Assembly (NCBI GenBank): GCA_037042915.1
Contig: CM073195.1
Location: 3,534,001-3,598,000 of the forward strand
Direction: 5' to 3'
DNA from: Auricularia sp. M13
Lineage: Eukaryota; Basidiomycota; Agaricomycetes; Auriculariales; Auriculariaceae
DNA length: 64,000 nt
In this document: piece by piece, positions 1-64,000 of the stretch
Layout of the letters: every line of letters begins with the position of its first letter
Numbering within the stretch: position 1 is the stretch's first letter
The notes under the pieces: generated by a model
Databases searched by the model: none
Seen by the model: only the letters and a program-made list of their open reading frames with translations
Told to the model about the DNA's origin: nothing
Translations under genes and position numbers: made by a program

Positions 1-135
1 CGCGTGCGTGGTGGCCGCATGTCGAGTCTCTCAATCACTTGTCCCGATGCTTCCTTTGTTGCCAACACATGATCTGAGGCACGGGAACTGTTCCAGTAGA
101 AAGCTAGCTACCATTGCACTGTCTACAATCCGAAT
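1..135. other. window start, 3' flank of the KDZ transposase
   Basis: Non-coding sequence after the transposase stop; no terminal repeat is recognisable in the part visible. Confidence 0.4.
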
Positions 136-3100
136 CTACAGCTCAAGCCGTCCTATGTAGTCCTGTACAGCGAGAACCTGCTCAGCCAAGTCGTCATCCA
201 ACTCATCCCCGCTCCCTGCCTCCTCTGCATCATCCGTGCCCAGCGGCGATGGGTCAGGAGGTGACGTGGCATCATTGCGCGACGTGGCTGCGCCTTCCCG
301 TGACCCAGGGGCAAGACAGGCCTGGACGTATGCCGCCAAGCCGGTTCTCTGCCCGAGCCTGCTGATACGAGCCATGTGGAGAGCGTTGACCGCACTGCGG
401 CGCCGGTGCAGACGCGTGACCTCCCCGAGGAGAGCGTGGTCTTGCTGCTTGAGTGCAGCAATGATTCGCTCCAGCTCGACGCCCTCGTCGCGGATCGAGC
501 AGACGAGCCGCCGCAGTTCCACCTTACAGCGCACGAGCTCTTCGCGCGCGCGCAGGATCTTGTAGTGCTTTGTTGCCGCCTCGCGGTTTACGGGCTTTGA
601 CCACTCGCGCTCCCGCACATCCCCGCGCCGCGCGAGACGTAGTAAATCGAATTCTTGAAGTTCGGTCCACTCCATCAGAGTCGCAAAATCGACGACCAGG
701 GCCGGGGGATCTAGGCTCTTCGCTGCGTCGTTGTAGGTCTTGACTGCGGTCGCGATAGCTTTCGAGCGCGACTTGATGCTCTTACCGATAGCCTCCCGCA
801 TTTTGTACCCTGCACGGTCTATCAGTACGATGCACCCATGTGTTATGTATTGTACGCACCCGTCCCGTATGCATGCGTTTTTGCGAGCTCAAACATGCGC
901 TGGAGCATGAGAAGCTCGAGCCGATCTACCGCGCGCATGTAATCGCGCAGGCGAATCTTCTCGAGCGTCGCCTTGTATTCGACGGACTCCGGGTGCCACT
1001 GCGTGTCGATACGCAGCATGCGCTCCAACGACTCGACGTTTGCCAGCGCGGCCATGTACGCGTCGTGCGCGCGCTTCTTCTTGGTGGAGCGCTTTGCGAT
1101 TGTGCTGTGCGAGGCGTTCGACATGTCCTGCGGGTTGAATACAATAAAGCCGGACTCGAGCTCGGCGCGCGATTGCTCAGCGGTTGCCCTACGAAGTGTT
1201 AGAAATACAAACGGGTGAATAGAACTAAATGGATGACTGACTTGACCTTGTCCAACTCGCGCAGCGCCTCAACGTAATCCATTGCCAGGACGTCCTCCTC
1301 CGGCTCCGTCTTCAAAGACTCTAGGTACTGCTGCTCCTCGGTACGCCAGCCCTCGATGACGGCGTCAGTGAGCCCTCGGGTGGTCTTGAATTCGTTGAGG
1401 ACAGGCTCGTATTCGTCTAGTATTTGTCGTGCCTGTATAACGTTGTTGCAGAGAAATGTACCTGGCAGTTGTTAGAAGCCAACTCGCGCGCGGATCGCCG
1501 ACTCACTCAGCGCGGCGTACTTCTCGTCGTCCCATGAGGTCATGAAAAGCTCCAGGAACTGGGAATAATGGAAGTGCGTTGCGTGCCGCACCCCACCCGC
1601 GACGTGGTTGCTCGAAGAAAAGAAACGTTCGCACGTCTCTAGTTCTTCGAGTCCGAAGCCCTTGATGTAGAGCGGATGCTCGGTCACCTGGCACAGGCGA
1701 TTATGCCCGTAGCCATGGAATGAATTCATCCGTATGCGCAGGCCCTGAGCCTGCGCGCGTTCGCCGAGGGAGCTCCGCGTGAGCGTGCCCTGTAGTGCAC
1801 AGCCAATGTCGGCAGCGCCAACGAGAGGTGTAAGTCCTGCGCTCAGAATCCGCGCAAACATGCCGAGCGGGTATTTGGCGCTGTCCAGGAATCAGTACCA
1901 CATGCTGCCGTTACTGCTGTACACATACAGCTCGCCGCTTTTCCTCATCTCGCAGTACCACAAGACGAGGCCATGGCGACACAGCGCCACGTAGATGCCC
2001 GTCTGGTCAAACATATCCGGCGCGATCTTGTACTGGTCGGCTTTGGCTGCCTTCCAGCGCAGGGTGCACTGTGTGGGTGGCGCATCGTCGCCTGGTTCGC
2101 CGGGCTCGTCGGACATGCTATAGCGGAAGCTGTCAGACTCCGAGTCCTGCGGGGAACTTCAGTCTGCGGCGGCGAGGCGTTAGGGAAAGACTTACGTTGC
2201 CGACTTGCGTCACACGCGTGCGGCTTTTGACCTCGTTTGCGTACTGGTCGATGCTCTCGTCGTCGATCTTGTAGTCCGAAACAAACTTCCGCGGCTCCGC
2301 TGTGCCTGCCGCGGCGCTGCGCTTCATTGAGAAGTTGCCATCGACGGCGAAAAACCCAGGAATTTCGAGCTCGGGCTCGTCAGTGAGCTGCCAGACATTA
2401 GCAATCGGCGCAAGTAAGCCATTGGTACCTCACCTTGTATCGACACGCAGGACATGAGTTCTTGACACGCCAATCGGGTTCCGCGCGATTGAGGACGGCC
2501 TTGACGCGCGCGTCAACTTCGCGGCGTATGGCAAGAAATACGTCGAAGGCCATGGCGAATTGGTCCCTCAGATAGCGGTGATAGGCACGCTACAATTAAA
2601 TGAGAACCTGCGCGCGCGCGAGAACTGAAGCACGCACCTCATGCCTGTCACATAGCGCCTTGACGAATTGCTGGACGCCAAGGCGGGGCGCGTGACGTCG
2701 AAGGCGATAATAGAGGTCCAGGAGGTCGATGGAAACCGCGATGGTCGGGTCAAGCGGGACGCACGAAAGTAGACCGGCGCGCGCGAGCGCGACCGACGCG
2801 GGCTCTCCAGGATTCTGCGGAACACGAAGCACAGGGATATAATCTATGAAAGGCTGTCAGTAAAATGTAGACCGCGTGAGAACAAAAATTACCACATACC
2901 GTATTCCCGCACCACACTGACTTCAAAGCAGGGCAAGCCGTCGCCGGCTTGCGTGTCGGTGCTGGCTGCCGGATTGTCGTGCCATGCAATATAGGTGTCA
3001 ACGAGGGCAGGCATGACCCGTGCCCACGCAGCCTCTCGCGCGAGGATACGATCGCGCCACGTGCGAGGATCATAGCGACGGAACGGAACACTGAGCATCG

Positions 3101-3548
3101 AGTGTAAGCTAAGCAAGTGAAGAAATAAAATATAACTTACGCGGGCTCGAGAAAGCGAAGGAATCGATGCTTTAATGACCGCGGAATGTCTGCGATGTAG
3201 ACGATATTCTCGCTGTCGTCCATGGGAACGTCGCCATCGAGAGCACCGGGTTCTTCGGCGTCTGCATCGTCAGGCACGTTGGCAACGAGCGCGGCTGTAC
3301 TCAGAACTCCTGTGGCTATAATCCAAAGCCACTGTAAGATTGCGTTAACACGATGTAAAGGCGGCGCACTCACTGCCATGATGCTGGGCGCGGCGCTCAG
3401 CCCAAACACGCTCGTTATCTCCAAGTTCCTGCAACCCCAGGACCTTCCTCCGTGGACCATCGCCTCCAGCTGTGCCATTCGGAGGGTTTCCCCAGCGAAC
3501 GTGCACGACCTTCGAGGACATCGACGATTTGACGACCGTCTTCCTCAT
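136..3548 (-). CDS. KDZ-type (Kyakuja-like, CxC1) DNA transposase, multi-exon, looks intact
   Basis: Catalyses cut-and-paste movement of a KDZ DNA transposon through an RNase H-fold DDE core; acts on DNA in the nucleus. Reading from 3548 leftwards: a basic N-terminal exon (MRKTVVKS...), a conserved stretch ending DPRTWRDRILAREAAWARVM, the cysteine-cluster region with GLLSCVPLDPTIAVS and QQFVKALCDRH, then AYHRYLRDQFAMAFD, CPACRYK, and the first acid in FFAVDGNFSMKR. Next come CTLRWKAA and GIYVALCRHGLVLWY, the second acid in ADIGC, FHGYGHNRLCQ, and the catalytic glutamate in LEELETCERFF. The C-terminal exons are helical (IGKSIKSRSKAI). Introns are about 50 bases; the last, 810-859, has GT-AG ends and joins TG to YKMREAIG in frame. 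I found no frame break. A TATA-like box lies on the minus strand near 3596-3600, about 50 bases before the ATG. The family assignment is strong; the CxC1 subtype is from memory of the motif pattern. Confidence 0.88.
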
Positions 3549-4323
3549 GGCTGCAGACGGCAATGGCGGCACAGGGTGAGCGTGACGAGACGCCTTTATA
3601 GCTCATGCAGCACGGAGGCCGCATTGCGTGACATGGTGCGCGGGCGGCACGCATGGTGTGCGCGATGAGCTCAAGAGGTTGGAGCCGGAGTCTCAATCGC
3701 ACGTGCTCAACTCGTGTTGCACGGGGCATTTGTCTGCAGGGTGCTTCGCTTGCATTTGTTCACAAGTTACTCAAAATAAGCAACTTCATAAGTTTGCATT
3801 TTTTCCGAAGGCAAACGGACGGGAACTCAAGGAGCTGCTGGCGTCGTCGTCGGCGACGGCGACGGCGATGGTGATGGGCAGCGCCAAACATGCCCGGAGG
3901 CATTGATGACGTTGACGCGCGGTGCTGTCAACGGCGAACGGAGATGATGCCCCGGGCAATCCGCAGGCCCTGACCCCGGCCGCCCGCTCAGCTGGCTTGG
4001 CTCAGCAGCTGATATTCCAGCAGGAATTAGCAGAAAATACTGCTGTAAGTGGGGGGAAAGGCAAACGAGTATCATCATAAGGAAATGCCGGCCCGACTTT
4101 TCCTTATCAACAGGCCGGAATCAGGTGATATACAGGTGTCCCAAAGTTAATGGAGAAATAAAACTTGTACTCCCAGAGCAACTTGTAAGGCGGAATAAAA
4201 CACAAGTCACTCCTGACTCCCAAAATGGTCAAAGCAGAGCAGATGTATTGCGCGAGTTGTGTGCGAAAGATACAGTGTGTCGAGATGAGAAAAAAACGAG
4301 CTACGATACAGCTATAATACAAC
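3549..4323. other. intergenic, no gene seen
   Basis: This stretch lies between the start of the KDZ transposase gene and the stop of the next minus-strand gene. Apart from the TATA-like box close to 3596-3600 and a short GGCGAC-rich run near 3845-3875, I see no coding pattern, terminal inverted repeat or RNA gene. Confidence 0.5.
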
Positions 4324-7300
4324 TTATGCTACAGCTACAGGCAATTCCGGACGAAGGTGAGGCACCGGCGGCAGTCTGTGACGATAGTCCATGAAGGACT
4401 GGGCGAAGCAATGCCAAATGCTGCTCTCCAGATTATAGAAGAGCTCGGACTCGCAGTTCACGGAGTGGATGTTGCCGCCGATGGCAACGAGCTCATCCCA
4501 CGGTTTGAGGAACTGGTCAGCTCGAGGCCAAGGGCGCATGAACGTGTAGAAGTTCCACAGGCTCTCGAGGCGCTCGGTGCGATCGACGACGGTCAGCTTG
4601 TTGATCGCATTCCGGTCCGTGCCAGGGACAAAGTCGGAGCCACCCCAGCAACCGCGGCATTGTCTATATCGCTGCTTTGCATCGAACTGGAGTGGCGCGT
4701 GGTCGGGGTGACTCTGCTGGATCGTGAGGTCGAGGTAGAAGAGCTCATAGCGGAACTCTAGCTCCGTCAGTTCCCACATGATGTACCTGCGCCAATCCAG
4801 CGACGGCCAGACAGCATCGTCGTCCTTGCCCGCCGTGAAGGGAGGAAGCTCGTAACCGTCAAAGGTCGGGTGGTTGATTCGGTCGATATATTGACCGATG
4901 CGCTTCAGCGGCTCGGCGGGCGGCATCTCGACGGGCGGCTCAGCAGGTGGCTCGGGCGGCGTCTTGTTGGCGGGGGGCTCAGCAGGCGGCTCAGGCTGCG
5001 TCGTCAAAGGCTTTGGACCAGCAGTGGGAGGTGGTTCGAGTCGTGACGAGCTCGACGGCACCGCTGGCGGCTCGGGCCCGACAGACAACGGCGGCACAGA
5101 CGGATCCTCGAAACGCGAACGGCGCCACTCGACGATGGTGCCAAGGGGGCCCATAACCGCAACGGGACCCTGCTTGTTGGCCTTTGGTTGCGGTTTTTTG
5201 ACATCCGCACGTTCCCAGCATCTACAATTTCATGAGTGATTAATGACTGAGCACAACTGCGGACATACCCATCCCAATCTGCCCGCCAAATCCGTCGCGA
5301 TCGAGGTGCCAGTCGCGGATGGTCATCGTTTGTCTGCCACTCAATCGAGTTCTTGAGCAGCTGCTCACCTTCGAGGTACTGCGTGGACAAGGGCAGATAG
5401 ATGATGCGCTTCGCCTTGTAGTCCCACCACTCCGTCATGCCGCGCTTGATGTTGTGGAAGTCGCGATGCTTGCGACTGATCAGCCAGAACGTTGGGGCGT
5501 CGTCGTTTGCCTCATCCACGCTGAAGTACCACACAGTGTAGTACGTCAGCGGGCGCGTCTTCTTGCTCTTGGGCTCTGAGATATACCAGGTCTTGGGTTC
5601 GACCTGGTGCCGCTCAGCCTTGCTCCGTCGAGCTACTTCGCCTTGTTCGGGTTCGTCAAAAAGGTCGCGAATGAGCGTGTCCTTGAGCTCAGAGACGGTC
5701 TTTGCCTGGACGGGGGGACTAGGCGGACCGTACATTTCGTTCATTTCCTCCTCGCAAGAGTCAGAATCTTCGTCGATGTCGAAGACTCTCGCCGGCCGTG
5801 GACGGTTCAGACGGGGCGGAGGCGGCGGCGCAGGCTGGGGTGGAGGCGGCGGCGGATGCGGCGGCGCTGGCGCATGTACGGCTTGACCGGACTGTGCAGC
5901 AGACGGTTGGGATGCGGGCGGTAGCGGAGCAGGCTCATCTTCGTCCTGCACACTATCATCCACAGGCTTGGGCAACGATGTGACCTGAGGTGCTGGTTGC
6001 GGCAGGCTCGCGTCCAGACCGAGCAAGTTGACCATGCGAGCGACATGCTGCTCCGGCACGACCAACTTCAACAAATTTCGCCAATGAGGCGCGGACATGC
6101 CTGGATTCTGACTGGCATCCGTCGTCGCCAGTCGCCGAAGAAAATAAGGACGGATCTTGAGCCAATGCAGCAAGGGTTTCGCGGTATTCAAGTTTCCGCT
6201 CTTGACTTCCGGGCCGCGTGGCACTGGCGAGGGTACACCGCCCTTGCCCTTGCGTAAGTTAAAGCCGGGCTCCTTTGCGGCCTTCCAGGCGTTGACGAAA
6301 TACGATGCCAAGGGGACCTTGTGCAGCTGCAACTTGCCGATGTTCGGCGGCACAGGCAGCACGTCGGCGGTCATGAGGTCCAGCTGCCGCTCCGCGATAC
6401 ATTCACGCGCCCGGAGACGTTATGAGCGGGCATGAATACCGTTGGGAACCAGTGCGGCCGCTCCGTGCTCTTGTAAGCCGAAATCCTGTCTGGCGCCACG
6501 AGCACAATGTTGTCCAGGCCAATTGTCGAGTTCTTCCCTTCGAGCAGCTTCGCAGTCGTTCCGCGGTTGCGCTTCTTTGGCGGGGCATCCGCGCTGGAAC
6601 CCGGGTCTTTGCAGTTCTGGTCAGTAACCTATCATGAGAAATAGCCAACAGATACATACCCTGTCTTTTGCGCTTGGACGACATGCCCGACCCTTTCGCG
6701 CCTGTCGATGGCCCGGCTGCTGACAGCTGCCGCGCTGGAGGCAGATGCCCTGCAAGATGCGCTGGCGCGGGAGGAAGATGCGCTGGCCGGGGAGGAAGAT
6801 GCGCTGGCGGGGGAGGAAGATGCGCTGGCGGGGGAGGAAGATGCGCTGGCGGGGGAGGAAGTGGCGCTGGCAGTGGCGGCTTAGCCAGCCTCGGGTCATG
6901 GCTCGTCGAACTCGGACCTGCAACGCCGCTCGACGAGCTTGCGACGGGTACAGGCGCGTTGTCCTGGAAGCCGACGTCCTCGGTGCCGTTCCAGACGGAC
7001 TCGGTGACGGCGACGTTTGATCCAGAGAAGGTCGTGATGTCGCTGACGGGCTGCGCCTCGACATGATGGTTGCGCTCGATGTCGTGTATATGAGCGCATT
7101 GCTGACTCCCGTACATCCTGTACATGGCTTGTCGGATGACTCCCGCCCGCTGCTTCTCAAGGAGCTCGTTGAAGTGTGCTCGAGTGAAAGGCAGGAGCTG
7201 CCACACAGGAATGTCTCGCGATGCGTAGAACATGGCGAACTTGTCACTGGTGGTGAAGCAGCCCCGATAAGGCGCGACGTGCCGAGTAGCCTGATATATA

Positions 7301-8209
7301 TGCGCCCGGCGAGCAACCTCGTATGACGAGACGGTGGGAATGTATGCGTCCAATCCCGCCTCGAGGTCGCCCGTCTTCTTCTCCAACTCCATCCAGCCCC
7401 GTATCTCGTTCAGACAGCGCTGCCACTCTGCGAAGTTGACGTGACAGTCCCACTTCTTTAACGACTTTCGTCTCAGGCTGCTTGTGAGCTCAACGAACTT
7501 GTTGTACCGCTCCGTTGGAATACGGGCCAACGCAGTCCTGCGGCCTGGCTTCTCCACGGCTGCCCGCCAAAGGGGTGTCGTCTCCAGCTCCGTCGTTTTG
7601 ATACGATTTAGAAGCAGCGTGGGCAACTTGAAGAGCTCGCTGCCCGCTGGTCGGAGGTGCTCGTCTTCGAGACGATACCAACCCAAGTCTCCGAGCATGT
7701 CGGTGTGCCGGAGATTCCACCAGGCGCGGCCAATCTGCAGCGGAACTTGTGAGCCCACTGGCTTGAGCAGCGGCACGAACGCCATGTGCAGGTTGTTCTC
7801 GTCGTGCATCTGCGGCAGTTGGCTTGCCTCGTAGAGACCGAAGCGACCGTCGACGCAGCGCGTTGGGTCGATGACGGGGTAGTCTGGTATCTCGGGCACA
7901 ACGTCTCGATTCGTCCGCACGATGTATCTGGCCTCCCGCAGGCTGGGCCAGGCGCAGAAATACGGCAGAGCGGTGAACGAGGGGTCCTCCCTGAACGAAG
8001 CCATCAGAGGCTCGTCTGCCAGTAGAAACATCTCGAGAACTCACGATTCATTCTCGTCGATGTCCATCTGGACGTCGACAGCCTGTGCCTGCGCGTTCGG
8101 ATTCGACGCTGGCTGGCTGCGAGGTCGTCAGCATCAGATCAAGACGGCATACTCAAAACACTCACGCATTGTCGACGTCCATGTCGACGTCTCGAGAGTC
8201 CACGTTCAT
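4324..8209 (-). CDS. unrecognised large proline-rich protein, multi-exon
   Basis: I do not recognise the family. The start is the ATG at 8209 (an in-frame ATG also lies at 8248). The first exon reads MNVDSRDVDMDVDNA; an intron joins it to QPASNPNAQAQAVDVQMDID, and a 54-base GT-AG intron then joins to EDPSFTALPYFCAWPSL. A conserved-looking block follows (SDKFAMFYASRDIPVWQLLP; LPFTRAHFNELLEKQRAGVI), then a proline-rich linker made of PPPAHLP repeats (about 6760-6870), a basic patch MSSKRKRQ, a second folded-looking block (TADVLPVPPNIGKLQLHKVP) and proline-rich linkers before a C-terminal block with FDGYELPPF and WRRYIMWELTELEFRYELF. A frame change near 6410 is not explained by any intron I can see, so this may be two genes or a damaged one. 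It diverges from the TET/JBP gene across the repeat-bearing 8.2-9.8 kb region, which suggests it belongs to the same element. Confidence 0.6.
6763..6868 (-). repeat. 21-bp coding tandem repeat (PPPAHLP)n
   Basis: About five copies of a 21-base unit built on GCGCTGGCGGGGGAGGAAGA lie inside the 4324-8209 gene and encode repeats of PPPAHLP on the minus strand. The repeat keeps the frame, so it is a length-variable proline-rich linker rather than a decayed stretch. Confidence 0.8.
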
Positions 8210-9807
8210 TTTCGTTTGCCTGAGCGACTTGTAAATAAAAATTGACATGGTTTCGGTCTAGATGGCTCACTGAAATACGAGTTCGAGAATATCTACTAGT
8301 GGATCTGTGGATGATTTCTATACTACGTCTAATATACGACAGGCTGGATACTTGGGACGATTCTGAGTGGTGGGAGGGGGTGGAGAGAGACGGACGGTAC
8401 AGGCGGTGACTGTGCGATGCACGAACGAACGGGACGCTTGAGCGCTGATCGCGGCAAGCTCAACAGCCACGTTCACTGATGCGTGAGCGTGGTGCTAATT
8501 TATGTTCACTTGCGAGGGACAGACGGACTGGGGGTGCGCAGGCAGCGTGACTGTGTGATGCACGGACGAACTGGACGCTTGAGCGCTGATCGCGGCAAGC
8601 TCAACAGCCATGTTCACTGATGCGTGAGCGTGGCGCTGATTTATGTGGAGGTTCGAGGGAGAGACGGAATGGGGGTGCGCAGGCTGCGCAGTACAGGCGG
8701 CGATTGTCTGACGCTCAAAGACGCTGGTGTCACTGATGCGTGAACCAGGTCGATGGTGCAGGAGCTCCCAGTAGCGCGTCCAGCTACACGTTCGCTGACG
8801 CGCGAACGGTCCACTGGCGCGATACTCTGCGTCGACTGACTCGTCTACGCAGCGAAGGAGAGCTTGGAGAGCGCCCGGCGGCAGCCGGCGGCTGACTCGG
8901 GCACTTCGAACTCCGCTCAGCCAAATCGGTCGTCTAAGTTGTCGAATGGCCTTTCCTCAACGCAGAGGCCGAGAATAAATTTATAAAATTTCGAAAATAA
9001 TAATAAAGCTACAACAAGTTTAAATGAGCACACTGGAATAATATCTCATGAAATTTCCGCTGTGCCCTTCCTGTCTCACATGCCTGACTCAACCTCATGG
9101 CCTGAGATAGCATTATTTTAACTGAGAAACCCTCAATTTAACTCTCAAAGGGGTCTTGTAGATTAGTTAAGTCATCTTGAGCCCTGCATTGGCTGAGCTT
9201 TCATTTCCAGAGTTCGCGTTCCCGAACGGGACACGTCACGTGACGCTGTTGACGGTGACGCAATGAGCAGTGAGACGCGACTGCGACCGCACGTTGAGGA
9301 TCCTGGCCCGGATACTTGCCGCAATATGTTCGCAATAATATCTTAAATACAATCCGTCGGTCGTGGGCGCGGGACGGACGCGTCGCGAGCGACGGACGCG
9401 TCTCGCACCGACGACGACGAAAAGGGTATTCAACCGCTGCTCTGGCTGCCGTTCGCGACCACCCTGAGCTGCCGCAACGGCGTCACTGGCTTATGCTAGG
9501 ACCCTAGAGCTCCCTCAAGCCGCAGCGGCGAAGGTTGCTCCGGGGTATGCGGCCAGAGCAGAAGTTGAACACGCGGTTTAAAGTCCGCGCGTTCGCGGCT
9601 TCTGCGCGCTGGGTTGCACGCACCACGTGACCTGCATTCCCGATATGGCAACGATTCCGTGCCTGCACCGGTCCCAAAACACGCGCCGCACATGATGTGC
9701 TGGCGTTGCTCTTATCGATCCTCGATCTCTCCCTAATAACCCACGTCGCAGCGAGCACATAAGCCGTGCTTTTTCCGCAGCCGATCTCGCGCACATCCGT
9801 CCTGCCC
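8210..9807. other. divergent intergenic region with duplicated palindrome-bearing unit
   Basis: This region separates the divergent 4324-8209 gene and the TET/JBP gene. It contains two copies of a roughly 95-base unit with a 141-base period (starting near 8406 and 8547), each ending in a palindrome with arms like CACGTTCAC / GTGAGCGTG around TGATGC. Weaker copies of the palindrome core occur near 8728 and 8788. From about 8960 to 9200 the DNA is AT-rich and featureless. From 9240 to 9800 I see no convincing gene before the ATG at 9808. Confidence 0.6.
8406..8640 (+). repeat. 141-bp-period direct repeat with terminal palindrome
   Basis: Two near-identical blocks start GTGACTGTG and share GACGCTTGAGCGCTGATCGC, AAGCTCAACAGCCA and the palindromic TTCACTGATGCGTGAGCGTG. 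They differ at a handful of positions only. The same palindrome type recurs at 14.9-15.4 kb. Confidence 0.8.
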
Positions 9808-11380
9808 ATGGCCGACACTCCAGGTGCGCAATTCATCGTTCTGGCCATTGCGACTCATCAACTCGTCGGTAGGACCATATCCTGAGAATGAGAGTATCCC
9901 GGTGGACTTCGCCGAGTTATTCCAGAGAATCGTGCAGCAGGCACAGCTCAGCGGTGGGGAAAAACTGCGAGATCTCTTTGGCATTCAACGCGACGGCACG
10001 GAGGAAGCTCTATCGGACGACGATGCTGGACAGGTCACTGAGCAACCTGTGACTCCGGTACAAGCTGCTGGGACTCTCGCGGCTGGCGAATCAGCTGCTG
10101 AGCCGCTCGGAAACTGGGACAAAAGCTAAAGGCCGCAAGCATAAGTCAGCATCGCCTGAACACTCACGCACTTGCTCTGACTTGCCACGAAGGAAATCCA
10201 GAGCACTAAATCCCGAGAAACTCGAGGCGAAGATGCTTACAAGCTGGCATCGTCTCAATAAGAAGATGCTAGAGACTGCGCTGAAGCCCGGGAATATACG
10301 TACGTACTGTTGAGAATACATGCCCTCACCAACTCCTCCGTACAGACCGCGTTCCCGAGCTCGACCTCGCCGCGCTCGTCGACAGGAATCAAGAGCGCAA
10401 CAGCAAGCCTTACCCCGCCTTCGAATCTGTGACGGCCAGGGTCAGCGATGAGCCTTTTGTCCTCGTGGACAAGAAAGACGTACCTGCTGTCATCGTTTTC
10501 CCGAACTGGTTATCCAAAGCTAGTCATGTGCGTCCCGCTGCTGCGGAAACTCCTACTCACGTGCGGAATAAACTCAGGACATCCTATTCAAGAGTCTCAT
10601 GGACTTCGGGCGCAGTGTCGGTGTGAAAATTCGCTGGCGCAGATCAGAATGCGAGAGACGCGGAAGAATGCTATACTCGGCAGGAGCATCAAGACGAACT
10701 GCACGGCGTATTCCAGTTGGTATCCATCTGGAGGGCCCTCAGTCGATCGGTGAGCTCAGATGATCAGCCTAGAGTGTGTGTGCTCACCGGGTGAAGGCGA
10801 ACAATGGCCCTGCGGGGCCCGCTCGCGATCTCTTCAAGAAAACAGACAACCTCAACGCGGGCTCGCGTTGCTTCGAGAGCTGCGGCTCGTGACCATGCGA
10901 CTCATGGACATGTTCCAGCTCATCGACCCCGAGCAGTACAACCTCTTCAACGATGCCTCGGAGAAGTTGAAAGCCATGTACCCCGCATATGCCGCGCTGG
11001 CCGCTGCCGACCCCTCCTTCCTCCACGGGAGAAGTCTCATCTACAATCGAGAGACCGGCGAACACACTGACCGCCGCGATATGAAGCTCGCATGGACGCC
11101 GATTCTCACAGTGGGTAAATACCGCGAAGGCACGCTTCGTGTCGCGGGTTCGGACATTAACTATCTCCCCGGAACACTTGCATTCATTAGAGGGGGCATC
11201 TTGAAGCACTCTGTTCAATTCGCAGGCGGTCAGCGCATCGCGATTGCGCACTTCATGCACAAGAATGTCCTTGCGGAGGTCGGTGCAACGAAGGTCAAGC
11301 TTTTCACATACAAAGAAATGGCGGGCTATAAGCCGCCTTTCGACGAAGGCAACGGTGACTGCGATGAACCGATGAATTAG
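9808..11380 (+). CDS. JBP1/TET-type 2-oxoglutarate/Fe(II) dioxygenase, KDZ-associated; probable frame break
   Basis: Predicted to oxidise 5-methylcytosine (or thymine) in DNA using iron and 2-oxoglutarate. The catalytic core is clear: iron ligands H and D in GEHTDRRD, then MKLAWTPILTVGKYREGTLR, YLPGTLAFIRGGILKHSVQF with the distal histidine, and the 2-oxoglutarate-binding arginine in GGQRIAIAHFMHK. Upstream are family-like segments DPEQYNLFNDASEKL and SDEPFVLVDKKDVPAV. The start MADTPG joins PYPENES across a short intron; an intron after DDDAGQ joins to LLSRSETGTKAKGRK, and the next joins GNI to HRVPELDLAALV. Between NAGSRCFES and LRLVTMRLMDMF (near 10870) the frame shifts by one base with no visible intron, so the copy may be inactive, or the base may be an assembly error. 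Fungal TET/JBP genes are known to be amplified with KDZ transposons (Iyer and colleagues); the location here fits that. Confidence 0.85.
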
Positions 11381-11564
11381 TTTCTGAAGAGCGCATGTAT
11401 TCAACTCACCCTGGCAAGCATATATGCACTCATATCTCACCTTACTAATTTTCGGGCACTCATTCATCATGAACAAATGAAAGCATTAAGATTGGCGGTT
11501 AAGAGGGTCAAGGACAGGCTCATCGAGATTACAAAGTGATTAAAATAAATTAAGGGAAGGGTAT

Positions 11565-12619
11565 TCAAGCCGAACGAGACTTCTTCGTCACCGGCTGGAG
11601 TTCCTGCTGCTCATCGACCTCGCCCTGCATGTCTCTCTTGCGCTTGTCCCTGCTCGACGGTGCCGCGGGTGCCTGCCTGGCACTGGCGACGTCGCGGCTC
11701 TTCGACGGGCCGGGAACGGGCACCGGGGTGGCGAACAGGTTAGGTTTGGGGCGGCCATTGCAGCTGGCCGAACCAGCCATTGGCCGCTGCATGATTGCCC
11801 TCCCGCTGGCGGCGCCACCGCGGAGGCCAGCGTTGGCGAGGGGAGTGGCAGCGGTGGCGGCGGCGGCGGCGGCGGCGGTGCTTCGCGGCACGGTGGCGGG
11901 GGCGACGGCGCGTTTGGTGCGTGGAGGGGAGCGGTGGCGGTGGGCACGTGAGCGGGAGCGCCGGTGGCGGCGGGGTTGGTTCGTGGAGCGGCAGCGGCAG
12001 CGGTGCGGGCGGGAGCGGCAGCGGCGGCGGGGTTGGTTCGTGGAGCGGCAGCGGCAGCGGTGCGGGCAGGAGCGGCAGCGGCGGCGGGGTTGGTTCGTGG
12101 AGCGGCAGCGGCTGCGGTGCGGGCAGGAGCGGCAGCGGCGGCGGCGGTGTCGCCAGGTAGTATCTCCGGGATTCGGGTTCTCGGTTGGAGGATAGGATCT
12201 GGCAGCTCGGATCCGCTGTACGGCCTGCGCACAAGCCGGAGCTGTACGACGATGGACATGCCGTCACAGTCATGGCCATCCCGGCCCATGTCCATATCGT
12301 CGCCTTCCTTCAGGTGCGCATAGCGAGGAATATCCTCACCGTAACTTGGGTGCACCTGCAACACCTCGACGAACAAGTTTTTCTCCCAGTCGTTCAGGAG
12401 AGAGAGCACGGTGGGCGGCAGCTCGTCGTAGCTCAACCACCGGTTGAAGCGCGGCGTGTTCACGATGATCGTCTCGCCAGTCTGATTGACTTTAGTCTCG
12501 CGCAACATAAGAAAAGCGCGGCGGATAATACGCACCACCATCTGACAATAAAACTGCCACTCGCCGTTGGGGCGGGTCGGTTTGTCCGGTAGAGAGTAGA
12601 GCGGAAGCTTGGGGGGCAT
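11565..12619 (-). CDS. unrecognised protein with Ala/Pro-rich repeats
   Basis: Starts MPPKLPLYSLPDKPTRPNGE at 12619. The first 150 residues look folded (EWQFYCQMVVRIIRRAFLML, WLSYDELPPTVLSLLNDWEK, QVHPSYGEDIPRYAH) and end in GMSIVVQLRLVRRPY. The rest is low complexity: three exact-length 19-residue repeats of the type TNPAAAAAPARTAAAAAPR, then a run of prolines. Two frames stay open at the end. One stops near 11588; the other stops at 11565 and ends in a nuclear-signal-like SSRDKRKRD and PVTKKSRSA, which I prefer, but the switch between frames is not explained. It converges on the TET/JBP gene, whose stop is only about 185 bases away. No function can be named. Confidence 0.55.
11967..12137 (-). 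repeat. 57-bp tandem repeat, three copies, coding
   Basis: Three consecutive 57-base units starting GCGGCGGGGTTGGTTCGTGG differ at two or three bases and encode 19-residue Ala/Pro repeats of the minus-strand gene. The near-identity points to recent expansion or gene conversion. Confidence 0.85.
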
Positions 12620-12877
12620 GGAAAGAGGATTAAAGAGTGGGGTAATGTCAAGTCTGTAACTGCGAGACCCAGACGCTTAAGTACGTCGCTGCGCGGTCCC
12701 ACGATCTGGACCCAAGAATATTCCGATTGGATAGAGGACTTGAAACGTGAAAGAGCTTCCCTCGCGTGGATCGCAGGCCATCACCGCATGACCTTCACCT
12801 TTTACTCATTTCTTTGAGGACGCGCCACCCAGATTTTATCCCTTGCTGCGCGAACGCGACGACGGCCAGCAAATCCC
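12620..12877. other. short divergent intergenic region
   Basis: About 260 bases separate the divergent starts at 12619 (minus) and 12878 (plus). No clear TATA box, repeat or RNA gene was seen; both genes probably share this promoter. Confidence 0.4.
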
Positions 12878-14466
12878 ATGTCACCCCGGACTACTCGCAG
12901 CGGCCGGAGCGCGATCGTTCAGCAAGCTCCAGCACAGGAGACAATCAAGAGGGCCTGCAAGCGTTGCTCTGCCGCACAAGGCACGAAGGTCAGAGCCCAT
13001 GGAAGAGCCCGTTGCCCGGTACGACGCTCGCGGTACGCGCTGCCCACAAATGCTGAGCAATTTCTTAGCTCGCGGCCGATGAAGCCGCGAACCATCTCGA
13101 GCGGAAGCAGGAGTACATGGAGGCTATGCGTGCTCAAAGAGACAAGCTCGTTGCCAGCCGTCGCACGAAGGTCGACGAGCAGGCTTCGGATTCTGACGCC
13201 GAGCACGAGGGCGACACAACGCTCGACGAGAGCGAGAACGATGGCGACGTGACCCGAAGCACCGCCGCTACCTCCCTCATGGACGACGAGCAAGAGCAAG
13301 ACGTTGCTCCCGCCTACGACGACAACGAGCACGAGCAAGAGCAAGACGTCGCGGACGAGCAAGAGCAAGATGTCGCGGACGAGCAAGAGCAAGATGTCGC
13401 TCGCGCCTACGACGACGAGGGCTTGCAGGACGACGGCGCAAGCGTCAGCTACGCCGGCAGGAGGCTCGGCGACGACAACTTCTTCAATAGCGAGGATGGG
13501 CTGTATGCCGCGCCGCTGATGCATGAGCCGCAGAACTTCGACAACGCCGATGCCGTTGCCTCTCAAATCGACGAGTTCACCGAGCAGGCCGCGCACGAGT
13601 CTCAAATCGAGGACGCGGAGAACCAGGGCGACGACAATCAGACCTCTGATGAGGACGAGGACGACAACCCGTACACCGAAGCCAAAATCAAGAAGATGGC
13701 TATTCACGAGCTCGGGTCGGCGCTCGCGTACATCTGGAACTCCAGCAAGGACCGCAAGTCCAAGATGAACGAGGCCGTGCAGCATATTGTACAGGTGCGG
13801 GAGGACGTCGACACGAGCTCGTGCACGATACCAAACCTGTGGAAAGGCACGAGTACGGCGGGGGACTTCATTACAAGTAAAGTCCTTGCGCATATACCGT
13901 GCTTCATTAACGTGCCGCTCGCAGGTATAAGTCACGCCTCGGACGCCACTCGCCAGAGTCGGGTCCTCACACAGTGGTCGAAGAACGCCACGAGCACCAA
14001 CAGGTGGTACGACACCCTCCCCAACTTCGGCAGTGTTTGCCTGAAGGTGAGCCCTGTCCGCGCCGATGTGCTGTCCGCTGCTGACGCGCGCACCTCGCAG
14101 ATGGAGAAGCTTGCCGACTGGTGCCCGTCGTGGGCGTTCATCGCCTTCCTGCCCAAGGACGGCAGCGGGCAAATGTACACTTGGGTCTCTGAGTCGATCG
14201 CGGACGAGAAACCCGAGCTGGCGGAGGCCATGCGCAGCACGATGTTCGAGCAGCTGTACAACCTCCGCAAGCAGCGGGCTGCTGAGGACATGAAAGCCCG
14301 CGCCGATCTGACGGCGAGGGCTGAGGCCGCCGAGGCATGGATGATGGAACAGCAAGCAAAGTTCGACGCGATGGAGGAGCGGCTGGAGCAGGCAGAGCAG
14401 GCTCGCAAGGAGCTCGAGGAGGCCGCGCAGTACTGGCGGGAGAAGGCGCAGAAGCGTTCGAAGTAG
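12878..14466 (+). CDS. unrecognised acidic coiled-coil protein, two exons
   Basis: Exon 1 (12878-12988) encodes MSPRTTRSGRSAIV and KRACKRCSAAQGTK; a GT-AG intron (12989-13068) joins in frame to LAADEAANHLERKQEY. The N-terminus is basic with a CKRC pair, too little to call a zinc cluster. Residues 90-210 are very acidic and contain four DEQEQDVA-type repeats. The middle is probably folded (KIKKMAIHELGSALAYIWNS; WYDTLPNFGSVCLKVSPVRA; WCPSWAFIAFLPKDGSGQMY). The last 80 residues, with LTARAEAAEAW and MEERLEQAEQARKELEEAAQ, form a coiled coil. Lies between the TET/JBP and SWIM-KDZ genes, so it is probably element cargo. Nothing in the sequence gives a function. Confidence 0.65.
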
Positions 14467-14857
14467 CAGTATCGCAGTACAGATACCTCGATACCCCCCC
14501 ACATTCCTTTCTTTTTCCTGGTCTCCTCGTCACACATCCGTCCGTCCGATTAATATCAGTCACTCGTTATCGCACTCGCCCACCGCTCCAGGAAATGCAA
14601 ACAACAAATCATTTCATTGCACCACATAACAGGAAAAGTAGATCAGAGAGCCTGCTCCGCCGTGTCCCAGTGCTGCATATATGCATGTATGCTGATAAGC
14701 GAGCATATAGCGCGCGGTGGTACTTCGTCAACGCCGTTCCGTTCCTGGACGTCTGAACAACACAGAACATAAGAAAATAGCACCTGATGCTCTTCAGGGA
14801 AGGGATCTTCCAATGCTCGAGCATATCTTCTGACTGTGGGCGCAACACTGATTTCGC
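14467..14857. other. intergenic, nothing recognised
   Basis: Between the stop of the coiled-coil gene and the first palindromic repeat unit I see only short AT-rich and purine-rich sequence without coding pattern. Long minus-strand open frames that run across 14.6-15.3 kb are by-products of the repeats below. Confidence 0.45.
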
Positions 14858-15300
14858 TGGGGGAATGGATGCGAGGAACGGGAATGAGATGTCCAGGGAC
14901 GCCAAGGAGGGTATATTGACGCATATACCCTCCTTTGACTGCCCACGCTCACTGATGCGTGAGCGTGTATGCGGGTGGCGTCCTTGTGCGAGCCGGCGAT
15001 AGCGTCGGGGGAATGCATGCGAGAAACGGGAAGAAGATATCCAGGGACACCAAGGAGGGTATATTGACGCATATACCCTCCTCTGATTGCCCACGCTCAC
15101 TGACGCGTGAGCGTGTATGCGGGTGGCGTCCTTGGCGAGCGGGTGACTGCGTCTGGGGGTCTTGGGGAATGGCTGCGAGGAACGACAAGAAAATGTACAG
15201 GAGCACTCTGAGGGACGCCAAGGAGGATACATTGACGCATGTACCCTCCTCTGACCGCCCACGCTCACTGGCGCGTGAGCGTGTATGCGGGTGGCCGTGC
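14858..15300. repeat. tandem array, three 150-180 bp units, each with two palindromes
   Basis: Three units repeat GGGAATGSATGCGAG, CCAGGGACRCCAAGGAGG and TGTATGCGGGTGGC. Each has a first palindrome with 11-base arms GGAGGGTATAT / ATATACCCTCC around TGACGC (14906-14933, 15054-15081, a diverged copy 15222-15249) and a second with 9-base arms CACGCTCAC / GTGAGCGTG around TGATGC, TGACGC or TGGCGC (14944-14967, 15092-15115, 15260-15283). A fourth related perfect palindrome, arms GCCGCTCAC / GTGAGCGGC, stands at 15361-15384. Paired changes are not visible, but arm symmetry is kept in copies 1 and 2. Confidence 0.88.
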
Positions 15301-15384
15301 AGGTACGCCTAAGCGAAGAACCTGTCCCCATCATCTCGCCTATGAGGAGAACGCCGAGAAGCCGCTCACTGACGCGTGAGCGGC

Positions 15385-15610
15385 CTCGTCACAGGCCCGC
15401 AGTTAAGCGGGCCTGGCCGTGCTGTCGGACGGACACTGACCCGTGGCGTCGACAGCAGCGGGCGGGCGGTGAGTCTGGGTCGGAGTTCGAACGGACTTTG
15501 GTCTTTCATCCGCCCTCCCCTCCTCCGCACACCCCCATCCCCGTCACCCACCCGCCTTCGCCCGCCACCCCGCCTTCCCCTTCCCTCCTCCCTCCCTCCG
15601 CTCCGCCGGT
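15385..15610. other. pyrimidine-rich spacer
   Basis: Between the palindromes and the MCB-like promoter cluster lies a strongly C/T-rich stretch (about 15505-15605, rich in CCCTCC and CCCGCC). No gene is seen. A long pyrimidine tract just before a promoter cluster may keep nucleosomes away, but that is inference. Confidence 0.4.
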
Positions 15611-15614
15611 GGCA

Positions 15615-16149
15615 ACGCGTCAGTTGCCATCCAGAGCTCAGGTCGTTGGTGAGCGTGGACACGCGTCAGTGTCTGCGCTCTCTTCGGCCGTCCCTCCTGC
15701 CTCACTAAATACATCGTATCACCCGCCAGTGCCAGGCATAATTTTCCTTCATACTTTACCTTTGCCCATTTCCCTCCGTGATAGTCAACGCGTCAGTTGT
15801 CTGCCCGGAGAAACGTCGAGCACGCGTCAGTGTTCGTACGCCCCACAATCCTCAAATTAAATAATAAAATCTTGCCCGTTGCTCTCCGTAGTAGCCAGAA
15901 TCGTTGACTAATAATTTCTCTGTGTCCAATCCCCTCCGTGGTAGTCAACGCGTCAGTTGTCTGCCCGGAGAAACGTCGAGCACGCGTCAGTGTCCGTACG
16001 CCCCGCCATCCTCAAATTAAATAATAAAACCTTGCCCATTGCTCTCCATAGCAGCCATATTCTCTGATTAATAATTTCTCTGTGTCCATTCCCCTCAGTG
16101 GCAGTCAACGCGTCAGTTGTCTGCCCGGAGAATCGTCGAGCACGCGTCA
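15615..16149 (+). promoter_or_regulatory. cluster of eight MCB-like ACGCGTCA boxes in 160-bp tandem repeats
   Basis: Exact ACGCGTCA starts at 15615, 15661, 15788, 15822, 15948, 15982, 16108 and 16142. The last six form three pairs, 34 bases apart within a pair and 160 bases apart between pairs, carried by a tandem repeat of about 160 bp (CAACGCGTCAGTTGTCTGCC ... GTCGAGCACGCGTCAGTGT ... AAATTAAATAATAAAA). ACGCGTNA is the consensus of the MluI cell-cycle box bound by the MBF complex at G1/S genes in fungi. The last box ends 30 bases before the ATG of the SWIM-KDZ gene at 16179. Boxes are seen directly; the G1/S role is inferred. Confidence 0.7.
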
Positions 16150-16178
16150 GTGTCCGTACGTCCCAAATCCAGATCCTC

Positions 16179-18304
16179 ATGGCACGCGATATCTTCGCCG
16201 AGCCCACCTATGTGCGGCGGCGAGGAAAGAACAAGACCTCGCAGCCCACGAGCTCGTCAAGCGCTGCTCGCAAACGCGATTCCACGAAGGCGACAGCGGC
16301 GGGCAAGCGCGCAGCACCTGCTCTCGACGCCGACCGTCCCGTGAAGCGGCGCAGGATCTTGGCGTCCCAGCGCGCTCCAGAGAGCGTTTATGAAGCCTAC
16401 CGGGAAGCGGTCGATTCGCGTCGACTCGCCTTCTTCCACATTGATCCCTCAACCTGGGTCGCCGAGATATGCGACCTCGACACGTTGGCTGCGCAAGGCA
16501 GTTGCGTCAACGGCTGGGCTGTCCTGCGCAGCGAAGTCGACGAAGCAGAAGCCGTGTCGTATAACTGCACCTGCCCCGACTACCTTCGCAACTCGGACGT
16601 CGACCAACGATACTGTCTTCACACTATGCTGCTTTCGTCGGACCATCGGCCGCCGTTCAAGTTGTTCACCGAGAAAGGTACGTTGACTATCTGTAGTGTC
16701 GTCGAGCCTCGCACTGACTGCTGTAGACGATCCCTCCTCCGTCTTGTTCGAACATATTCCAGCTACGTCCCAAGCACCCGCCCTTTCGTTCTTCGTCTCC
16801 TTTGTCCCAGGGCACAGCAGACAAATCGTCCAACATTGCGGGCGATCCTCGAACCAGGGTCACTGGACTTGCGGCAAGCATCGCGACAACAACTGCGTGC
16901 ACATCAAAGCCGCTCGTGCCCGCGACGCGTTGAAGTTACTGCTCGAGGAGGCGGAAGTCGATGAACACGAGGGTGACGATCTAGCTGAGAGAGCGCGACT
17001 ACGAGGTGAGCTCGCGTGTTCAATGCTTGGCCGGCCGAATGCTAATGGCCCTGCAGCCGAAGCCAAGAGTCTGAGGGATTACGATGATGAGCGGAGCGTA
17101 TCCCGCCTCAACGTCGGCCCACCGGCGTGGGCGCGCATTGCCTCAGATTCTGACGAGGATGCACCCACGTTCGCTCTCGTTGATCCTATCCCGGACTACT
17201 TCTGCCTCGGCGAAGATCCTCGTTGCCGCTGTGGGAGTGGTCCGAAGGAATCGGCGCCAGTCAAGGTCATCGACTGCATCGTATTCGGACTCTCGTCCGC
17301 GTGCGCTGCCCAAATCGAAGTCCAAGTCTGCAGCACCTGCGAGCCCCAAAGCCATCAGAATGCCGGGCCAGACCTGCGCGAGTTCGGTATCTTCAACTTC
17401 AATAATTCCCGCCTGTACACGCACGAGCTTCTCGACAAGTACACTAGCCTCATGACGCTCGCCGAGGTTCCCTTCCACGCGTTCCATATATCCTTTTGTC
17501 GAGATTATACCAAGTCGTCAATTCCCTTCGTCTGCGAGCGGACGTTCCGAACAGCATATTTCTTGTTCTCCAGACTCCAGAAGCTGGACGTTAGCTTTGT
17601 CTGCGACATCTGCGGTGAAGAACCCGAGGTCGTCGTGTGTGATGGCATGACTGCTGGCTTCAGAGCCGACTTGGTGACGGAGTCTCTGCGACCTCCTACG
17701 ACCATCGATGCGCACGCGTCATCGATACTCAGCGTGAAACCGATGCCGGGGGAGACGTCGTTGGTGAACGGCGATGTCAGAAAGCGCGCCCAACAGGCAG
17801 TTCGATGGCGCCTGAAGTTGCGGCAGGGAAAGACGCCTCTCGCTCCGGGCGACGATTCGGAGGAGTCCCTTGACGAAGATGTCGATGCTGAGGGAGCGGA
17901 GCGCGTGGCGAATAAACGACGCAACAAGAGAGATGCGGAAGATAAGGCCATGAGAAAGAAGTTGCCTGGGATTGTGGATGAACTCGCGAAGCAGAGCCGT
18001 GAATTAGCACAGATGTTTGGCATATATGTAGCGACCGATTTGAAGAGCCTCGACAGCACCGTCTTAAAGAATTACTTGCATCTATTGGAGCAGGTGGGTT
18101 CGTTTCCTTTCCAGGGTAATGTTGTCTCTAACATCGTATTTAGCTGCTGGCATATGAGTCGGTGCTACAGTTCGCAAACAAATCGGCGTGGCCCTTTCTC
18201 GACATGCTCAAGGACGGCAACGCGGAGGGCATCCTGCCGCTTCTCTCACTCGTTCCCGCCCTCGCCGTCGTCGCTCGGTATGAAGTGAAGACGACGAAAC
18301 ACAG
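16179..18304 (+). CDS. SWIM-like zinc-finger KDZ-type transposase (HMGXB3-like), 5' part
   Basis: Starts MARDIFAEPTYVRRRGKNK at 16179. After a basic region comes a SWIM-type motif, YNCTCPDYLRNSDVD then RYCLHTMLL, and a second CxnCxH-like cluster, HWTCGKHRDNNCVHIKAA. A 49-base intron (16678-16726) joins the two. Then follow FGIFNFNNSRLYTHELLDKY, FHISFCRDYTKSSIPFVCER, FVCDICGEEPEVVVCDG (the first predicted DDE acid, before MTAGF) and a basic coiled region. An intron 18094-18143 precedes LLAYESVLQFANKS and WPFLDMLKDGN. The exon ends at 18304 at a GT donor. The FNFNN/LLDKYTS/CDG pattern is shared with vertebrate HMGXB3-type proteins, which derive from KDZ-like transposases. The rest of the gene is at 34220-35036, beyond a nested element. 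Confidence 0.82.
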
Positions 18305-18330
18305 GTCAGGCTGTCCCATTTTAGTACCTG

Positions 18331-18408
18331 TTAGATGTATCCCTCTGCATGTTTGTGATGTGTCTAAAGGATGTTTTTTTTACAGGCAGCCTAGGCATGC
18401 CTGCCACC
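18331..18408 (+). repeat. left terminal inverted repeat of the nested element
   Basis: Begins TTAGATGTATCC and runs through a T-rich block GATGTTTTTTTTAC into AGGCAGCCTAGGCATGCC. It is the imperfect inverted partner of 34141-34216. Confidence 0.7.
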
Positions 18409-19240
18409 CTGTGCCTAAGAATAAATCACGCCGCAGGCGGGTTCAGGCATCGCGGGCAGCTCCAAGCAGCCTACCAGGCATCAGAGGCCACTCCAATGCA
18501 ATCCACAGGCATCACAGGCACCCCGCCCAAATGCCTGACCGTTCCGCAGGCACTCAAACTCTCCCTGCCTGCCCACCCCGCAGTCATCCCATCCTCGCCG
18601 GTTTGCCGCCAGGCATCGCTCGGGCATCAAGTCCAATTCCTATCGTCTCCGCAGGCATGCCGTCCTCTTCCGGTAGGCATCATGGGGCCGTCTCAGGCAT
18701 CCCGCTTCCAGTGCCTGCCCACCTCTCAGTCATCTAATCCTCGCCGGTTCATCTACGCAGGCATGCCGTCCTCTCCGGTAGGCATCATGGGGCCGTCCCA
18801 GGCATCCCGCTTCGAGTGCCTGCCCACCCTCAGGCATCCCATCCTCGCAGGCTTGCCGCCAGGCATCGCTCCGGCATCAAGCCTATTTCCTATCCTCTAT
18901 GGAGGCATGCCGTCCGTTCTGGTAGGCATCTCGGGGTCTCGGAATAATAGCTGGTCTGCCTGACTCTCACACAGGCGTCTCATCCCGCGCCACGCCCGCC
19001 AGGTATCACTCGGTCGACCATTCACTGACCATCCGGATCCTCTGCAGAGTTGGCAGGTCCCCTGGTTCCCGGTCGGGCATACAGTAGCATACTGATTGCC
19101 TGAACCGTGCATCACGCCTGAGTCTGTGCAGGCATCACGCCTGAGTGTGCAGGCATCACGCCCGAGTCTGCGCAGGCATCAGCCGCTGTACTTGAGCGCT
19201 TATGTCTTGCGCGCGCAGGCGTCCGGGCTTTCAATGCAGG
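18409..19240 (+). repeat. AGGCAT/CAGGCATC short-repeat array, left subterminal
   Basis: The stretch is packed with copies of CAGGCATC and its variants, mostly in plus orientation, at irregular spacing of roughly 20-60 bases (for example GCAGGCATGCCGTCCTCTCC and GCAGGCATCACGCC). No coding pattern was seen. From 19240 to 19611 the sequence is ordinary non-coding DNA running to the stop of the next gene. Confidence 0.75.
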
Positions 19241-19611
19241 CTGCGCGCATCCTTCGCACCTATGGTTTCTGAAGGCAGCCGCAGCTTCGAGTCTATCTTA
19301 TTACACTTTTTTGTGAGCGGGTAAAATCATATTCTCTATTAGAATCTCCTTGTCCCGACCAACCGCAGAGTTATCAATGACCAGAGCACAGAGCGCAAAC
19401 AGGCAATGAGGCATGTATCACTTGCACAGCGATGCTCACCGTCTAACTCCACGCACAGCCATTGTACTGCAAACATTACCCCGCATCAACATGCAACTAT
19501 TCCGGGAAGATTCTCGTTTCGGATCACAGCAGCACTTATTCGAGCGCTTCAAATGTAGACCAAGAAACCGATTACATTGAGCAATAATGGCAGAGTAATT
19601 TACTTCAGATA

Positions 19612-22600
19612 CTAGTTATAATACATGTCAGGTTGGTCATATGCTCCATCCGTTGGCAGGTAAACGTTCGGATCCACACCGTAATCGTACATGTCACTTT
19701 GAATAGCCAAGTTGATCTCGTCAGGATCGACCTCCATGCTGTCGGTGTACCCAACGGTTAGCAGCGGGTTGATGCCACGCGTTGGATCATACACGGTACC
19801 CCAGGACGCATCCTCGGGCACGACGTACGAGGTCTGCGCGGCGTGGGAGAAGACCGCATTAGGCACCTCGGGCTCAGCACCAGATGCTGCAAACATCCCC
19901 TGATCGAATTGTGCTGGCGCGGACTGCGTGGCCTCGACTGGCGGCGGCGTTGGCATCGACTGGAGAGGTACCGAGTGGGCCGGCGGCGGTGCCTGCACGA
20001 ACTGCGGCGGCGCCCATGCGGCGTCGGTAGACTGCGGCGCCCAATCAGCAGACTCCGACGGCGGCACCGCGGTGTGAGCAAGCGCGGGCGGCGGCGGCGG
20101 TACGAATTGAGCAGGCGCGGCGCGAGCGGGCGCGGCGTGAGGGGCCTCGGAGAGCGGCGGCTGCGTCTGCGCGAATCGCGGCTGTGTCTGCGCGAATTGT
20201 GCGACCGCGGGCGGTGCAAATTGTGTGACCGCGGGCGGTGCGAATTGTGATGGCTCGGCGGCCTCGGGCGTCTGCGCGAATCGCGGCTGCGTCTGCGCGA
20301 ATTGCGCGACCGCGGGCGGTGCGAATTGTGATTGCTCGGTGGCCTCGGGCGTCTGCGTCTGCGTCTGCGCGAATCGCGGCTGCGCGAAGTGAGCGGCCGC
20401 GGGCGGCGGTGGCGGCGGTGCGTATTGTGGCGGCCCGGCGTGGGCGACCTGGGCTGGCGGCGGCTGCGTCTGCGCGAATCGCGCAACCGTGGCGTGGCGG
20501 CGGTGCAGATTGCGGGTGGGGAGGCGGCGGCGCAGCCGCCGCGCAGCGCTGCTACGTGACCAAGATGCACTAGTCACCAAGGCCCCCGCAAGACTGCTGT
20601 AGGTAGATATTTGTGTCGAATTGGTCGGTGGTGACGGCGATACGATAGGATGATGAACATGAGTGTCTTCTTTTGCAACCGATGGATTGTATGCAAAGAT
20701 CTTCTCGCCGAGCTGCTGGCTCGAAGATCCTGCGGAGGATTGAGGTGCGTGATCATGCTCGGCGCTGGGCACCGACAGATCCGGTGATCCCACCGCATCG
20801 TCATACTACAGATACGTAAGCACTGAGACACCGAGCACGAACCAACCCTCGTACCATGTTATCACCCATAACTTCGTCCATAGATGCGTAATCAGGTCCG
20901 GCGTTGTCGTAGATCTACGCCACATTAGTAACAACACAAGTCACGGCTGAAGCTGACTCACCTCCACTATCTGAACATCAAGTACTGCATCGGTGGCGGC
21001 GCCGCCACCGACGGGATTAAGCCTCGAGCCGTTGGCATGCGTGTTGGATGTCTTGAGTGAAGAAGTCGACGCCACGGGCGCGGGCTGCGGCTTGACGACA
21101 GGAGCTGCTTTTGGAGGTGCTGTGGCTTGTTGACCTGCTACCGTTTCGGCGCTGTCGCCCTCCGTCTTCTTTGTCTTCTTTGTCTGGACCTGGGTGCGAC
21201 TGCTGACGTCGCCGACAGTCCGCAAGACCTTCCCCTGATCGTCGATCCAGAGCGCGACCTGATTCCACAGCGCTGTGTCGCGTTTCTCGTTGCGAAGTGC
21301 AAGATCCTCTGTCGATTATGTCAGCGGCGTTCGCGTGACTTCGCACGGACGGACCTGCAGGGATGGGCTCGAGCCGGAGTCCAGCTTTGACGGCAGGTTC
21401 AGCACCGTCTGCGATTGCGCCGTCTTCGCCACTCTCGTGTTTCCTGAGTGCCTCATACAGCGCCGAAAGAAGCGCGCCCAACTGAAGAGCAGGGATCTTC
21501 GCTCTGCACCTGGTCCAGCGTCACGACGCCAACAGGCCATCCGCAGAGCCTCAGAGAGTGCTTGAGTAACTCTGCGTCGAACGACGCCCAGTTGATGCAC
21601 TTGCGCGGAGAGACGAGGGCTGCGAAAAGCATTAATGTTTGAATGGTCAATACGCATCAGAACGCACATTGGAAAGATAAAAGCGCGTTGTTGCAGGCCT
21701 TGCGTTTCGTGCCCTGGCCCTTGATTTTGGCGAGGCCTTTGACCGAATGGTCTAACATAGCCTTCTCCGCGAGCTTTCGAGCACTGGCGTCTTTCAATCA
21801 ACAACGTCAAGCAGATAAACCAAACAACTCACCCGCAGAATGTCACGAACTCGGAGAGCAGTTCGCGGAAGTTGACGTCCATGTCCTTGAGGAACTTGTA
21901 CGCCATGTCGTTGTTGGCGAACATGCCATTCGCCGCGGATCCTATCACGTCGCCCGTCTTGAGGTTGACCACGAAGCCGAACACGGCGATCTCGTAGTTC
22001 GTGTAGTACGGACGAGTCTGCACATCCATCAGTCGCTGCGCAACGCAATTTGGCAGACTCACGGTGTTTTCAAGTTCATCAAGGAGTTTCTTGATGATCT
22101 TGAATAACGAACCGTCCGAGATTATGTCGTTCGCGACCTCCTTTTCGTACTTCTCACACCACGCCACGAGTTTCTCCGTCCACTTCTTCAGCTGTTCCTT
22201 CGACTTCGAATTGACTTTGTCCCAGTACGCCTTCGACCGCCGCTTGCGATACTCGCTAATCGTTTCTATGGGGCAGTTGTAAGTGAGATGCACAGATTCC
22301 AAGTTTGCGAACAACGCACCTCCGACCTTCCGAGGTACCCGCAAAGAAAACTTGCGGCTGTACATATTCCACGTGGACTTCTCCCGCTTCTGCTTCAGTA
22401 AGATGCGGGCCAGCTCCCAGAGATAAGCCGGAGACTTGCCCCAGGCTTTTGCCCGCTGCATGACCCACTCCTCCACCGCCTTGAAATAGGCGCGAAATTC
22501 GTCGGCATGGGCGTTGCTCAACGGACCGGGCACGAACGAGGTCGCGTCGACGTCCTCTGCCTCCTCGTCCGGCACGCCAAACATACTGGTCGGTTGCTCC

Positions 22601-24067
22601 TCGTCGTCGTCGTCGTCGTCGTCGTCAGCGTCTTCGACCGTCGCCTTGTACTTGCCGTTGAGCTTTCCCGTAGTTGTAGAATGCGAACTGCGAGCAGGCT
22701 CTGTGGAAGGACCCGCCTTGGGGGCGTCGTCATCCTCCGTATCGGTGGTCGGCAGCGAGGGACCTTCCCGACGCCCCTTGGGCTGCATCTCCTCCTCCGT
22801 CAAGCCAACCTGCAGCACAGTCAGCATATAGCAGTACTTGTGACGCCTAAGAAATTACGCACGACTTTACCGAACGCCTTCTTGAGCTGGCGCAGCTGGC
22901 CGTTTTGCCAGTCGCGCGGTAATTCCTGGCCGAGCGACGCCGCGGACTGTTTCGCCTTAGCGACGATGGCCGAGGCTGCGTCACGAAGCGCGTCCATCTG
23001 GGCCAAGCCGTCGTTGAAGACGTCGCCAGTTGGAATCACCTCTGGCACTGGGACGCGCTACACGACAATGAGCAATGTAAATGAAATGCGAAGAGCATGA
23101 GTCTGCGTACCTCTACCTCGATAACATCGTCGTCGTTCAATCGACGACGCTTGTTCCCCACCAGTACCGCGCCGCCCCGTGTCTTGCCACCTCTTGGGAT
23201 GGGCGCCGCATCGCGACCGACGCGCCCGCCGCGCCCACCGCGAGCCGCAGGCGGCGCAAACGACAATCCAGTGTCCTGCGCGTCAACCTCCATCGCTCCC
23301 GCGTCGTTGTCGTTGTCAGAAGCACTCGCAGCGTCCTCGGCGCGTCTTCGTCGTCGTCGACGGCCTTGGCCTTGGCCTTGCCTTTGCGATTGGCCTTGGC
23401 TTTGCAGGCGCCTTTGGCTTCGCCGGCGCTTTGAGCTTCGCCGGCGCCTTTGGCTTCGCCGGCGCCTTGGGCTTCGCCGGCGCCTTGGGCTTCGCCGGCG
23501 CCTTGGGCTTTTTGGTGACCTATTCAGCCATGTCAGCATCACGCAAACGTTGAATGAGGCAGAGCGTATACCTTGATGCCGTCGGCCTCCCCGTTCGAAC
23601 GCCGCCATCGCTGTCCTCGCTGTCCGCGGCGCCCTCGTCCTCAGACTCTGGCTTGCCGTTGCGTTTGCCCTTCGATGCCTTCTTTGCCCAGGCTGCGCAT
23701 CCGCGGCGCGACTCTCGGACTCCTAACGCAACAATTAGAAGATACCACCCATGGGCGGTAGGACATACGGCGAGACCGGCGTCATCATCCGAGTCGGTTA
23801 TTGTCGCTTTGATTTTATTGCCTGGAAGTCGGTGAGCGATGCGGTGGTAAAATCATGCAAAGCACGGCGCACCCTCGTTTTCCTCCGCTTTGCAGCGGTG
23901 ACCTCATTGGCGGGCAGCGCGTCGCCGGGCAGACTGTCGTCGGCCGGATCGTCCACTTGGAGCGTGGGAGGGGCATTGTCGTCGGCGTCTCCGTCAGCAT
24001 CGGACGGCGGGCGAACAGCGGGCGGGACAGCCAACGCAAGCCTCCGCGCCTGACTACGGGTCGTCAT
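19612..24067 (-). CDS. unrecognised multi-exon cargo protein
   Basis: The start is MTTRSQARRLALAVPPA at 24067, with a TATAAA box on the minus strand at 24160-24165. The N-terminal part is acidic and basic low complexity, including an 18-base tandem repeat (about 23395-23515). Then come RGGKTRGGAVLVGNKRRRLN, PEVIPTGDVFNDGLAQMDAL and QLRQLKKAFGKVV. The best conserved-looking part is FRAYFKAVEEWVMQRAKAWG, LWELARILLKQKREKSTWNM, YSRKFSLRVPRKVGGALFAN, WTEKLVAWCEKYEKEVAND and, after a small exon, INWASFDAELLKHSLRLCGW then PVGVVTLDQV. The long last exons are rich in FAQTQPRFAQT and APPAVAQFA repeats and end at 19612. I think this is one gene because exons stay ordered without a convincing start in between, but it could be two. 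The family is one I associate loosely with expanded agaricomycete genes; function unknown. Confidence 0.6.
23395..23515 (-). repeat. 18-bp tandem repeat within cargo gene
   Basis: About six copies of an 18-base unit built on GGCGCCTTGGGCTTCGCC. On the minus strand it reads as PKAPAK or SPRRRR repeats depending on frame; the SPRRRR frame continues into the better-looking downstream coding sequence. Confidence 0.75.
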
Positions 24068-24069
24068 AG

Positions 24070-24760
24070 AGGGTGGAAGGCGAGTAGGCAGGCGAAGGGA
24101 GTAGCAGAAGTCTGGCGGCGTGCTCAGGCAGCGGACAGGCAGCGCAGGCACAGGCCGCCTTTATAGCCGCAGGCAGCCAGCCGGGATTTACGCAGCTGCC
24201 TGCATATCCTAGCGGCGTCATCGAGCGCGATGAGTGGGCTGCCTGCGATGCCTGCTGTTTGAACACTGAATATTGTTTAAGCTGCCTGCTGATGCGCTCT
24301 CGACGTCGCTTACGAGTCGGGTTGCTAGATGACGGTGTTAGTGATCACGATAATAATACAGTCAAGCTGCGCACCTCAGATAAACGCGTGAATACGCGGC
24401 CAGGGTGTGAACGAATACCTGAATTCGTCAGTCAGAAATTACGAAGGAGCTCGGTCGGCGTTTGGTCGTCAACGTACGGCAAACACTGCAGCTTGCGATC
24501 TGGCAGGTTTGTATTCACGGGCTATGCTGCCTGTGATGCCTGCGAGCTGCCTGTGATGCCTGCGACCGTGGCAGGCATCACAGGCAGCTTGGGCCGAGCG
24601 TTGAGAACGATAAGGCGGAGCTTCGGCACTTTGCGCTGCCTGCCTCTCTACCTGCCAGGCAGCAGCCGCAATTCACTGCGCCTGCCTGCGCGGGCCCTGC
24701 ATCACCGTAGGCACCTGCCTAGGCAGGTCCTAGGCAGGTGCCTACTCATCTAACTGCTTT
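24070..24760. repeat. AGGCAT/TGCCTG short-repeat region and divergent promoter
   Basis: This region between the divergent genes at 24067 (minus) and 24912 (plus) holds many CTGCCTG, GATGCCTGC and AGGCAGC copies in both orientations (dense at 24090-24260 and 24525-24745), including the palindromic CTAGGCAGGTCCTAGGCAG. It also contains the TATAAA box of the minus-strand gene at 24160-24165. From 24760 to 24911 nothing further is seen. Confidence 0.65.
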
Positions 24761-24911
24761 CCGATTTAATTATGCTCTCGACTCGATCTCCGTGTCGCCC
24801 GCTCGCACTTCCTACCTCGACGCCTTACGCTGGACAGCCTGCCGTCTGCTACTCGGTGCGCATATAGCGCGTTCTTGCTCTCTGTTGCGGCCGTGCTGAC
24901 TACCGCCTAGA

Positions 24912-25740
24912 ATGTCCGGACTGAATCAGCCTGCGTGAGTCGCGCTCCGTGTTCTGCGTGCGCCGGACTGAATCTCTGTCATGATTCAGGAATGACGGCG
25001 AAGGCGGCCAAGCTCCTGCAGACGACGAACAGACTATGTGGCGAAATTGGGATCCAACGCTGGGGCCCTGGCCCGGTTCAACAACTCCTGCTGCCGTCTA
25101 TGACGGCGGCCACTACTACCCCGCATTCACCCTCGAACACTTCGGCGCCGGTTATTACAGCGACGACAGCGACGACAGCGACGACTACGTCCTCGCTGCT
25201 TGCAACATGCAACATCTCCATTTAGACGACCCGCCGGAGCAAGACATGTGGCGTACGGACTATCTGGAGTTCGTCATCGCGCAACGCGCATGCGCTGCTC
25301 GTCGCCAGGCCGCCGGACTTGCCCCTACACCATGCAGCAGACAGTCACCGTGCAACGACTGCATCTTCCACCCTGGCGCGACAGCTACCTCGGTCCATTG
25401 GCAATGCATGGACGACGCGCGCCTGAACGCGGAACTTGAGGGATATCTTCTGGAGCGGTCGCCCAACGAGCAGGATTGGGTGCCGCCTTCACCTGCCTCT
25501 GAGCGTCGCCGCCTGCTGCCCCCTCGTCTACACTTCTCGGCCGGAGATTCTGCTGGCATACGTCCCGCCTACGACTCGCAGCACAGCAATCACGCGTCGC
25601 CGTCGTCCTCCGTGAGGTCGGACCCGCCATCGCCGTCGGACAAGTCAGCCACCTCTTTCCCAAAGGCACCCTCCGCTGCGGACCGCCCAGTTTTTGGGCC
25701 GCCGAGACCGCCGCCCGAGTACGTGGATCTGTCCGATTAA
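24912..25740 (+). CDS. unrecognised cargo protein, two exons
   Basis: Exon 1 (24912-24934) reads MSGLNQPA; a 55-base GT-AG intron (24935-24989) joins to NDGEGGQAPADDEQTMWRNW. The product is about 250 residues: an acidic, tyrosine-rich N-terminus with a DDSDDSDD run, a short cysteine-bearing middle (PCSRQSPCNDCIFHPGA), a conserved-looking YLEFVIAQRACAARRQAAGL, and a disordered Ser/Pro tail ending PPEYVDLSD. No domain is recognised. Its stop lies 117 bases from the stop of the convergent gene at 25857. Confidence 0.6.
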
Positions 25741-25856
25741 ATGCGTCGGGCTTGACGATTGACAAGGTAAGTTGCCTTTCTGCATTGTATCGGGTTGCTC
25801 AGACTCGCTTCAGGATCGCCCCGCCCCCAATGCTCGACAATCGCGTGTACCATGTT

Positions 25857-26575
25857 CTACTTACATTGCCAATACAACGCGCGTTGTTCGTAACATCTCC
25901 GTAGAAAGTCTCCTCCACCATTGAACAACGTAATTATTTCTTCGAGACCGTGCGCAATATGACCGGCTTGAGCAGCGAGATCAGATAGCCGTCGATATTC
26001 GTCGCTCTCAACGTCGAGGCTGCGGAGCTGGGCTTCTTCCACGCCGTCTCGCGCCACTTCCGCCACGGTGGACGCCAACTGCTTGCTGAACTCGATCGAC
26101 TGCAGCAATTTCTTCGCTGAGCGCCGGGACTGCTTCGCTTCAATGAGTCCCTCCGTAAATTCCGCCCACTTCATCGCTTCTGGCGTCAGATCTCTCCACG
26201 CTCCCAAGTCAAAGCGAAGTGCCGTTGCGAGCGAATTGAGAGGCGTTGCGTCCTTTATGAGATATAGTTTGCCTATGACCTGAGTAATATGAATAATGTG
26301 CAACGAACGTCTGGGCACTGACAACTTACGAGGACTGTTGAAGGGAGCAGAGGCTTTGGCTCTTCCACTTCTAACGAGGATGTGGTGTCTTCCCTCTTAT
26401 TGCGCCAGCGAGAAAGAGCTCGTTGACGTTCCTGTGTTATGTTGCTAGTCGCCGGTTAATTGCAAGGCCATGACGGGACACGATAGTGAGCCTACCGCCT
26501 GTAATATTCGCGTCGAGTACGTTTTCGAGCCTCGCGCCGTTCCTCTTCTGTTGCATATTTAGGTGGGCGGCCCAT
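25857..26575 (-). CDS. small basic/coiled-coil cargo protein (MGRPPKY type)
   Basis: Three exons. Exon 1 from 26575 reads MGRPPKYATEEERREARKRT then RREYYR; a GT-AG intron ending GACTAG joins in frame to NITQERQRALSRWRNKRED. A second intron joins STVL to VIGKLYLIKDATPLN. The rest is helical (FTEGLIEAKQSRRSAKKLLQ; GHIAHGLEEIITLFNGGGDF) and ends at 25857. The N-terminus has an AT-hook-like GRP and a dense basic region, so DNA or chromatin contact is plausible. I recall similar short MGRP-Y-T-EE-starting proteins in other agaricomycete genomes, without known function. Upstream, at 26576-27074, I see only the divergent promoter shared with the KDZ gene. Confidence 0.65.
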
Positions 26576-27074
26576 CTGGAGCAGACCGCGTCACCCAGCC
26601 CGAACTTCGTGTCTTTTACACTTGAGAGGTTGGAAGAGAAGGAAGGTTGGCAAGGAGGATGAGGGCATTTTCCGACGAAGCTCAGACGCGACAATCTAAC
26701 CGCTACCGCGAGTGCGCGGCGCGTCCTGCTCTTTCCCTCGCGCATATATTTTGATAGATAGTCAAAATTATTCGTGCTAAGGGTCTGAGACACCCTGAAT
26801 CTCGCTGGAAACGCGCGCAAAAGCCAGTAGGACGAGCTTCTGGACAACAATCTTCTGGACAAAAATGAGCTTCTGGACAGAAACTAATCGGGCATCTAGT
26901 GTCGCTGGCATTTGCGGCGCGAAATCTTGTACATGTATACGAGTTGTCTTTCATGTTGCTTTGAAAATCTAGTTGAACTTATTTTATTTGGCGTCGTGGT
27001 CTTTATGACATGCTGTTGCATACGAGGAACGCGACGCGTGAGTGAACTCCGACACTTGCACTCTTCGACCTGCT
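26576..27074. other. divergent intergenic region
   Basis: About 500 bases between the starts at 26575 (minus) and 27075 (plus). It contains an AT-rich GCATATATTTTGATAG near 26743 and an A/T-rich stretch at 26960-26990, which may be promoter elements, and no gene. Confidence 0.4.
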
Positions 27075-30000
27075 ATGGCCACCAACTTCCGCGCCGGAGC
27101 ACGCAAGCGCCAGCGCAAGAACTTTGACGCAGCTGCGCGCGTGTCGGACGATTCGGACGACGCAGGCCCTGGCCATGGCGCGGGTTCCACGCGTGCCGTC
27201 CCAACTGCTGACACGAGCCGATTCCAACTTATACCTGCCGCCAAGATGCCTAAGCGCAAAAGACGGCCAGGAGAGCTCAAGCTCCCCAAGGTTCTTCGAG
27301 AAAGGGGCTTCATGAAGTTCCCTGGCGGGCAGGAATACAGCCAGCAACCGAACCTACCGCCTTCCTCCGTACCTGGTCGAACGGCGACGCAGGCTTTGTT
27401 CGCCGCCGTAGGAAGGTCTCACAACCCCTTGGACGCCTTTGACCAGCAAACACTCGATTATTTGATGCCAAACAACGGCGAGCAGCTCGAGGGGCCGCTG
27501 TTCGACCTCGCCAACCAGCCTATGCTCTCAAGACACCATCGTCGTCGCATCAAGCAACACATCAACTGGTCCGAAGCCGTCAACCCCACCGTACACTCGG
27601 TTTACCTGGCCCGCAAATATGGCGCACTCGAGGTTCCTGCGGGAGAATCGACTTGCGCGTGCAGCCATCGTCGAACGCTCCAAGTTATGCTCGTTGATTG
27701 GCATGGTGCGCGAACCTTTTTCGCGCTCCATGCGACCAATAACTGGACCCCTCAGATCTTCGAACAACGTTGCTGGTCATTTGTGACTGCTCACCGGCCC
27801 TGCTTCAGCTTCTCCGACAGGGATATTTCCCTTGCGCGCCCAAGTGCCCCTCCATTGCATTCAGCTTGGATATACTGGAATTTATCTCTCTGCACTCTGT
27901 ACACGTGTCTCCAAATGCCACAGCATGGTCTGACACGCTGGAAGCGTACTGGGCGCGTCGAGGGCGCATGATTCGGTATAAGGTACGCCACTCGCGACGC
28001 CGAGAATTAAAGCTCACTGGGCACAGGGCAACCTGCGCAAGAGACTGGGGACGGCTTTAACATGGTACCAAGTGCTCGATAACGCGCGGAACACGCAGTT
28101 AGCATGCGAATTGACGGTATTTCGTTTGCATATGAAGTCAGAAGTATTCTAACGGCGCTCGCAGATGCGGCTGCTTCATTCGAGACCGTCCACGTTGCAG
28201 ACGACAAGGACGTTCAAGAACCCGCGCGGAAACGCAGGTCCATCCTTTAAACGCGCACGCGTGGAGGAGGAGGAGGAGGCGAAGACACGGCCAATGCCGG
28301 CCGCGCCGCTCCTCCCACCAGCTCTGCGCGCGGACGCTCGTCATCCGGCCGCTGCAGGAGCACACCCAGAGCTGGAAAGTCGGGCATCGAACTGTCCCGA
28401 GGATGAACAACGACGCTCTTATCCAAGTCGCTCGCTGCGCGCCAAGTGCCAGCTTTGCTTTGGCGGTGCACGACCGATGCTCGAGCATACCAAGTGAGTT
28501 CCGCGTCGGCGCATGGATCTATGACAGTATACTCATCCTAATTGCGAAGGGCACACGTTCTCGTCTGCCTCGACGCAAATTTCTCGCAGAAACGACGCAA
28601 GTGCGCCGACACGGACCAGCCGCTGGACTTTCTACCCGGCCGTTTTTTATCGAAGGCCGACGTGGATTGGATGGAACAAGAGCTAGCAGCCAAGCGCAAG
28701 CGCCCTCCCAAGCGGCGCAAGCCAGCATCGGACGATGAAGTCGCGGATGATGTTCTTGATCAATGTGAACAATCGTTCACCGCGGCGCAAGAGGGAGTCA
28801 CCAAGGCATCTAAGAACTATTACGCCGATACAGGGCTCATGGCGCTTCTTTGTCGCCATGACCGCGTGCTTTGGGTCGTCAATATGGACACGCCGGGCGA
28901 ACGCCAGCACTTCGCGTTGGCCTTGATTCGCAAGCTTGGCCAAGAATTGCCGTCCGATTGGATTATCGGTTTATTGTATGCGACATTGCCTGCCAATTGG
29001 CGCGCAGCATCGTGAAGGTAAGTTGCTCGGTTTCATAGGGGCTGATTGGCTGACGTACCCTAGTTCGGTCTGCTCCCTGAGCTGGAGGATCGCCTCGTAT
29101 TCGCTGTCTCTGTTTTCCACGCATATGGACATCAATGGCCTTGCCAGGTCGTCTTCCACCCGCGTAAACGCAACGGCTTTGGCCTGACCGATGGCGAAGG
29201 GTGCGAGCGCTTCTGGAGCGCGATTCGCCATCTCATATCGGGTTTTGCGCGTGTCGGGGGTATGTGCCCCCTTTCATCTTCTTGAATATTATTCTTACAC
29301 GTCTTGCAGTTCTTCCGCCGTTTGTTTGTACTTGACCGCCAGATCTCTGCCATGGACGCCAAGACTCTTTGGCAGCTTGGCTTTTGGATACGGCGGCGCT
29401 ACCTGGACGCTCAGAAGCGTCTACGTGAGGCGGAGGATCAGCTTCGCAACAACAGCGTGCCCGAGGACGAGCTGTCCAAAGAATGGCAAGCGCAGGTCAA
29501 GGCGCAGCTCATCAAACATCCCAGTAAGGACTCGTCTTTTCTCCGCGCGACTAGCGCTCTGACTTTACCAACAGAACAGAACGCGCGCGCTGCGGATAAG
29601 CCCATCGACGAAATCCTGCTCGCGATGGGCCAGCTGGACGATCTCAACCAGCTAATCGCCGAAGCTCGCAGCGAGTTACGCCAGGCGCACAAGCTATCCG
29701 CCGCTGAAACTCAAGAAATCATGTCGCGTCTCGAGTCGGCCAGGCAGCATAGCGACGCCACCAAAGCTCGCATCGCCGCTCTGAAGGCATCGCTCGGAAC
29801 AGAGCAAACGCGGAGGTTGGAGACCATGCGCGACGATGCTTACCTGATTGCGCGAGTCAACGCGCGCGCGATGCGAAGCAACATCCGGAAGGCGCTCATG
29901 GCCCACAAGTTCGATCGACAGAAGCTCGAGCGTGCTTACAGGCACCAGGTTCTCCGTAAGTGCACTGGTAATCTCATGTCGCACAACTGACTTATCATAG

Positions 30001-31887
30001 AAGCCAAGGAACACTCGCAGACCAAAGACTTGATTCACCGTCGAGAGCGTACTATTACCGGTCAGGTCAAGAAGTTCAACGATCTCGTAAAGCAGATGGC
30101 ATTGCTCATCCGTCAAGGCAAGAAGCCGCGCGGACGAATCCGCGCCCCCCGCACGTTGGACACGAAGAAACTCTTCAAGCTCGACGTGGACGATGATATT
30201 TGGCAGGAGGACCCTGGACTCGGCCCACAAGATGAAGACGGTCTGCCGCGCTGGCAGATCGACAAGGACGTTCAGCTCGGGATCGTCTCGCTATTGCAGA
30301 AGCGGCGCTGTATCGAAGAGCTCGAGCGCGTCAGGGCCGAGGTCTCCTCACTCGGGACTTGGTGGCTCGAGGAGATGAAGATCTTGGAACTTGTCTGCGC
30401 AGACGATTCTGGTGAGATGCCCTACCAATTCCGCTGTCCTTTCGCTCATTACAGCAGTTCCTGCCGTGCTTCGGCGCGCTGTTCAACATCGCCTACAATA
30501 CCACCTTCGCCTGCGTAGCGAGTGGATCCCGGACCTTGTTCATTGCGGCCTGGGCGGATTTTTCGAGAGCTGCGCACCGCCTGAGGTGCTCGATTATTCC
30601 TCAGACACCGTTGTTGAGGTTTCGGTCGACGGAGATGCGGATTCCGATGACGCGTCCGATGCCCACACAAACATCGAAGACGAGGATGTGGAGGTCGCGG
30701 ATCTCCTGGACGACCTCGTTGCGGCGGCCGACGACGATCTCGTTGCGGCGGCCGACGACGAGGCTAATGCCAGAGGCGACGACATCACCATTGCCAGTTC
30801 CCCGGAGCCGGTATGTCGCCCACGTGCATGCATAGACAATTTGCTTACAGGGCACACAGATAGATGCAGCGTTCCCAGTTGCTGAGGAAAAGCCAAAGGC
30901 CGCGACCCCGCTCTTCCTCCCCGACAGCGACGATGACATCGTCGCTCCGCAATGTCAAGAGCAGCCCCGGGTTGCCATACCGATAATTATATCCTCTGAC
31001 AGCGACGACAGCGAGAACGTCCCGTCGCGAGCTCGGCGAGCACGCAAGGTCCCGGTGCAAGAGCGGCGCATCTATCGCGCAGGCCATTTCTCATGCCACG
31101 AAGAGGATTATGTTCGACTTTGCAATCCAAAGGCGTGGCTCAGCGGAGACGGCCTGGCCGTCTTCACGATGGCGAAGCTCCTCGCGGTCAACGCGCAGCG
31201 AGTCAGCATTGTGCACTCGCGCATGTTGTATGATGTTGAATGCTTCCTGAAAGCCCGCGGATGGGGACGCGGTAGCGCAGCGCATCAACAAGGTCCAGAT
31301 CCAAACGGCCTTTGAACAGGTGCGCCGCTGCCATTGCGTATTGCAAGGACTGTATGCTAATGACTTGAAGTTGGTTCGCCCAGATAAGGCGCTCAAATGG
31401 CTCGTGGTGGCCCACGTGCGCAGCCCTATGCAGCACTGGACCTTGATTGAAATTCGCTGGACCGACAAGACGGTGCTTCTACGACAGTTACTCCCAATCG
31501 AAAGATTATGCCGTGGACCTTCAGCAAAAGGCCATGATCCTGCTGGCCCTATCTGCCGAGTATTTCAAGATCGTGTTGCCGCCATTCCGTTGGATCGGCG
31601 AACAGGTTCGTCATCTCGTGGTCTCGGTAATCCGTGCTAATCTGATCGTTTGGACCAGCGGGCTCTTCGACAGACTAATGGATACGATTGTGGCCCGTTC
31701 GTGGCGGCGGACGACGGTGAGCCTGATGACGACCAACATGCCGAGTACGAAAACGCAAAGGGATATGCAGGACTGGCGTGCCGAGATGGCTGCTGTCGTG
31801 CAACGGCAAGTCGACAACGTTGTGGCACAGGCATCAGTCGTTGTGCCGCAAGGAACGGACATGGAAGTTGTGGAAATTAGTGACTAG
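27075..31887 (+). CDS. KDZ-type (CxC1) transposase joined to an Ulp1-like SUMO protease domain; frame breaks
   Basis: The likely transposase of the nested element. Starts MATNFRAGARKRQRKNFD. Domains in order: RHHRRRIKQHINWSEAVNPT; the cysteine cluster with CDCSPALLQLLRQGYFPCAP and SPNATAWSDTLEAYW; SLRAKCQLCFGG; first acid in LVCLDANFSQKRRK; DTGLMALLCRHDRVLWVVNM; second acid in VCDIACQLARS; FHAYGHQWPCQ; catalytic glutamate in GLTDGEGCERFWS; the helical tail with LFKLDVDDDIWQ. After an acidic linker a C48 peptidase-like domain follows: NPKAWLSGDGLAVFTMAKLL, MQHWTLIEIRW (His), YDSYSQ (Asp), and QTNGYDCGPFVAADD (Cys). Many introns of 50 bases. Frame breaks occur between GLLY and DIACQ (near 28978) and before YDSYSQ (near 31480) without visible introns, so this copy looks inactive. 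The end is uncertain by some tens of bases. Confidence 0.83.
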
Positions 31888-32171
31888 TAATCTAATAACA
31901 CGACACCCTAGAGCAGGCGTTCCTTACGCCACTGCGAAGGACTCGGGCTGAGTGCTGACTGTTCGTGTTTGGCCCGCGACATGCTGATCCTGATTGTTTA
32001 GGCATCACGCGCCCAGTTCCATAGGCATCAGGCAGGCAGGGGTAGGCATCACGCGCAAAATGCAGGCATCAGACAGGCAGGCCGCAGGCATCTCAGGCAG
32101 GCATCTCACTGGCTTCACACAGGCAAGTCGATGCTTTTCTCATCTTAAACGCGCCTCCGGCTTACATGACT
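31888..32171. repeat. AGGCATC short-repeat array
   Basis: Between the KDZ-Ulp1 gene and the convergent small gene lie at least eight AGGCATC or AGGCAGG copies, nearly all in plus orientation (about 32000-32125). Confidence 0.65.
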
Positions 32172-32659
32172 TCAGACATCGCAGGAAGGTGAGCTGGGAG
32201 GTGTGAGGGCCCTGAAGCGATCTAGCACCGAGCCCCGCACGCGCTCCGTGTACGCGATGCCTCGTAGACCGTCCCTGAATGTAGTCGACCAGCCTTTCGT
32301 CATCGCACACGAAAGCCAGCTAGATTTCATCGTTAACAGGTGCACATCGCTTCCGTCAGGATATGGCATACCTCCTCGAACAAGACAACGCGAACATAGA
32401 GGGCAATGGCGTCCTCCCGCATCTTCCTCTCGCGCTCGGCGTCGGTCGTTGTATCCCTGAAGATCGTAAGTCAATAGGCACATCGACATGGGCGTGACAT
32501 TGCGCACTCGTAGAAGATGCCGCTGCTCTCTGGGAGCTCGTGGCCGACACGATTCAGCGTCAGCGCGAGACCCAAGTGCTCGAAGCCATCGTCGCGCTCG
32601 TATGAGACGATCGTCACACGGAGGTAGTCAACGCCGGCTGGAGGAGTGAGATGGAGCAT
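32172..32659 (-). CDS. unrecognised small cargo protein
   Basis: Starts MLHLTPPAGVDYLRVTIVSY at 32659, with a TATA-like TATAAAG on the minus strand at 32702-32708. It continues ERDDGFEHLGLALTLNRVGH and ELPESSGIFY. An intron joins to DTTTDAERERKMREDAIALY then VRVVLFEE; the last exon probably contains WSTTFRDGLRGIAYTERVRG and ends near 32172, but the final splice does not give that frame cleanly. No family is recognised; the first 50 residues look like a beta-rich fold. Confidence 0.45.
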
Positions 32660-32916
32660 GGTCGGTGAGAGGGAGAGGGAGAGTGGGGATACGTGCTTGG
32701 GCTTTATAGCCACCTCAGAATGTTTGTCTTTGTGTCCCGAGATGCTCCGGAGTCGTTCAATCAAGAAATAAGAGTGTGATTTGAAATAAACGGTCTATTC
32801 TGCAAACGTAACACGACGGAGAAATGAGAATGGCCGAGAAGCAAGATAGCGAGTGTCTACAGCCTGCCGATTGCGGTGGTGAGGACTCGATGCTGGATGG
32901 GTGTAGTAAAATACAC

Positions 32917-33286
32917 TTACACACTGCCAAGTTCCACTTCGTAGGCCAAGAGCGCCCTGCGTAGCTTGATGCACTGCAACGTATGCGTGCAGCGCGCGAC
33001 CTCGTTGTCGAACTCGTCGAGAGCCTCGGTGATCTCGCTGGACAGCGCATGCAACGCGGCGTGGTGGCGCTGAAGCCTCGCGATGTCGGCTTGCAGCTTG
33101 TTGCTTTTCGCGAGTAGTTCGTCGACAACGGCATCGAAGCCGAACAGCGCAAGCAGGCGAGTGTTGAGACTGGCGAATGCAGCCGCTGTGCGCGTTTGCA
33201 AGGCGCGGTTGATGGCGGAGCGGCGCAGCGTACTTGCGCTCAGGATTGGAGAAGACGGGTGCCAGGAGGAGCTGAGAAGACGACAT
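32917..33286 (-). CDS. unrecognised small coiled-coil cargo protein, possible GC-AG intron
   Basis: Starts MSSSQLLLAPVFSNPE at 33286. The frame then only continues if a 52-base intron with a GC donor (GCAAGT) and AG acceptor is removed, giving PAAAFASLNTRLLALFGFDA. The rest is helical: VVDELLAKSNKLQADIARLQ and ALDEFDNEVARCTHTLQCIK, ending YEVELGSV. A TATA-like sequence lies near 33330. The protein is about 110 residues, probably a homo-oligomeric coiled coil. The GC-AG intron is an inference from the reading frame. The 257 bases between this gene and the start at 32659 contain nothing else. Confidence 0.5.
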
Positions 33287-33339
33287 TGTGGGTGGGAATG
33301 GTCTGCGAAGCGTCGACGGACCGGGCTGCTTATCTATTT

Positions 33340-34140
33340 AACTGTTGGGCACGACGATCTGCCTGAGATGCCTGAGTTCAAGTCATGTCTGCCTGCGGCG
33401 TGCCTAAACGTACTCCGGCGTACGACAATCCGTCATACAGAGTTGCCTGTGATGCCTATGTGCGGGATAGGCATGCCTATGAGTTGCCTATTGATAGCAA
33501 CAGCTTAATCTAAATAAATAACGTGCCTGCAATGAGTGGGAGGCAGGCTTCGGTCTGATTGCCAAATGTGCCTGCGTGATGCTTGGCTGCCTGTGCGATG
33601 CCTGAGCATCAGTCAATAAGTTAGGCAAACACCATCCGACTGCCTTGGCTGCCTGCGGGAAGCTTACAGTTGCCTGCGTGATGCCTGCGTTGCCTTAGGC
33701 ATGCGTGCATGATGCCTGCGATGCCTTTAGGCACGCCGGCGCGATGCCTGTGATTCCGGAGTGATGCCTGCGCCTTCCTTGCGCTGTGCCTGCGCATCCG
33801 GGATCTGACGGAAAACATGCCTAGGCTGCTGAGAATGCGACGTATGCCTCTTGTGGCCTGCGTCCTGCATTGCCCAAGCCTGTACGCGGTTTGTCTGGCA
33901 TCTCAGAACGCCATAGCAGCGCTGTGCTGTACCGTACGGATGCGTAAGGGGGGATACAATGTCATGGACGGTCTAAGAGATGCACAGTGTCATGCTTGCT
34001 CGAAGCGTAGGCTGCCGCCTGCTCAGCGTAGGCAGCTGCCTGCTCGGAGCGTAGGCAGCATCCGAACTGTGTGCACAGCTAATATTGATTGATGGCTCAC
34101 ATCAGCCGTCTCATCATGCTTCTCGAGCAATCCCTAAATA
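33340..34140. repeat. ATGCCT/TGCCTGCG short-repeat array, right subterminal
   Basis: Copies of GATGCCTGCG, TTGCCT and AGGCATG are dense at 33360-33850, mostly in minus orientation, the opposite of the left array at 18.4-19.2 kb. A second small group, CTGCCTGCTCGGAGCGTAGG type, is near 34010-34060. No gene is seen. Confidence 0.7.
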
Positions 34141-34216
34141 CCGCAGGCATTCCTAGGCATGCCTGGTACAAAAACATCATTTAGGTCGATCTCTTGATAG
34201 GGAGGATTACATCTAA
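34141..34216 (-). repeat. right terminal inverted repeat of the nested element
   Basis: Ends in GGATTACATCTAA at 34216. Its reverse complement begins TTAGATGTAATCC and contains GATGTTTTTGTACC and AGGCATGCCTAGG, matching the left end block by block with small gaps. Confidence 0.7.
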
Positions 34217-34219
34217 GAG

Positions 34220-35036
34220 CTCGGATTTGGGGCAGCCTGTGGTGACGAAACAAATCAGCTCTACACTTCAAGGCGTCGCGGGATTCGTTCTTGACCGATC
34301 GCAAACGGTCTTCGCGTCGCTTTCGCACCACGACCCGGATGAACACCTGATCGAAGAGCATGAGGATTGGCGCGAGGTTCGTTTTTATAATGATCCCGGA
34401 CAGTGACAAAGTTAACACGCATTTCAGACTGGCACCTTCTACGGACGGCCCCGCATTCGAAACAGATCGGTGTACCCCAACATTCCCGGAGACGGCGCAA
34501 CCGATCGCGCGACGGTCACGGCATCGGGCGGGAAGATGGCGTGCTCCAAGTTTTATCAGACCTATGGCAAGAAAGGCTTAACGGGTGGCTTAATGGCCAT
34601 CTGGTGCCCGCACAGTGTCTGCTACGGGTTTCACTGCATCCCGAAAGGCGAGGGGCGGAACGACGTCTTTTCCGCGCTGTACACTCACTGGGTCCGGCCA
34701 CCCAAAGTCGTCGTATACGACTTCGCTTGCGCGCTGTCCCCGTACTGCATGATTCGGGAACCCATCTACTTCGGCGACACTCTTTTTGTCATCGACGGCT
34801 TCCATGAGCACGACCACACGCGGTGCTCGCCTGCGTGTTTCCTCAGCGCGTACACAGAATGGTGTGAAAAGTATCGCAACATCAACTCCAGCGCGGGCGA
34901 ATGTGGGAACTCCAGTCTGCTCAAGATCCGCAAGTCGCTCAGTTACATGGGCCAACGGCACGGCATCGTTCTCGTGTACACGTTCCTTGCCATTTGGAAC
35001 CGCAAGCGGCAGAAATCGCGAGAGGCAGCTGTTTAA
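34220..35036 (+). CDS. SWIM/HMGXB3-like KDZ-type transposase, 3' part
   Basis: Two exons (34220-34376 and 34428-35036, GT-AG intron between) encode SDLGQPVVTKQISSTLQG, DEHLIEEHEDWRE and then TGTFYGRPRIRNRSVYPNI. The core has CSKFYQTYGKKGLTGGLMAI, WCPHSVCYGFHCIP, the second acid in VVYDFACALSPYC, FHEHDHTRCSPACFL and the catalytic glutamate in NSSAGECGNSSLLKIRKS. This is the C-terminal half of the same family as 16179-18304. The phase fits: the donor at 18304 leaves AG, and the acceptor at 34219 begins with C, giving one serine codon and an open frame. Thus the gene may still be read across a 15.9 kb intron if splicing tolerates the insertion; more likely it is silenced. Confidence 0.82.
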
Positions 35037-38000
35037 TCACGTGGCTTGAGACCCTGTCGATCGGGCGATCATAGATAATCCTGTATAATCCCAAGTGCCT
35101 GAACTTCCGTCTGCATTACTGGTGAGTCATTTTATTATGTCTGTGTGCTCAATATATAACAAAACCGTACAGTCGCAGTAAACGTTTTAATAGACCGTGC
35201 TTTACAGACGAAATGAGCCCGGAGTATCCGCAACGGTCTCCCTCCGCCCGCTCGCCCTCCGTTCGCCCTCCCTCGACGTCGAGTCCGTTCTCGGGCTCGA
35301 CGTCGCGTCGTCGCCCGCCCTGCGCGCGTCAGCGCAAGGCGCGACGCCGCCCGTCACGCGCCAGCCCTCGACCTCGCGTCGGGCGTCAGCGGCGCGACGC
35401 TCTCGCGTCACGCGCCCGCCCACCACCCGCCTGCCTTGGATGTCGAGCCCTTCACTGGGCTCGACGTCGCGTCGTCCGCCTAATATGCGGCGGCCACTGG
35501 GAGTCCTACCGTCCGGGAGGGAACACGGGAAAGGTCGTTACTGCCGAGCGAAACGCAGGAGCGGTCGAGGTCGTAATGGAAAAGAGAGCGGGACGCGCTG
35601 CGCCCATGAACGGACTCCTACCATCTCCGGCTGGGGTACAAGGGTGGGGGAAGGCCCGAGTACACCGAGATAGCGCCCAAGGCACAGGACCGAAGGTATA
35701 GGAGGTGTCGGAGTGCTGGTCCGCGACCAACAACGCTGAGCACTGCGCATCCCGGTGGATCGCAACCTCAACCCCGGTGAAGGGCACGACGAGAGTTTGA
35801 AGCGAAGTCATGACGGTCGTAAGCATAAGCCAGTGCGGTCGGAATCGGGGTGGCAGCCCTGGAGGAGGGGTGGAGTGTAGGGGAGGATGTCCGATGCGAC
35901 GGCGAGTCCGAGGGCAAACAGCGGCTATCCCGAATTGAGCTCATGCAGTGCGCAAGCAGAGCCGGACTTCATCAGTGACATCGCCGGTGGGTCCAAAACG
36001 CGGGTCCGTCCCGGGAGGGGGTTCCAGATGCGCCAGAGAGGTCCACAGGTCCAACAGGATGCGATGTCAGGGCGGCCGACGTACGCGACCGGTGCACTGA
36101 ACATCGGATGCACATATCTTGCCGAGGACCTCTTCGTTTGGCAAGGTCCGACCGCGGATAGAAGGCCAGGAGTTGGGAGAGGACACGGGCACCTCGCGCG
36201 GGATTCGGAAAGACGCCCGACGGCGAAATAAACGGCGGAGCGGACAGGGGGTTGACAGTCGGCAGCATCGCTGGGGCGCGTTGTATCGAACGGGCGGCGG
36301 GTCATGCGGCTGCGGAGACCTTGCCAAAACACCTGGGCGATGGACGGAAAGCCTGTGAGACCATTGGGTCCGTGTCCGGTTCGTGTACTCCATCCTGTAA
36401 CGCCGAAGAGGGGTGCGCGGCGTGAACACCGATATTCCGAGCAAACCAATGCGATCCAGCGAGGCTCCGGCCTCGGTCCATGTCAGGGAGCACCTCCAAG
36501 GTCCAGCGGCGAGGTAGGTCAGCGTTGGCTCACGCGTCCGACACCGGAAGATCCAGGTCGGCGGAGGGTGCGAAACACCAGATGTCCAGCAGCTCGGCCG
36601 GCGCACGGCGACCTGTACTGTTGCCAGCGTTGCATAACTGACAGCGGCCGACATCGGTAGGTGTGGAATGGTCCGAGGTGAACTTGGAGCACAAGGACCG
36701 AGGGTAGATGGGTGCCGAGGTCGCGCTGCGAAGGACCGAGGTGTGCAAGTGTGTGGGACGCTCAAACGCTCGATTGGCAGCCAGGACAGCGTGCGCGGGG
36801 TATCGGTCAAGCACGCATGGGTGGGGGACGTTGATACGCGTTGACCAAGCCTTGGGGCAGGCGGAACGCAGCAGGGGCCGGCGAGGGGAGCGGAAATGGT
36901 CCGGCCGAGGCAGTGCATGGCAACGGCGGCATCGGCGAGCGTAGCGCCTCGTAACTTCGCATGGGACTCCGGAGGGGTGGTGCAAGGGTGTCGGCAAAGT
37001 TTGAAAGCCATCGGCCTATAGGGTGTTCGTCGGCGAAGCGGTCGTGCGGACTGCGAGCAGGATTTGCCGGACGTCGTTGCGAGGGGCGACCAAAGGGAAA
37101 ACTACAACTCCAGAAGGGTCCGGAACTTGAGGGTAAGGTTTGGGAAGCGTGCCTAAGGGCGGTATGGGGTTAAAGGAAGGCCGAGAGGCGGCCAGGGGGT
37201 CCGGGAGGGTTCGGGTCCAAGGGGCGGCCACCAGAAGCTTGAGACCGAGGCCAGGGGATTCCGTGGGCGAGATCGGTCCTATATCCAAGGTCCAGGTGGT
37301 ATAAGCGAAGGGGATATCGTGGAGACCGCCGGGGCGGGCACTCGCAGCTCCGCTGGGGGTAGGAGGAAGTAGAGAGCGGATAGAAGAGGATAGAGGGGGA
37401 GGAACTGAGTACCCGGAGTGGACGGGGTAGGTTGGATCTTATGTCACGGTGTGCTGCATACACCACCGACCTGGAGGCGTAGCCGACCAGGAAGGGTACT
37501 CAGGAGGGGAAGGTCGAACACATAATAGACCAGATCCAACCTAGGGTACATCCGAGGGCAATCGCCGGTACATATAGTCCGATCGGAGGCAAACCGGATC
37601 CGAACGCTCCGGACAACAAAGGAAGCCAACCAACACCAAAGAGAGGTCCGGAAGCGATGGGAAAGGCATCGGGGAAGTCACCGAGGGTAATCTGGAGCCA
37701 GTGGAAGCAATGGGGGGTAAAGGGAGTCAAGGGAGGGTCAAGAAAGAGTGAAGGCGCGCCGAAGGCGCAGAACGACTCGGACGAAGGGGATAAAGGATGT
37801 CCGTGCCTATGGAGGGTATTGGGCGGGTATCCGAGACAGACCGAGGTGTCCTTGCATGTATGCACGCACTGACACCGGGGGCGAAAGGCGCCGATGCAAT
37901 GGCGAGCGTAGCGGCGAGCGCAACGCGTCGGCGAGCGAGGTACGAGCGTACCACCCAACAATCAACACTCCCACTCCATCCGGACAGCCTCCGGACCATG

Positions 38001-38510
38001 GACCATGCCGCGCGCGGACCGAGGAGAGTGTGGCGGCCGAGGTCCGAGGTGCCGGAGCGGTCGAGCATCCAGGGGACAGAGGGTGAAGGATGTACGTCGG
38101 CACGATCGTTGCAGCTTCACCTGTACTCCCAGCGCACACCGGCCATGCAGGGCAATACCCGAGGTGTGGTGTGCGGCATCTCCGAAGGTGTAGGCCGTAA
38201 TGTGACACCGAGAAGACGGACCGACGAACAGATACACGCCGGGTGGAAACCAGCGCAGCGGTGATCGACAACAATGGCAATAGCGCGACGCATCCAAGGA
38301 CCGAGGTTGACAGGGGTCCGGTGACGCCGAGAGAAGGTAGCCGAGGTGCCAGCGGTCCGGAGAGGCATGCGGAACGGGTATATCGGTCCGACGGAGCGGG
38401 TGAAGCGGCGAAAGAGATCCAACGGAAGCGGCGTATGGGCAAGATCGCCGCGCACCGTAACAATCTGTCCCGCGCCTGCCGTCACCTTCCCGCTTGCACA
38501 ACCCGCGGAC
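35037..38510. other. GC-rich tract without recognisable gene
   Basis: After the stop of the SWIM-KDZ gene come about 180 AT-rich bases, then a block with repeated GGGCTCGACGTCGCGTCGTC (35294 and 35456). From about 35500 to 38450 the sequence is GC-rich with frequent CCGAGGT, GGTCCGG and CCAAGGTC words. Many open frames exist on both strands, but none has family motifs, splice logic or convincing composition. It may be decayed repeat DNA or an unknown non-coding repeat family. No end repeats were identified. Confidence 0.45.
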
Positions 38511-39178
38511 GGCTTTAACGCCGAGCCCGTCCACGCGCATATCGCGGTCAGCGGCGCATCGCGCACCGTCCCCGATTCTGCGTACGGCGCAATGCTCGAC
38601 GCGGGCATGCACCGGCCTGCCATGCTGCACCAGCCCGCCTATGCGCCTTTCCAGCACCCCGATGAGTACGTTTACGCGGACGGCACGATGCTCGACGCGC
38701 AGCCCGAGTGGGTTGACGCCCATCATCAGCCTGAGCTCGATAGAGTCGAAAACGGCGCTGTTGCTGCGCCGACGGTCGACGCTCTCATCGACGAATTCAT
38801 TGACGAATTCGTCGCTGAATCGGCGCTCTTACCAATCCCCGCGCCCATCCTCGTTCCGCGCGCTGACGCCACATCGAGCACGCTCGCGCCCGTTCTCGTC
38901 CCGCGTGCCCGTCCCGATTCCTTCCTCGTTGACGCCGCCTCGCCCTCTGCGGTCGATCCGCGCGCCGCTGCCGAGCAATTGCTCGTTCAAACCCACGTGC
39001 TCCGAGGTCTCGCATCGCAGCAGAGTATCCTGCAGAATACGTGGCGCTCAAGGCGCGGCGCTTCGATCCGCGCGGGTGGCATGGCAAGGGTGTCGACTTC
39101 ACCAAAATTGCTCGTACGCCGTATTCGCGACTTGACGCCAAAATCGCAATTTTGAAGGACTCTATTCGGGAGATCTGA
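38511..39178 (+). CDS. unrecognised protein, start unclear
   Basis: Coding-like sequence in one frame (GMHRPAMLHQPAYAPFQHPD; VDALIDEFIDEFVAESALLP; PAPILVPRADATSSTLAPVL) runs to about 39030. A second frame then gives a much more convincing C-terminus: AEYVALKARRFDPRGWHGKG, VDFTKIARTPYSRLDAK and IAILKDSIREI, stopping at 39178. The join near 39030 is either an intron I could not place or a one-base shift. No start codon stands out, because the frame opens in the repeat-like tract to the left. It may be a truncated gene at the edge of the island. Confidence 0.45.
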
Positions 39179-39186
39179 CTTGACGG

Positions 39187-39425
39187 AAATGGGAGTTTGG
39201 GAGTTTGGGAGTTTGGGAGTTTTGGGAGTTTTGGGAGCTTGGGAGTCTGGGAGTACTGACTTAGGTAGACTTAGTGGGAGTTTTGGGAGGTAGGAGTTTG
39301 GGGAGTACTGACTTAGGTAGACTTACAGGGTGGAGAAGCCCAGGATGGGCCAAAAGAGTCAATTGGACTCTGGGAGTTGTGGGAGTTGGGAGTGGGAATA
39401 TGTACATAGGGAGTAGGAGTAGAGA
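39187..39425 (+). repeat. GGGAGTTT-type minisatellite
   Basis: A run of GGGAGTTT, GGGAGTTTT and GGGAGTCT units (densest at 39188-39252) is followed by two copies of GAGTACTGACTTAGGTAGAC near 39250 and 39302 and further GGGAGTT units to about 39420. The G-runs are regularly spaced, so G-quadruplex formation is possible. There is no gene here. Confidence 0.8.
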
Positions 39426-40559
39426 AATTCAGGAGTATTCCTGAGAAAACTGGGAGCAGCAAACCAGAAAAGAACTCAAGGCCATAACCCGTAAAAGAGC
39501 ATAAGCTCAGATTGTGCAACAAAAGTGTACTATCTATCGTACCGGAGAGTCCATGCTAAGTTGTTGCCACATGTGAGCCAGACAAAAGATGTCAGCACTG
39601 AAAGGTTCGTACGGTCGGTTGGTTATCGTACCAATTCTTGCGCCCCTGACCTCGGGAATGATAATCTGCCCACCGATCCAATCAACGCGCGGGGTCGGAT
39701 TCTGCTGGAGGTCGAAGCGTTGGGCCTGCCCGAAGTCGATCAATTGGATCTCGTGCGAGCCCGGAGTAGACAAAAAATTCTCAGATCCGATGTCTCTGGG
39801 TTGCTGTTGTGAGTGAAGCGAAGCAGACGGATGGAGGCAGACGGACCTGTGCGCAATGCCGAGGGAGTCAAGCAAAGCCAGCATCTGCACGGTTCGACGA
39901 GCCGTTCTGGACGGAGACTCCGTCCGTTACTCACGCGGAAAGATCGGTTCACCAGAGGAAACATAGCACCATTTACCGGCAATTCGTATAGATCGAACGG
40001 TTGTAGACGTGGCGCCACTAGGATGTAGTAGTCCGCCGCACGGGGTTGGCCAGGAATAGTTGGAAACGGGACAACATCGAGCAGTCGGAACGCGATGTTG
40101 TCTGGATGGCTGCGAAGTGGCTCGGAATTCAGCAACTTTACGATGTCGAGCTCCTCGGCACCGATGGTTCCGCGACGGCTGCAGACAATCTTCAAGGCAG
40201 CGGGTTGCCCTGTCTCGACGATGACGGCAGGCATGATTCCGCAGTGCAGTAACTCGAGACGGTGCATATCAGTACCTACCAACCAATACCAGATCATAAA
40301 ACCTACATCTAGTGGCCTGATCCAAAAGAAAGATGGGTCGCGCGGTGGAGCCATTGCATAAGTAGGAAACGTGGAACCGGACGCGTAGGGCGGTGGTAAC
40401 TTGTAGCCAGCGGCCAGGAGATGCGGAAAGAGCGCGGCCCATATGATCTCGCGCTTCAAGGGGCCCGTTTCGTGGTGGTCGAGTATGTGCTGGATGCGAT
40501 CCTGCTCACGCAGCAGCACGGCTGCGTAGTGAAAGAGCTCGGGATGACTGAGTCGCGTA

Positions 40560-40828
40560 CTGTAAAACCAAGAACTATTACCGCGTCACATGTCACGGAG
40601 GCGCCACGGCCCGGTAATAAAGCTGTTTTTTCACGCATCACGGACGGGTCCCAGTAATGGGACGTCACGCTTTTTTGGCCTCGGGAGCCTCTCAGATACC
40701 AATTTTTCTTCGCCGCCGCTCTGCGGCAGCGGTGATGGAAGCGTTTTGTCACGGTCACAGAGCCTCCGCGGTAACCGTTCCGCCGTGTCACGGACCGTCA
40801 GAGCCGGTAATAGTTTTTGGTTTTACAG
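40560..40828. mobile_element. 269-bp MITE-like element with TA target duplication
   Basis: Ends are inverted repeats: CTGTAAAACCAAGAACTATT on the left and, inverted, CTGTAAAACCAAAAACTATT on the right, about 24 bp with one mismatch, followed by ACCG. TA stands on both sides (40558-40559 and 40829-40830). There is no coding capacity. TA duplication and size fit a non-autonomous Tc1/mariner- or pogo-like element; the family is inferred. Confidence 0.85.
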
Positions 40829-40830
40829 TA

Positions 40831-41552
40831 ACACAGCAGGGGATCTCAGTTTTTGCGAATGGTCTGGGAAAGGACAATTTTTGCGTACTGGAAAAACCTT
40901 GTCGGAAAATTTGGTCACTTGCCGAATGCTATGAAATATTGACTTTTACTTCTCTGAATATCCTGTTTGACCCTAAATCATTGAAAGGAGGAGTTTTGCT
41001 TGCGGGAAAAGTGTGCCTTCTCCGGTTTCAGCATTAACAACGCTTTTGCGGTTCGGAAAAGTTGACCTGTTGCCGGTGACGGCGATATCGGTCATTTTCC
41101 GGGCCGTAAAATCCGAAAGAGAATTCGGAATTCTACTCCGGCCGCAAAATTCAGATTACGTTGGGAAAATTCAGAATAGATTATTGAATCTTAAATTATC
41201 CTGTCTGAATTCTGAAATTTCCCAACCCAGACTGAATTTTGCGGCGGGAGTAGAATTCCGAATTCTCCTTCGGATTTTACGGCCCGGAAAATGACCGATA
41301 TCGCCGTCACCGGCAACAGGTCAACTTTTCCGAACCGCAAAAGCGTTGTTAATGCTGAAACCGGAGAAGGCACACTTTTCCCTCAAGCAAAACTCCTCCT
41401 TTCAATGATTTAGGGTCAAACAGGATATTCAGAGAAGTAAAAGTCAATATTTCATAGCATTCGGCAAGTGACCAAATTCTCCGACAAGGTTTTTCCAGTA
41501 CGCGAAAATTGTCCTTTCCCAGACCATTCGCAAAAACTGAGATCCCCTGGTG
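40831..41552. mobile_element. 722-bp near-perfect palindromic (fold-back) DNA element
   Basis: Left arm from GGGGATCTCAGTTTTTGCGA (40838) and right arm, its inverted copy ending in CTGAGATCCCC (41548), match over about 330-350 bases with only a handful of substitutions. A central stretch of about 60 bases near 41170-41225 does not pair. TA lies at both borders (40829-40830 and 41553-41554). The high arm identity means it is young or that the arms are corrected by gene conversion. Small open frames inside are symmetric copies and not genes. Confidence 0.88.
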
Positions 41553-41688
41553 TAAATTGGCCGCGACAAATCGCCAGGGCGGACATATCCTCCGATGCCT
41601 GGGCAGTCGCACAAGCGCGCTCTGTGTTGAGCGCTTCGTTGACTTTGTCTTCGAAATCTTCGCCGAACAGGTACTGCAACAGACTCAT

Positions 41689-42679
41689 GGCTGCAACACG
41701 AGCACAAGGTTCGCTTTGGCGTTGTTTGGCCAGGATAAACCTGGGGGAAACTTAGACTATCGACTGTAGTCTACCTCAGAGCGACGTTAATACAGCGGCC
41801 CCTCTTCCGGCGGTGCGGCGGGGTCGCTGTATAGCGTCTACTTCTAAACAGGCGAGCTTACTGATTGGTGGAGTTCCGAGGTTCTTCCGGCTTATGACAC
41901 GCGTGACGACACGCGTCTTGCTGCGGAACGCGTTGTCTTCTGAAGCAGCAATACCGCAGCTGGACATGATTTTCACTAAAAAAGATAAGGCACGAATGTG
42001 CAGCTACGGTATGACCACAGAGCACTTGCAAGATGTACAGAATGGCACAATCTGGTTGAAGGTGTGCTTCAAGTTACAACATAAGATAATATTCTTGTTT
42101 AATGACTCAAATTTTCTCCAAGACTTCCCTGTGGTCAGCATATCTCTATTATAAAGCGATATGAGCTCCATATCGTATGTGCGGGAAGGTGTGTGGAAAG
42201 CACGGTGCTCGAGCGCGGAACCAGCCTGAACGGCCCGGCCGGAGCGAGTTACTTTAGGGCCGGTCATGTTGACCAAACGATAAGCCCACCGCGTTAAAAC
42301 AATGACTATATCGACTGTGAACTCCGATCATATACCGCGAATCTACCTACAGTACCTACCTACCGATCTGAAGTCTGTCCCAGTGGACGCGGGTTGGGCT
42401 TTCTTCTCGCGTTACACTTTATCCACCTCCTCAATCTGGGTTCAAGCAAAAGTAGCAAATCCATGCCATTATATTGATACAGTTGTGAACGGGATAGGTC
42501 GAGGACCGGTGTACAGTTTACTGAACACAGTCGTCAAAGGGGAAGGAAGCGCTAGTCGATACAGCCAGTGTCATCAGAGCGTCAGCATCACAAGAAAACA
42601 AGAAAATATGAAGCAAGTAGCGGGGTGTGTCCGTACGATAAAGGGGAAAGCGTTGAACTCTTGAGCGTATAGCGTGAAT
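41689..42679. other. intergenic, nothing recognised
   Basis: Between the start of the interrupted kinase-like gene and the stop of the secreted-protein gene. I see a short inverted pair CACGCGTGACGACACGCGTC near 41898 and an AT-rich middle, no gene and no RNA. Confidence 0.45.
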
Positions 42680-44264
42680 TTACGACTCGTCGGGCGGGAG
42701 TGGCTTGCCCTCGCGGATGGCAGCGGCCTGCACGGCGAGCGTTGTGCTGGCGATGGGGCAGCCGACGCCGATGCCGTGGATGTTCTGCAGCGTGGCGCTC
42801 GCGGCGGTGATCCGCGCGAGCCGGTCGTCGGTGCTGTTGCCCGTGGGGAACGTGAAGGCGGCCGGGATGCCCGGGTTGTTGACCACGCGGCCCGCGCGGA
42901 TGTTCGCCGTGAGGGACTGCAAGAACGCCTCCTTGCTCGGCGGGCAGTCGCAGGGCACCTGGACCGCCAGCTGCTTGCCGTCCCCGTCGAAATTGGTGCT
43001 GAGCACGGCGCCGTCGCAGTTCCCGCTGCCGTCCGGGTTGATGCCTGCGCGCCAGCCGAGCGACGGCGCGAGACGCGCGATGTCGGCGTCGGAAAGGTCG
43101 GTGGTGTTCGTGCTGCTGGCGGCGCCGCCAGCGGTAGGCGGTGTAGGCGCGGGGGGCTGCTCGGTAGAAGGGGCATCCGTGGATGATGGTGCATCCGTAG
43201 ACGATGGCGCTCCAGTGGTACTGGGTGCGGAATCGGTCGAGGCGGGCGGGTTTATGTCGGTGGGAGCATCGGTTGGCGTGGCGGGAGCGTCGTCGGTTAC
43301 CCCGGTGTCAGTCGGAGAAGGCGTGCCCGAGTCGGTAGACGAAGGCGCCTCGGTCGTTACAGGCGGATCGCTAGCAGCTGTCGACTGGGCTGAGCCATCG
43401 TCCTTCGAATCGGTTGGAGATGAAGTACCAGTGGCATCAGCGGGCGACTCATCGGTCGAACTTGGAGTTGCTGTATCAGACGGGAACGGCGCGTTGGTAT
43501 CGGTAGGCGCAGGAGCAGGCGCAGTTGGGGCGGGCGGGAGAGCAGTGGCAGTCGGGAGTGAAGTAGCCGTGTAAACTGCGGGCACAGCGGGAGTCGCGGT
43601 ACCGTGAGTAGTGTCCGTGCCGTCCCTAATGGCTTCTTCAAGTGCGCCCCACACCGTTCCCGCCTGCGGGCAGCCTTTACCAGGGCCAACTCTGAATAGA
43701 ATTTAGCACGGTAGCCTATGGGCTCAGTACTCTCCTGTCACGCACATGCTTTGCAAGCTGACGACTGCAACGTGCAGGCGAGCAAGCTTCGATTCCTTGC
43801 TGTCGTCGAGCGGGAACTTGAGGTCCTTGACATCAGGGTTTTTCACGACGAAGCCGGCCTCAACGTTTTCTTTCACCAACTACAAAATGGGCATGAGTAT
43901 GCCACACAACCTCCTGGGATCATCTGGGCGTACAGCGAGGAAAACGTCGCGGTCTGGAGGGCAAGTGCATTGAATGCGCGCGATCCCTTGTGCGGTACGG
44001 ATTCCGCGACAATCCTTGGACTCTACAACACAAATGAGTTGTCAGCTAACACAGTATATGTCGTAGTGCTGACATACCATCGCCAAACGGTATGCCGCGT
44101 GTGACGCCGAACTGTGGAACCAACCGCTCGAAGTCCGCGTCCGAGACATTAGAAGCGCGAGGAACAATGACTGGTTGTAGATGCACTGGTCGGGCAAGAG
44201 CCATGGGAGAAACCAAGCAAAGCGCGAGAGCGGCGGCGGCAGTAATGGATGTTGAGAACATCAT
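42680..44264 (-). CDS. secreted protein with two copies of a small cysteine-bearing domain
   Basis: Starts MMFSTSITAAAALALCLVSP with a clear signal peptide ending near MALARP. Domain 1 is built from four exons: FERLVPQFGVTRGIPFGDG, ESKDCRGIRTAQGI, CTCPPDRDVFLA, then VKENVEAGFVVKNPDVKDLK and VGPGKGCPQAGTVWGALEEA. A long Ser/Thr/Pro linker (about 130 residues, many SSTD and PTD repeats) leads to domain 2, IARLAPSLGWRAGINPDGSG, NCDGAV, PCDCPPSKEAFLQSLTANI, AGRVVNNPGIPAAFTFP and GIGVGCPIASTTL. Domains 1 and 2 match position by position (C.CPP, AG.VV.NP, G.GCP), so they arose by internal duplication. Introns are about 50 bases with GT-AG ends. The domain is common in agaricomycete secretomes as far as I recall; its role is unknown. 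The linker is likely O-glycosylated. Confidence 0.78.
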
Positions 44265-44732
44265 TCTTGTGCGTGTAAAAGATTATTTGAAGTAAGAGAA
44301 AGTGGTTGACAACGTCTTGCGCGTCGTGAGAGTCGTAAAGACCGGCTATGCGGTATGGGGAGGGGAAAGAGTGTGTGGGCGGGAAATAAGCAAGAGAGCA
44401 CATGTTCGGCGGTGGCCCCAGCCCTTTTGTACTCGCGGTATTGTTCGAGGTGGAGTATCGGGATTTGCCGAAGAACAACCACGTCCTCGGGAGTGGCGCC
44501 GGATCGACAGCTTCCGTTGCCAGGCAATCACCGTCCTGTTGTTCTGCTCCCCAAAATGAAGCAATGCCGCCCGAAATAGCCTGCACAATGGCCTTCCAGC
44601 CGATTCTGTCAGCCTCAGTAGTTAATGGACACAATCGCTGAGCTCGAAGCGCTCGATTGAGAAGACGTCAATGCAGTTATATTAGGGTTGGTTTGACGTC
44701 TCACGACGGAAAGATAAATAAGAGACACTGGC
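44265..44732. other. intergenic, nothing recognised
   Basis: This separates the start of the secreted-protein gene from the stop of the GH5 gene on the same strand. It must hold the promoter of the former and the 3' end of the latter; no element is clear. Confidence 0.4.
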
Positions 44733-46536
44733 TCAGGCGCAGACGTTGTGGTCAAAGTACTTCGCCGCATCCTCGTGCATGTAACCTTGCGCAACGGCGT
44801 CCTTGTACGAACGCATGTGGTTCCAACCGCCATCGTCCGAGTTGGTCATCTTCCACGACCTGCAACGAGCCGTGAGTGTGCGGCGCTTCGAGGCCTGTTG
44901 AAGCACGCACCAGAAGTAATAACCAAATCCGCCCTTGCCACCCTCAGGAGAATAGCCCCTTGATCAAATATTAGCATTGCGCATGACTTGAGGAAGCGGT
45001 CGACGCACATCTTTTGGGCGTCGCCGAAGCGCTTGATGCTTTCCTTGTCCATGTTGTCAAGGATGCCGGTATCCTTCCCGAGAAGCCACCATTCGCCACG
45101 GAAGGAAGGAGTGTCTAGACGGGGACACATGTCAGTCACAATATATGGATTTGCACGAGTCACCGAGACACGCACTGAATTTGCTGGCGTCGTCCTGAAT
45201 CTTGCCGCCGTCGCCTTGGCAAGTGAACCAGATGTGCTGTCCAAGGTCATTGCCCGAGTCGCCGAGCGGACCGCCGGCGCCGCCCCAGTTGTAGTAGGTA
45301 TGCGCGTCGTAGGCGTTGCCACCTGGAAAGTGGGATCACATTCAATACGGAACTCTCAACTTGCACCCAGGCTTTAGAATCCCGCTTACCATCGGCAGCG
45401 AAAGCAGGGTTTCCAGCGTTGTTCTGCCATTGCCAACTGACATCCATGAAGACGGTCGAGATCTGGTTGTCCTTCGAGACGTTGAGCTCGCTCTCTGCGG
45501 CACGCACGGCCTTCACGAAGTTGGTCATGAAGTCCATATACCCCGGCGTCTCGTCGCCGTTCTGCGGGGGTTCTGCCCAGCGAGCAGGTTAGACCAGCGC
45601 ATACAAGTCGCCCTGTGGAGCTGAACTTACCGTTGAGGGCCTCCAGACCCCACACGGAGCCGAAGTTCTCCGGCTCGGAGTGAATGAGCTTCGTGAGCTC
45701 CGTGGCAGCCTTGAGGTGGCGGTTGATGTTGTCCGCATTGCCCCAGAACTCAGGCGGGTCAACGCAGCGGCCTGCAAACGAGTTGGTGCGCGTCGAGCCG
45801 CCGGGAGCGGCGTGCATGTCGATGAGGACGGTGAGCCCGGCGTCCTTGAACATCCGACAGGCCTGGCGCAAGTGGTCGAGTCCGCCGCGCGGGTAGTACT
45901 CGTTGTCGTTCACCGTCTCCTCGATGATCCAGAAACCGATGGGGATCCGGACCGAGTTGAGATTATACTTCACCATGAGGTCGACGTCTTCCTGAGTGAT
46001 GAACGTCTCCCAGTGCTGCTTGAAGACGCGATCCGCCTCGGCCTGCCCGAGTTTCTTCACGAGGTCGTACTCCGTGCTGACGCAGTCCATGCAGTTGCCG
46101 CAGGTCTCGCCGCCCATGTCGCGCCACTCCTAACATCCCGAGTGAGACGCCACGACAACCGGGAGGCGAAAGCTCACCTGTTCCATCATGTAGGGTTCTT
46201 CAAGGAGAGGTCAGTACAGGCAGGTCAAACACGAAGGTCTTGAATCGATCACACACCGATGAGGAACCACGAGCCGACATTGACTCCTCGGATACCCTCC
46301 ACGGGGAAGTGGTGGTTCTCATCCGCGCTCACGTTGCCACCGCTTCCCCCGGCCCCATTGGTGCCGCACGCGCGTTTGCGGTTGCGGGCGTGCACATACG
46401 TGCCGTTCTGCAGCTGGCGAATGTTGCGCATGTCCTTGATACCGCGCTGGTCGAGGCGGAACGGCTTGCTGGGCAACGCGGCTACAAAAGTAGCCGGGAG
46501 CGCCAGGGCGAGAAAAGAAAGGGACGACAAAAGCAT
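44733..46536 (-). CDS. GH5 exo-beta-1,3-glucanase-like glycoside hydrolase, secreted
   Basis: Hydrolyses beta-1,3-glucan-type polysaccharides, in the cell wall or outside the cell. MLLSSLSFLALALPATFVAA at 46536 is a signal peptide. The GH5 landmarks are EGIRGVNVGSWFLI, YNLNSVRIPIGFWII, GLTVLIDMHAAPGG, the acid/base in GLEALN followed across an intron by EPPQNGD, GNAYDAHTYYNWGG, and the nucleophile in DTPSFRGEWWLLGK. The C-terminus is GGWNHMRSYKDAVAQGYMHE and DHNVCA, stop at 44733-44735. Several short introns interrupt it. It resembles fungal glucan 1,3-beta-glucosidases, but the insertion EWRDMGGETCGNCMDCVSTE is not part of the common core, so I leave the substrate open. The gene appears intact. 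Confidence 0.85.
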
Positions 46537-47250
46537 CGTCGTCGAAGAGAAAGCGAAGTGAAAAAGTGAGGAGATGGAAATGAGGTGAACCGGAGATTTG
46601 GGCGTGCCGTTTAAAGCATGTTGCCTGTGGCGGTGAGCGTCGCCAAGACTCGGGCTCGCAAGCCCGTACGCGCCGGTTGTATACCCGTCGCTCTTCCGTT
46701 CGTTCAGGATACTTGGTAGCACAGCCCTGAGATAATCCCGAAATGTGAATCCAGTCGCGAGATCTGCAGGCGATCCTTATCGTGCCAACGGCTGGTCGCC
46801 ATCGATAGCCAAGTAATGACCGTTCCATGCCTTCGTCGGAGACGAGCTCGTCTACAACCTATGTCCGTCAGTGCATGATTATAAGCAAGATTATACGTGG
46901 AGCTGGAAGGTGAGCGAGCGTACGGGACGATCATCGATCCTGTAAATGCATCACGCATTCGGGAAACGATGCGAGCCTACGCACGGCTTTATCATTATAT
47001 GACCGGGCATTGAGGTCCGTTGACAACGCAGCAACCCTAGCATTGCGTCGCGCCGATGCGGTCATCGCTTTTGAAGCCAAATTGATCAATCCCTCCGTGT
47101 TACGGATAGGAAAAAAAGTAAGGCCTAAAAAGAGTGACCAGCTGATTGCTATATAGGTTTCGACCGCAGCTACAGAAGAATGGAAGATGAGGAGAAGGTT
47201 CGGAGTTTGAATAGTGTTCCGGTCTCTTCGTCCCGTCCACCGAAGTCAAG
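46537..47250. other. divergent intergenic region
   Basis: Contains the promoters of the GH5 gene (minus) and the RBM25-like gene (plus). No repeat, TATA box or RNA gene is convincing. Confidence 0.4.
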
Positions 47251-50150
47251 ATGTATGGCATGCCAAATCGCATGGGCTTGGGGATGCGGCCTGCACCCCA
47301 GGGCCAAGGACCTTCCTTTGGCGCACTGGCGCAGCAAAGCCAACCGCAGCAGCAACAGCAACCAAATGGCCAGAAGATGACAACCGTTTTCGTTGGTTCA
47401 ATTTCAGCTGGCATTACCGACGCATTTTTGAACCAGCTCCTTGGGGTAAGCATAGATTTTTTCGTTGTCGTTGAACTGATAACACCTAACTAATGTTATA
47501 ATCACAGGCTTGTGGACCTGTGCGCTCGTTCAAACGCCTTATTACCCCCGCAGGCAAACCTCAGGGCTTCGGTTTCGCAGAGTTCGAGGATCCGGACTCG
47601 GTTGCTCGCGCCATCGAGCTGCTCAACGGTGTCGAACTACCGGCGACCGAGGACGGATGTGCAAATAAGCAATTACTGGTGAGTTGGTGCCCGGAGCCGT
47701 CCTGACGACTGGCCCATGAATATCCCGGCATAATTTCTGGGATTGGAACAATATGACATGAACTCCATCGATGGCTTCATGGGATATCTGAACTCCGTTG
47801 ACGGGTTCATGGCATATTTGGTCCAGTGTCCTGCTTCCTGCGCAATTTGTTCGGTTTGCAGAGGCGCAGGAGTCTACACTTAGGCTCGCGCATTACCGTG
47901 GCCATGCTGGGTGGCACGCTTGCCTCGCTGCAGTCTTGGTGCTCGCAGCGACTCGCAAAACGGGGTCGCAATGAGATGCGCTACCACAGTGGTAGCGGCA
48001 CAGCCGCGTTGCGAGTCGTTGCGGCGTTGCGAGTTCGGGGGGTTGCTACGCCTCGTAACGCTCTCTTGCAACGAATCCCGCATCACCCTCAGCCCAGCAT
48101 GATATTTCCTTCCTTCTACACATCATCCATTCACAAAATATGCTTTTATGCACGTTTTTCTATACTGGATAACCACGAACTGCCCACTATTGCGAGTAAG
48201 CTGCGAAGGCTATCGCAGCGCTTGCTCGCAATAGTGCCTGCAACGTTATCGTCGCAACATCTCGTTGCGAGTGCTGCCAGCTCGTTGCGGCACTCCCCAA
48301 CGTGACTGACGCTGTTGCATACCTTGCTCTGCCCTTGTCCGAGCTTGTCTTGGGATTATCTTGGCTACCTCCATGACCCTATTCTGCTTAACATCATGCT
48401 CATAATTTGCATAGGTCAAGGCCGATGAGCGCACCAAGATATTTTTACAGGCTTATCAGTCGTCGCGCATGAAAACAGATGTACGCATGCCCAATCACTG
48501 TGTCGGTTCCACTTACCCGCTCGTTGCAGTCCGACGAGGCTCGAATGGAGCAAGCACGCAAGGATATTTCGACCATGGTCAAGAACCTACAGGACCAGAC
48601 CGCGGACGCGCAGAATGGCGGCGGCGACCGCGAGCGGTATGTAATTCCGCCGCACTTGCACGACCTGCACGAGGCGGACCTGCCCGAAAACCAGCGCGGT
48701 CTCGTCATCTCCGAGATCGCCCAGTTCCGGGAGCGCGCGGCGAAGAAGGAGCGCGAGAAGCAGCGCGAGGTGCTCCAGCAGGCGTGGTCAATGGCCAAGC
48801 CCACCGCCCAGGCGCAGACGCCCACCCAGCCCCGCGGCGGATGGGGCCCGCAGCGCTCCCAGACGCCGCAGCAGCCGGCGAGCTCTCAGACGCCGCCGAC
48901 CAGGGCCGCGTCGCAGTCGTTCGACCGCCCGTCCTCCGGGGCCGGCTTCGTGCGCGAAGCCGAGACGCCCAAGGTCCCTGAGAAGACGGACGAGGAGATG
49001 GAGCGCGAGCGGAAAGACCAGCGTGCGCGTGAAGAGCACGACTCGTTCCGCGATGTGAGTTGTTGCACTCGTTACGTACAGCAGTTCTGACACCTTCAAG
49101 CGCGAGCGCAGATGGGAAACGCGCGAGCGGCGGAGGATTGCAGACATCGAGCGGCAAGTGACGCGCGAGCGCCAAATACGCGACGCGGAGGAGCGCGACA
49201 GGCAGGAGATACGGGAGCGGTTGCATGTGTGGGACGACGACGAGAGCGACGAGCTATTCTACACCGACCGGTAGGCATTTTGCCTTTGTATCTGTTTGAC
49301 CACAGCTGAAACATTGCAACAGTGCACGATGGCGAGCACAACGCGCCCGCTTCCTTGCCAGCGAGCGCGAGGCGGACGAGCGGTCGCGCGACATCGAGGA
49401 GCGGCAAGCCGAGGAGCTGCGCAAAGCTTCGGAGGCGTTCCTCGCCCAGCAGATGGAAGAGATGCAGGCGCTGGCGGAGGAGCAGCGCAAGGCCGGCATG
49501 CTGCTCGACGACACCGCACCCATCAAGCTCACTGTCGCGACGTCCAGGCATGCCGACCACGCCGATGTCAAGAAGGAGGGCGCCAGCGGGCTCGTGCAGG
49601 CGTTCGCTGCGGACGATGACGACGAGGGCATCGTCAAGAAGCGCAAGACCCCGCTCGTCAAGCTCGACTTTAGCGCGCTCGACAGCGAGGAGAAGATGCG
49701 CGAGCGGCTGGAGAAGATACGGGACTCCATTCCGCGAGAGAAGGAGCCGCTGTTTAAGGCGCGCGTGAGATGGGACGGTGTGAACGACGTGAGTCGCTCG
49801 GACTACTTTGACCATCCCATTGCTCACGCTATTGGTCGCAGAACGTTATCGACAAAAAGATCGAGCCTCTTACACGCAGAAAGATGGAGAAGTACATCGG
49901 CGAGGTCGACGAAGAGCTGCTCATGTTCGTCATCGAGCATCTCAAGGACAAAAAGGGTCCTCAAAAACTCCTTGAGGGTCTAGAACCGGTGCGTCTGTGG
50001 CGTTATGTTTTGCGGCTTGTATTCACGGCCCCAATACAGGTTCTCATGGAGGAGTCGGAAGAGTTCGTCATCGCTCTCTGGCGTCAGGTCATCTTCGAAA
50101 GCATGGCATACGGCGAGGGGATGCACACTGGCGAGCTGCTCGCCGACTGA
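47251..50150 (+). CDS. RBM25: RBM25/Snu71-like U1 snRNP-associated splicing factor (RRM + RE/RD + PWI)
   Basis: Promotes 5' splice-site choice with U1 snRNP in the nucleus. Starts MYGMPNRMGLGMRPAPQGQG at 47251, then a Gln-rich stretch and an RRM with RNP2 TTVFVGS and RNP1 KPQGFGFAEF. After the RRM come VKADERTKIFLQAYQSSR, RYVIPPHLHDLHEADLPENQ and a long charged region (RERRWETRERRRIADIERQV) rich in RE/ER. The C-terminal PWI-type domain is IDKKIEPLTRRKMEKYIGEV, ELLMFVIEHLKDKKGPQKLL and EFVIALWRQVIFES, stop at 50150. Order and spacing match animal RBM25, though the charged region is shorter. Introns are about 50 bases except one of 736 bases (47679-48414). No break is seen. Confidence 0.9.
47679..48414 (+). 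other. unusually long intron of the RBM25-like gene, probable insertion
   Basis: The GT donor follows NKQLL and the AG acceptor precedes VKADER; removing 736 bases keeps the frame. Neighbouring introns are about 50 bases. The intron starts with a diverged direct repeat of about 35 bases (GAACTCCATCGATGGCTTCA and GAACTCCGTTGACGGGTTCA, near 47760 and 47792) and then has many GTTGCGA/TCGCAAC words in both orientations (47940-48300), which suggests a decayed palindromic insertion. Confidence 0.65.
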
Positions 50151-51353
50151 GCGCCGTCGCTTACAGTATTCATCGTGTCGCTGTTTGCTGGTGCCGCGCC
50201 GGTGCGTGTGGGCGTGGCGTGTATTGTTCAACTGAATTGCTAGCTCTCCTCTCCCTGCTCCTATTCTTTGCTGATCGCTGTCATTTATTTTCACGCCCCC
50301 GGCACGTCCATCCATGATGTGAGTGGTCTTTGGGATCGCGTTTGCTGCACGTTCTTGTCAGTTACTGCTGCTCTTCTCTTCGAAGACGACTGCTACGATA
50401 GTGCGCTTGCTCGCATGTTGCTTTCTCGATCGACTCGGGTGAGTCCTGCACAGTGAATACCTATGATATGATATATGCTTCCCCCTCCCTGCTATTCTCG
50501 GTGCGTGATCCCCTTTGACAGTGCTAGTGAGCGTGTCGGGTGTTGCGTGCCTTGCCTCATCCCGCCACGCCAGACTGTTCAGCGAATCTAGAATGAAAGT
50601 GCACATGCTGCTGCAGGGATCGGTATCTGATGACGTCCATTCCCGTGTGAGTTTCTCTTCTACTTGCACTCGGTCCGTCGGCGTTAGTTACAAGCGGGTG
50701 CGTAATGACGTGTCTGTGCGTCTGCGAGCGCGAGTGGCGGCGCGTGCTGAAGTGGGCATTTGGAGATCGCGTTCATGGGTGGCGAGGCTATGTAGCCTGC
50801 GTTTTATCAGTCGAGCTCGACTGTGATCTCCAAATCGGCAAGAACTCCTCGAATTCGAAGGGCGAGCCTGCTCATCATGACTGCCCGTACTCTGCGGGCA
50901 GAAGTTCCCGGTTGCATTTGGAGAATAACCAAAACGACGCTGGCTAGCGCTATCCTCCAGTGGAGGACCAGCATGACGCATCCAGCGTACGGGCAATCTG
51001 CTGTGACGAGAGTTGGGGGTTTAAGTTGGCTCAACAGTCGTGTGCCGACAACAGCGGCTGAACAAGACACAAAGGCTTTCACTGACACGTTGCCAGTAGC
51101 TGTACAACGCCCGGGGCGGCCGTCGGTAGGCAACCTAAATGGGATCTCCTAATAACAGTCGCGGGTGGATGCACGTGAGCCGGAAATGATTCTTCGCGTG
51201 CTTCCCTGTGTTCCCCGCCGCGCGACACGTCTCTGGGCTTATCTCGTCATACTCTCATGACCCGGCCTGTGCGAGAGGGTACTTATATCCAATGTGGCGC
51301 AGATGGGAGGCTGCCCGCACCCCACGCTCGGTCTCGCGCGCACGAAACTCGAC
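50151..51353. other. intergenic, no gene seen
   Basis: About 1.2 kb between the RBM25-like and PX-GH18 genes, both on the plus strand. A TATA-like ACTTATATCC near 51281 lies about 70 bases before the ATG at 51354. No repeats or coding pattern were recognised. Confidence 0.45.
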
Positions 51354-53669
51354 ATGGTTGCAACCGTCACCGTTCCCACGCACACGACGGCGTCCTCCCC
51401 GCGGCCGCACATTCTGTACACTGTGCGCATCAAGGACGGGGCCAATGAGACTGTCATTCAGCGCCGCTATTCCGACGTGCGTCCTGCTTGGCGCCGCCGC
51501 ATTGTGCGAATGTAACTGATGTTCAACGAAGTTTGTGGCCTTGCACTCCGGCCTCGCCGATCCATTCTCCCTCCCGCCTAAGCGGATCCTGACCACCTCC
51601 TTTGTACCCTCGGCATGGCTGGACGATGCACTCATCGCAGAGCGCAAGGCTGGTCTCGCAGCGTACCTCGCCGCCGTGCTGCAGGCCGGTGAACAGTACG
51701 CGGAGCATCCCGCGCTGAAGACGTTCCTGCAAGGCTCTCAGGCGTCAGCCAGCCGCCACGTGACGTTCAACCCTGAGGATGCCGTGCCCTCGACACTGTC
51801 CCGCAAGGCGGCGCTCGAGATGCTGAGCGACGGCGAGGTGCGCGCGCAGGCTCAACTCCTCGCGGCGTCATATTATCCCGGTCCGTTCCCGCGCCACATC
51901 TTCGTGTCTTCGTCCACATGCTGACCGCGGCTTGTTCCCTCCCGCAGATTGGGCCGAGGGTACCATCGCGCCCGAGAATATCTTGTTTGGCAAGTTCGAC
52001 ATCATCTTCTTCGGTGAGTGCACGCCTTTCCCGAGATGCGCCGCCCTCTCTTGCCTTGCTGACTGAGAGCCACGGCAGCGTTCGCCCTTCCTAATTCGTC
52101 GAGCACTCTCTCGTGGGACGGCTCTGGTTCTACGGCGCTGCTCCGCCGGCTCGTCTCAGCTGCCAACTCGAGTGGAAAGGGGACGAAGGTCGTGCTCTCC
52201 ATCGGAGGCTGGGGTGGATCTACCTGGTTCAGGTTCTAGAGAACCATTGCTTCCTGCCATCCCTCATCTCACACACTTTGTAGTCAATCAGTCAGCAGTG
52301 CAGCGAACCGCACAACGTTTGTCAATGCAATCGTCAGTGCAATCAACACCTACGGACTCGCCGGTACGTGTTTCATGATCCCGCTCATGCCAGTACTGAA
52401 ATTTTGCGCCAGGCGTCGACATTGATTGGGTTTGTCGAACCGCAAGTCGTCTCAGGTCGCCGCGCTTATCGTCGTCTCACAGGAATATCCTAACTCGAGC
52501 GGTGCCGGAAATCCGCACTCTCCCAATGACGCGGCGAATCTTCTCTCCTTCCTCACGCAACTGCGTTCCGCGATCGGTACGCGTCCCGTTTCTATAGTCA
52601 GTATTCATTGCGTACTCACTAGTATTCCCTTGCAGGCTCTTCGAAGATCATCTCCGCCGCCGTCCCGCACCTGCCCTGGATAGGGTCCAACGGCCAGCCT
52701 CTCACGGACGTCTCCGCATACGCCGCGCAGATGACCTACGTGAACATCATGAACTACGACGTCTGGGGCGCGTCGAGCACCCCCGGGCCCAACGCGCCGC
52801 TCGGCAACCTCTGCGGTAATAGCAGGCAGCCGCAGGCCAGCGCTCAGGCGGCCTTCGCGCAGTGGACCAAAGCGGGCTTCCCGGCGAGCAAGCTCGTGCT
52901 CGGCCTGCCGCTGTACGGCTACGTGTCGAACAGCACGAAGACGGGCCTCACGGGCTTCACGTCGCTCGCTGAGTCGAAGGTGGCGCAGACGGGACTGTTG
53001 GTGCAGGAGGATGAGGAGTCGGGCCATTTCCTGAACGCTGCGCATCCGCGCGAGAAGGATGCTGGTGGGAAAGTCCGGGCGCAGGCTAATCTTTCGAGTT
53101 GGAAGGGCCAGCAGATTCCGTTCAGTGAGATCGTGGCGTCCGGCGCGCTGGTGAAGAAGGCGGATGGGAGCTATGGCGAGGGCGGCGGGTTTACGATGGG
53201 TACGTTGTGGTATTTGCCTGCCACCGCTCTTGAGAATTGCTGATCTCACCCGTTTGGATTATAGGTTGGGACGATTGCAGCGACACTCCGGTCAGTTACT
53301 AACTCTATGCTGAAGGTCGGGACTCGGGCTGATGTGACAATTGCTTGCTTGACAGTTCCTTTTCAACACCGCGCAATCGACCGTGGTAACTTACGACGAC
53401 ACATGGTCGCTCGCAGACAAGGCCAAGTACGCGCAATCTGTGGGCATGGCAGGTGAGATACAAGAAAGCTATTCACGTCGCCTCAGCAACTTGTTGACCG
53501 GATCCTCCCTTGCAGGATGCTTCACGTGGTCCCTGGACCAGGTATGTCGCTCCGTCTTTGTGTTGTAATATCATACAGTATATTGACCTGGTATATCTCG
53601 CAGGACGATGGTCACACGCTCATGGACGCCATTCGGACGGCTATGGGACGTGCGCCTCCGCCTTCGTAA
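51354..53669 (+). CDS. PX-domain protein fused to a GH18 chitinase domain
   Basis: The N-terminal domain MVATVTVPTHTTASSPRPHI, LYTVRIKDGANETVIQRRYS, DFVALHSGL (joined across an intron), LPPKRILTTS and IAERKAGLAAYLAAVLQ is a PX fold, which binds phosphoinositides on endosomal or vacuolar membranes. After about 60 linker residues a GH18 barrel begins: ASYYPDWAEGTIAPENILFG, FDIIFFAFALPNSS, KVVLSIGGWGGSTWF, the catalytic GVDIDW and, across an intron, EYP, giving DxxDxDxE-like geometry, then YVNIMNYDVWGASS and CFTWSLDQDDGHTLMDAIRT. Stop at 53667-53669. All introns are about 50 bases with GT-AG ends and every join keeps the frame; phase and context argue for one gene. There is no signal peptide before the chitinase domain. 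Two genes is the alternative, but no start or promoter lies between the domains. Confidence 0.8.
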
Positions 53670-53911
53670 ATCCCGCATCGCCTCTAGTCTGGAGTCCCTT
53701 CCGATGACAAGATCATAAACATGATATCCCGAACCCTCCCTGGCGTAGCCTTGTCTTGCTATTTAGTTACGATGACGACCTCTCACGATATGTATTTAGT
53801 ATGCCTTTCCCGAGGACATGTGAGCAACAAGTGAGCCGTGTCATCCTACGGCCTTGATACATGATTTTGTTTAGCTTGAGACCCGTTTAGCGACATCTCT
53901 GGGTAGAATTC
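53670..53911. other. 3' flank of the PX-GH18 gene
   Basis: About 240 bases of ordinary sequence; nothing recognised. Confidence 0.4.
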
Positions 53912-54019
53912 GAGATAAGATGGCCCTGGCGGCGAAAGCCGTCTTCATAGCCGCCCGCCTAGGCGGGCACGGAGAGGGACAGGGTAACAATGTTACCGCG
54001 GTCTCCCTCTGACGCTCCA

Positions 54020-54053
<34 letters not shown>

Positions 54054-54068
54054 AGAGATAAGATGGCC
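53912..54068 (+). mobile_element. SINE-like or small-RNA retrocopy with poly(A) and 14-bp target duplications
   Basis: GAGATAAGATGGCC occurs at 53912-53925 and again at 54055-54068. Between them are 129 bases: a structured body with hairpins (CCGCCCGCCTAGGCGGGC; GGTAACAATGTTACC with outer GAGGGAC pairing) followed by 30 A residues (54021-54050). Target duplication plus poly(A) is the signature of LINE-type reverse transcription acting on a short RNA. The source RNA is not recognised. The uninterrupted poly(A) implies a recent insertion. Confidence 0.82.
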
Positions 54069-54148
54069 TAGCAGTGGCAAGCCTGCTGAGCTTAGGGAAT
54101 GGCTGGTAGCCTATAATAATATTGATTAGCTCCGGGGCTCTTCTAACA

Positions 54149-54262
54149 GCCTCGCTAGCTCAATCGGTAGAGCGTGAGACTCTTATACTTTCGGGTGCCC
54201 GCGGGGGTCGAACCCTGAAATATGGAATCTCAAGGCTGCGGGTTCGACCCCCGCGTGGGGCT
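54149..54262 (+). tRNA. tRNA-Lys (anticodon CUU) with intron
   Basis: The acceptor stem pairs GCCTCGC with GTGGGGC, the D arm is TAGCTCAATCGGTAGAGC, and the anticodon stem TGAGA / TCTCA carries the loop CTCTTAA, anticodon CTT at 54182-54184. The T arm is CGGGTTCGACCCCCG-like (near 54239-54254). A 41-base intron, about 54186-54226, sits after position 37 as expected. TTTT at 54265-54268 is the Pol III terminator. Confidence 0.93.
54186..54226 (+). other. tRNA intron containing a T-arm-like sequence
   Basis: The intron carries GGGGTCGAACCCTG, which resembles a T arm (GG-TCGAA-CC) although the true T arm lies downstream. The intron boundary may shift by one base. Confidence 0.6.
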
Positions 54263-54495
54263 TCTTTTATCCTTTTGGCTTGAGCGTTTTGAAACTCTAC
54301 TGTACCCTAATCAGACAGTGTGTCGTCTCTTCGGCGCGTTTACAGGAAATTTTAGCTAATAGCGGGGAGTAGAGACTTGGCAGAAAATGTTCCTTCTTTT
54401 AATTTGACGTCCCAGTCCAAAGGGAACCGCTGACATGCGGCACATCCCGCATCTTGCCAACTTGGACACGAAGACCTACAGCTCCCGCACGGCCT

Positions 54496-56277
54496 ATGCT
54501 TCCTCAGAACGAGCGTCTGGCCCGGCGCCAGGCACTAGAGTGTGACCTCGAACGTTACATAGCTCGCAGTACTCTCCTGCACGAAAAAGTCGAAAGGGCC
54601 GAGTCTGCACACGCCAAAGCTGCAGCAGCTCTGCACGCTGCCGAAACCGCGCTGACGTCTGCGAGCGACACCTGGAGGGCTGTGGAAGCGGAATGCGCGA
54701 GCATACGCCAGCTCCTCACGTTCGAGCCATCCATTGTTGCTACGCTGCCCTCCGAGCTTCTTCAGACTATTTGGAGCCACATGTCCACGACATCAGCATA
54801 CGACGCGCGCTGGAAAGGCCTCGAGGACGAAGTGTATTCCGCTGAGCGCGCGATGCTTCCCGCCCGACTCGCTGCTGTTTGCCGGCGCTGGCGTCATGTC
54901 GCAGTGAACACGCCCGAACTTTGGACGTACATCGCGATATCTGACGACTTGGGCTCCTACACCAGCCAATTTGCGCCCCTCATGTATCGTGTCGAGCGGC
55001 AGCTGGAACGGTCGCGATCGCTCGGGCTGGAGTTATTCCTGCTTCATCGGGGTGATACTTGGCCTGAGGAGGATAGCTACTGGCCGTTCTGCGTCATCGT
55101 GATATTGCACATGGCCTCGAGACATTCCCAGCGCTGGCGTTTCGTCCAGCTACGTTTCCCGTGCCTGTGGAAGGTCGACTTTTTCGCGCATCTCATGAAG
55201 AATCGTCCCACGCCGATGCTGGAGGAGCTTTACCTTTCTGGTGCCGAGGGGACGGTGTTTCCATGGATTCCCTCGTCGCCTCATCTCACAGCGCTAGGCG
55301 CTCTAGATGTCCTGCTGTGCCTCCCACCAGGCTCGCCGATCCGTTCTGTGGTCTCAGCCAGCCTCTCCCTTGACTCCGAGCTCGATCTTGATCATTTCTG
55401 GGACGTGCTGCGTGCTTTGCCGTGTCTGACGAATCTGTCCCTTTTGCTGAACGACAACCTCATGCCTGTGGATATTCCCATCCTGTCCGAAAACATCTCG
55501 CTCCTCTCGCTGGAAGCTCTGAAGCTCAGGAGCTATTCGTGCGACTTTGAAGATCTTTTGTTAGACAACGTTATCACCCCGCGACTCAAAAAATTCAACA
55601 TCGAAGTCGGCATGATTCAGAGCAACGCCGATTCATACTGGGGTCACTGCTTCTTTGCTGCAAACCCCGATATCATCGCTCTCGAGCTCGCAGGTTATTC
55701 CGATATCACAGTCCCACATATCCACGCCCTCAGCGCACTAAAGCGTCTCAAAAGTCTCTCCTTGATCGACTGTCTCCCCACCAGTCTGAACTCACAGTCA
55801 GACGACCAGGCGATTTTCAAAGCCATGGGTCCTGATGGTCTCGGCTATGTGTTCCCTCCACCGGAAGATCTGGACATGTCGGAGTCTGGCTTCGTGGACC
55901 GCGACGACTCGGAGCCCTGTTCGCCTTCTGGGCTCATCTGGCCGGAACTGCAGTCTCTCACTGTATTTGCTTCCCGCGGATTAAGTGAGGAGTTGCTAAA
56001 AGACCTCCTGTTCTTCGTCCGGACGCGCGCGGCGATTTGCTCGGCAAGAGGGACATCGTTCGAGCTGACATTGCTGTCGTGGCCTTCGCCATTCCCATCG
56101 TGGTTCCGCGCAGCTCTTGGTTGCGCGCTCGGGCCCAACCATGTCTATCTGTCTACTGCCGATGGTATATCGTACGCAGCAGTTCCCGAAGACGATGGCC
56201 AGGAGGACGAGAACGAAGCAGAGTTCACCGACTCCGAGTTTGTCTCGGGCTCAGAGGACGTTTCTTCAGGTGTATGA
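54496..56277 (+). CDS. F-box-like protein with N-terminal coiled coil
   Basis: Single exon. The ATG at 54496 gives MLPQNERLARRQALECDLER. Residues 1-75 form a coiled coil (HAKAAAALHAAETALTSASD). The F-box-like segment is TLPSELLQTIWSHMST followed by LPARLAAVCRRWRHVAVNTP and ELWTYI. The long C-terminus has leucine-rich, LRR-like spacing (ALKLRSYSCDFEDLL; LKSLSLIDCL), and the tail is acidic. Agaricomycetes hold hundreds of such genes; by family these are adaptors that bring substrates to SCF ubiquitin ligases through Skp1. It is the first of three similar genes here. About 230 bases between the tRNA and this ATG hold nothing else. Confidence 0.85.
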   Translation: MLPQNERLARRQALECDLERYIARSTLLHEKVERAESAHAKAAAALHAAETALTSASDTWRAVEAECASIRQLLTFEPSIVATLPSELLQTIWSHMSTTSAYDARWKGLEDEVYSAERAMLPARLAAVCRRWRHVAVNTPELWTYIAISDDLGSYTSQFAPLMYRVERQLERSRSLGLELFLLHRGDTWPEEDSYWPFCVIVILHMASRHSQRWRFVQLRFPCLWKVDFFAHLMKNRPTPMLEELYLSGAEGTVFPWIPSSPHLTALGALDVLLCLPPGSPIRSVVSASLSLDSELDLDHFWDVLRALPCLTNLSLLLNDNLMPVDIPILSENISLLSLEALKLRSYSCDFEDLLLDNVITPRLKKFNIEVGMIQSNADSYWGHCFFAANPDIIALELAGYSDITVPHIHALSALKRLKSLSLIDCLPTSLNSQSDDQAIFKAMGPDGLGYVFPPPEDLDMSESGFVDRDDSEPCSPSGLIWPELQSLTVFASRGLSEELLKDLLFFVRTRAAICSARGTSFELTLLSWPSPFPSWFRAALGCALGPNHVYLSTADGISYAAVPEDDGQEDENEAEFTDSEFVSGSEDVSSGV

Positions 56278-56637
56278 CGGAGAGGATTATCACCGTCTCG
56301 ATATGCATTCGGACGAGGAGTAAAAGTATTCGATGTATCACGCTTGAACGCAGCACTGTCGACCTACATATCTTCTCAAATAAACCATTCTACGAGGAAC
56401 TACCGCATATTTAATATGCAGGCTCGTTCAACTCAATTTTATCGATGCTTCCACTGCCTTTCTTATTGTCCCAACGATTTACGGTGCTTGCAGTTAGCTA
56501 CACATCGTGTTGAGCACGCTGTGATCAACTGTGATGATTTGACGGACAGACCACGTGAATATTTTCGGCCTGGCGCACGTCACGGCGCCGGGTGCATCTC
56601 GAACCTCTTCCCTGTTCCCTTCTCAACGTGGCCGACG
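56278..56637. other. intergenic, nothing recognised
   Basis: Spacer between the F-box-like gene and the next gene, same strand. An open frame upstream of 56638 has no coding-like composition, so I place the next start at 56638. Confidence 0.4.
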
Positions 56638-57696
56638 ATGGACTCGTTCTCGTGGTCTGACGCCCTGCGCGCCTGCCTGCCATGCATGGCAAGGCCGGCC
56701 ATCGAGCTCGACGACGAGCAGCAGCAGCCAGCGTCCAGGGCGCCGCGGCCGAGCCTCAGCGCACGCGAAGAACTCGAGCGGCTGCTGGAGACGGACGACG
56801 AGGCGGAGACGCTCAGCTTGCACTCGAACATGGGTGGCCAGCGTCGGCCGAAGAAGGGCAAGGCGAGGCGCGGCGGCAGGGACATCTCGCTGTTCGGCTA
56901 CAGCCTCTTCGGCCGCCGCACCGGCGCCGTCGCCCTGCCCGACAGCGACGACGAAGGCGGTCCGCGGATCCCGCAGCCCCGCCGGAGCTCCAGCACGCTC
57001 GACTCGGACGCGGCGCCCATCGACGACTCGGCCATCGCCAACCTGTCCTGGGACGCCGCGCGCGAGGCCGAGGAGCGCGAGCGCGCTGAGCGCCGCGCCG
57101 CCCGCCGCCACCGCAAGGAAATGAAGCGCGCGGCCGCTGCGCTCGCCGCCGGCGTCGGCGAGGACGAGTTCGAGGGCTTCCCGGGCTCGGGCTCGTACCT
57201 GCCGGCCGCGCACTCGCAGTCGCAAGAGTTCGGCGCGTTCGTCCAGGCGCCGACGCCGCCGCCGTCCGAGCCGCCGCAGCACCAGCACCAGCACGACCAG
57301 GTGCCGTCCAACGACGACGACGAGGTCGACTTTGGCGCCGAGCTGTACACGCGCAAGACGGGCTCGTCCGTGCGCTCCGGCTCCGACACCCGCTCCTCGG
57401 GCTCCAGCGGCGGCCGCCGCAAGAAGAGCGCCAAGAGCTCGACGAGCGCGAGCTCGCGGAGCAGGGACGAGCTGCGCAGCCCGCCGCCCGCGCTGTCCTT
57501 CTCGGACGTCGCGGCCGTCGCGAGCAACTCGCCGTCGCCGCATCTCCAGCAAACCTTCACGCATCCCGGTATGACTCCCTCGCCGAAAACCGCCGCATTC
57601 CCGAGCACAGGCTTCGGAAGGCCCTCTGGCGGGGCGAGCGGGCTGAGCGCTGCCAGCTTCAGCGCTGCACTCGGCCGCTCTGGCAACGACGCTTGA
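56638..57696 (+). CDS. unrecognised, largely disordered protein
   Basis: Starts MDSFSWSDALRACLPCMARP at 56638 and is a single exon of 352 codons. The N-terminal CLPC could be lipid-modified, tying the protein to a membrane, but that is a guess. Short conserved-looking parts are SAREELERLLETDDEAETLS and RDISLFGYSLFGRRTG. A charged helix (AAREAEERERAERRAARRHR), an HQHQH run and Ser-rich tails make up the rest. The high GC content leaves long open frames on the other strand that are not genes. No function can be named. Confidence 0.7.
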   Translation: MDSFSWSDALRACLPCMARPAIELDDEQQQPASRAPRPSLSAREELERLLETDDEAETLSLHSNMGGQRRPKKGKARRGGRDISLFGYSLFGRRTGAVALPDSDDEGGPRIPQPRRSSSTLDSDAAPIDDSAIANLSWDAAREAEERERAERRAARRHRKEMKRAAAALAAGVGEDEFEGFPGSGSYLPAAHSQSQEFGAFVQAPTPPPSEPPQHQHQHDQVPSNDDDEVDFGAELYTRKTGSSVRSGSDTRSSGSSGGRRKKSAKSSTSASSRSRDELRSPPPALSFSDVAAVASNSPSPHLQQTFTHPGMTPSPKTAAFPSTGFGRPSGGASGLSAASFSAALGRSGNDA

Positions 57697-58208
57697 ATGA
57701 CCCATATTATATCACACCCCGCCTGCCCGACTGCCTCTCGAGTCTCGACGACTTGTGCGCCTAGTATATCTAATGATGACGCCCGCCATTGTCTCCATGC
57801 CGCTCTGCACATTTCACTTGGGTTATTCAATCACTGCATCATCATTCTACATTCTGTGCCGGACTTGCGATCAACGGTTCCGTGCGTGCTGTCCCGTGTC
57901 CACGCGAGGTTATGCTCAGCACATTTCACACTCGACTCCCTTGTTGTCCCCTATTCCACCTCTCGGCCCAATCTTCTGCAAACTGAATCAGGCTTCTCGG
58001 CGCGTGAGATCGGCGGCCAGCGCTCAGCAGCAGACCGACGACGGCGATGTCGGTCTGCGTTCGAATGCAGACACAGTTTGAATAATGCGACGCTCTCCCA
58101 ACTGTCGATCCTCAATCTCACGATGTTATACAGGGAAGACCACGGCATCGACGGCGCGAAGATCCTCGGCGCGGCCATTCGCACCGAGCGAATCTCTGCG
58201 GACCAGCC
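57697..58208. other. intergenic or decayed 5' part of the kinase-like copy
   Basis: Some plus-strand sequence (about 57990-58200) may be the remains of upstream kinase-gene exons, but nothing can be aligned with confidence. Confidence 0.35.
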
Positions 58209-59525
58209 ATGGCTACAGAGGTCGGACTTAGAGCCACTGTAGACTTCACGCTGGACAACCAGCCGGAGATGCTTCACTATGCCGCCGTGCTGCTCCGCAT
58301 TGAGGACGTGCGTCGCGAGACGGGGCTGTGCATGCTCGAGCTTATGTGCGCAGTACTTACCCGCACCTCCGCGCGGCTGGATGCACGCTGCCGTACCGCT
58401 ATGCGCCCCTCCAAATTTGCAAGCTCACCTGAGCGCCCAAGGTGTCTGAAGGCCGGTATAATAGGCCCTTGGGTGTGCGTTCTTCGTCTCAGCATTACTT
58501 ACACATTCCCGCGTCGGCTAAGCTGACAGCTTTTTGATGCAGCTGTGGCTTATGAACGTCCTCCCCGCGGTATGCGAAAAGACGGGTGCACGCGTCGCCC
58601 TCAAGATCACCTGCAGACGCGCCGGGACGCAGGAGCTCAGCATTTGTCGTTCGAGGAACCAAGAGCCGCTGCGTAACCACCCGGACAACCACGCCGTCCG
58701 CCTGCTGGACGTCGTCGACTTTCCGCGCGTTGGGACCATGTCGTCATCATGCCCTTGCTGGAACACCTCGCGGTGATCGACTTGAACTGCGCGATTATTG
58801 GCTTTGTGCTGCGCCAGACGTTCAGAGTGCGTGCGGCTCGCGATTCAGTCGCTTATGCTATATGGGGATGGAAATAGGCGGTCGCATTTCTTCATTCTAT
58901 AGGCCAGTGTTCTTGCCGCTCCGAGTCCCTGCGCGGCGCTGACGTTCGTCCTTTCTTGAATGCACAGGGATATCGGAGAGGGGACCCCGGATGAGCGCGC
59001 GCCATACCGCCTCCAGCTCATCGACTTCGGTTCGACCTCTCCCTGCCCACGGTCACGGTCTCCGTGCGATGGCACGCAGACCAGATCCCGCCGCCGGACG
59101 TCAAGGCGGATCCCGACGCGTCCTACGGACGACCCATTCCGCGCGGAGATGTACTCGCTCTCGGCGACGCGGAGGCCGAAGAGCCGGGGAATGGTATGTC
59201 AAACCTACGCCTGTGTACTCTAAATAATGAGCTGACCCGCGTCTAGCTTCCCCCCGAGGCAGTGGACCTGCTGAGCCGCGTGGCAAGCGACTACCCGGCA
59301 GCCCGGCCGTCGGCGGCTGACTGTGTGCGCGACCTCGAGCAGGCGCTCGCGCGCGTCGGGCTATGGAAGCAGTGTCAGCCCGCGGGTCTCAGGTTTCTGG
59401 ATTCGGTCAAGTTGGCTTTCTGGTGGGATCGTGATCCGCGAAGCTTAAACTTCCTCTGGAGATACTCTCGCGCCGTTTTCTCGTATATATTTTGTCGAGG
59501 TTGGAGATATCCTCGTCGAATTTAG
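58209..59525 (+). pseudogene. decayed agaricomycete kinase-like gene, related to the copy at 39.5 kb
   Basis: Recognisable pieces in order are QPEMLHYAAVLLRIEDVRRE, STYPHLRAAGCTLPYRYAPL, ARVALKITCRRAG, SRNQEPLRNHPDNHAVRLLD, HRDIGEGTPDERAPYRLQLI then DFGS, WHADQIPPPDVKADPD, and a C-terminal YPAARPSAADCVRDLEQALA. They correspond one by one to HPELFHYAAVLLREQD, FPHLLAAGYKLPPPYA, SEPLRSHPDNIAFRLLD and IAHRD of the 39534-41688 gene. The pieces lie in different frames that introns alone do not reconcile, so at least three breaks are likely (after RRETG near 58325, and around the activation segment near 59035 and 59130). It keeps the C-terminal tail that the other copy lacks. Confidence 0.68.
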
Positions 59526-59792
59526 GTAGTCATCCATTTTTGCACAGCAAGTATAATGACCTGTACTTATAGAGACAGTCCTCTAAAATACATCTTGGCC
59601 TGACAGATCCAGTGGCGTGAATTTACAGCAGCAGGCAGCAGTTCGTTGAATTTGCTTGTGCCTGCGCAAGGAAAAGGGAGCGTCGGCAGTCTCCGGCGCG
59701 TGTGGCTGGCTTTTCTTTGTCGTTTGCCGCGTCTTGACTACACACCGGCGCTCTTCCTGGATACCACTCTCCGAGCCTTCTGCAGCTCTGAA
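59526..59792. other. intergenic
   Basis: Short spacer before the second F-box-like gene; nothing recognised. Confidence 0.4.
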
Positions 59793-61541
59793 ATGCCGCT
59801 TGCCCCGCGTCAGCTCCTCAACCAGCGGCTCCAATGCGACGAGAAAATCCTGGCTACTCTCGACGCGCACGCGACTACCCTCGAACATGCCAAGAAGGAG
59901 GCGCTGGCGAATCTTGCGGCCGCGCAAGAGAGCCTGGCGGTGATAGAGGCCGAGCTGGACGAGATCATGATGCGTCGTGCCGCTCTTGCTGAGAGCGTGA
60001 GCGATTTACGCGTCTCCCTTCGCCCCAGCCCTATGGACGCATTTCCTCTTGAACTGCTTCGCGCCGTCTTTATGGAACTCGCCCATCCACCCAAAAATCT
60101 GTGGCCGCACGAAGAAGATAATTTAATGGTCGATATGGACAGATCGCGGCAGCCCTTCGACCTTGCCGCGGTTTGCAGGCGCTGGCGAGACTTGGCCGTC
60201 GCAACCCCGCCGCTTTGGGCATATATTGGCGTCCCTGCGCCTGGACTCCAGCCGGAACGCAGAAGTTTCTACTACCTATACTGGGTCAATATCCTTTTGC
60301 ATCGGTCGAAGACAGCGCCGCTGGATATCTGCCTGCCGTGGGCTGGCGATGAAGAATGGAAACCCAACTCGTATGCGGCTAAGATTGTTGACGCCCTCGC
60401 AGCGCATTCCCTCCGCTGGCGACACTTCGAATACGAGCTCCCTTTAGGGCCGCTTATTTTGGATATGATGGCCATCTTCCGGCGACCAACACCATTGCTG
60501 GAAACCTTCTGCTTGATCGGCCACACTGAATGCGCTCTGGACTGGACGTCTGTCACACCATTTCCTCGTTATCTTCCAGAGTGCTCGAGGCTAGTCAACT
60601 TCCGTTCGGACTTCACCAACGTGATCTATGCTGTCCCGCGCCAGCCCCTGCTTGCCCTCTTCAAGCTGGAAATTTGTGTTGAGCAGTACCCTTGCAAGGT
60701 GCTGTGGGACGTTTTGAGAGCAGCTCCGGCTCTGGAATTTCTCAACCTTCAATTCATGGACGGTCCTGACGACTTGGAGGACCCGCCGGAATCTGCTGTG
60801 CGCCTCCCGTCTTTGCGCGAGCTCACCATCTATCATGATGTCACTCGGATGTTCGCCGCTGCGCTCAACTGTCTTACGCTTCCAGCGCTGCGATCGTTGG
60901 ACACCGACCCAGCTGGCATCCGAGCACTGGCCGCGTTCTTCCAAAGCTGCGCGCAAGGTATCACCCACCTAGCCATTTTCGGCGACGAGGTTGACATGGA
61001 CGATGCCGTGCTCATACGTCCCCTCCAGAAGTTGAAGTCCCTCACATTGGATAGATGCGTTGTGAAGGACGAGTTCCTGCAGGCTCTCGCCGTTTCAGAC
61101 GAATGGCTCCTGCCGAACCTGGAGCACATCATCTTCAGGCGAGACGCCATCATCGATCCTCTTGACGGCGACGGACTGGCACACGTCGTGCGTGCCCGCA
61201 ATGTGGAAGCGACGGCTAACACGGTGCGCAAAATTCGGTCTGTCGTTCTCACGGATTCGCCACGCATCCCCGAGTGGTTGGTCGCGGAAGTGCGGTACCT
61301 GCTCGCAGAGGAGGTCGTCGTCCCCGTGGACGCCGACCCGGCCATCGTAGATCTGATCGCGACCGAGCCGGATGAGCCAGAGGCGCAGTTCACTGACGAT
61401 GAGAGTAGCGAGACCGACTCGTCTGCCAGTGGGCTGTCGTTCGAGACTGCGAGCGGGGATGAGTCTGGCGACGAAGACGGCGAAGGCACGTCTCCCGGAG
61501 ATAGCTCTTATGTCGCCGAAGGAGACGGCGAGCGCGATTAG
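59793..61541 (+). CDS. F-box-like protein with N-terminal coiled coil, second copy
   Basis: The start MPLAPRQLLNQRLQCDEKIL at 59793 matches the layout of its neighbours; an upstream in-frame ATG at 59646 adds poorly coding sequence. The coiled coil is ALANLAAAQESLAVIEAELD. The F-box segment is PMDAFPLELLRAVFMELAHP, then FDLAAVCRRWRDLAVATPPL and WAYIGVP. An LRR-like body has RLPSLRELTIYHDV and LQKLKSLTLDRCVV; the end is acidic and Ser-rich with YVAEGDGERD. Single exon, about 580 residues. It shares its whole layout with 54496-56277 and 61801-63426, so tandem duplication is likely, though the sequences have diverged widely. Confidence 0.85.
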   Translation: MPLAPRQLLNQRLQCDEKILATLDAHATTLEHAKKEALANLAAAQESLAVIEAELDEIMMRRAALAESVSDLRVSLRPSPMDAFPLELLRAVFMELAHPPKNLWPHEEDNLMVDMDRSRQPFDLAAVCRRWRDLAVATPPLWAYIGVPAPGLQPERRSFYYLYWVNILLHRSKTAPLDICLPWAGDEEWKPNSYAAKIVDALAAHSLRWRHFEYELPLGPLILDMMAIFRRPTPLLETFCLIGHTECALDWTSVTPFPRYLPECSRLVNFRSDFTNVIYAVPRQPLLALFKLEICVEQYPCKVLWDVLRAAPALEFLNLQFMDGPDDLEDPPESAVRLPSLRELTIYHDVTRMFAAALNCLTLPALRSLDTDPAGIRALAAFFQSCAQGITHLAIFGDEVDMDDAVLIRPLQKLKSLTLDRCVVKDEFLQALAVSDEWLLPNLEHIIFRRDAIIDPLDGDGLAHVVRARNVEATANTVRKIRSVVLTDSPRIPEWLVAEVRYLLAEEVVVPVDADPAIVDLIATEPDEPEAQFTDDESSETDSSASGLSFETASGDESGDEDGEGTSPGDSSYVAEGDGERD

Positions 61542-61800
61542 GCAGGCTCAAACTGCCAATTTACTATGTCCGCTTCCTGCGCTCCGCTTCACGTGCCGTG
61601 CCCGCATTTCCAAGTAGGTAAAAATCTCTACTGCAAAATACGTTCGGTTTTCCACGTGCACAGTGGATGCGGAATGCGTTATCGTGCAGGCACACACCAC
61701 CGATAGGGCTGGGCTCGGGCTCCGCATGATCTCAAAGTTAGTGTGTTTGTACCAAACAATCCAATCTCTTTGCTCTCCACCATCACGGACTCCCCGCAGC
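61542..61800. other. intergenic
   Basis: About 260 bases between two F-box-like genes on the same strand; nothing recognised. Confidence 0.4.
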
Positions 61801-63426
61801 ATGCCAGCGTCGTGGGCCGTCTTACTCCAAGAGCGGCTGGTGGACGAGCAGCGTTCATTGGCCGAGCTGATCAGGCATGGCGTCCGCCTCGACTCTGAAT
61901 ACGAGACCACCCGGCGCACGTACGAAGACGCTGCGCGCGCACTGCAGGTGGTTTTGGAGGAGAGGGTCGGAATGGCCGAGCGCCAGGACTGGCTGCGGCG
62001 CTCTATCTACGAAATGCAGGCCAGGCTGGACGAGGAACGTCTCACAAGGCGGCCAATGCAGACCATGCCCGCCGAACTGCTGCGCTCTGTCTTCCTCGAC
62101 CTTTCGCGCTCCTATGAACCCGACGAACTTTGGGAGCTTCGCGGTCGCTTCAATCCCGAGAGGGCGAAAATGCCCTTCGTCTTGTCCGCTGTCAGCCGTC
62201 GGTTTCGCGAGGTCGCCAGAGACTGCCCAGAACTCTGGACTTATGCCGGCGTACCGCCGCTGCCGGTGTACAGGAGGCGTTGGAAGCCTGGGCATGCTCA
62301 TCTGCGTCGTGTCAAGACTATATTGGAACTGTCAAAGAATATGTCAATCGACGTGCTACTCCCCTGGAGTATGGAGGTGCCCTGGTCCTCGGAGAACGAG
62401 TGGCATCGCCGCATCGTCGACTCACTGTCGGCTCACGCTCACCGCTTCCGCCGCATCCACGCGCGCTTTCCGCAACAGGGAGATCTGGATTTACCACTGG
62501 GGATCTTCTGTCGCAGCATGCCTATGTTGGAGCAGCTCACCGTGACCGCCTCGAGCAATAACGACGTCAGCTGGAACCCAGCCGACAAGTTTTTGGCATT
62601 CTGTCCCCGCCTGCGCGAGCTACGCTCCGAATTTTCGAACGTTGTCTTCACCTCGCCATGCGCGGTCACATCGCTCACATTACGCGTCACCATCCCCTGC
62701 GATCATATCTGGGAAATGCTCCGCCTGGCGTCGTCGACCGTGGAATATCTCGACGTCGGCATCCAGTGGCTTGAGCCTAACTTTGTGGTCGACCCGCCCA
62801 AGCGCATGTTGACCTTCCCTGCGCTCAAATCGCTCAAAATCGCGCACTATTTCTCACGCATGCTCGGTCCGTGGGCAGGACTGATCTCTGTCCCTGTTCT
62901 TGAAAACCTGGAGTTCGACATAAGCACTCTCGGCTTGCTGCACCGTTTCCTTGCGCAGCAGTGCGCCAGAACTCTTCGCGCCTTGATTCTTACCGCCGGC
63001 ATCAACACGAGTTTGACCGCAGAGCACGCGGCGCAGCTTCTGAACCTGGAGAACATCGAGGACGTTTCGTTCACGTGCGTGGTGCACGAAACGTTCGTAC
63101 ACGCCCTCGTGGACGGGACGTGGCCGAGACTGAAGCGCTTCGCACTTGTGGATGCATCCGTAATCCTTCCTCGTAACTCGGACGCGCTTCCCCGGCTTGT
63201 GCGCGCGCGGAATCTCACTACCGCGCCGGAGGGCAGTCAGCTGACTAAACTCGAGACGGTCATTATGGGGGTCGGGACCGTAGAGGAGTGGGTACGGGCA
63301 GAGGTACACTTCCTTCTCGGTGAAGATCAGGAGGATTCTGATGGCGAACCGTGGGGTGGTGAGTTTGAGAATGAGGACGAGGACGACGAGGACGAGGACG
63401 AGGACGGGCTTGAGCTCTCAGATTAG
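61801..63426 (+). CDS. F-box-like protein with N-terminal coiled coil, third copy
   Basis: Starts MPASWAVLLQERLVDEQRSL at 61801. The coiled coil continues through TRRTYEDAARALQVVLEERV; the F-box segment is QTMPAELLRSVFLDLSRS, then MPFVLSAVSRRFREVARDCP and ELWTYAGVP. An LRR-like body (FPALKSLKIAHYFSRM; CPRLRELRSEFSNVVF) leads to a very acidic tail rich in DEDEDE. Single exon, about 540 residues. FRSDFTNVIYAVP in the second copy aligns with LRSEFSNVVFTSP here, supporting common descent of the two. Confidence 0.85.
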   Translation: MPASWAVLLQERLVDEQRSLAELIRHGVRLDSEYETTRRTYEDAARALQVVLEERVGMAERQDWLRRSIYEMQARLDEERLTRRPMQTMPAELLRSVFLDLSRSYEPDELWELRGRFNPERAKMPFVLSAVSRRFREVARDCPELWTYAGVPPLPVYRRRWKPGHAHLRRVKTILELSKNMSIDVLLPWSMEVPWSSENEWHRRIVDSLSAHAHRFRRIHARFPQQGDLDLPLGIFCRSMPMLEQLTVTASSNNDVSWNPADKFLAFCPRLRELRSEFSNVVFTSPCAVTSLTLRVTIPCDHIWEMLRLASSTVEYLDVGIQWLEPNFVVDPPKRMLTFPALKSLKIAHYFSRMLGPWAGLISVPVLENLEFDISTLGLLHRFLAQQCARTLRALILTAGINTSLTAEHAAQLLNLENIEDVSFTCVVHETFVHALVDGTWPRLKRFALVDASVILPRNSDALPRLVRARNLTTAPEGSQLTKLETVIMGVGTVEEWVRAEVHFLLGEDQEDSDGEPWGGEFENEDEDDEDEDEDGLELSD

Positions 63427-64000
63427 TCTAATTACCGGCTTGTTGGTGTTTATGGTTTATTCTACCTGCTTTATACTTATTGTGCACATGTGGACGACAA
63501 CAAATTTCTGGCCTGGAAAGAGTCTCCAGGCAATCTTTCCTATCGTTCATGACTGCAGTTCGCTGAGATTACCTTCCTCTCCTTATCCTGTCATGAGTGT
63601 TCAACGTAAAGCAAGGTTCATCGTTCAGACATCACACAGAGCAGCGGAGTTCCGTAGAGCACAGTTATCAGTGGCTTGCATAATTCATTCACGCGCAATG
63701 TTCTGAACAAAGTCTTGCAATCCAACGTTCAACATCGACCATTGGGAACGGGCTCCATGTTCAACATTTCACAGACTACAGGACTGGGCGGTGCTACAGT
63801 CCATGACCTCCACGTTCAAGTCTGACCCTGGAGATCCATGCCCACGAAATCTCATCCCAGTGCCGTCCTACTAATACCGGACCTTCTCAGCAAGTGATAC
63901 GCATCATAGACAGTCAAAACGTCTCACGTTGCTGTGCCAGGGGCAGTTGGTAGTAGAGGTCGAATTGGGGCACAAGTCAGTGTTCGAAGTCGTGAGCTGG
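63427..64000. other. window end, no gene seen
   Basis: About 570 bases after the last F-box-like gene, with no coding pattern, repeat or RNA gene recognised. A gene could begin beyond the window. Confidence 0.4.

Follow-up and report, generated by a model that had tools for sequence, protein, structure and literature searches.

A 15.9-kb KDZ transposon with conserved companion genes and CAGGCA arrays, inserted in an exon of a KDZ-type transposase gene of Auricularia sp. M13

KDZ elements are frequent in mushroom-forming fungi. The literature consulted says little about the way in which they recognize their ends, and some of them have been caught moving in Cryptococcus, according to the accessible part of a report (PMC12810828). 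The KDZ1, KDZ2, and KDZ3 elements of Cryptococcus neoformans described there are large (about 11, 9.2, and 10 kb, respectively), carry a KDZ and CxC1 transposase and terminal inverted repeats (241, 139, and 169 bp), and are inserted in exons, with duplications of 8 bp in the case of KDZ1 and 4–8 bp in those of KDZ2 and KDZ3. Among the families dealt with in the available sections of another study (PMC12730594), Zisupton and Dileera show 8-bp duplications and a KDZ-type transposase, and Zisupton also has terminal inverted repeats; a literature search on subterminal repeats does bring up publications in the case of Zisupton. Kyakuja, a member of the KDZ superfamily present in Agaricomycotina, has CA..TG tips and duplications of 7 bp, but lacks terminal inverted repeats (PMC12730594, same sections). 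Giant KDZ elements measuring 10 to over 30 kb, which carry extra genes and show nesting, are described in Ectocarpus and Chlamydomonas in the excerpts available of a third study, which also cites KDZ elements 30.3 and 31.7 kb long (PMC12477816).

The window studied here, i.e., the whole stretch of 64,000 nucleotides analyzed in Auricularia sp. M13 (contig CM073195.1), contains a KDZ element of 15,943 bp on the + strand (18302..34244), the limits of which are given by empty sites and by the ends shared with another full copy and with seven short ones. An 8-bp target duplication, ACGAAACA, borders it on the left (18294..18301) and on the right (34245..34252). The site is empty in 11 of the 12 other copies of the host gene fetched from the same genome, position 18301 being joined to 34244/34245 with a single copy of the target, while the twelfth (L019) ends before reaching the insertion site. 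The initial annotation had described a foreign block with imperfect inverted ends and its own KDZ transposase, nested in and splitting another KDZ-type transposase gene; the empty host copies, in which the two halves of the gene are joined, and the existence of a second copy confirm the insertion, but not the edges proposed (18331-34216), which actually lie 29 and 28 bp further out. The tips, CAGGTCAGG, are of the CA..TG type. Alignment of both ends yielded imperfect terminal inverted repeats about 100 bp long, with 13 of 17 positions identical at the tip (18302..18410 on the + strand and 34136..34244 on the - strand, the inner edges being approximate); the inverted repeats reported earlier (TTAGATGTA and others) are present, but form only the inner portion of these.

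The element shares the KDZ and CxC1 transposase, the presence of terminal inverted repeats, the large size, and the insertion in an exon with KDZ1, KDZ2, and KDZ3 of C. neoformans, and its duplications match those of KDZ1 in length, although its terminal repeats are imperfect and measure only about 100 bp; the accessible part of that report makes no mention of the genes A, C, and E, the Ulp1 part, or the motif arrays described below (PMC12810828). It resembles Zisupton and Dileera in its 8-bp duplications and its KDZ-type transposase, and Zisupton also in its terminal inverted repeats, whereas Kyakuja, with which it has the superfamily, the tips, and the fungal group in common, differs as regards the duplications and the terminal repeats; these likenesses concern individual features, and the families in that source were picked for a TET/JBP gene (PMC12730594, sections available). 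No Pfam match to TET/JBP was found here in 10 ORFs and the models of KDZ-Ulp1, part of A, and D, or in the models of A, C, E, and Ulp1 of a relative at another locus (C6), although distant TET-like proteins could escape. The Ectocarpus and Chlamydomonas giants are algal, and the excerpts mention neither the present gene set nor the arrays (PMC12477816). The size of the element, which had been thought to be unusual, and its extra genes are ordinary beside the KDZ elements in print.

The host transposase gene lies on the + strand. Its 5′ part (16179..18301), which carries CxC4, consists in the joined-flank model of the exons 16179-16677, 16727-17005, 17057-18093, and 18144-18301, and its 3′ part (34253..35036), where the KDZ match is weak, of the exons 34253-34376 and 34428-35036. 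The joined protein matches CxC4 at 4.1e-36 and KDZ at 0.001, short of the KDZ cut-off, and the SWIM domain of the previous label "SWIM-KDZ" does not occur among its Pfam matches at E 0.05. The host is itself a multicopy KDZ-type transposon with its own right end near 39490; its left end was looked for and not found.

The duplicated target is exonic: an open frame spans it (...VKTTKQISSTLQ... or a close variant) in nine of the 11 empty copies, the other two (L011 and L012) having no open frame across the aligned stretch. The intron location suggested in the initial annotation is refuted by these copies. The GT at 18305 and the AG at 34218-34219 are both located inside the inserted element, and the removal of 18305-34219 leaves exactly 36 nt in frame, which explains the matching phase observed previously; phase-matched GT..AG pairs in transposon tips can disguise an exon insertion as an intron. 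Whether the insertion nevertheless acts as an intron, the stretch 18305-34219 being spliced out so that the host transposase survives with 12 extra codons, was also considered. The leftover 36 nt are stop-free, the same tip letters are present in the short copies compared, and there is reportedly a precedent in soybean, where a large CACTA element is removed from a gene by splicing (PMC4219821). However, the target was an exon before the insertion, simple in-house scores rate the acceptor as poor (GAG, -2.1) and the donor as modest (0.5), and 15.9 kb with its own genes far exceeds the introns of 42–130 bp allowed in the gene models, which makes splicing of this kind very improbable.

The second full copy (C5) sits in an exon of a Plavaka transposase, and the seven short copies, each 2.4 kb long, have the same tips as the full element. 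All nine copies consistently show identical end positions and perfect 8/8 duplications, the sequence of which varies from site to site; the length was set at 8 on the basis of five copies in which the preceding base is unlike the last base of the element. The interiors of the short copies contain no long stretches derived from the window element, the match being limited to the ends. Within the element, the window and C5 copies differ by 39 substitutions and 33 indels, nearly all of 1–2 bp, which may mean that some reads were left uncorrected. That the nesting itself might be an assembly error is hardly conceivable, since misassembly does not yield perfect, site-specific 8-bp duplications and exact tips at nine sites.

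The element carries five or six genes: A (-), C (+), E (-), a CxC1-KDZ-Ulp1 transposase (+), and D (-), which counts as one gene or two. Gene models and homology reduce the scattered ORFs to this number, as gene A forms a single 14-exon model and KDZ-Ulp1 a single multi-exon model; the six genes announced at first are possible but not established, because the models give D as a single gene in the window but as two in the C5 copy. Gene A (19612..24067) encodes 1,245 residues, the first 935 of which were scanned without any Pfam match; gene C (24912..25740) encodes a small Cys-rich protein, its start and 3′ exons being uncertain and its conserved part lying in the ORF 24985-25737; and gene E (25857..26575), the exact exons of which are uncertain, encodes a protein beginning with MGRPPKY. 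Among the ORFs and models scanned, none of those for A, C, and E gave a Pfam family above the cut-off, and the mean pLDDT of the structure predicted for the core of A (53) was too low to use. The KDZ-Ulp1 frame (27075..31887) is broken in the window copy, whereas the C5 copy, in which it is gene A that is interrupted, yields an open model of it; these breaks reflect either decay or assembly error. The gene finder used, a simple one trained on the ORFs of the window, can introduce a spurious intron where a frame is broken and also yields weak antisense models.

In the C5 copy, the KDZ domain (PF18758) is matched at 3e-60 over positions 3-217 of 217, and one exon of the window copy matches it at 2.5e-25. 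CxC1 (1.5e-10) and CxC2 (6.1e-7) match the same N-terminal residues of the C5 transposase, which points to a CxC cluster beside KDZ. The C-terminal Ulp1-like part matches Peptidase_C48 (PF02902) at 2.8e-8 in the C5 copy and shows the His/Asp/Cys motifs HW, FYDS, and YDCG; that of the C6 relative matches Peptidase_C48 at 3.7e-7 and SENP5 at 2e-5. An Ulp1 part lacking the catalytic cysteine was considered and rejected: the C5 copy reads TNGYDCGPF with an added intron, the apparent loss being due to an intron skipped in the gene model. By analogy with its family, our guess is that this part might process or remove SUMO-like tags.

KDZ was found with A or E nearby at 20 further loci, at 11 of which the order and strand of all four parts are the same as in the full copies. 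When the latter are included, A occurs at 23 places, at 22 of which a KDZ lies within 16 kb and at 18 of which side and strand agree with those in the window; the corresponding numbers are 14, 13, and 13 for C, 21, 20, and 19 for E, and 25, 24, and 24 for the Ulp1 part. The strand is opposite to that in the window in the case of A at four loci and in that of E at one, and no match to A, C, or E was detected within 16 kb at four KDZ-Ulp1 places. Some of these loci are near-identical (C6 and C9, for example, at 97.6%) and are therefore not all independent. A, C, E, and D might be passengers acquired by chance, as in cargo-bearing transposons, and have no part in movement, a reading with which the lack of a Pfam family for A, C, and E is consistent. 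Since A, C, and E persist beside KDZ-Ulp1 at many diverged loci, with protein identities of 23–50%, in a conserved arrangement at the 11 loci mentioned, they look like element machinery rather than chance cargo, and the passenger explanation seems unlikely for them. D (32183..33286) was found nowhere but in the two full copies and may therefore be a passenger.

As regards the ends of the C6 and C9 relatives, a repeat search gave candidates of chance quality only, which were rejected, and the right tips were later located by pattern. The left tip of C9 was not found in the 19.8 kb around the locus, and a pattern scan of the genome gave 10 matches at 2 mismatches, none near C9, as compared with 6 in the reversed control.

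The motif CAGGCA forms arrays at the left end (18383..19405, 24 copies), between genes A and C (24125..24688, 17 copies), between KDZ-Ulp1 and D (32029..32125, 8 copies), and at the right end (33360..34165, 18 copies). Outside the gene models, i.e., in 25% of the element, lie 67 of the 73 copies, and three short copies in which the motif was counted have 44–45 each. Some tandem repeats within the arrays contain the CAGGCA word, and the arrays could simply be left over from the spread of simple repeats or be a product of base composition, without any binding role. This is a less probable reading, as the counts (24 in the first 1,250 bp and 26 in the last 2,250 bp) far exceed those in 500 random sequences each with the same dinucleotide make-up (means 1.8 and 2.3, maxima 7 and 8), the copies are shared between the two strands (36 and 37), and a diverged relative has arrays in corresponding places with the motif TGGCATG, in which the outer base is changed. 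The link between motif and family is drawn from one relative type and two further tips. We conclude with good confidence that the element is a complete, fairly recently inserted KDZ cut-and-paste transposon in a host exon; its neighbor genes look like machinery, and its arrays are putative binding sites.

A protein of the element, the candidates being E, C, or the CxC1 part, would bind the CAGGCA(T) arrays of the two ends and of the interval separating A from C. The bound protein may bring the ends of the element together and tune its transcription, the cutting and joining being performed presumably by the KDZ domain; the short copies, which have retained the tips and arrays, would be mobilized in trans. 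In the way it would work only, this layout resembles that of En/Spm (CACTA), which relies on another protein of its own besides the transposase and on numerous short motifs close to either end; En/Spm differs in its transposase, which is unrelated, its CACTA tips, and its duplications of 3 bp. Membership of CACTA was rejected in view of the tips and the 8-bp duplications.

More tentatively, a lineage of large fungal KDZ-Ulp1 transposons could depend on a fixed four-gene machine with a helper reading the near-palindromic site [A/T]GGCATGCC[T/A], which forms arrays at the two ends and in the interval separating A from C. The outer base pair would have changed from family to family, with the result that each machine would prefer the DNA of its own family, along with the gene-poor short copies belonging to it. 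The outermost 16 bp (CAGGTCAGGCTGTCCC), on the other hand, would have been kept unchanged across families for the cutting enzyme. No publication on the subterminal repeats of KDZ elements was found in our literature search, and the combination of a fixed helper set with motif arrays in an En/Spm-like layout may be new for these elements. If this is true, the conserved helpers and their matching arrays would provide a handle on end recognition, the spread of short copies, and the persistence of large size in KDZ elements.

The KDZ-superfamily DNA transposon at window positions 18302-34244 (15,943 bp), which splits the transposase gene of a multicopy KDZ-type transposon (the host, encoding a CxC4-KDZ protein), was compared with the rest of the genome (52 Mb, 14 contigs), whose many KDZ, CxC, and Plavaka genes suggest a basidiomycete. 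A 331-bp query across the left edge of the insert gave 13 genome matches including the window, and the match ended at 18301 in 11 of the 12 others. All 12 of these host regions were fetched: in 11, the host halves (ending at 18301 and starting at 34244/34245) are contiguous and carry a single copy of the target, and the twelfth (L019) stops short of the insertion site. The foreign block recognized inside the host gene by the initial annotation is thus a real, well-defined nested transposon. The same ends are given by a nearly identical full copy on contig C5 and by seven short copies. The window element begins with CAGGTCAGGCTGTCCC and ends with GGGGCAGCCTGTGGTG; over some 100 bp, its ends form imperfect terminal repeats, which agree at 13 of 17 positions at the extreme tip. 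An exact genome scan with the left tip yielded the nine copies and nothing else, and that with the right tip the same nine plus a fragment (L046), which was left out of the nine-copy count. All nine are flanked by a perfect target duplication, different at each site, the length of which is 8 rather than 9 bp because the base preceding the left duplication differs from the last base of the element in five copies. This precise insertion with an 8-bp duplication fits the expectation for a KDZ cut-and-paste transposase.

The target is exonic. In the host gene model built on the joined flanks, a single exon spans the insertion site, and the matching stretch has an open frame in 9 of the 11 empty copies (the exceptions being L011 and L012); the splice donor and acceptor from which insertion into an intron had been proposed are both located within the element. 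It is very unlikely that these signals serve to splice the element out of the host transcript: although only 36 nt would remain, keeping the frame and adding no stop, the acceptor is poor by our own simple scores and the stretch to be removed would amount to 15.9 kb. The C5 copy likewise interrupts a modeled exon, here of a Plavaka transposase (6.4e-60), as does the short copy L043 for a DDE_1 transposase (1.9e-24), so that, with the window site, three of the nine sites fall within exon models of other transposases; no gene model places any of the remaining six in an exon. The short copy L041, in the minus orientation of the element, adjoins a gene model resembling the host CxC4-KDZ protein. 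A tandem-like host stretch (35229-35481) gave several overlapping matches in host copies (L009, L010, L011, and L017, for example), as if its repeat number varied between copies.

The window element carries, in order, genes A (minus strand), C (plus), E (minus), KDZ-Ulp1 (plus), and D (minus). A simple gene finder written for this analysis modeled gene A in the window as 1,245 aa in 14 exons and the KDZ gene in pieces; its models of C and D are weaker. On C5, the KDZ gene gave a 1,441-aa model with CxC1 and KDZ domains, an intron overlooked by this model leads into the Ulp1 cysteine motif, and the Ulp1 part matches Peptidase_C48 (2.8e-8). As assembled, neither full copy is intact: KDZ-Ulp1 is broken in the window, gene A on C5. 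A Cys-rich stretch of gene C (YLEF...ACxxxxxCSRxxPCNxC-like) is conserved. The N-terminus of gene E (MGRPPKY; MGRPPKF in its counterpart on contig C6) is reminiscent of an AT-hook or basic region, a likeness for which the family search gave no match. Gene D was modeled as a single gene in the window but as two on C5, and the genome search found no homologues beyond these. The full copies differ inside the element by 39 substitutions and 33 indels (one of 99 bp, the others of 1-2 bp), which reflect either decay or read error; the near-equality of the two counts between these copies (L037, L038) hints at uncorrected read errors in the assembly.

Six-frame searches gave 149 exon-level KDZ matches in the genome, which were merged by hand into 95 places. 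Counting both full copies throughout, homologues of A, C, E, and the Ulp1 part occur at no fewer than 23, 14, 21, and 25 places, respectively. Those lying within 16 kb of a KDZ match, a zone covering about 6% of the genome at most, number 22, 13, 20, and 24, and the side and strand are as in the window at 18, 13, 19, and 24; A is on the opposite strand at four loci and E at one, and one place of each part has no KDZ nearby. Beyond the two full copies, 20 loci have A or E close to KDZ, and 11 retain the complete set of four parts in the order and strand of the window; some loci are near-identical to one another, as on C6 and C9 (97.6%). Four KDZ-Ulp1 places lack any A, C, or E match. Protein identity ranges from 23% to 50% outside the full copies. 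A further KDZ-domain gene (1529-1879 and 1919-2137, minus strand; 122 and 54 bits) marks another KDZ element near the left edge of the window, and long plus-strand ORFs with F-box-like matches occupy 54403-63426: 54403-56274 (2.4e-6, above the cut-off), 59604-61538 (0.0016, below it), and 61618-63423 (0.0093, below it), the ORF at 56278-57693 (plus) giving no match in the same profile scan.

The window element contains 73 copies of the motif CAGGCA (36 and 37 on the two strands), 67 of them outside the gene models, in sequence making up 25% of its length; its density elsewhere in the window is 0.94 per kb. The arrays occupy the left end (24 copies), the A/C gap (17), the KDZ/D gap (8), and the right end (18); the C/E and E/KDZ gaps hold no copy. 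The first 1,250 bp and last 2,250 bp hold 24 and 26 copies, respectively, as against means of 1.8 and 2.3 and maxima of 7 and 8 in 500 dinucleotide-matched random sequences each. The seven short copies are 97.8-99.8% alike; no gene model was found in the two scanned, and each of the three counted contains 44-45 CAGGCA. Their tips (about 160 and 210 bp) are 80-81% alike to the window element, which their interiors match in short pieces only.

In the C6 relative, the top enriched 7-mer is CATGCCA (TGGCATG), found at 41 positions, most of them paired since this 7-mer belongs to a palindrome: 6 left of A, 8 in the A/C gap, 26 right of Ulp1, and 1 in gene models. AGGCAT and TGGCAT occur 53 and 14 times in the window element versus 10 and 51 times in C6; the palindrome AGGCATGCCT occurs three times in the former and never in the latter, whereas TGGCATGCCA is absent from the former and present 19 times in the latter. 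Left tips adjoining two relatives, on contigs C4 and C11, are alike and share their outermost 16 bp with the window element; farther in, at two sites of the alignment (roughly 83-102 bp from the tip), the window has AGGCA-GCCT and AGGCATGCCT, and C4/C11 have TGGCATGCCA and TGGCGCGCCA. Right tips with one mismatch were found on the expected side of relatives on C1, C6, C7, and C9. In the C9 relative, about 18 kb separate the right tip from the end of gene A (C6 gene model carried over), and no left end was found in the fetched stretch or by the genome scan. C6:261275-281300 and C9:73547-93300 (L047-L050) are 97.6% alike throughout the fetched stretch, and correspond either to a duplicated segment or to an element longer than 19.7 kb. 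At C11:1713834-1743275, a left tip lies about 20 kb past gene A; another KDZ match (1736109) is situated between the two, and this may be a case of nested elements.

Judged against published KDZ elements, the size, the extra genes, and the nesting are ordinary. In Cryptococcus, KDZ1 measures about 11 kb, has terminal repeats of 241 bp, and makes 8-bp duplications, while KDZ2 (about 9.2 kb) and KDZ3 (about 10 kb) make duplications of 4-8 bp at exon and intron sites (PMC12810828). Maximum lengths of 30.3 kb (Ectocarpus) and 31.7 kb (Chlamydomonas) are reported for KDZ elements, and fungal ones are said to have accessory genes frequently (PMC12477816); duplications of 8 bp are given for Zisupton and a Dileera element, and of 7 bp for Kyakuja (PMC12730594). 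The grounds on which the insert had been singled out, including its supposedly unusual size and gene content, thus mostly fail. No description of the A/C/E helper set or of CAGGCA-like arrays was found in a literature search of limited depth.

The tips and arrays are common to the short copies, and the helper set is conserved. A helper protein may bind the motif arrays, whereby the ends of the element would be paired, the arrays in the A/C gap might mediate self-regulation, and the short copies could be moved in trans; the En/Spm system offers a functional analogy for such a mechanism. The relatives of the window element display a conserved architecture, and it is this architecture that is worth following.
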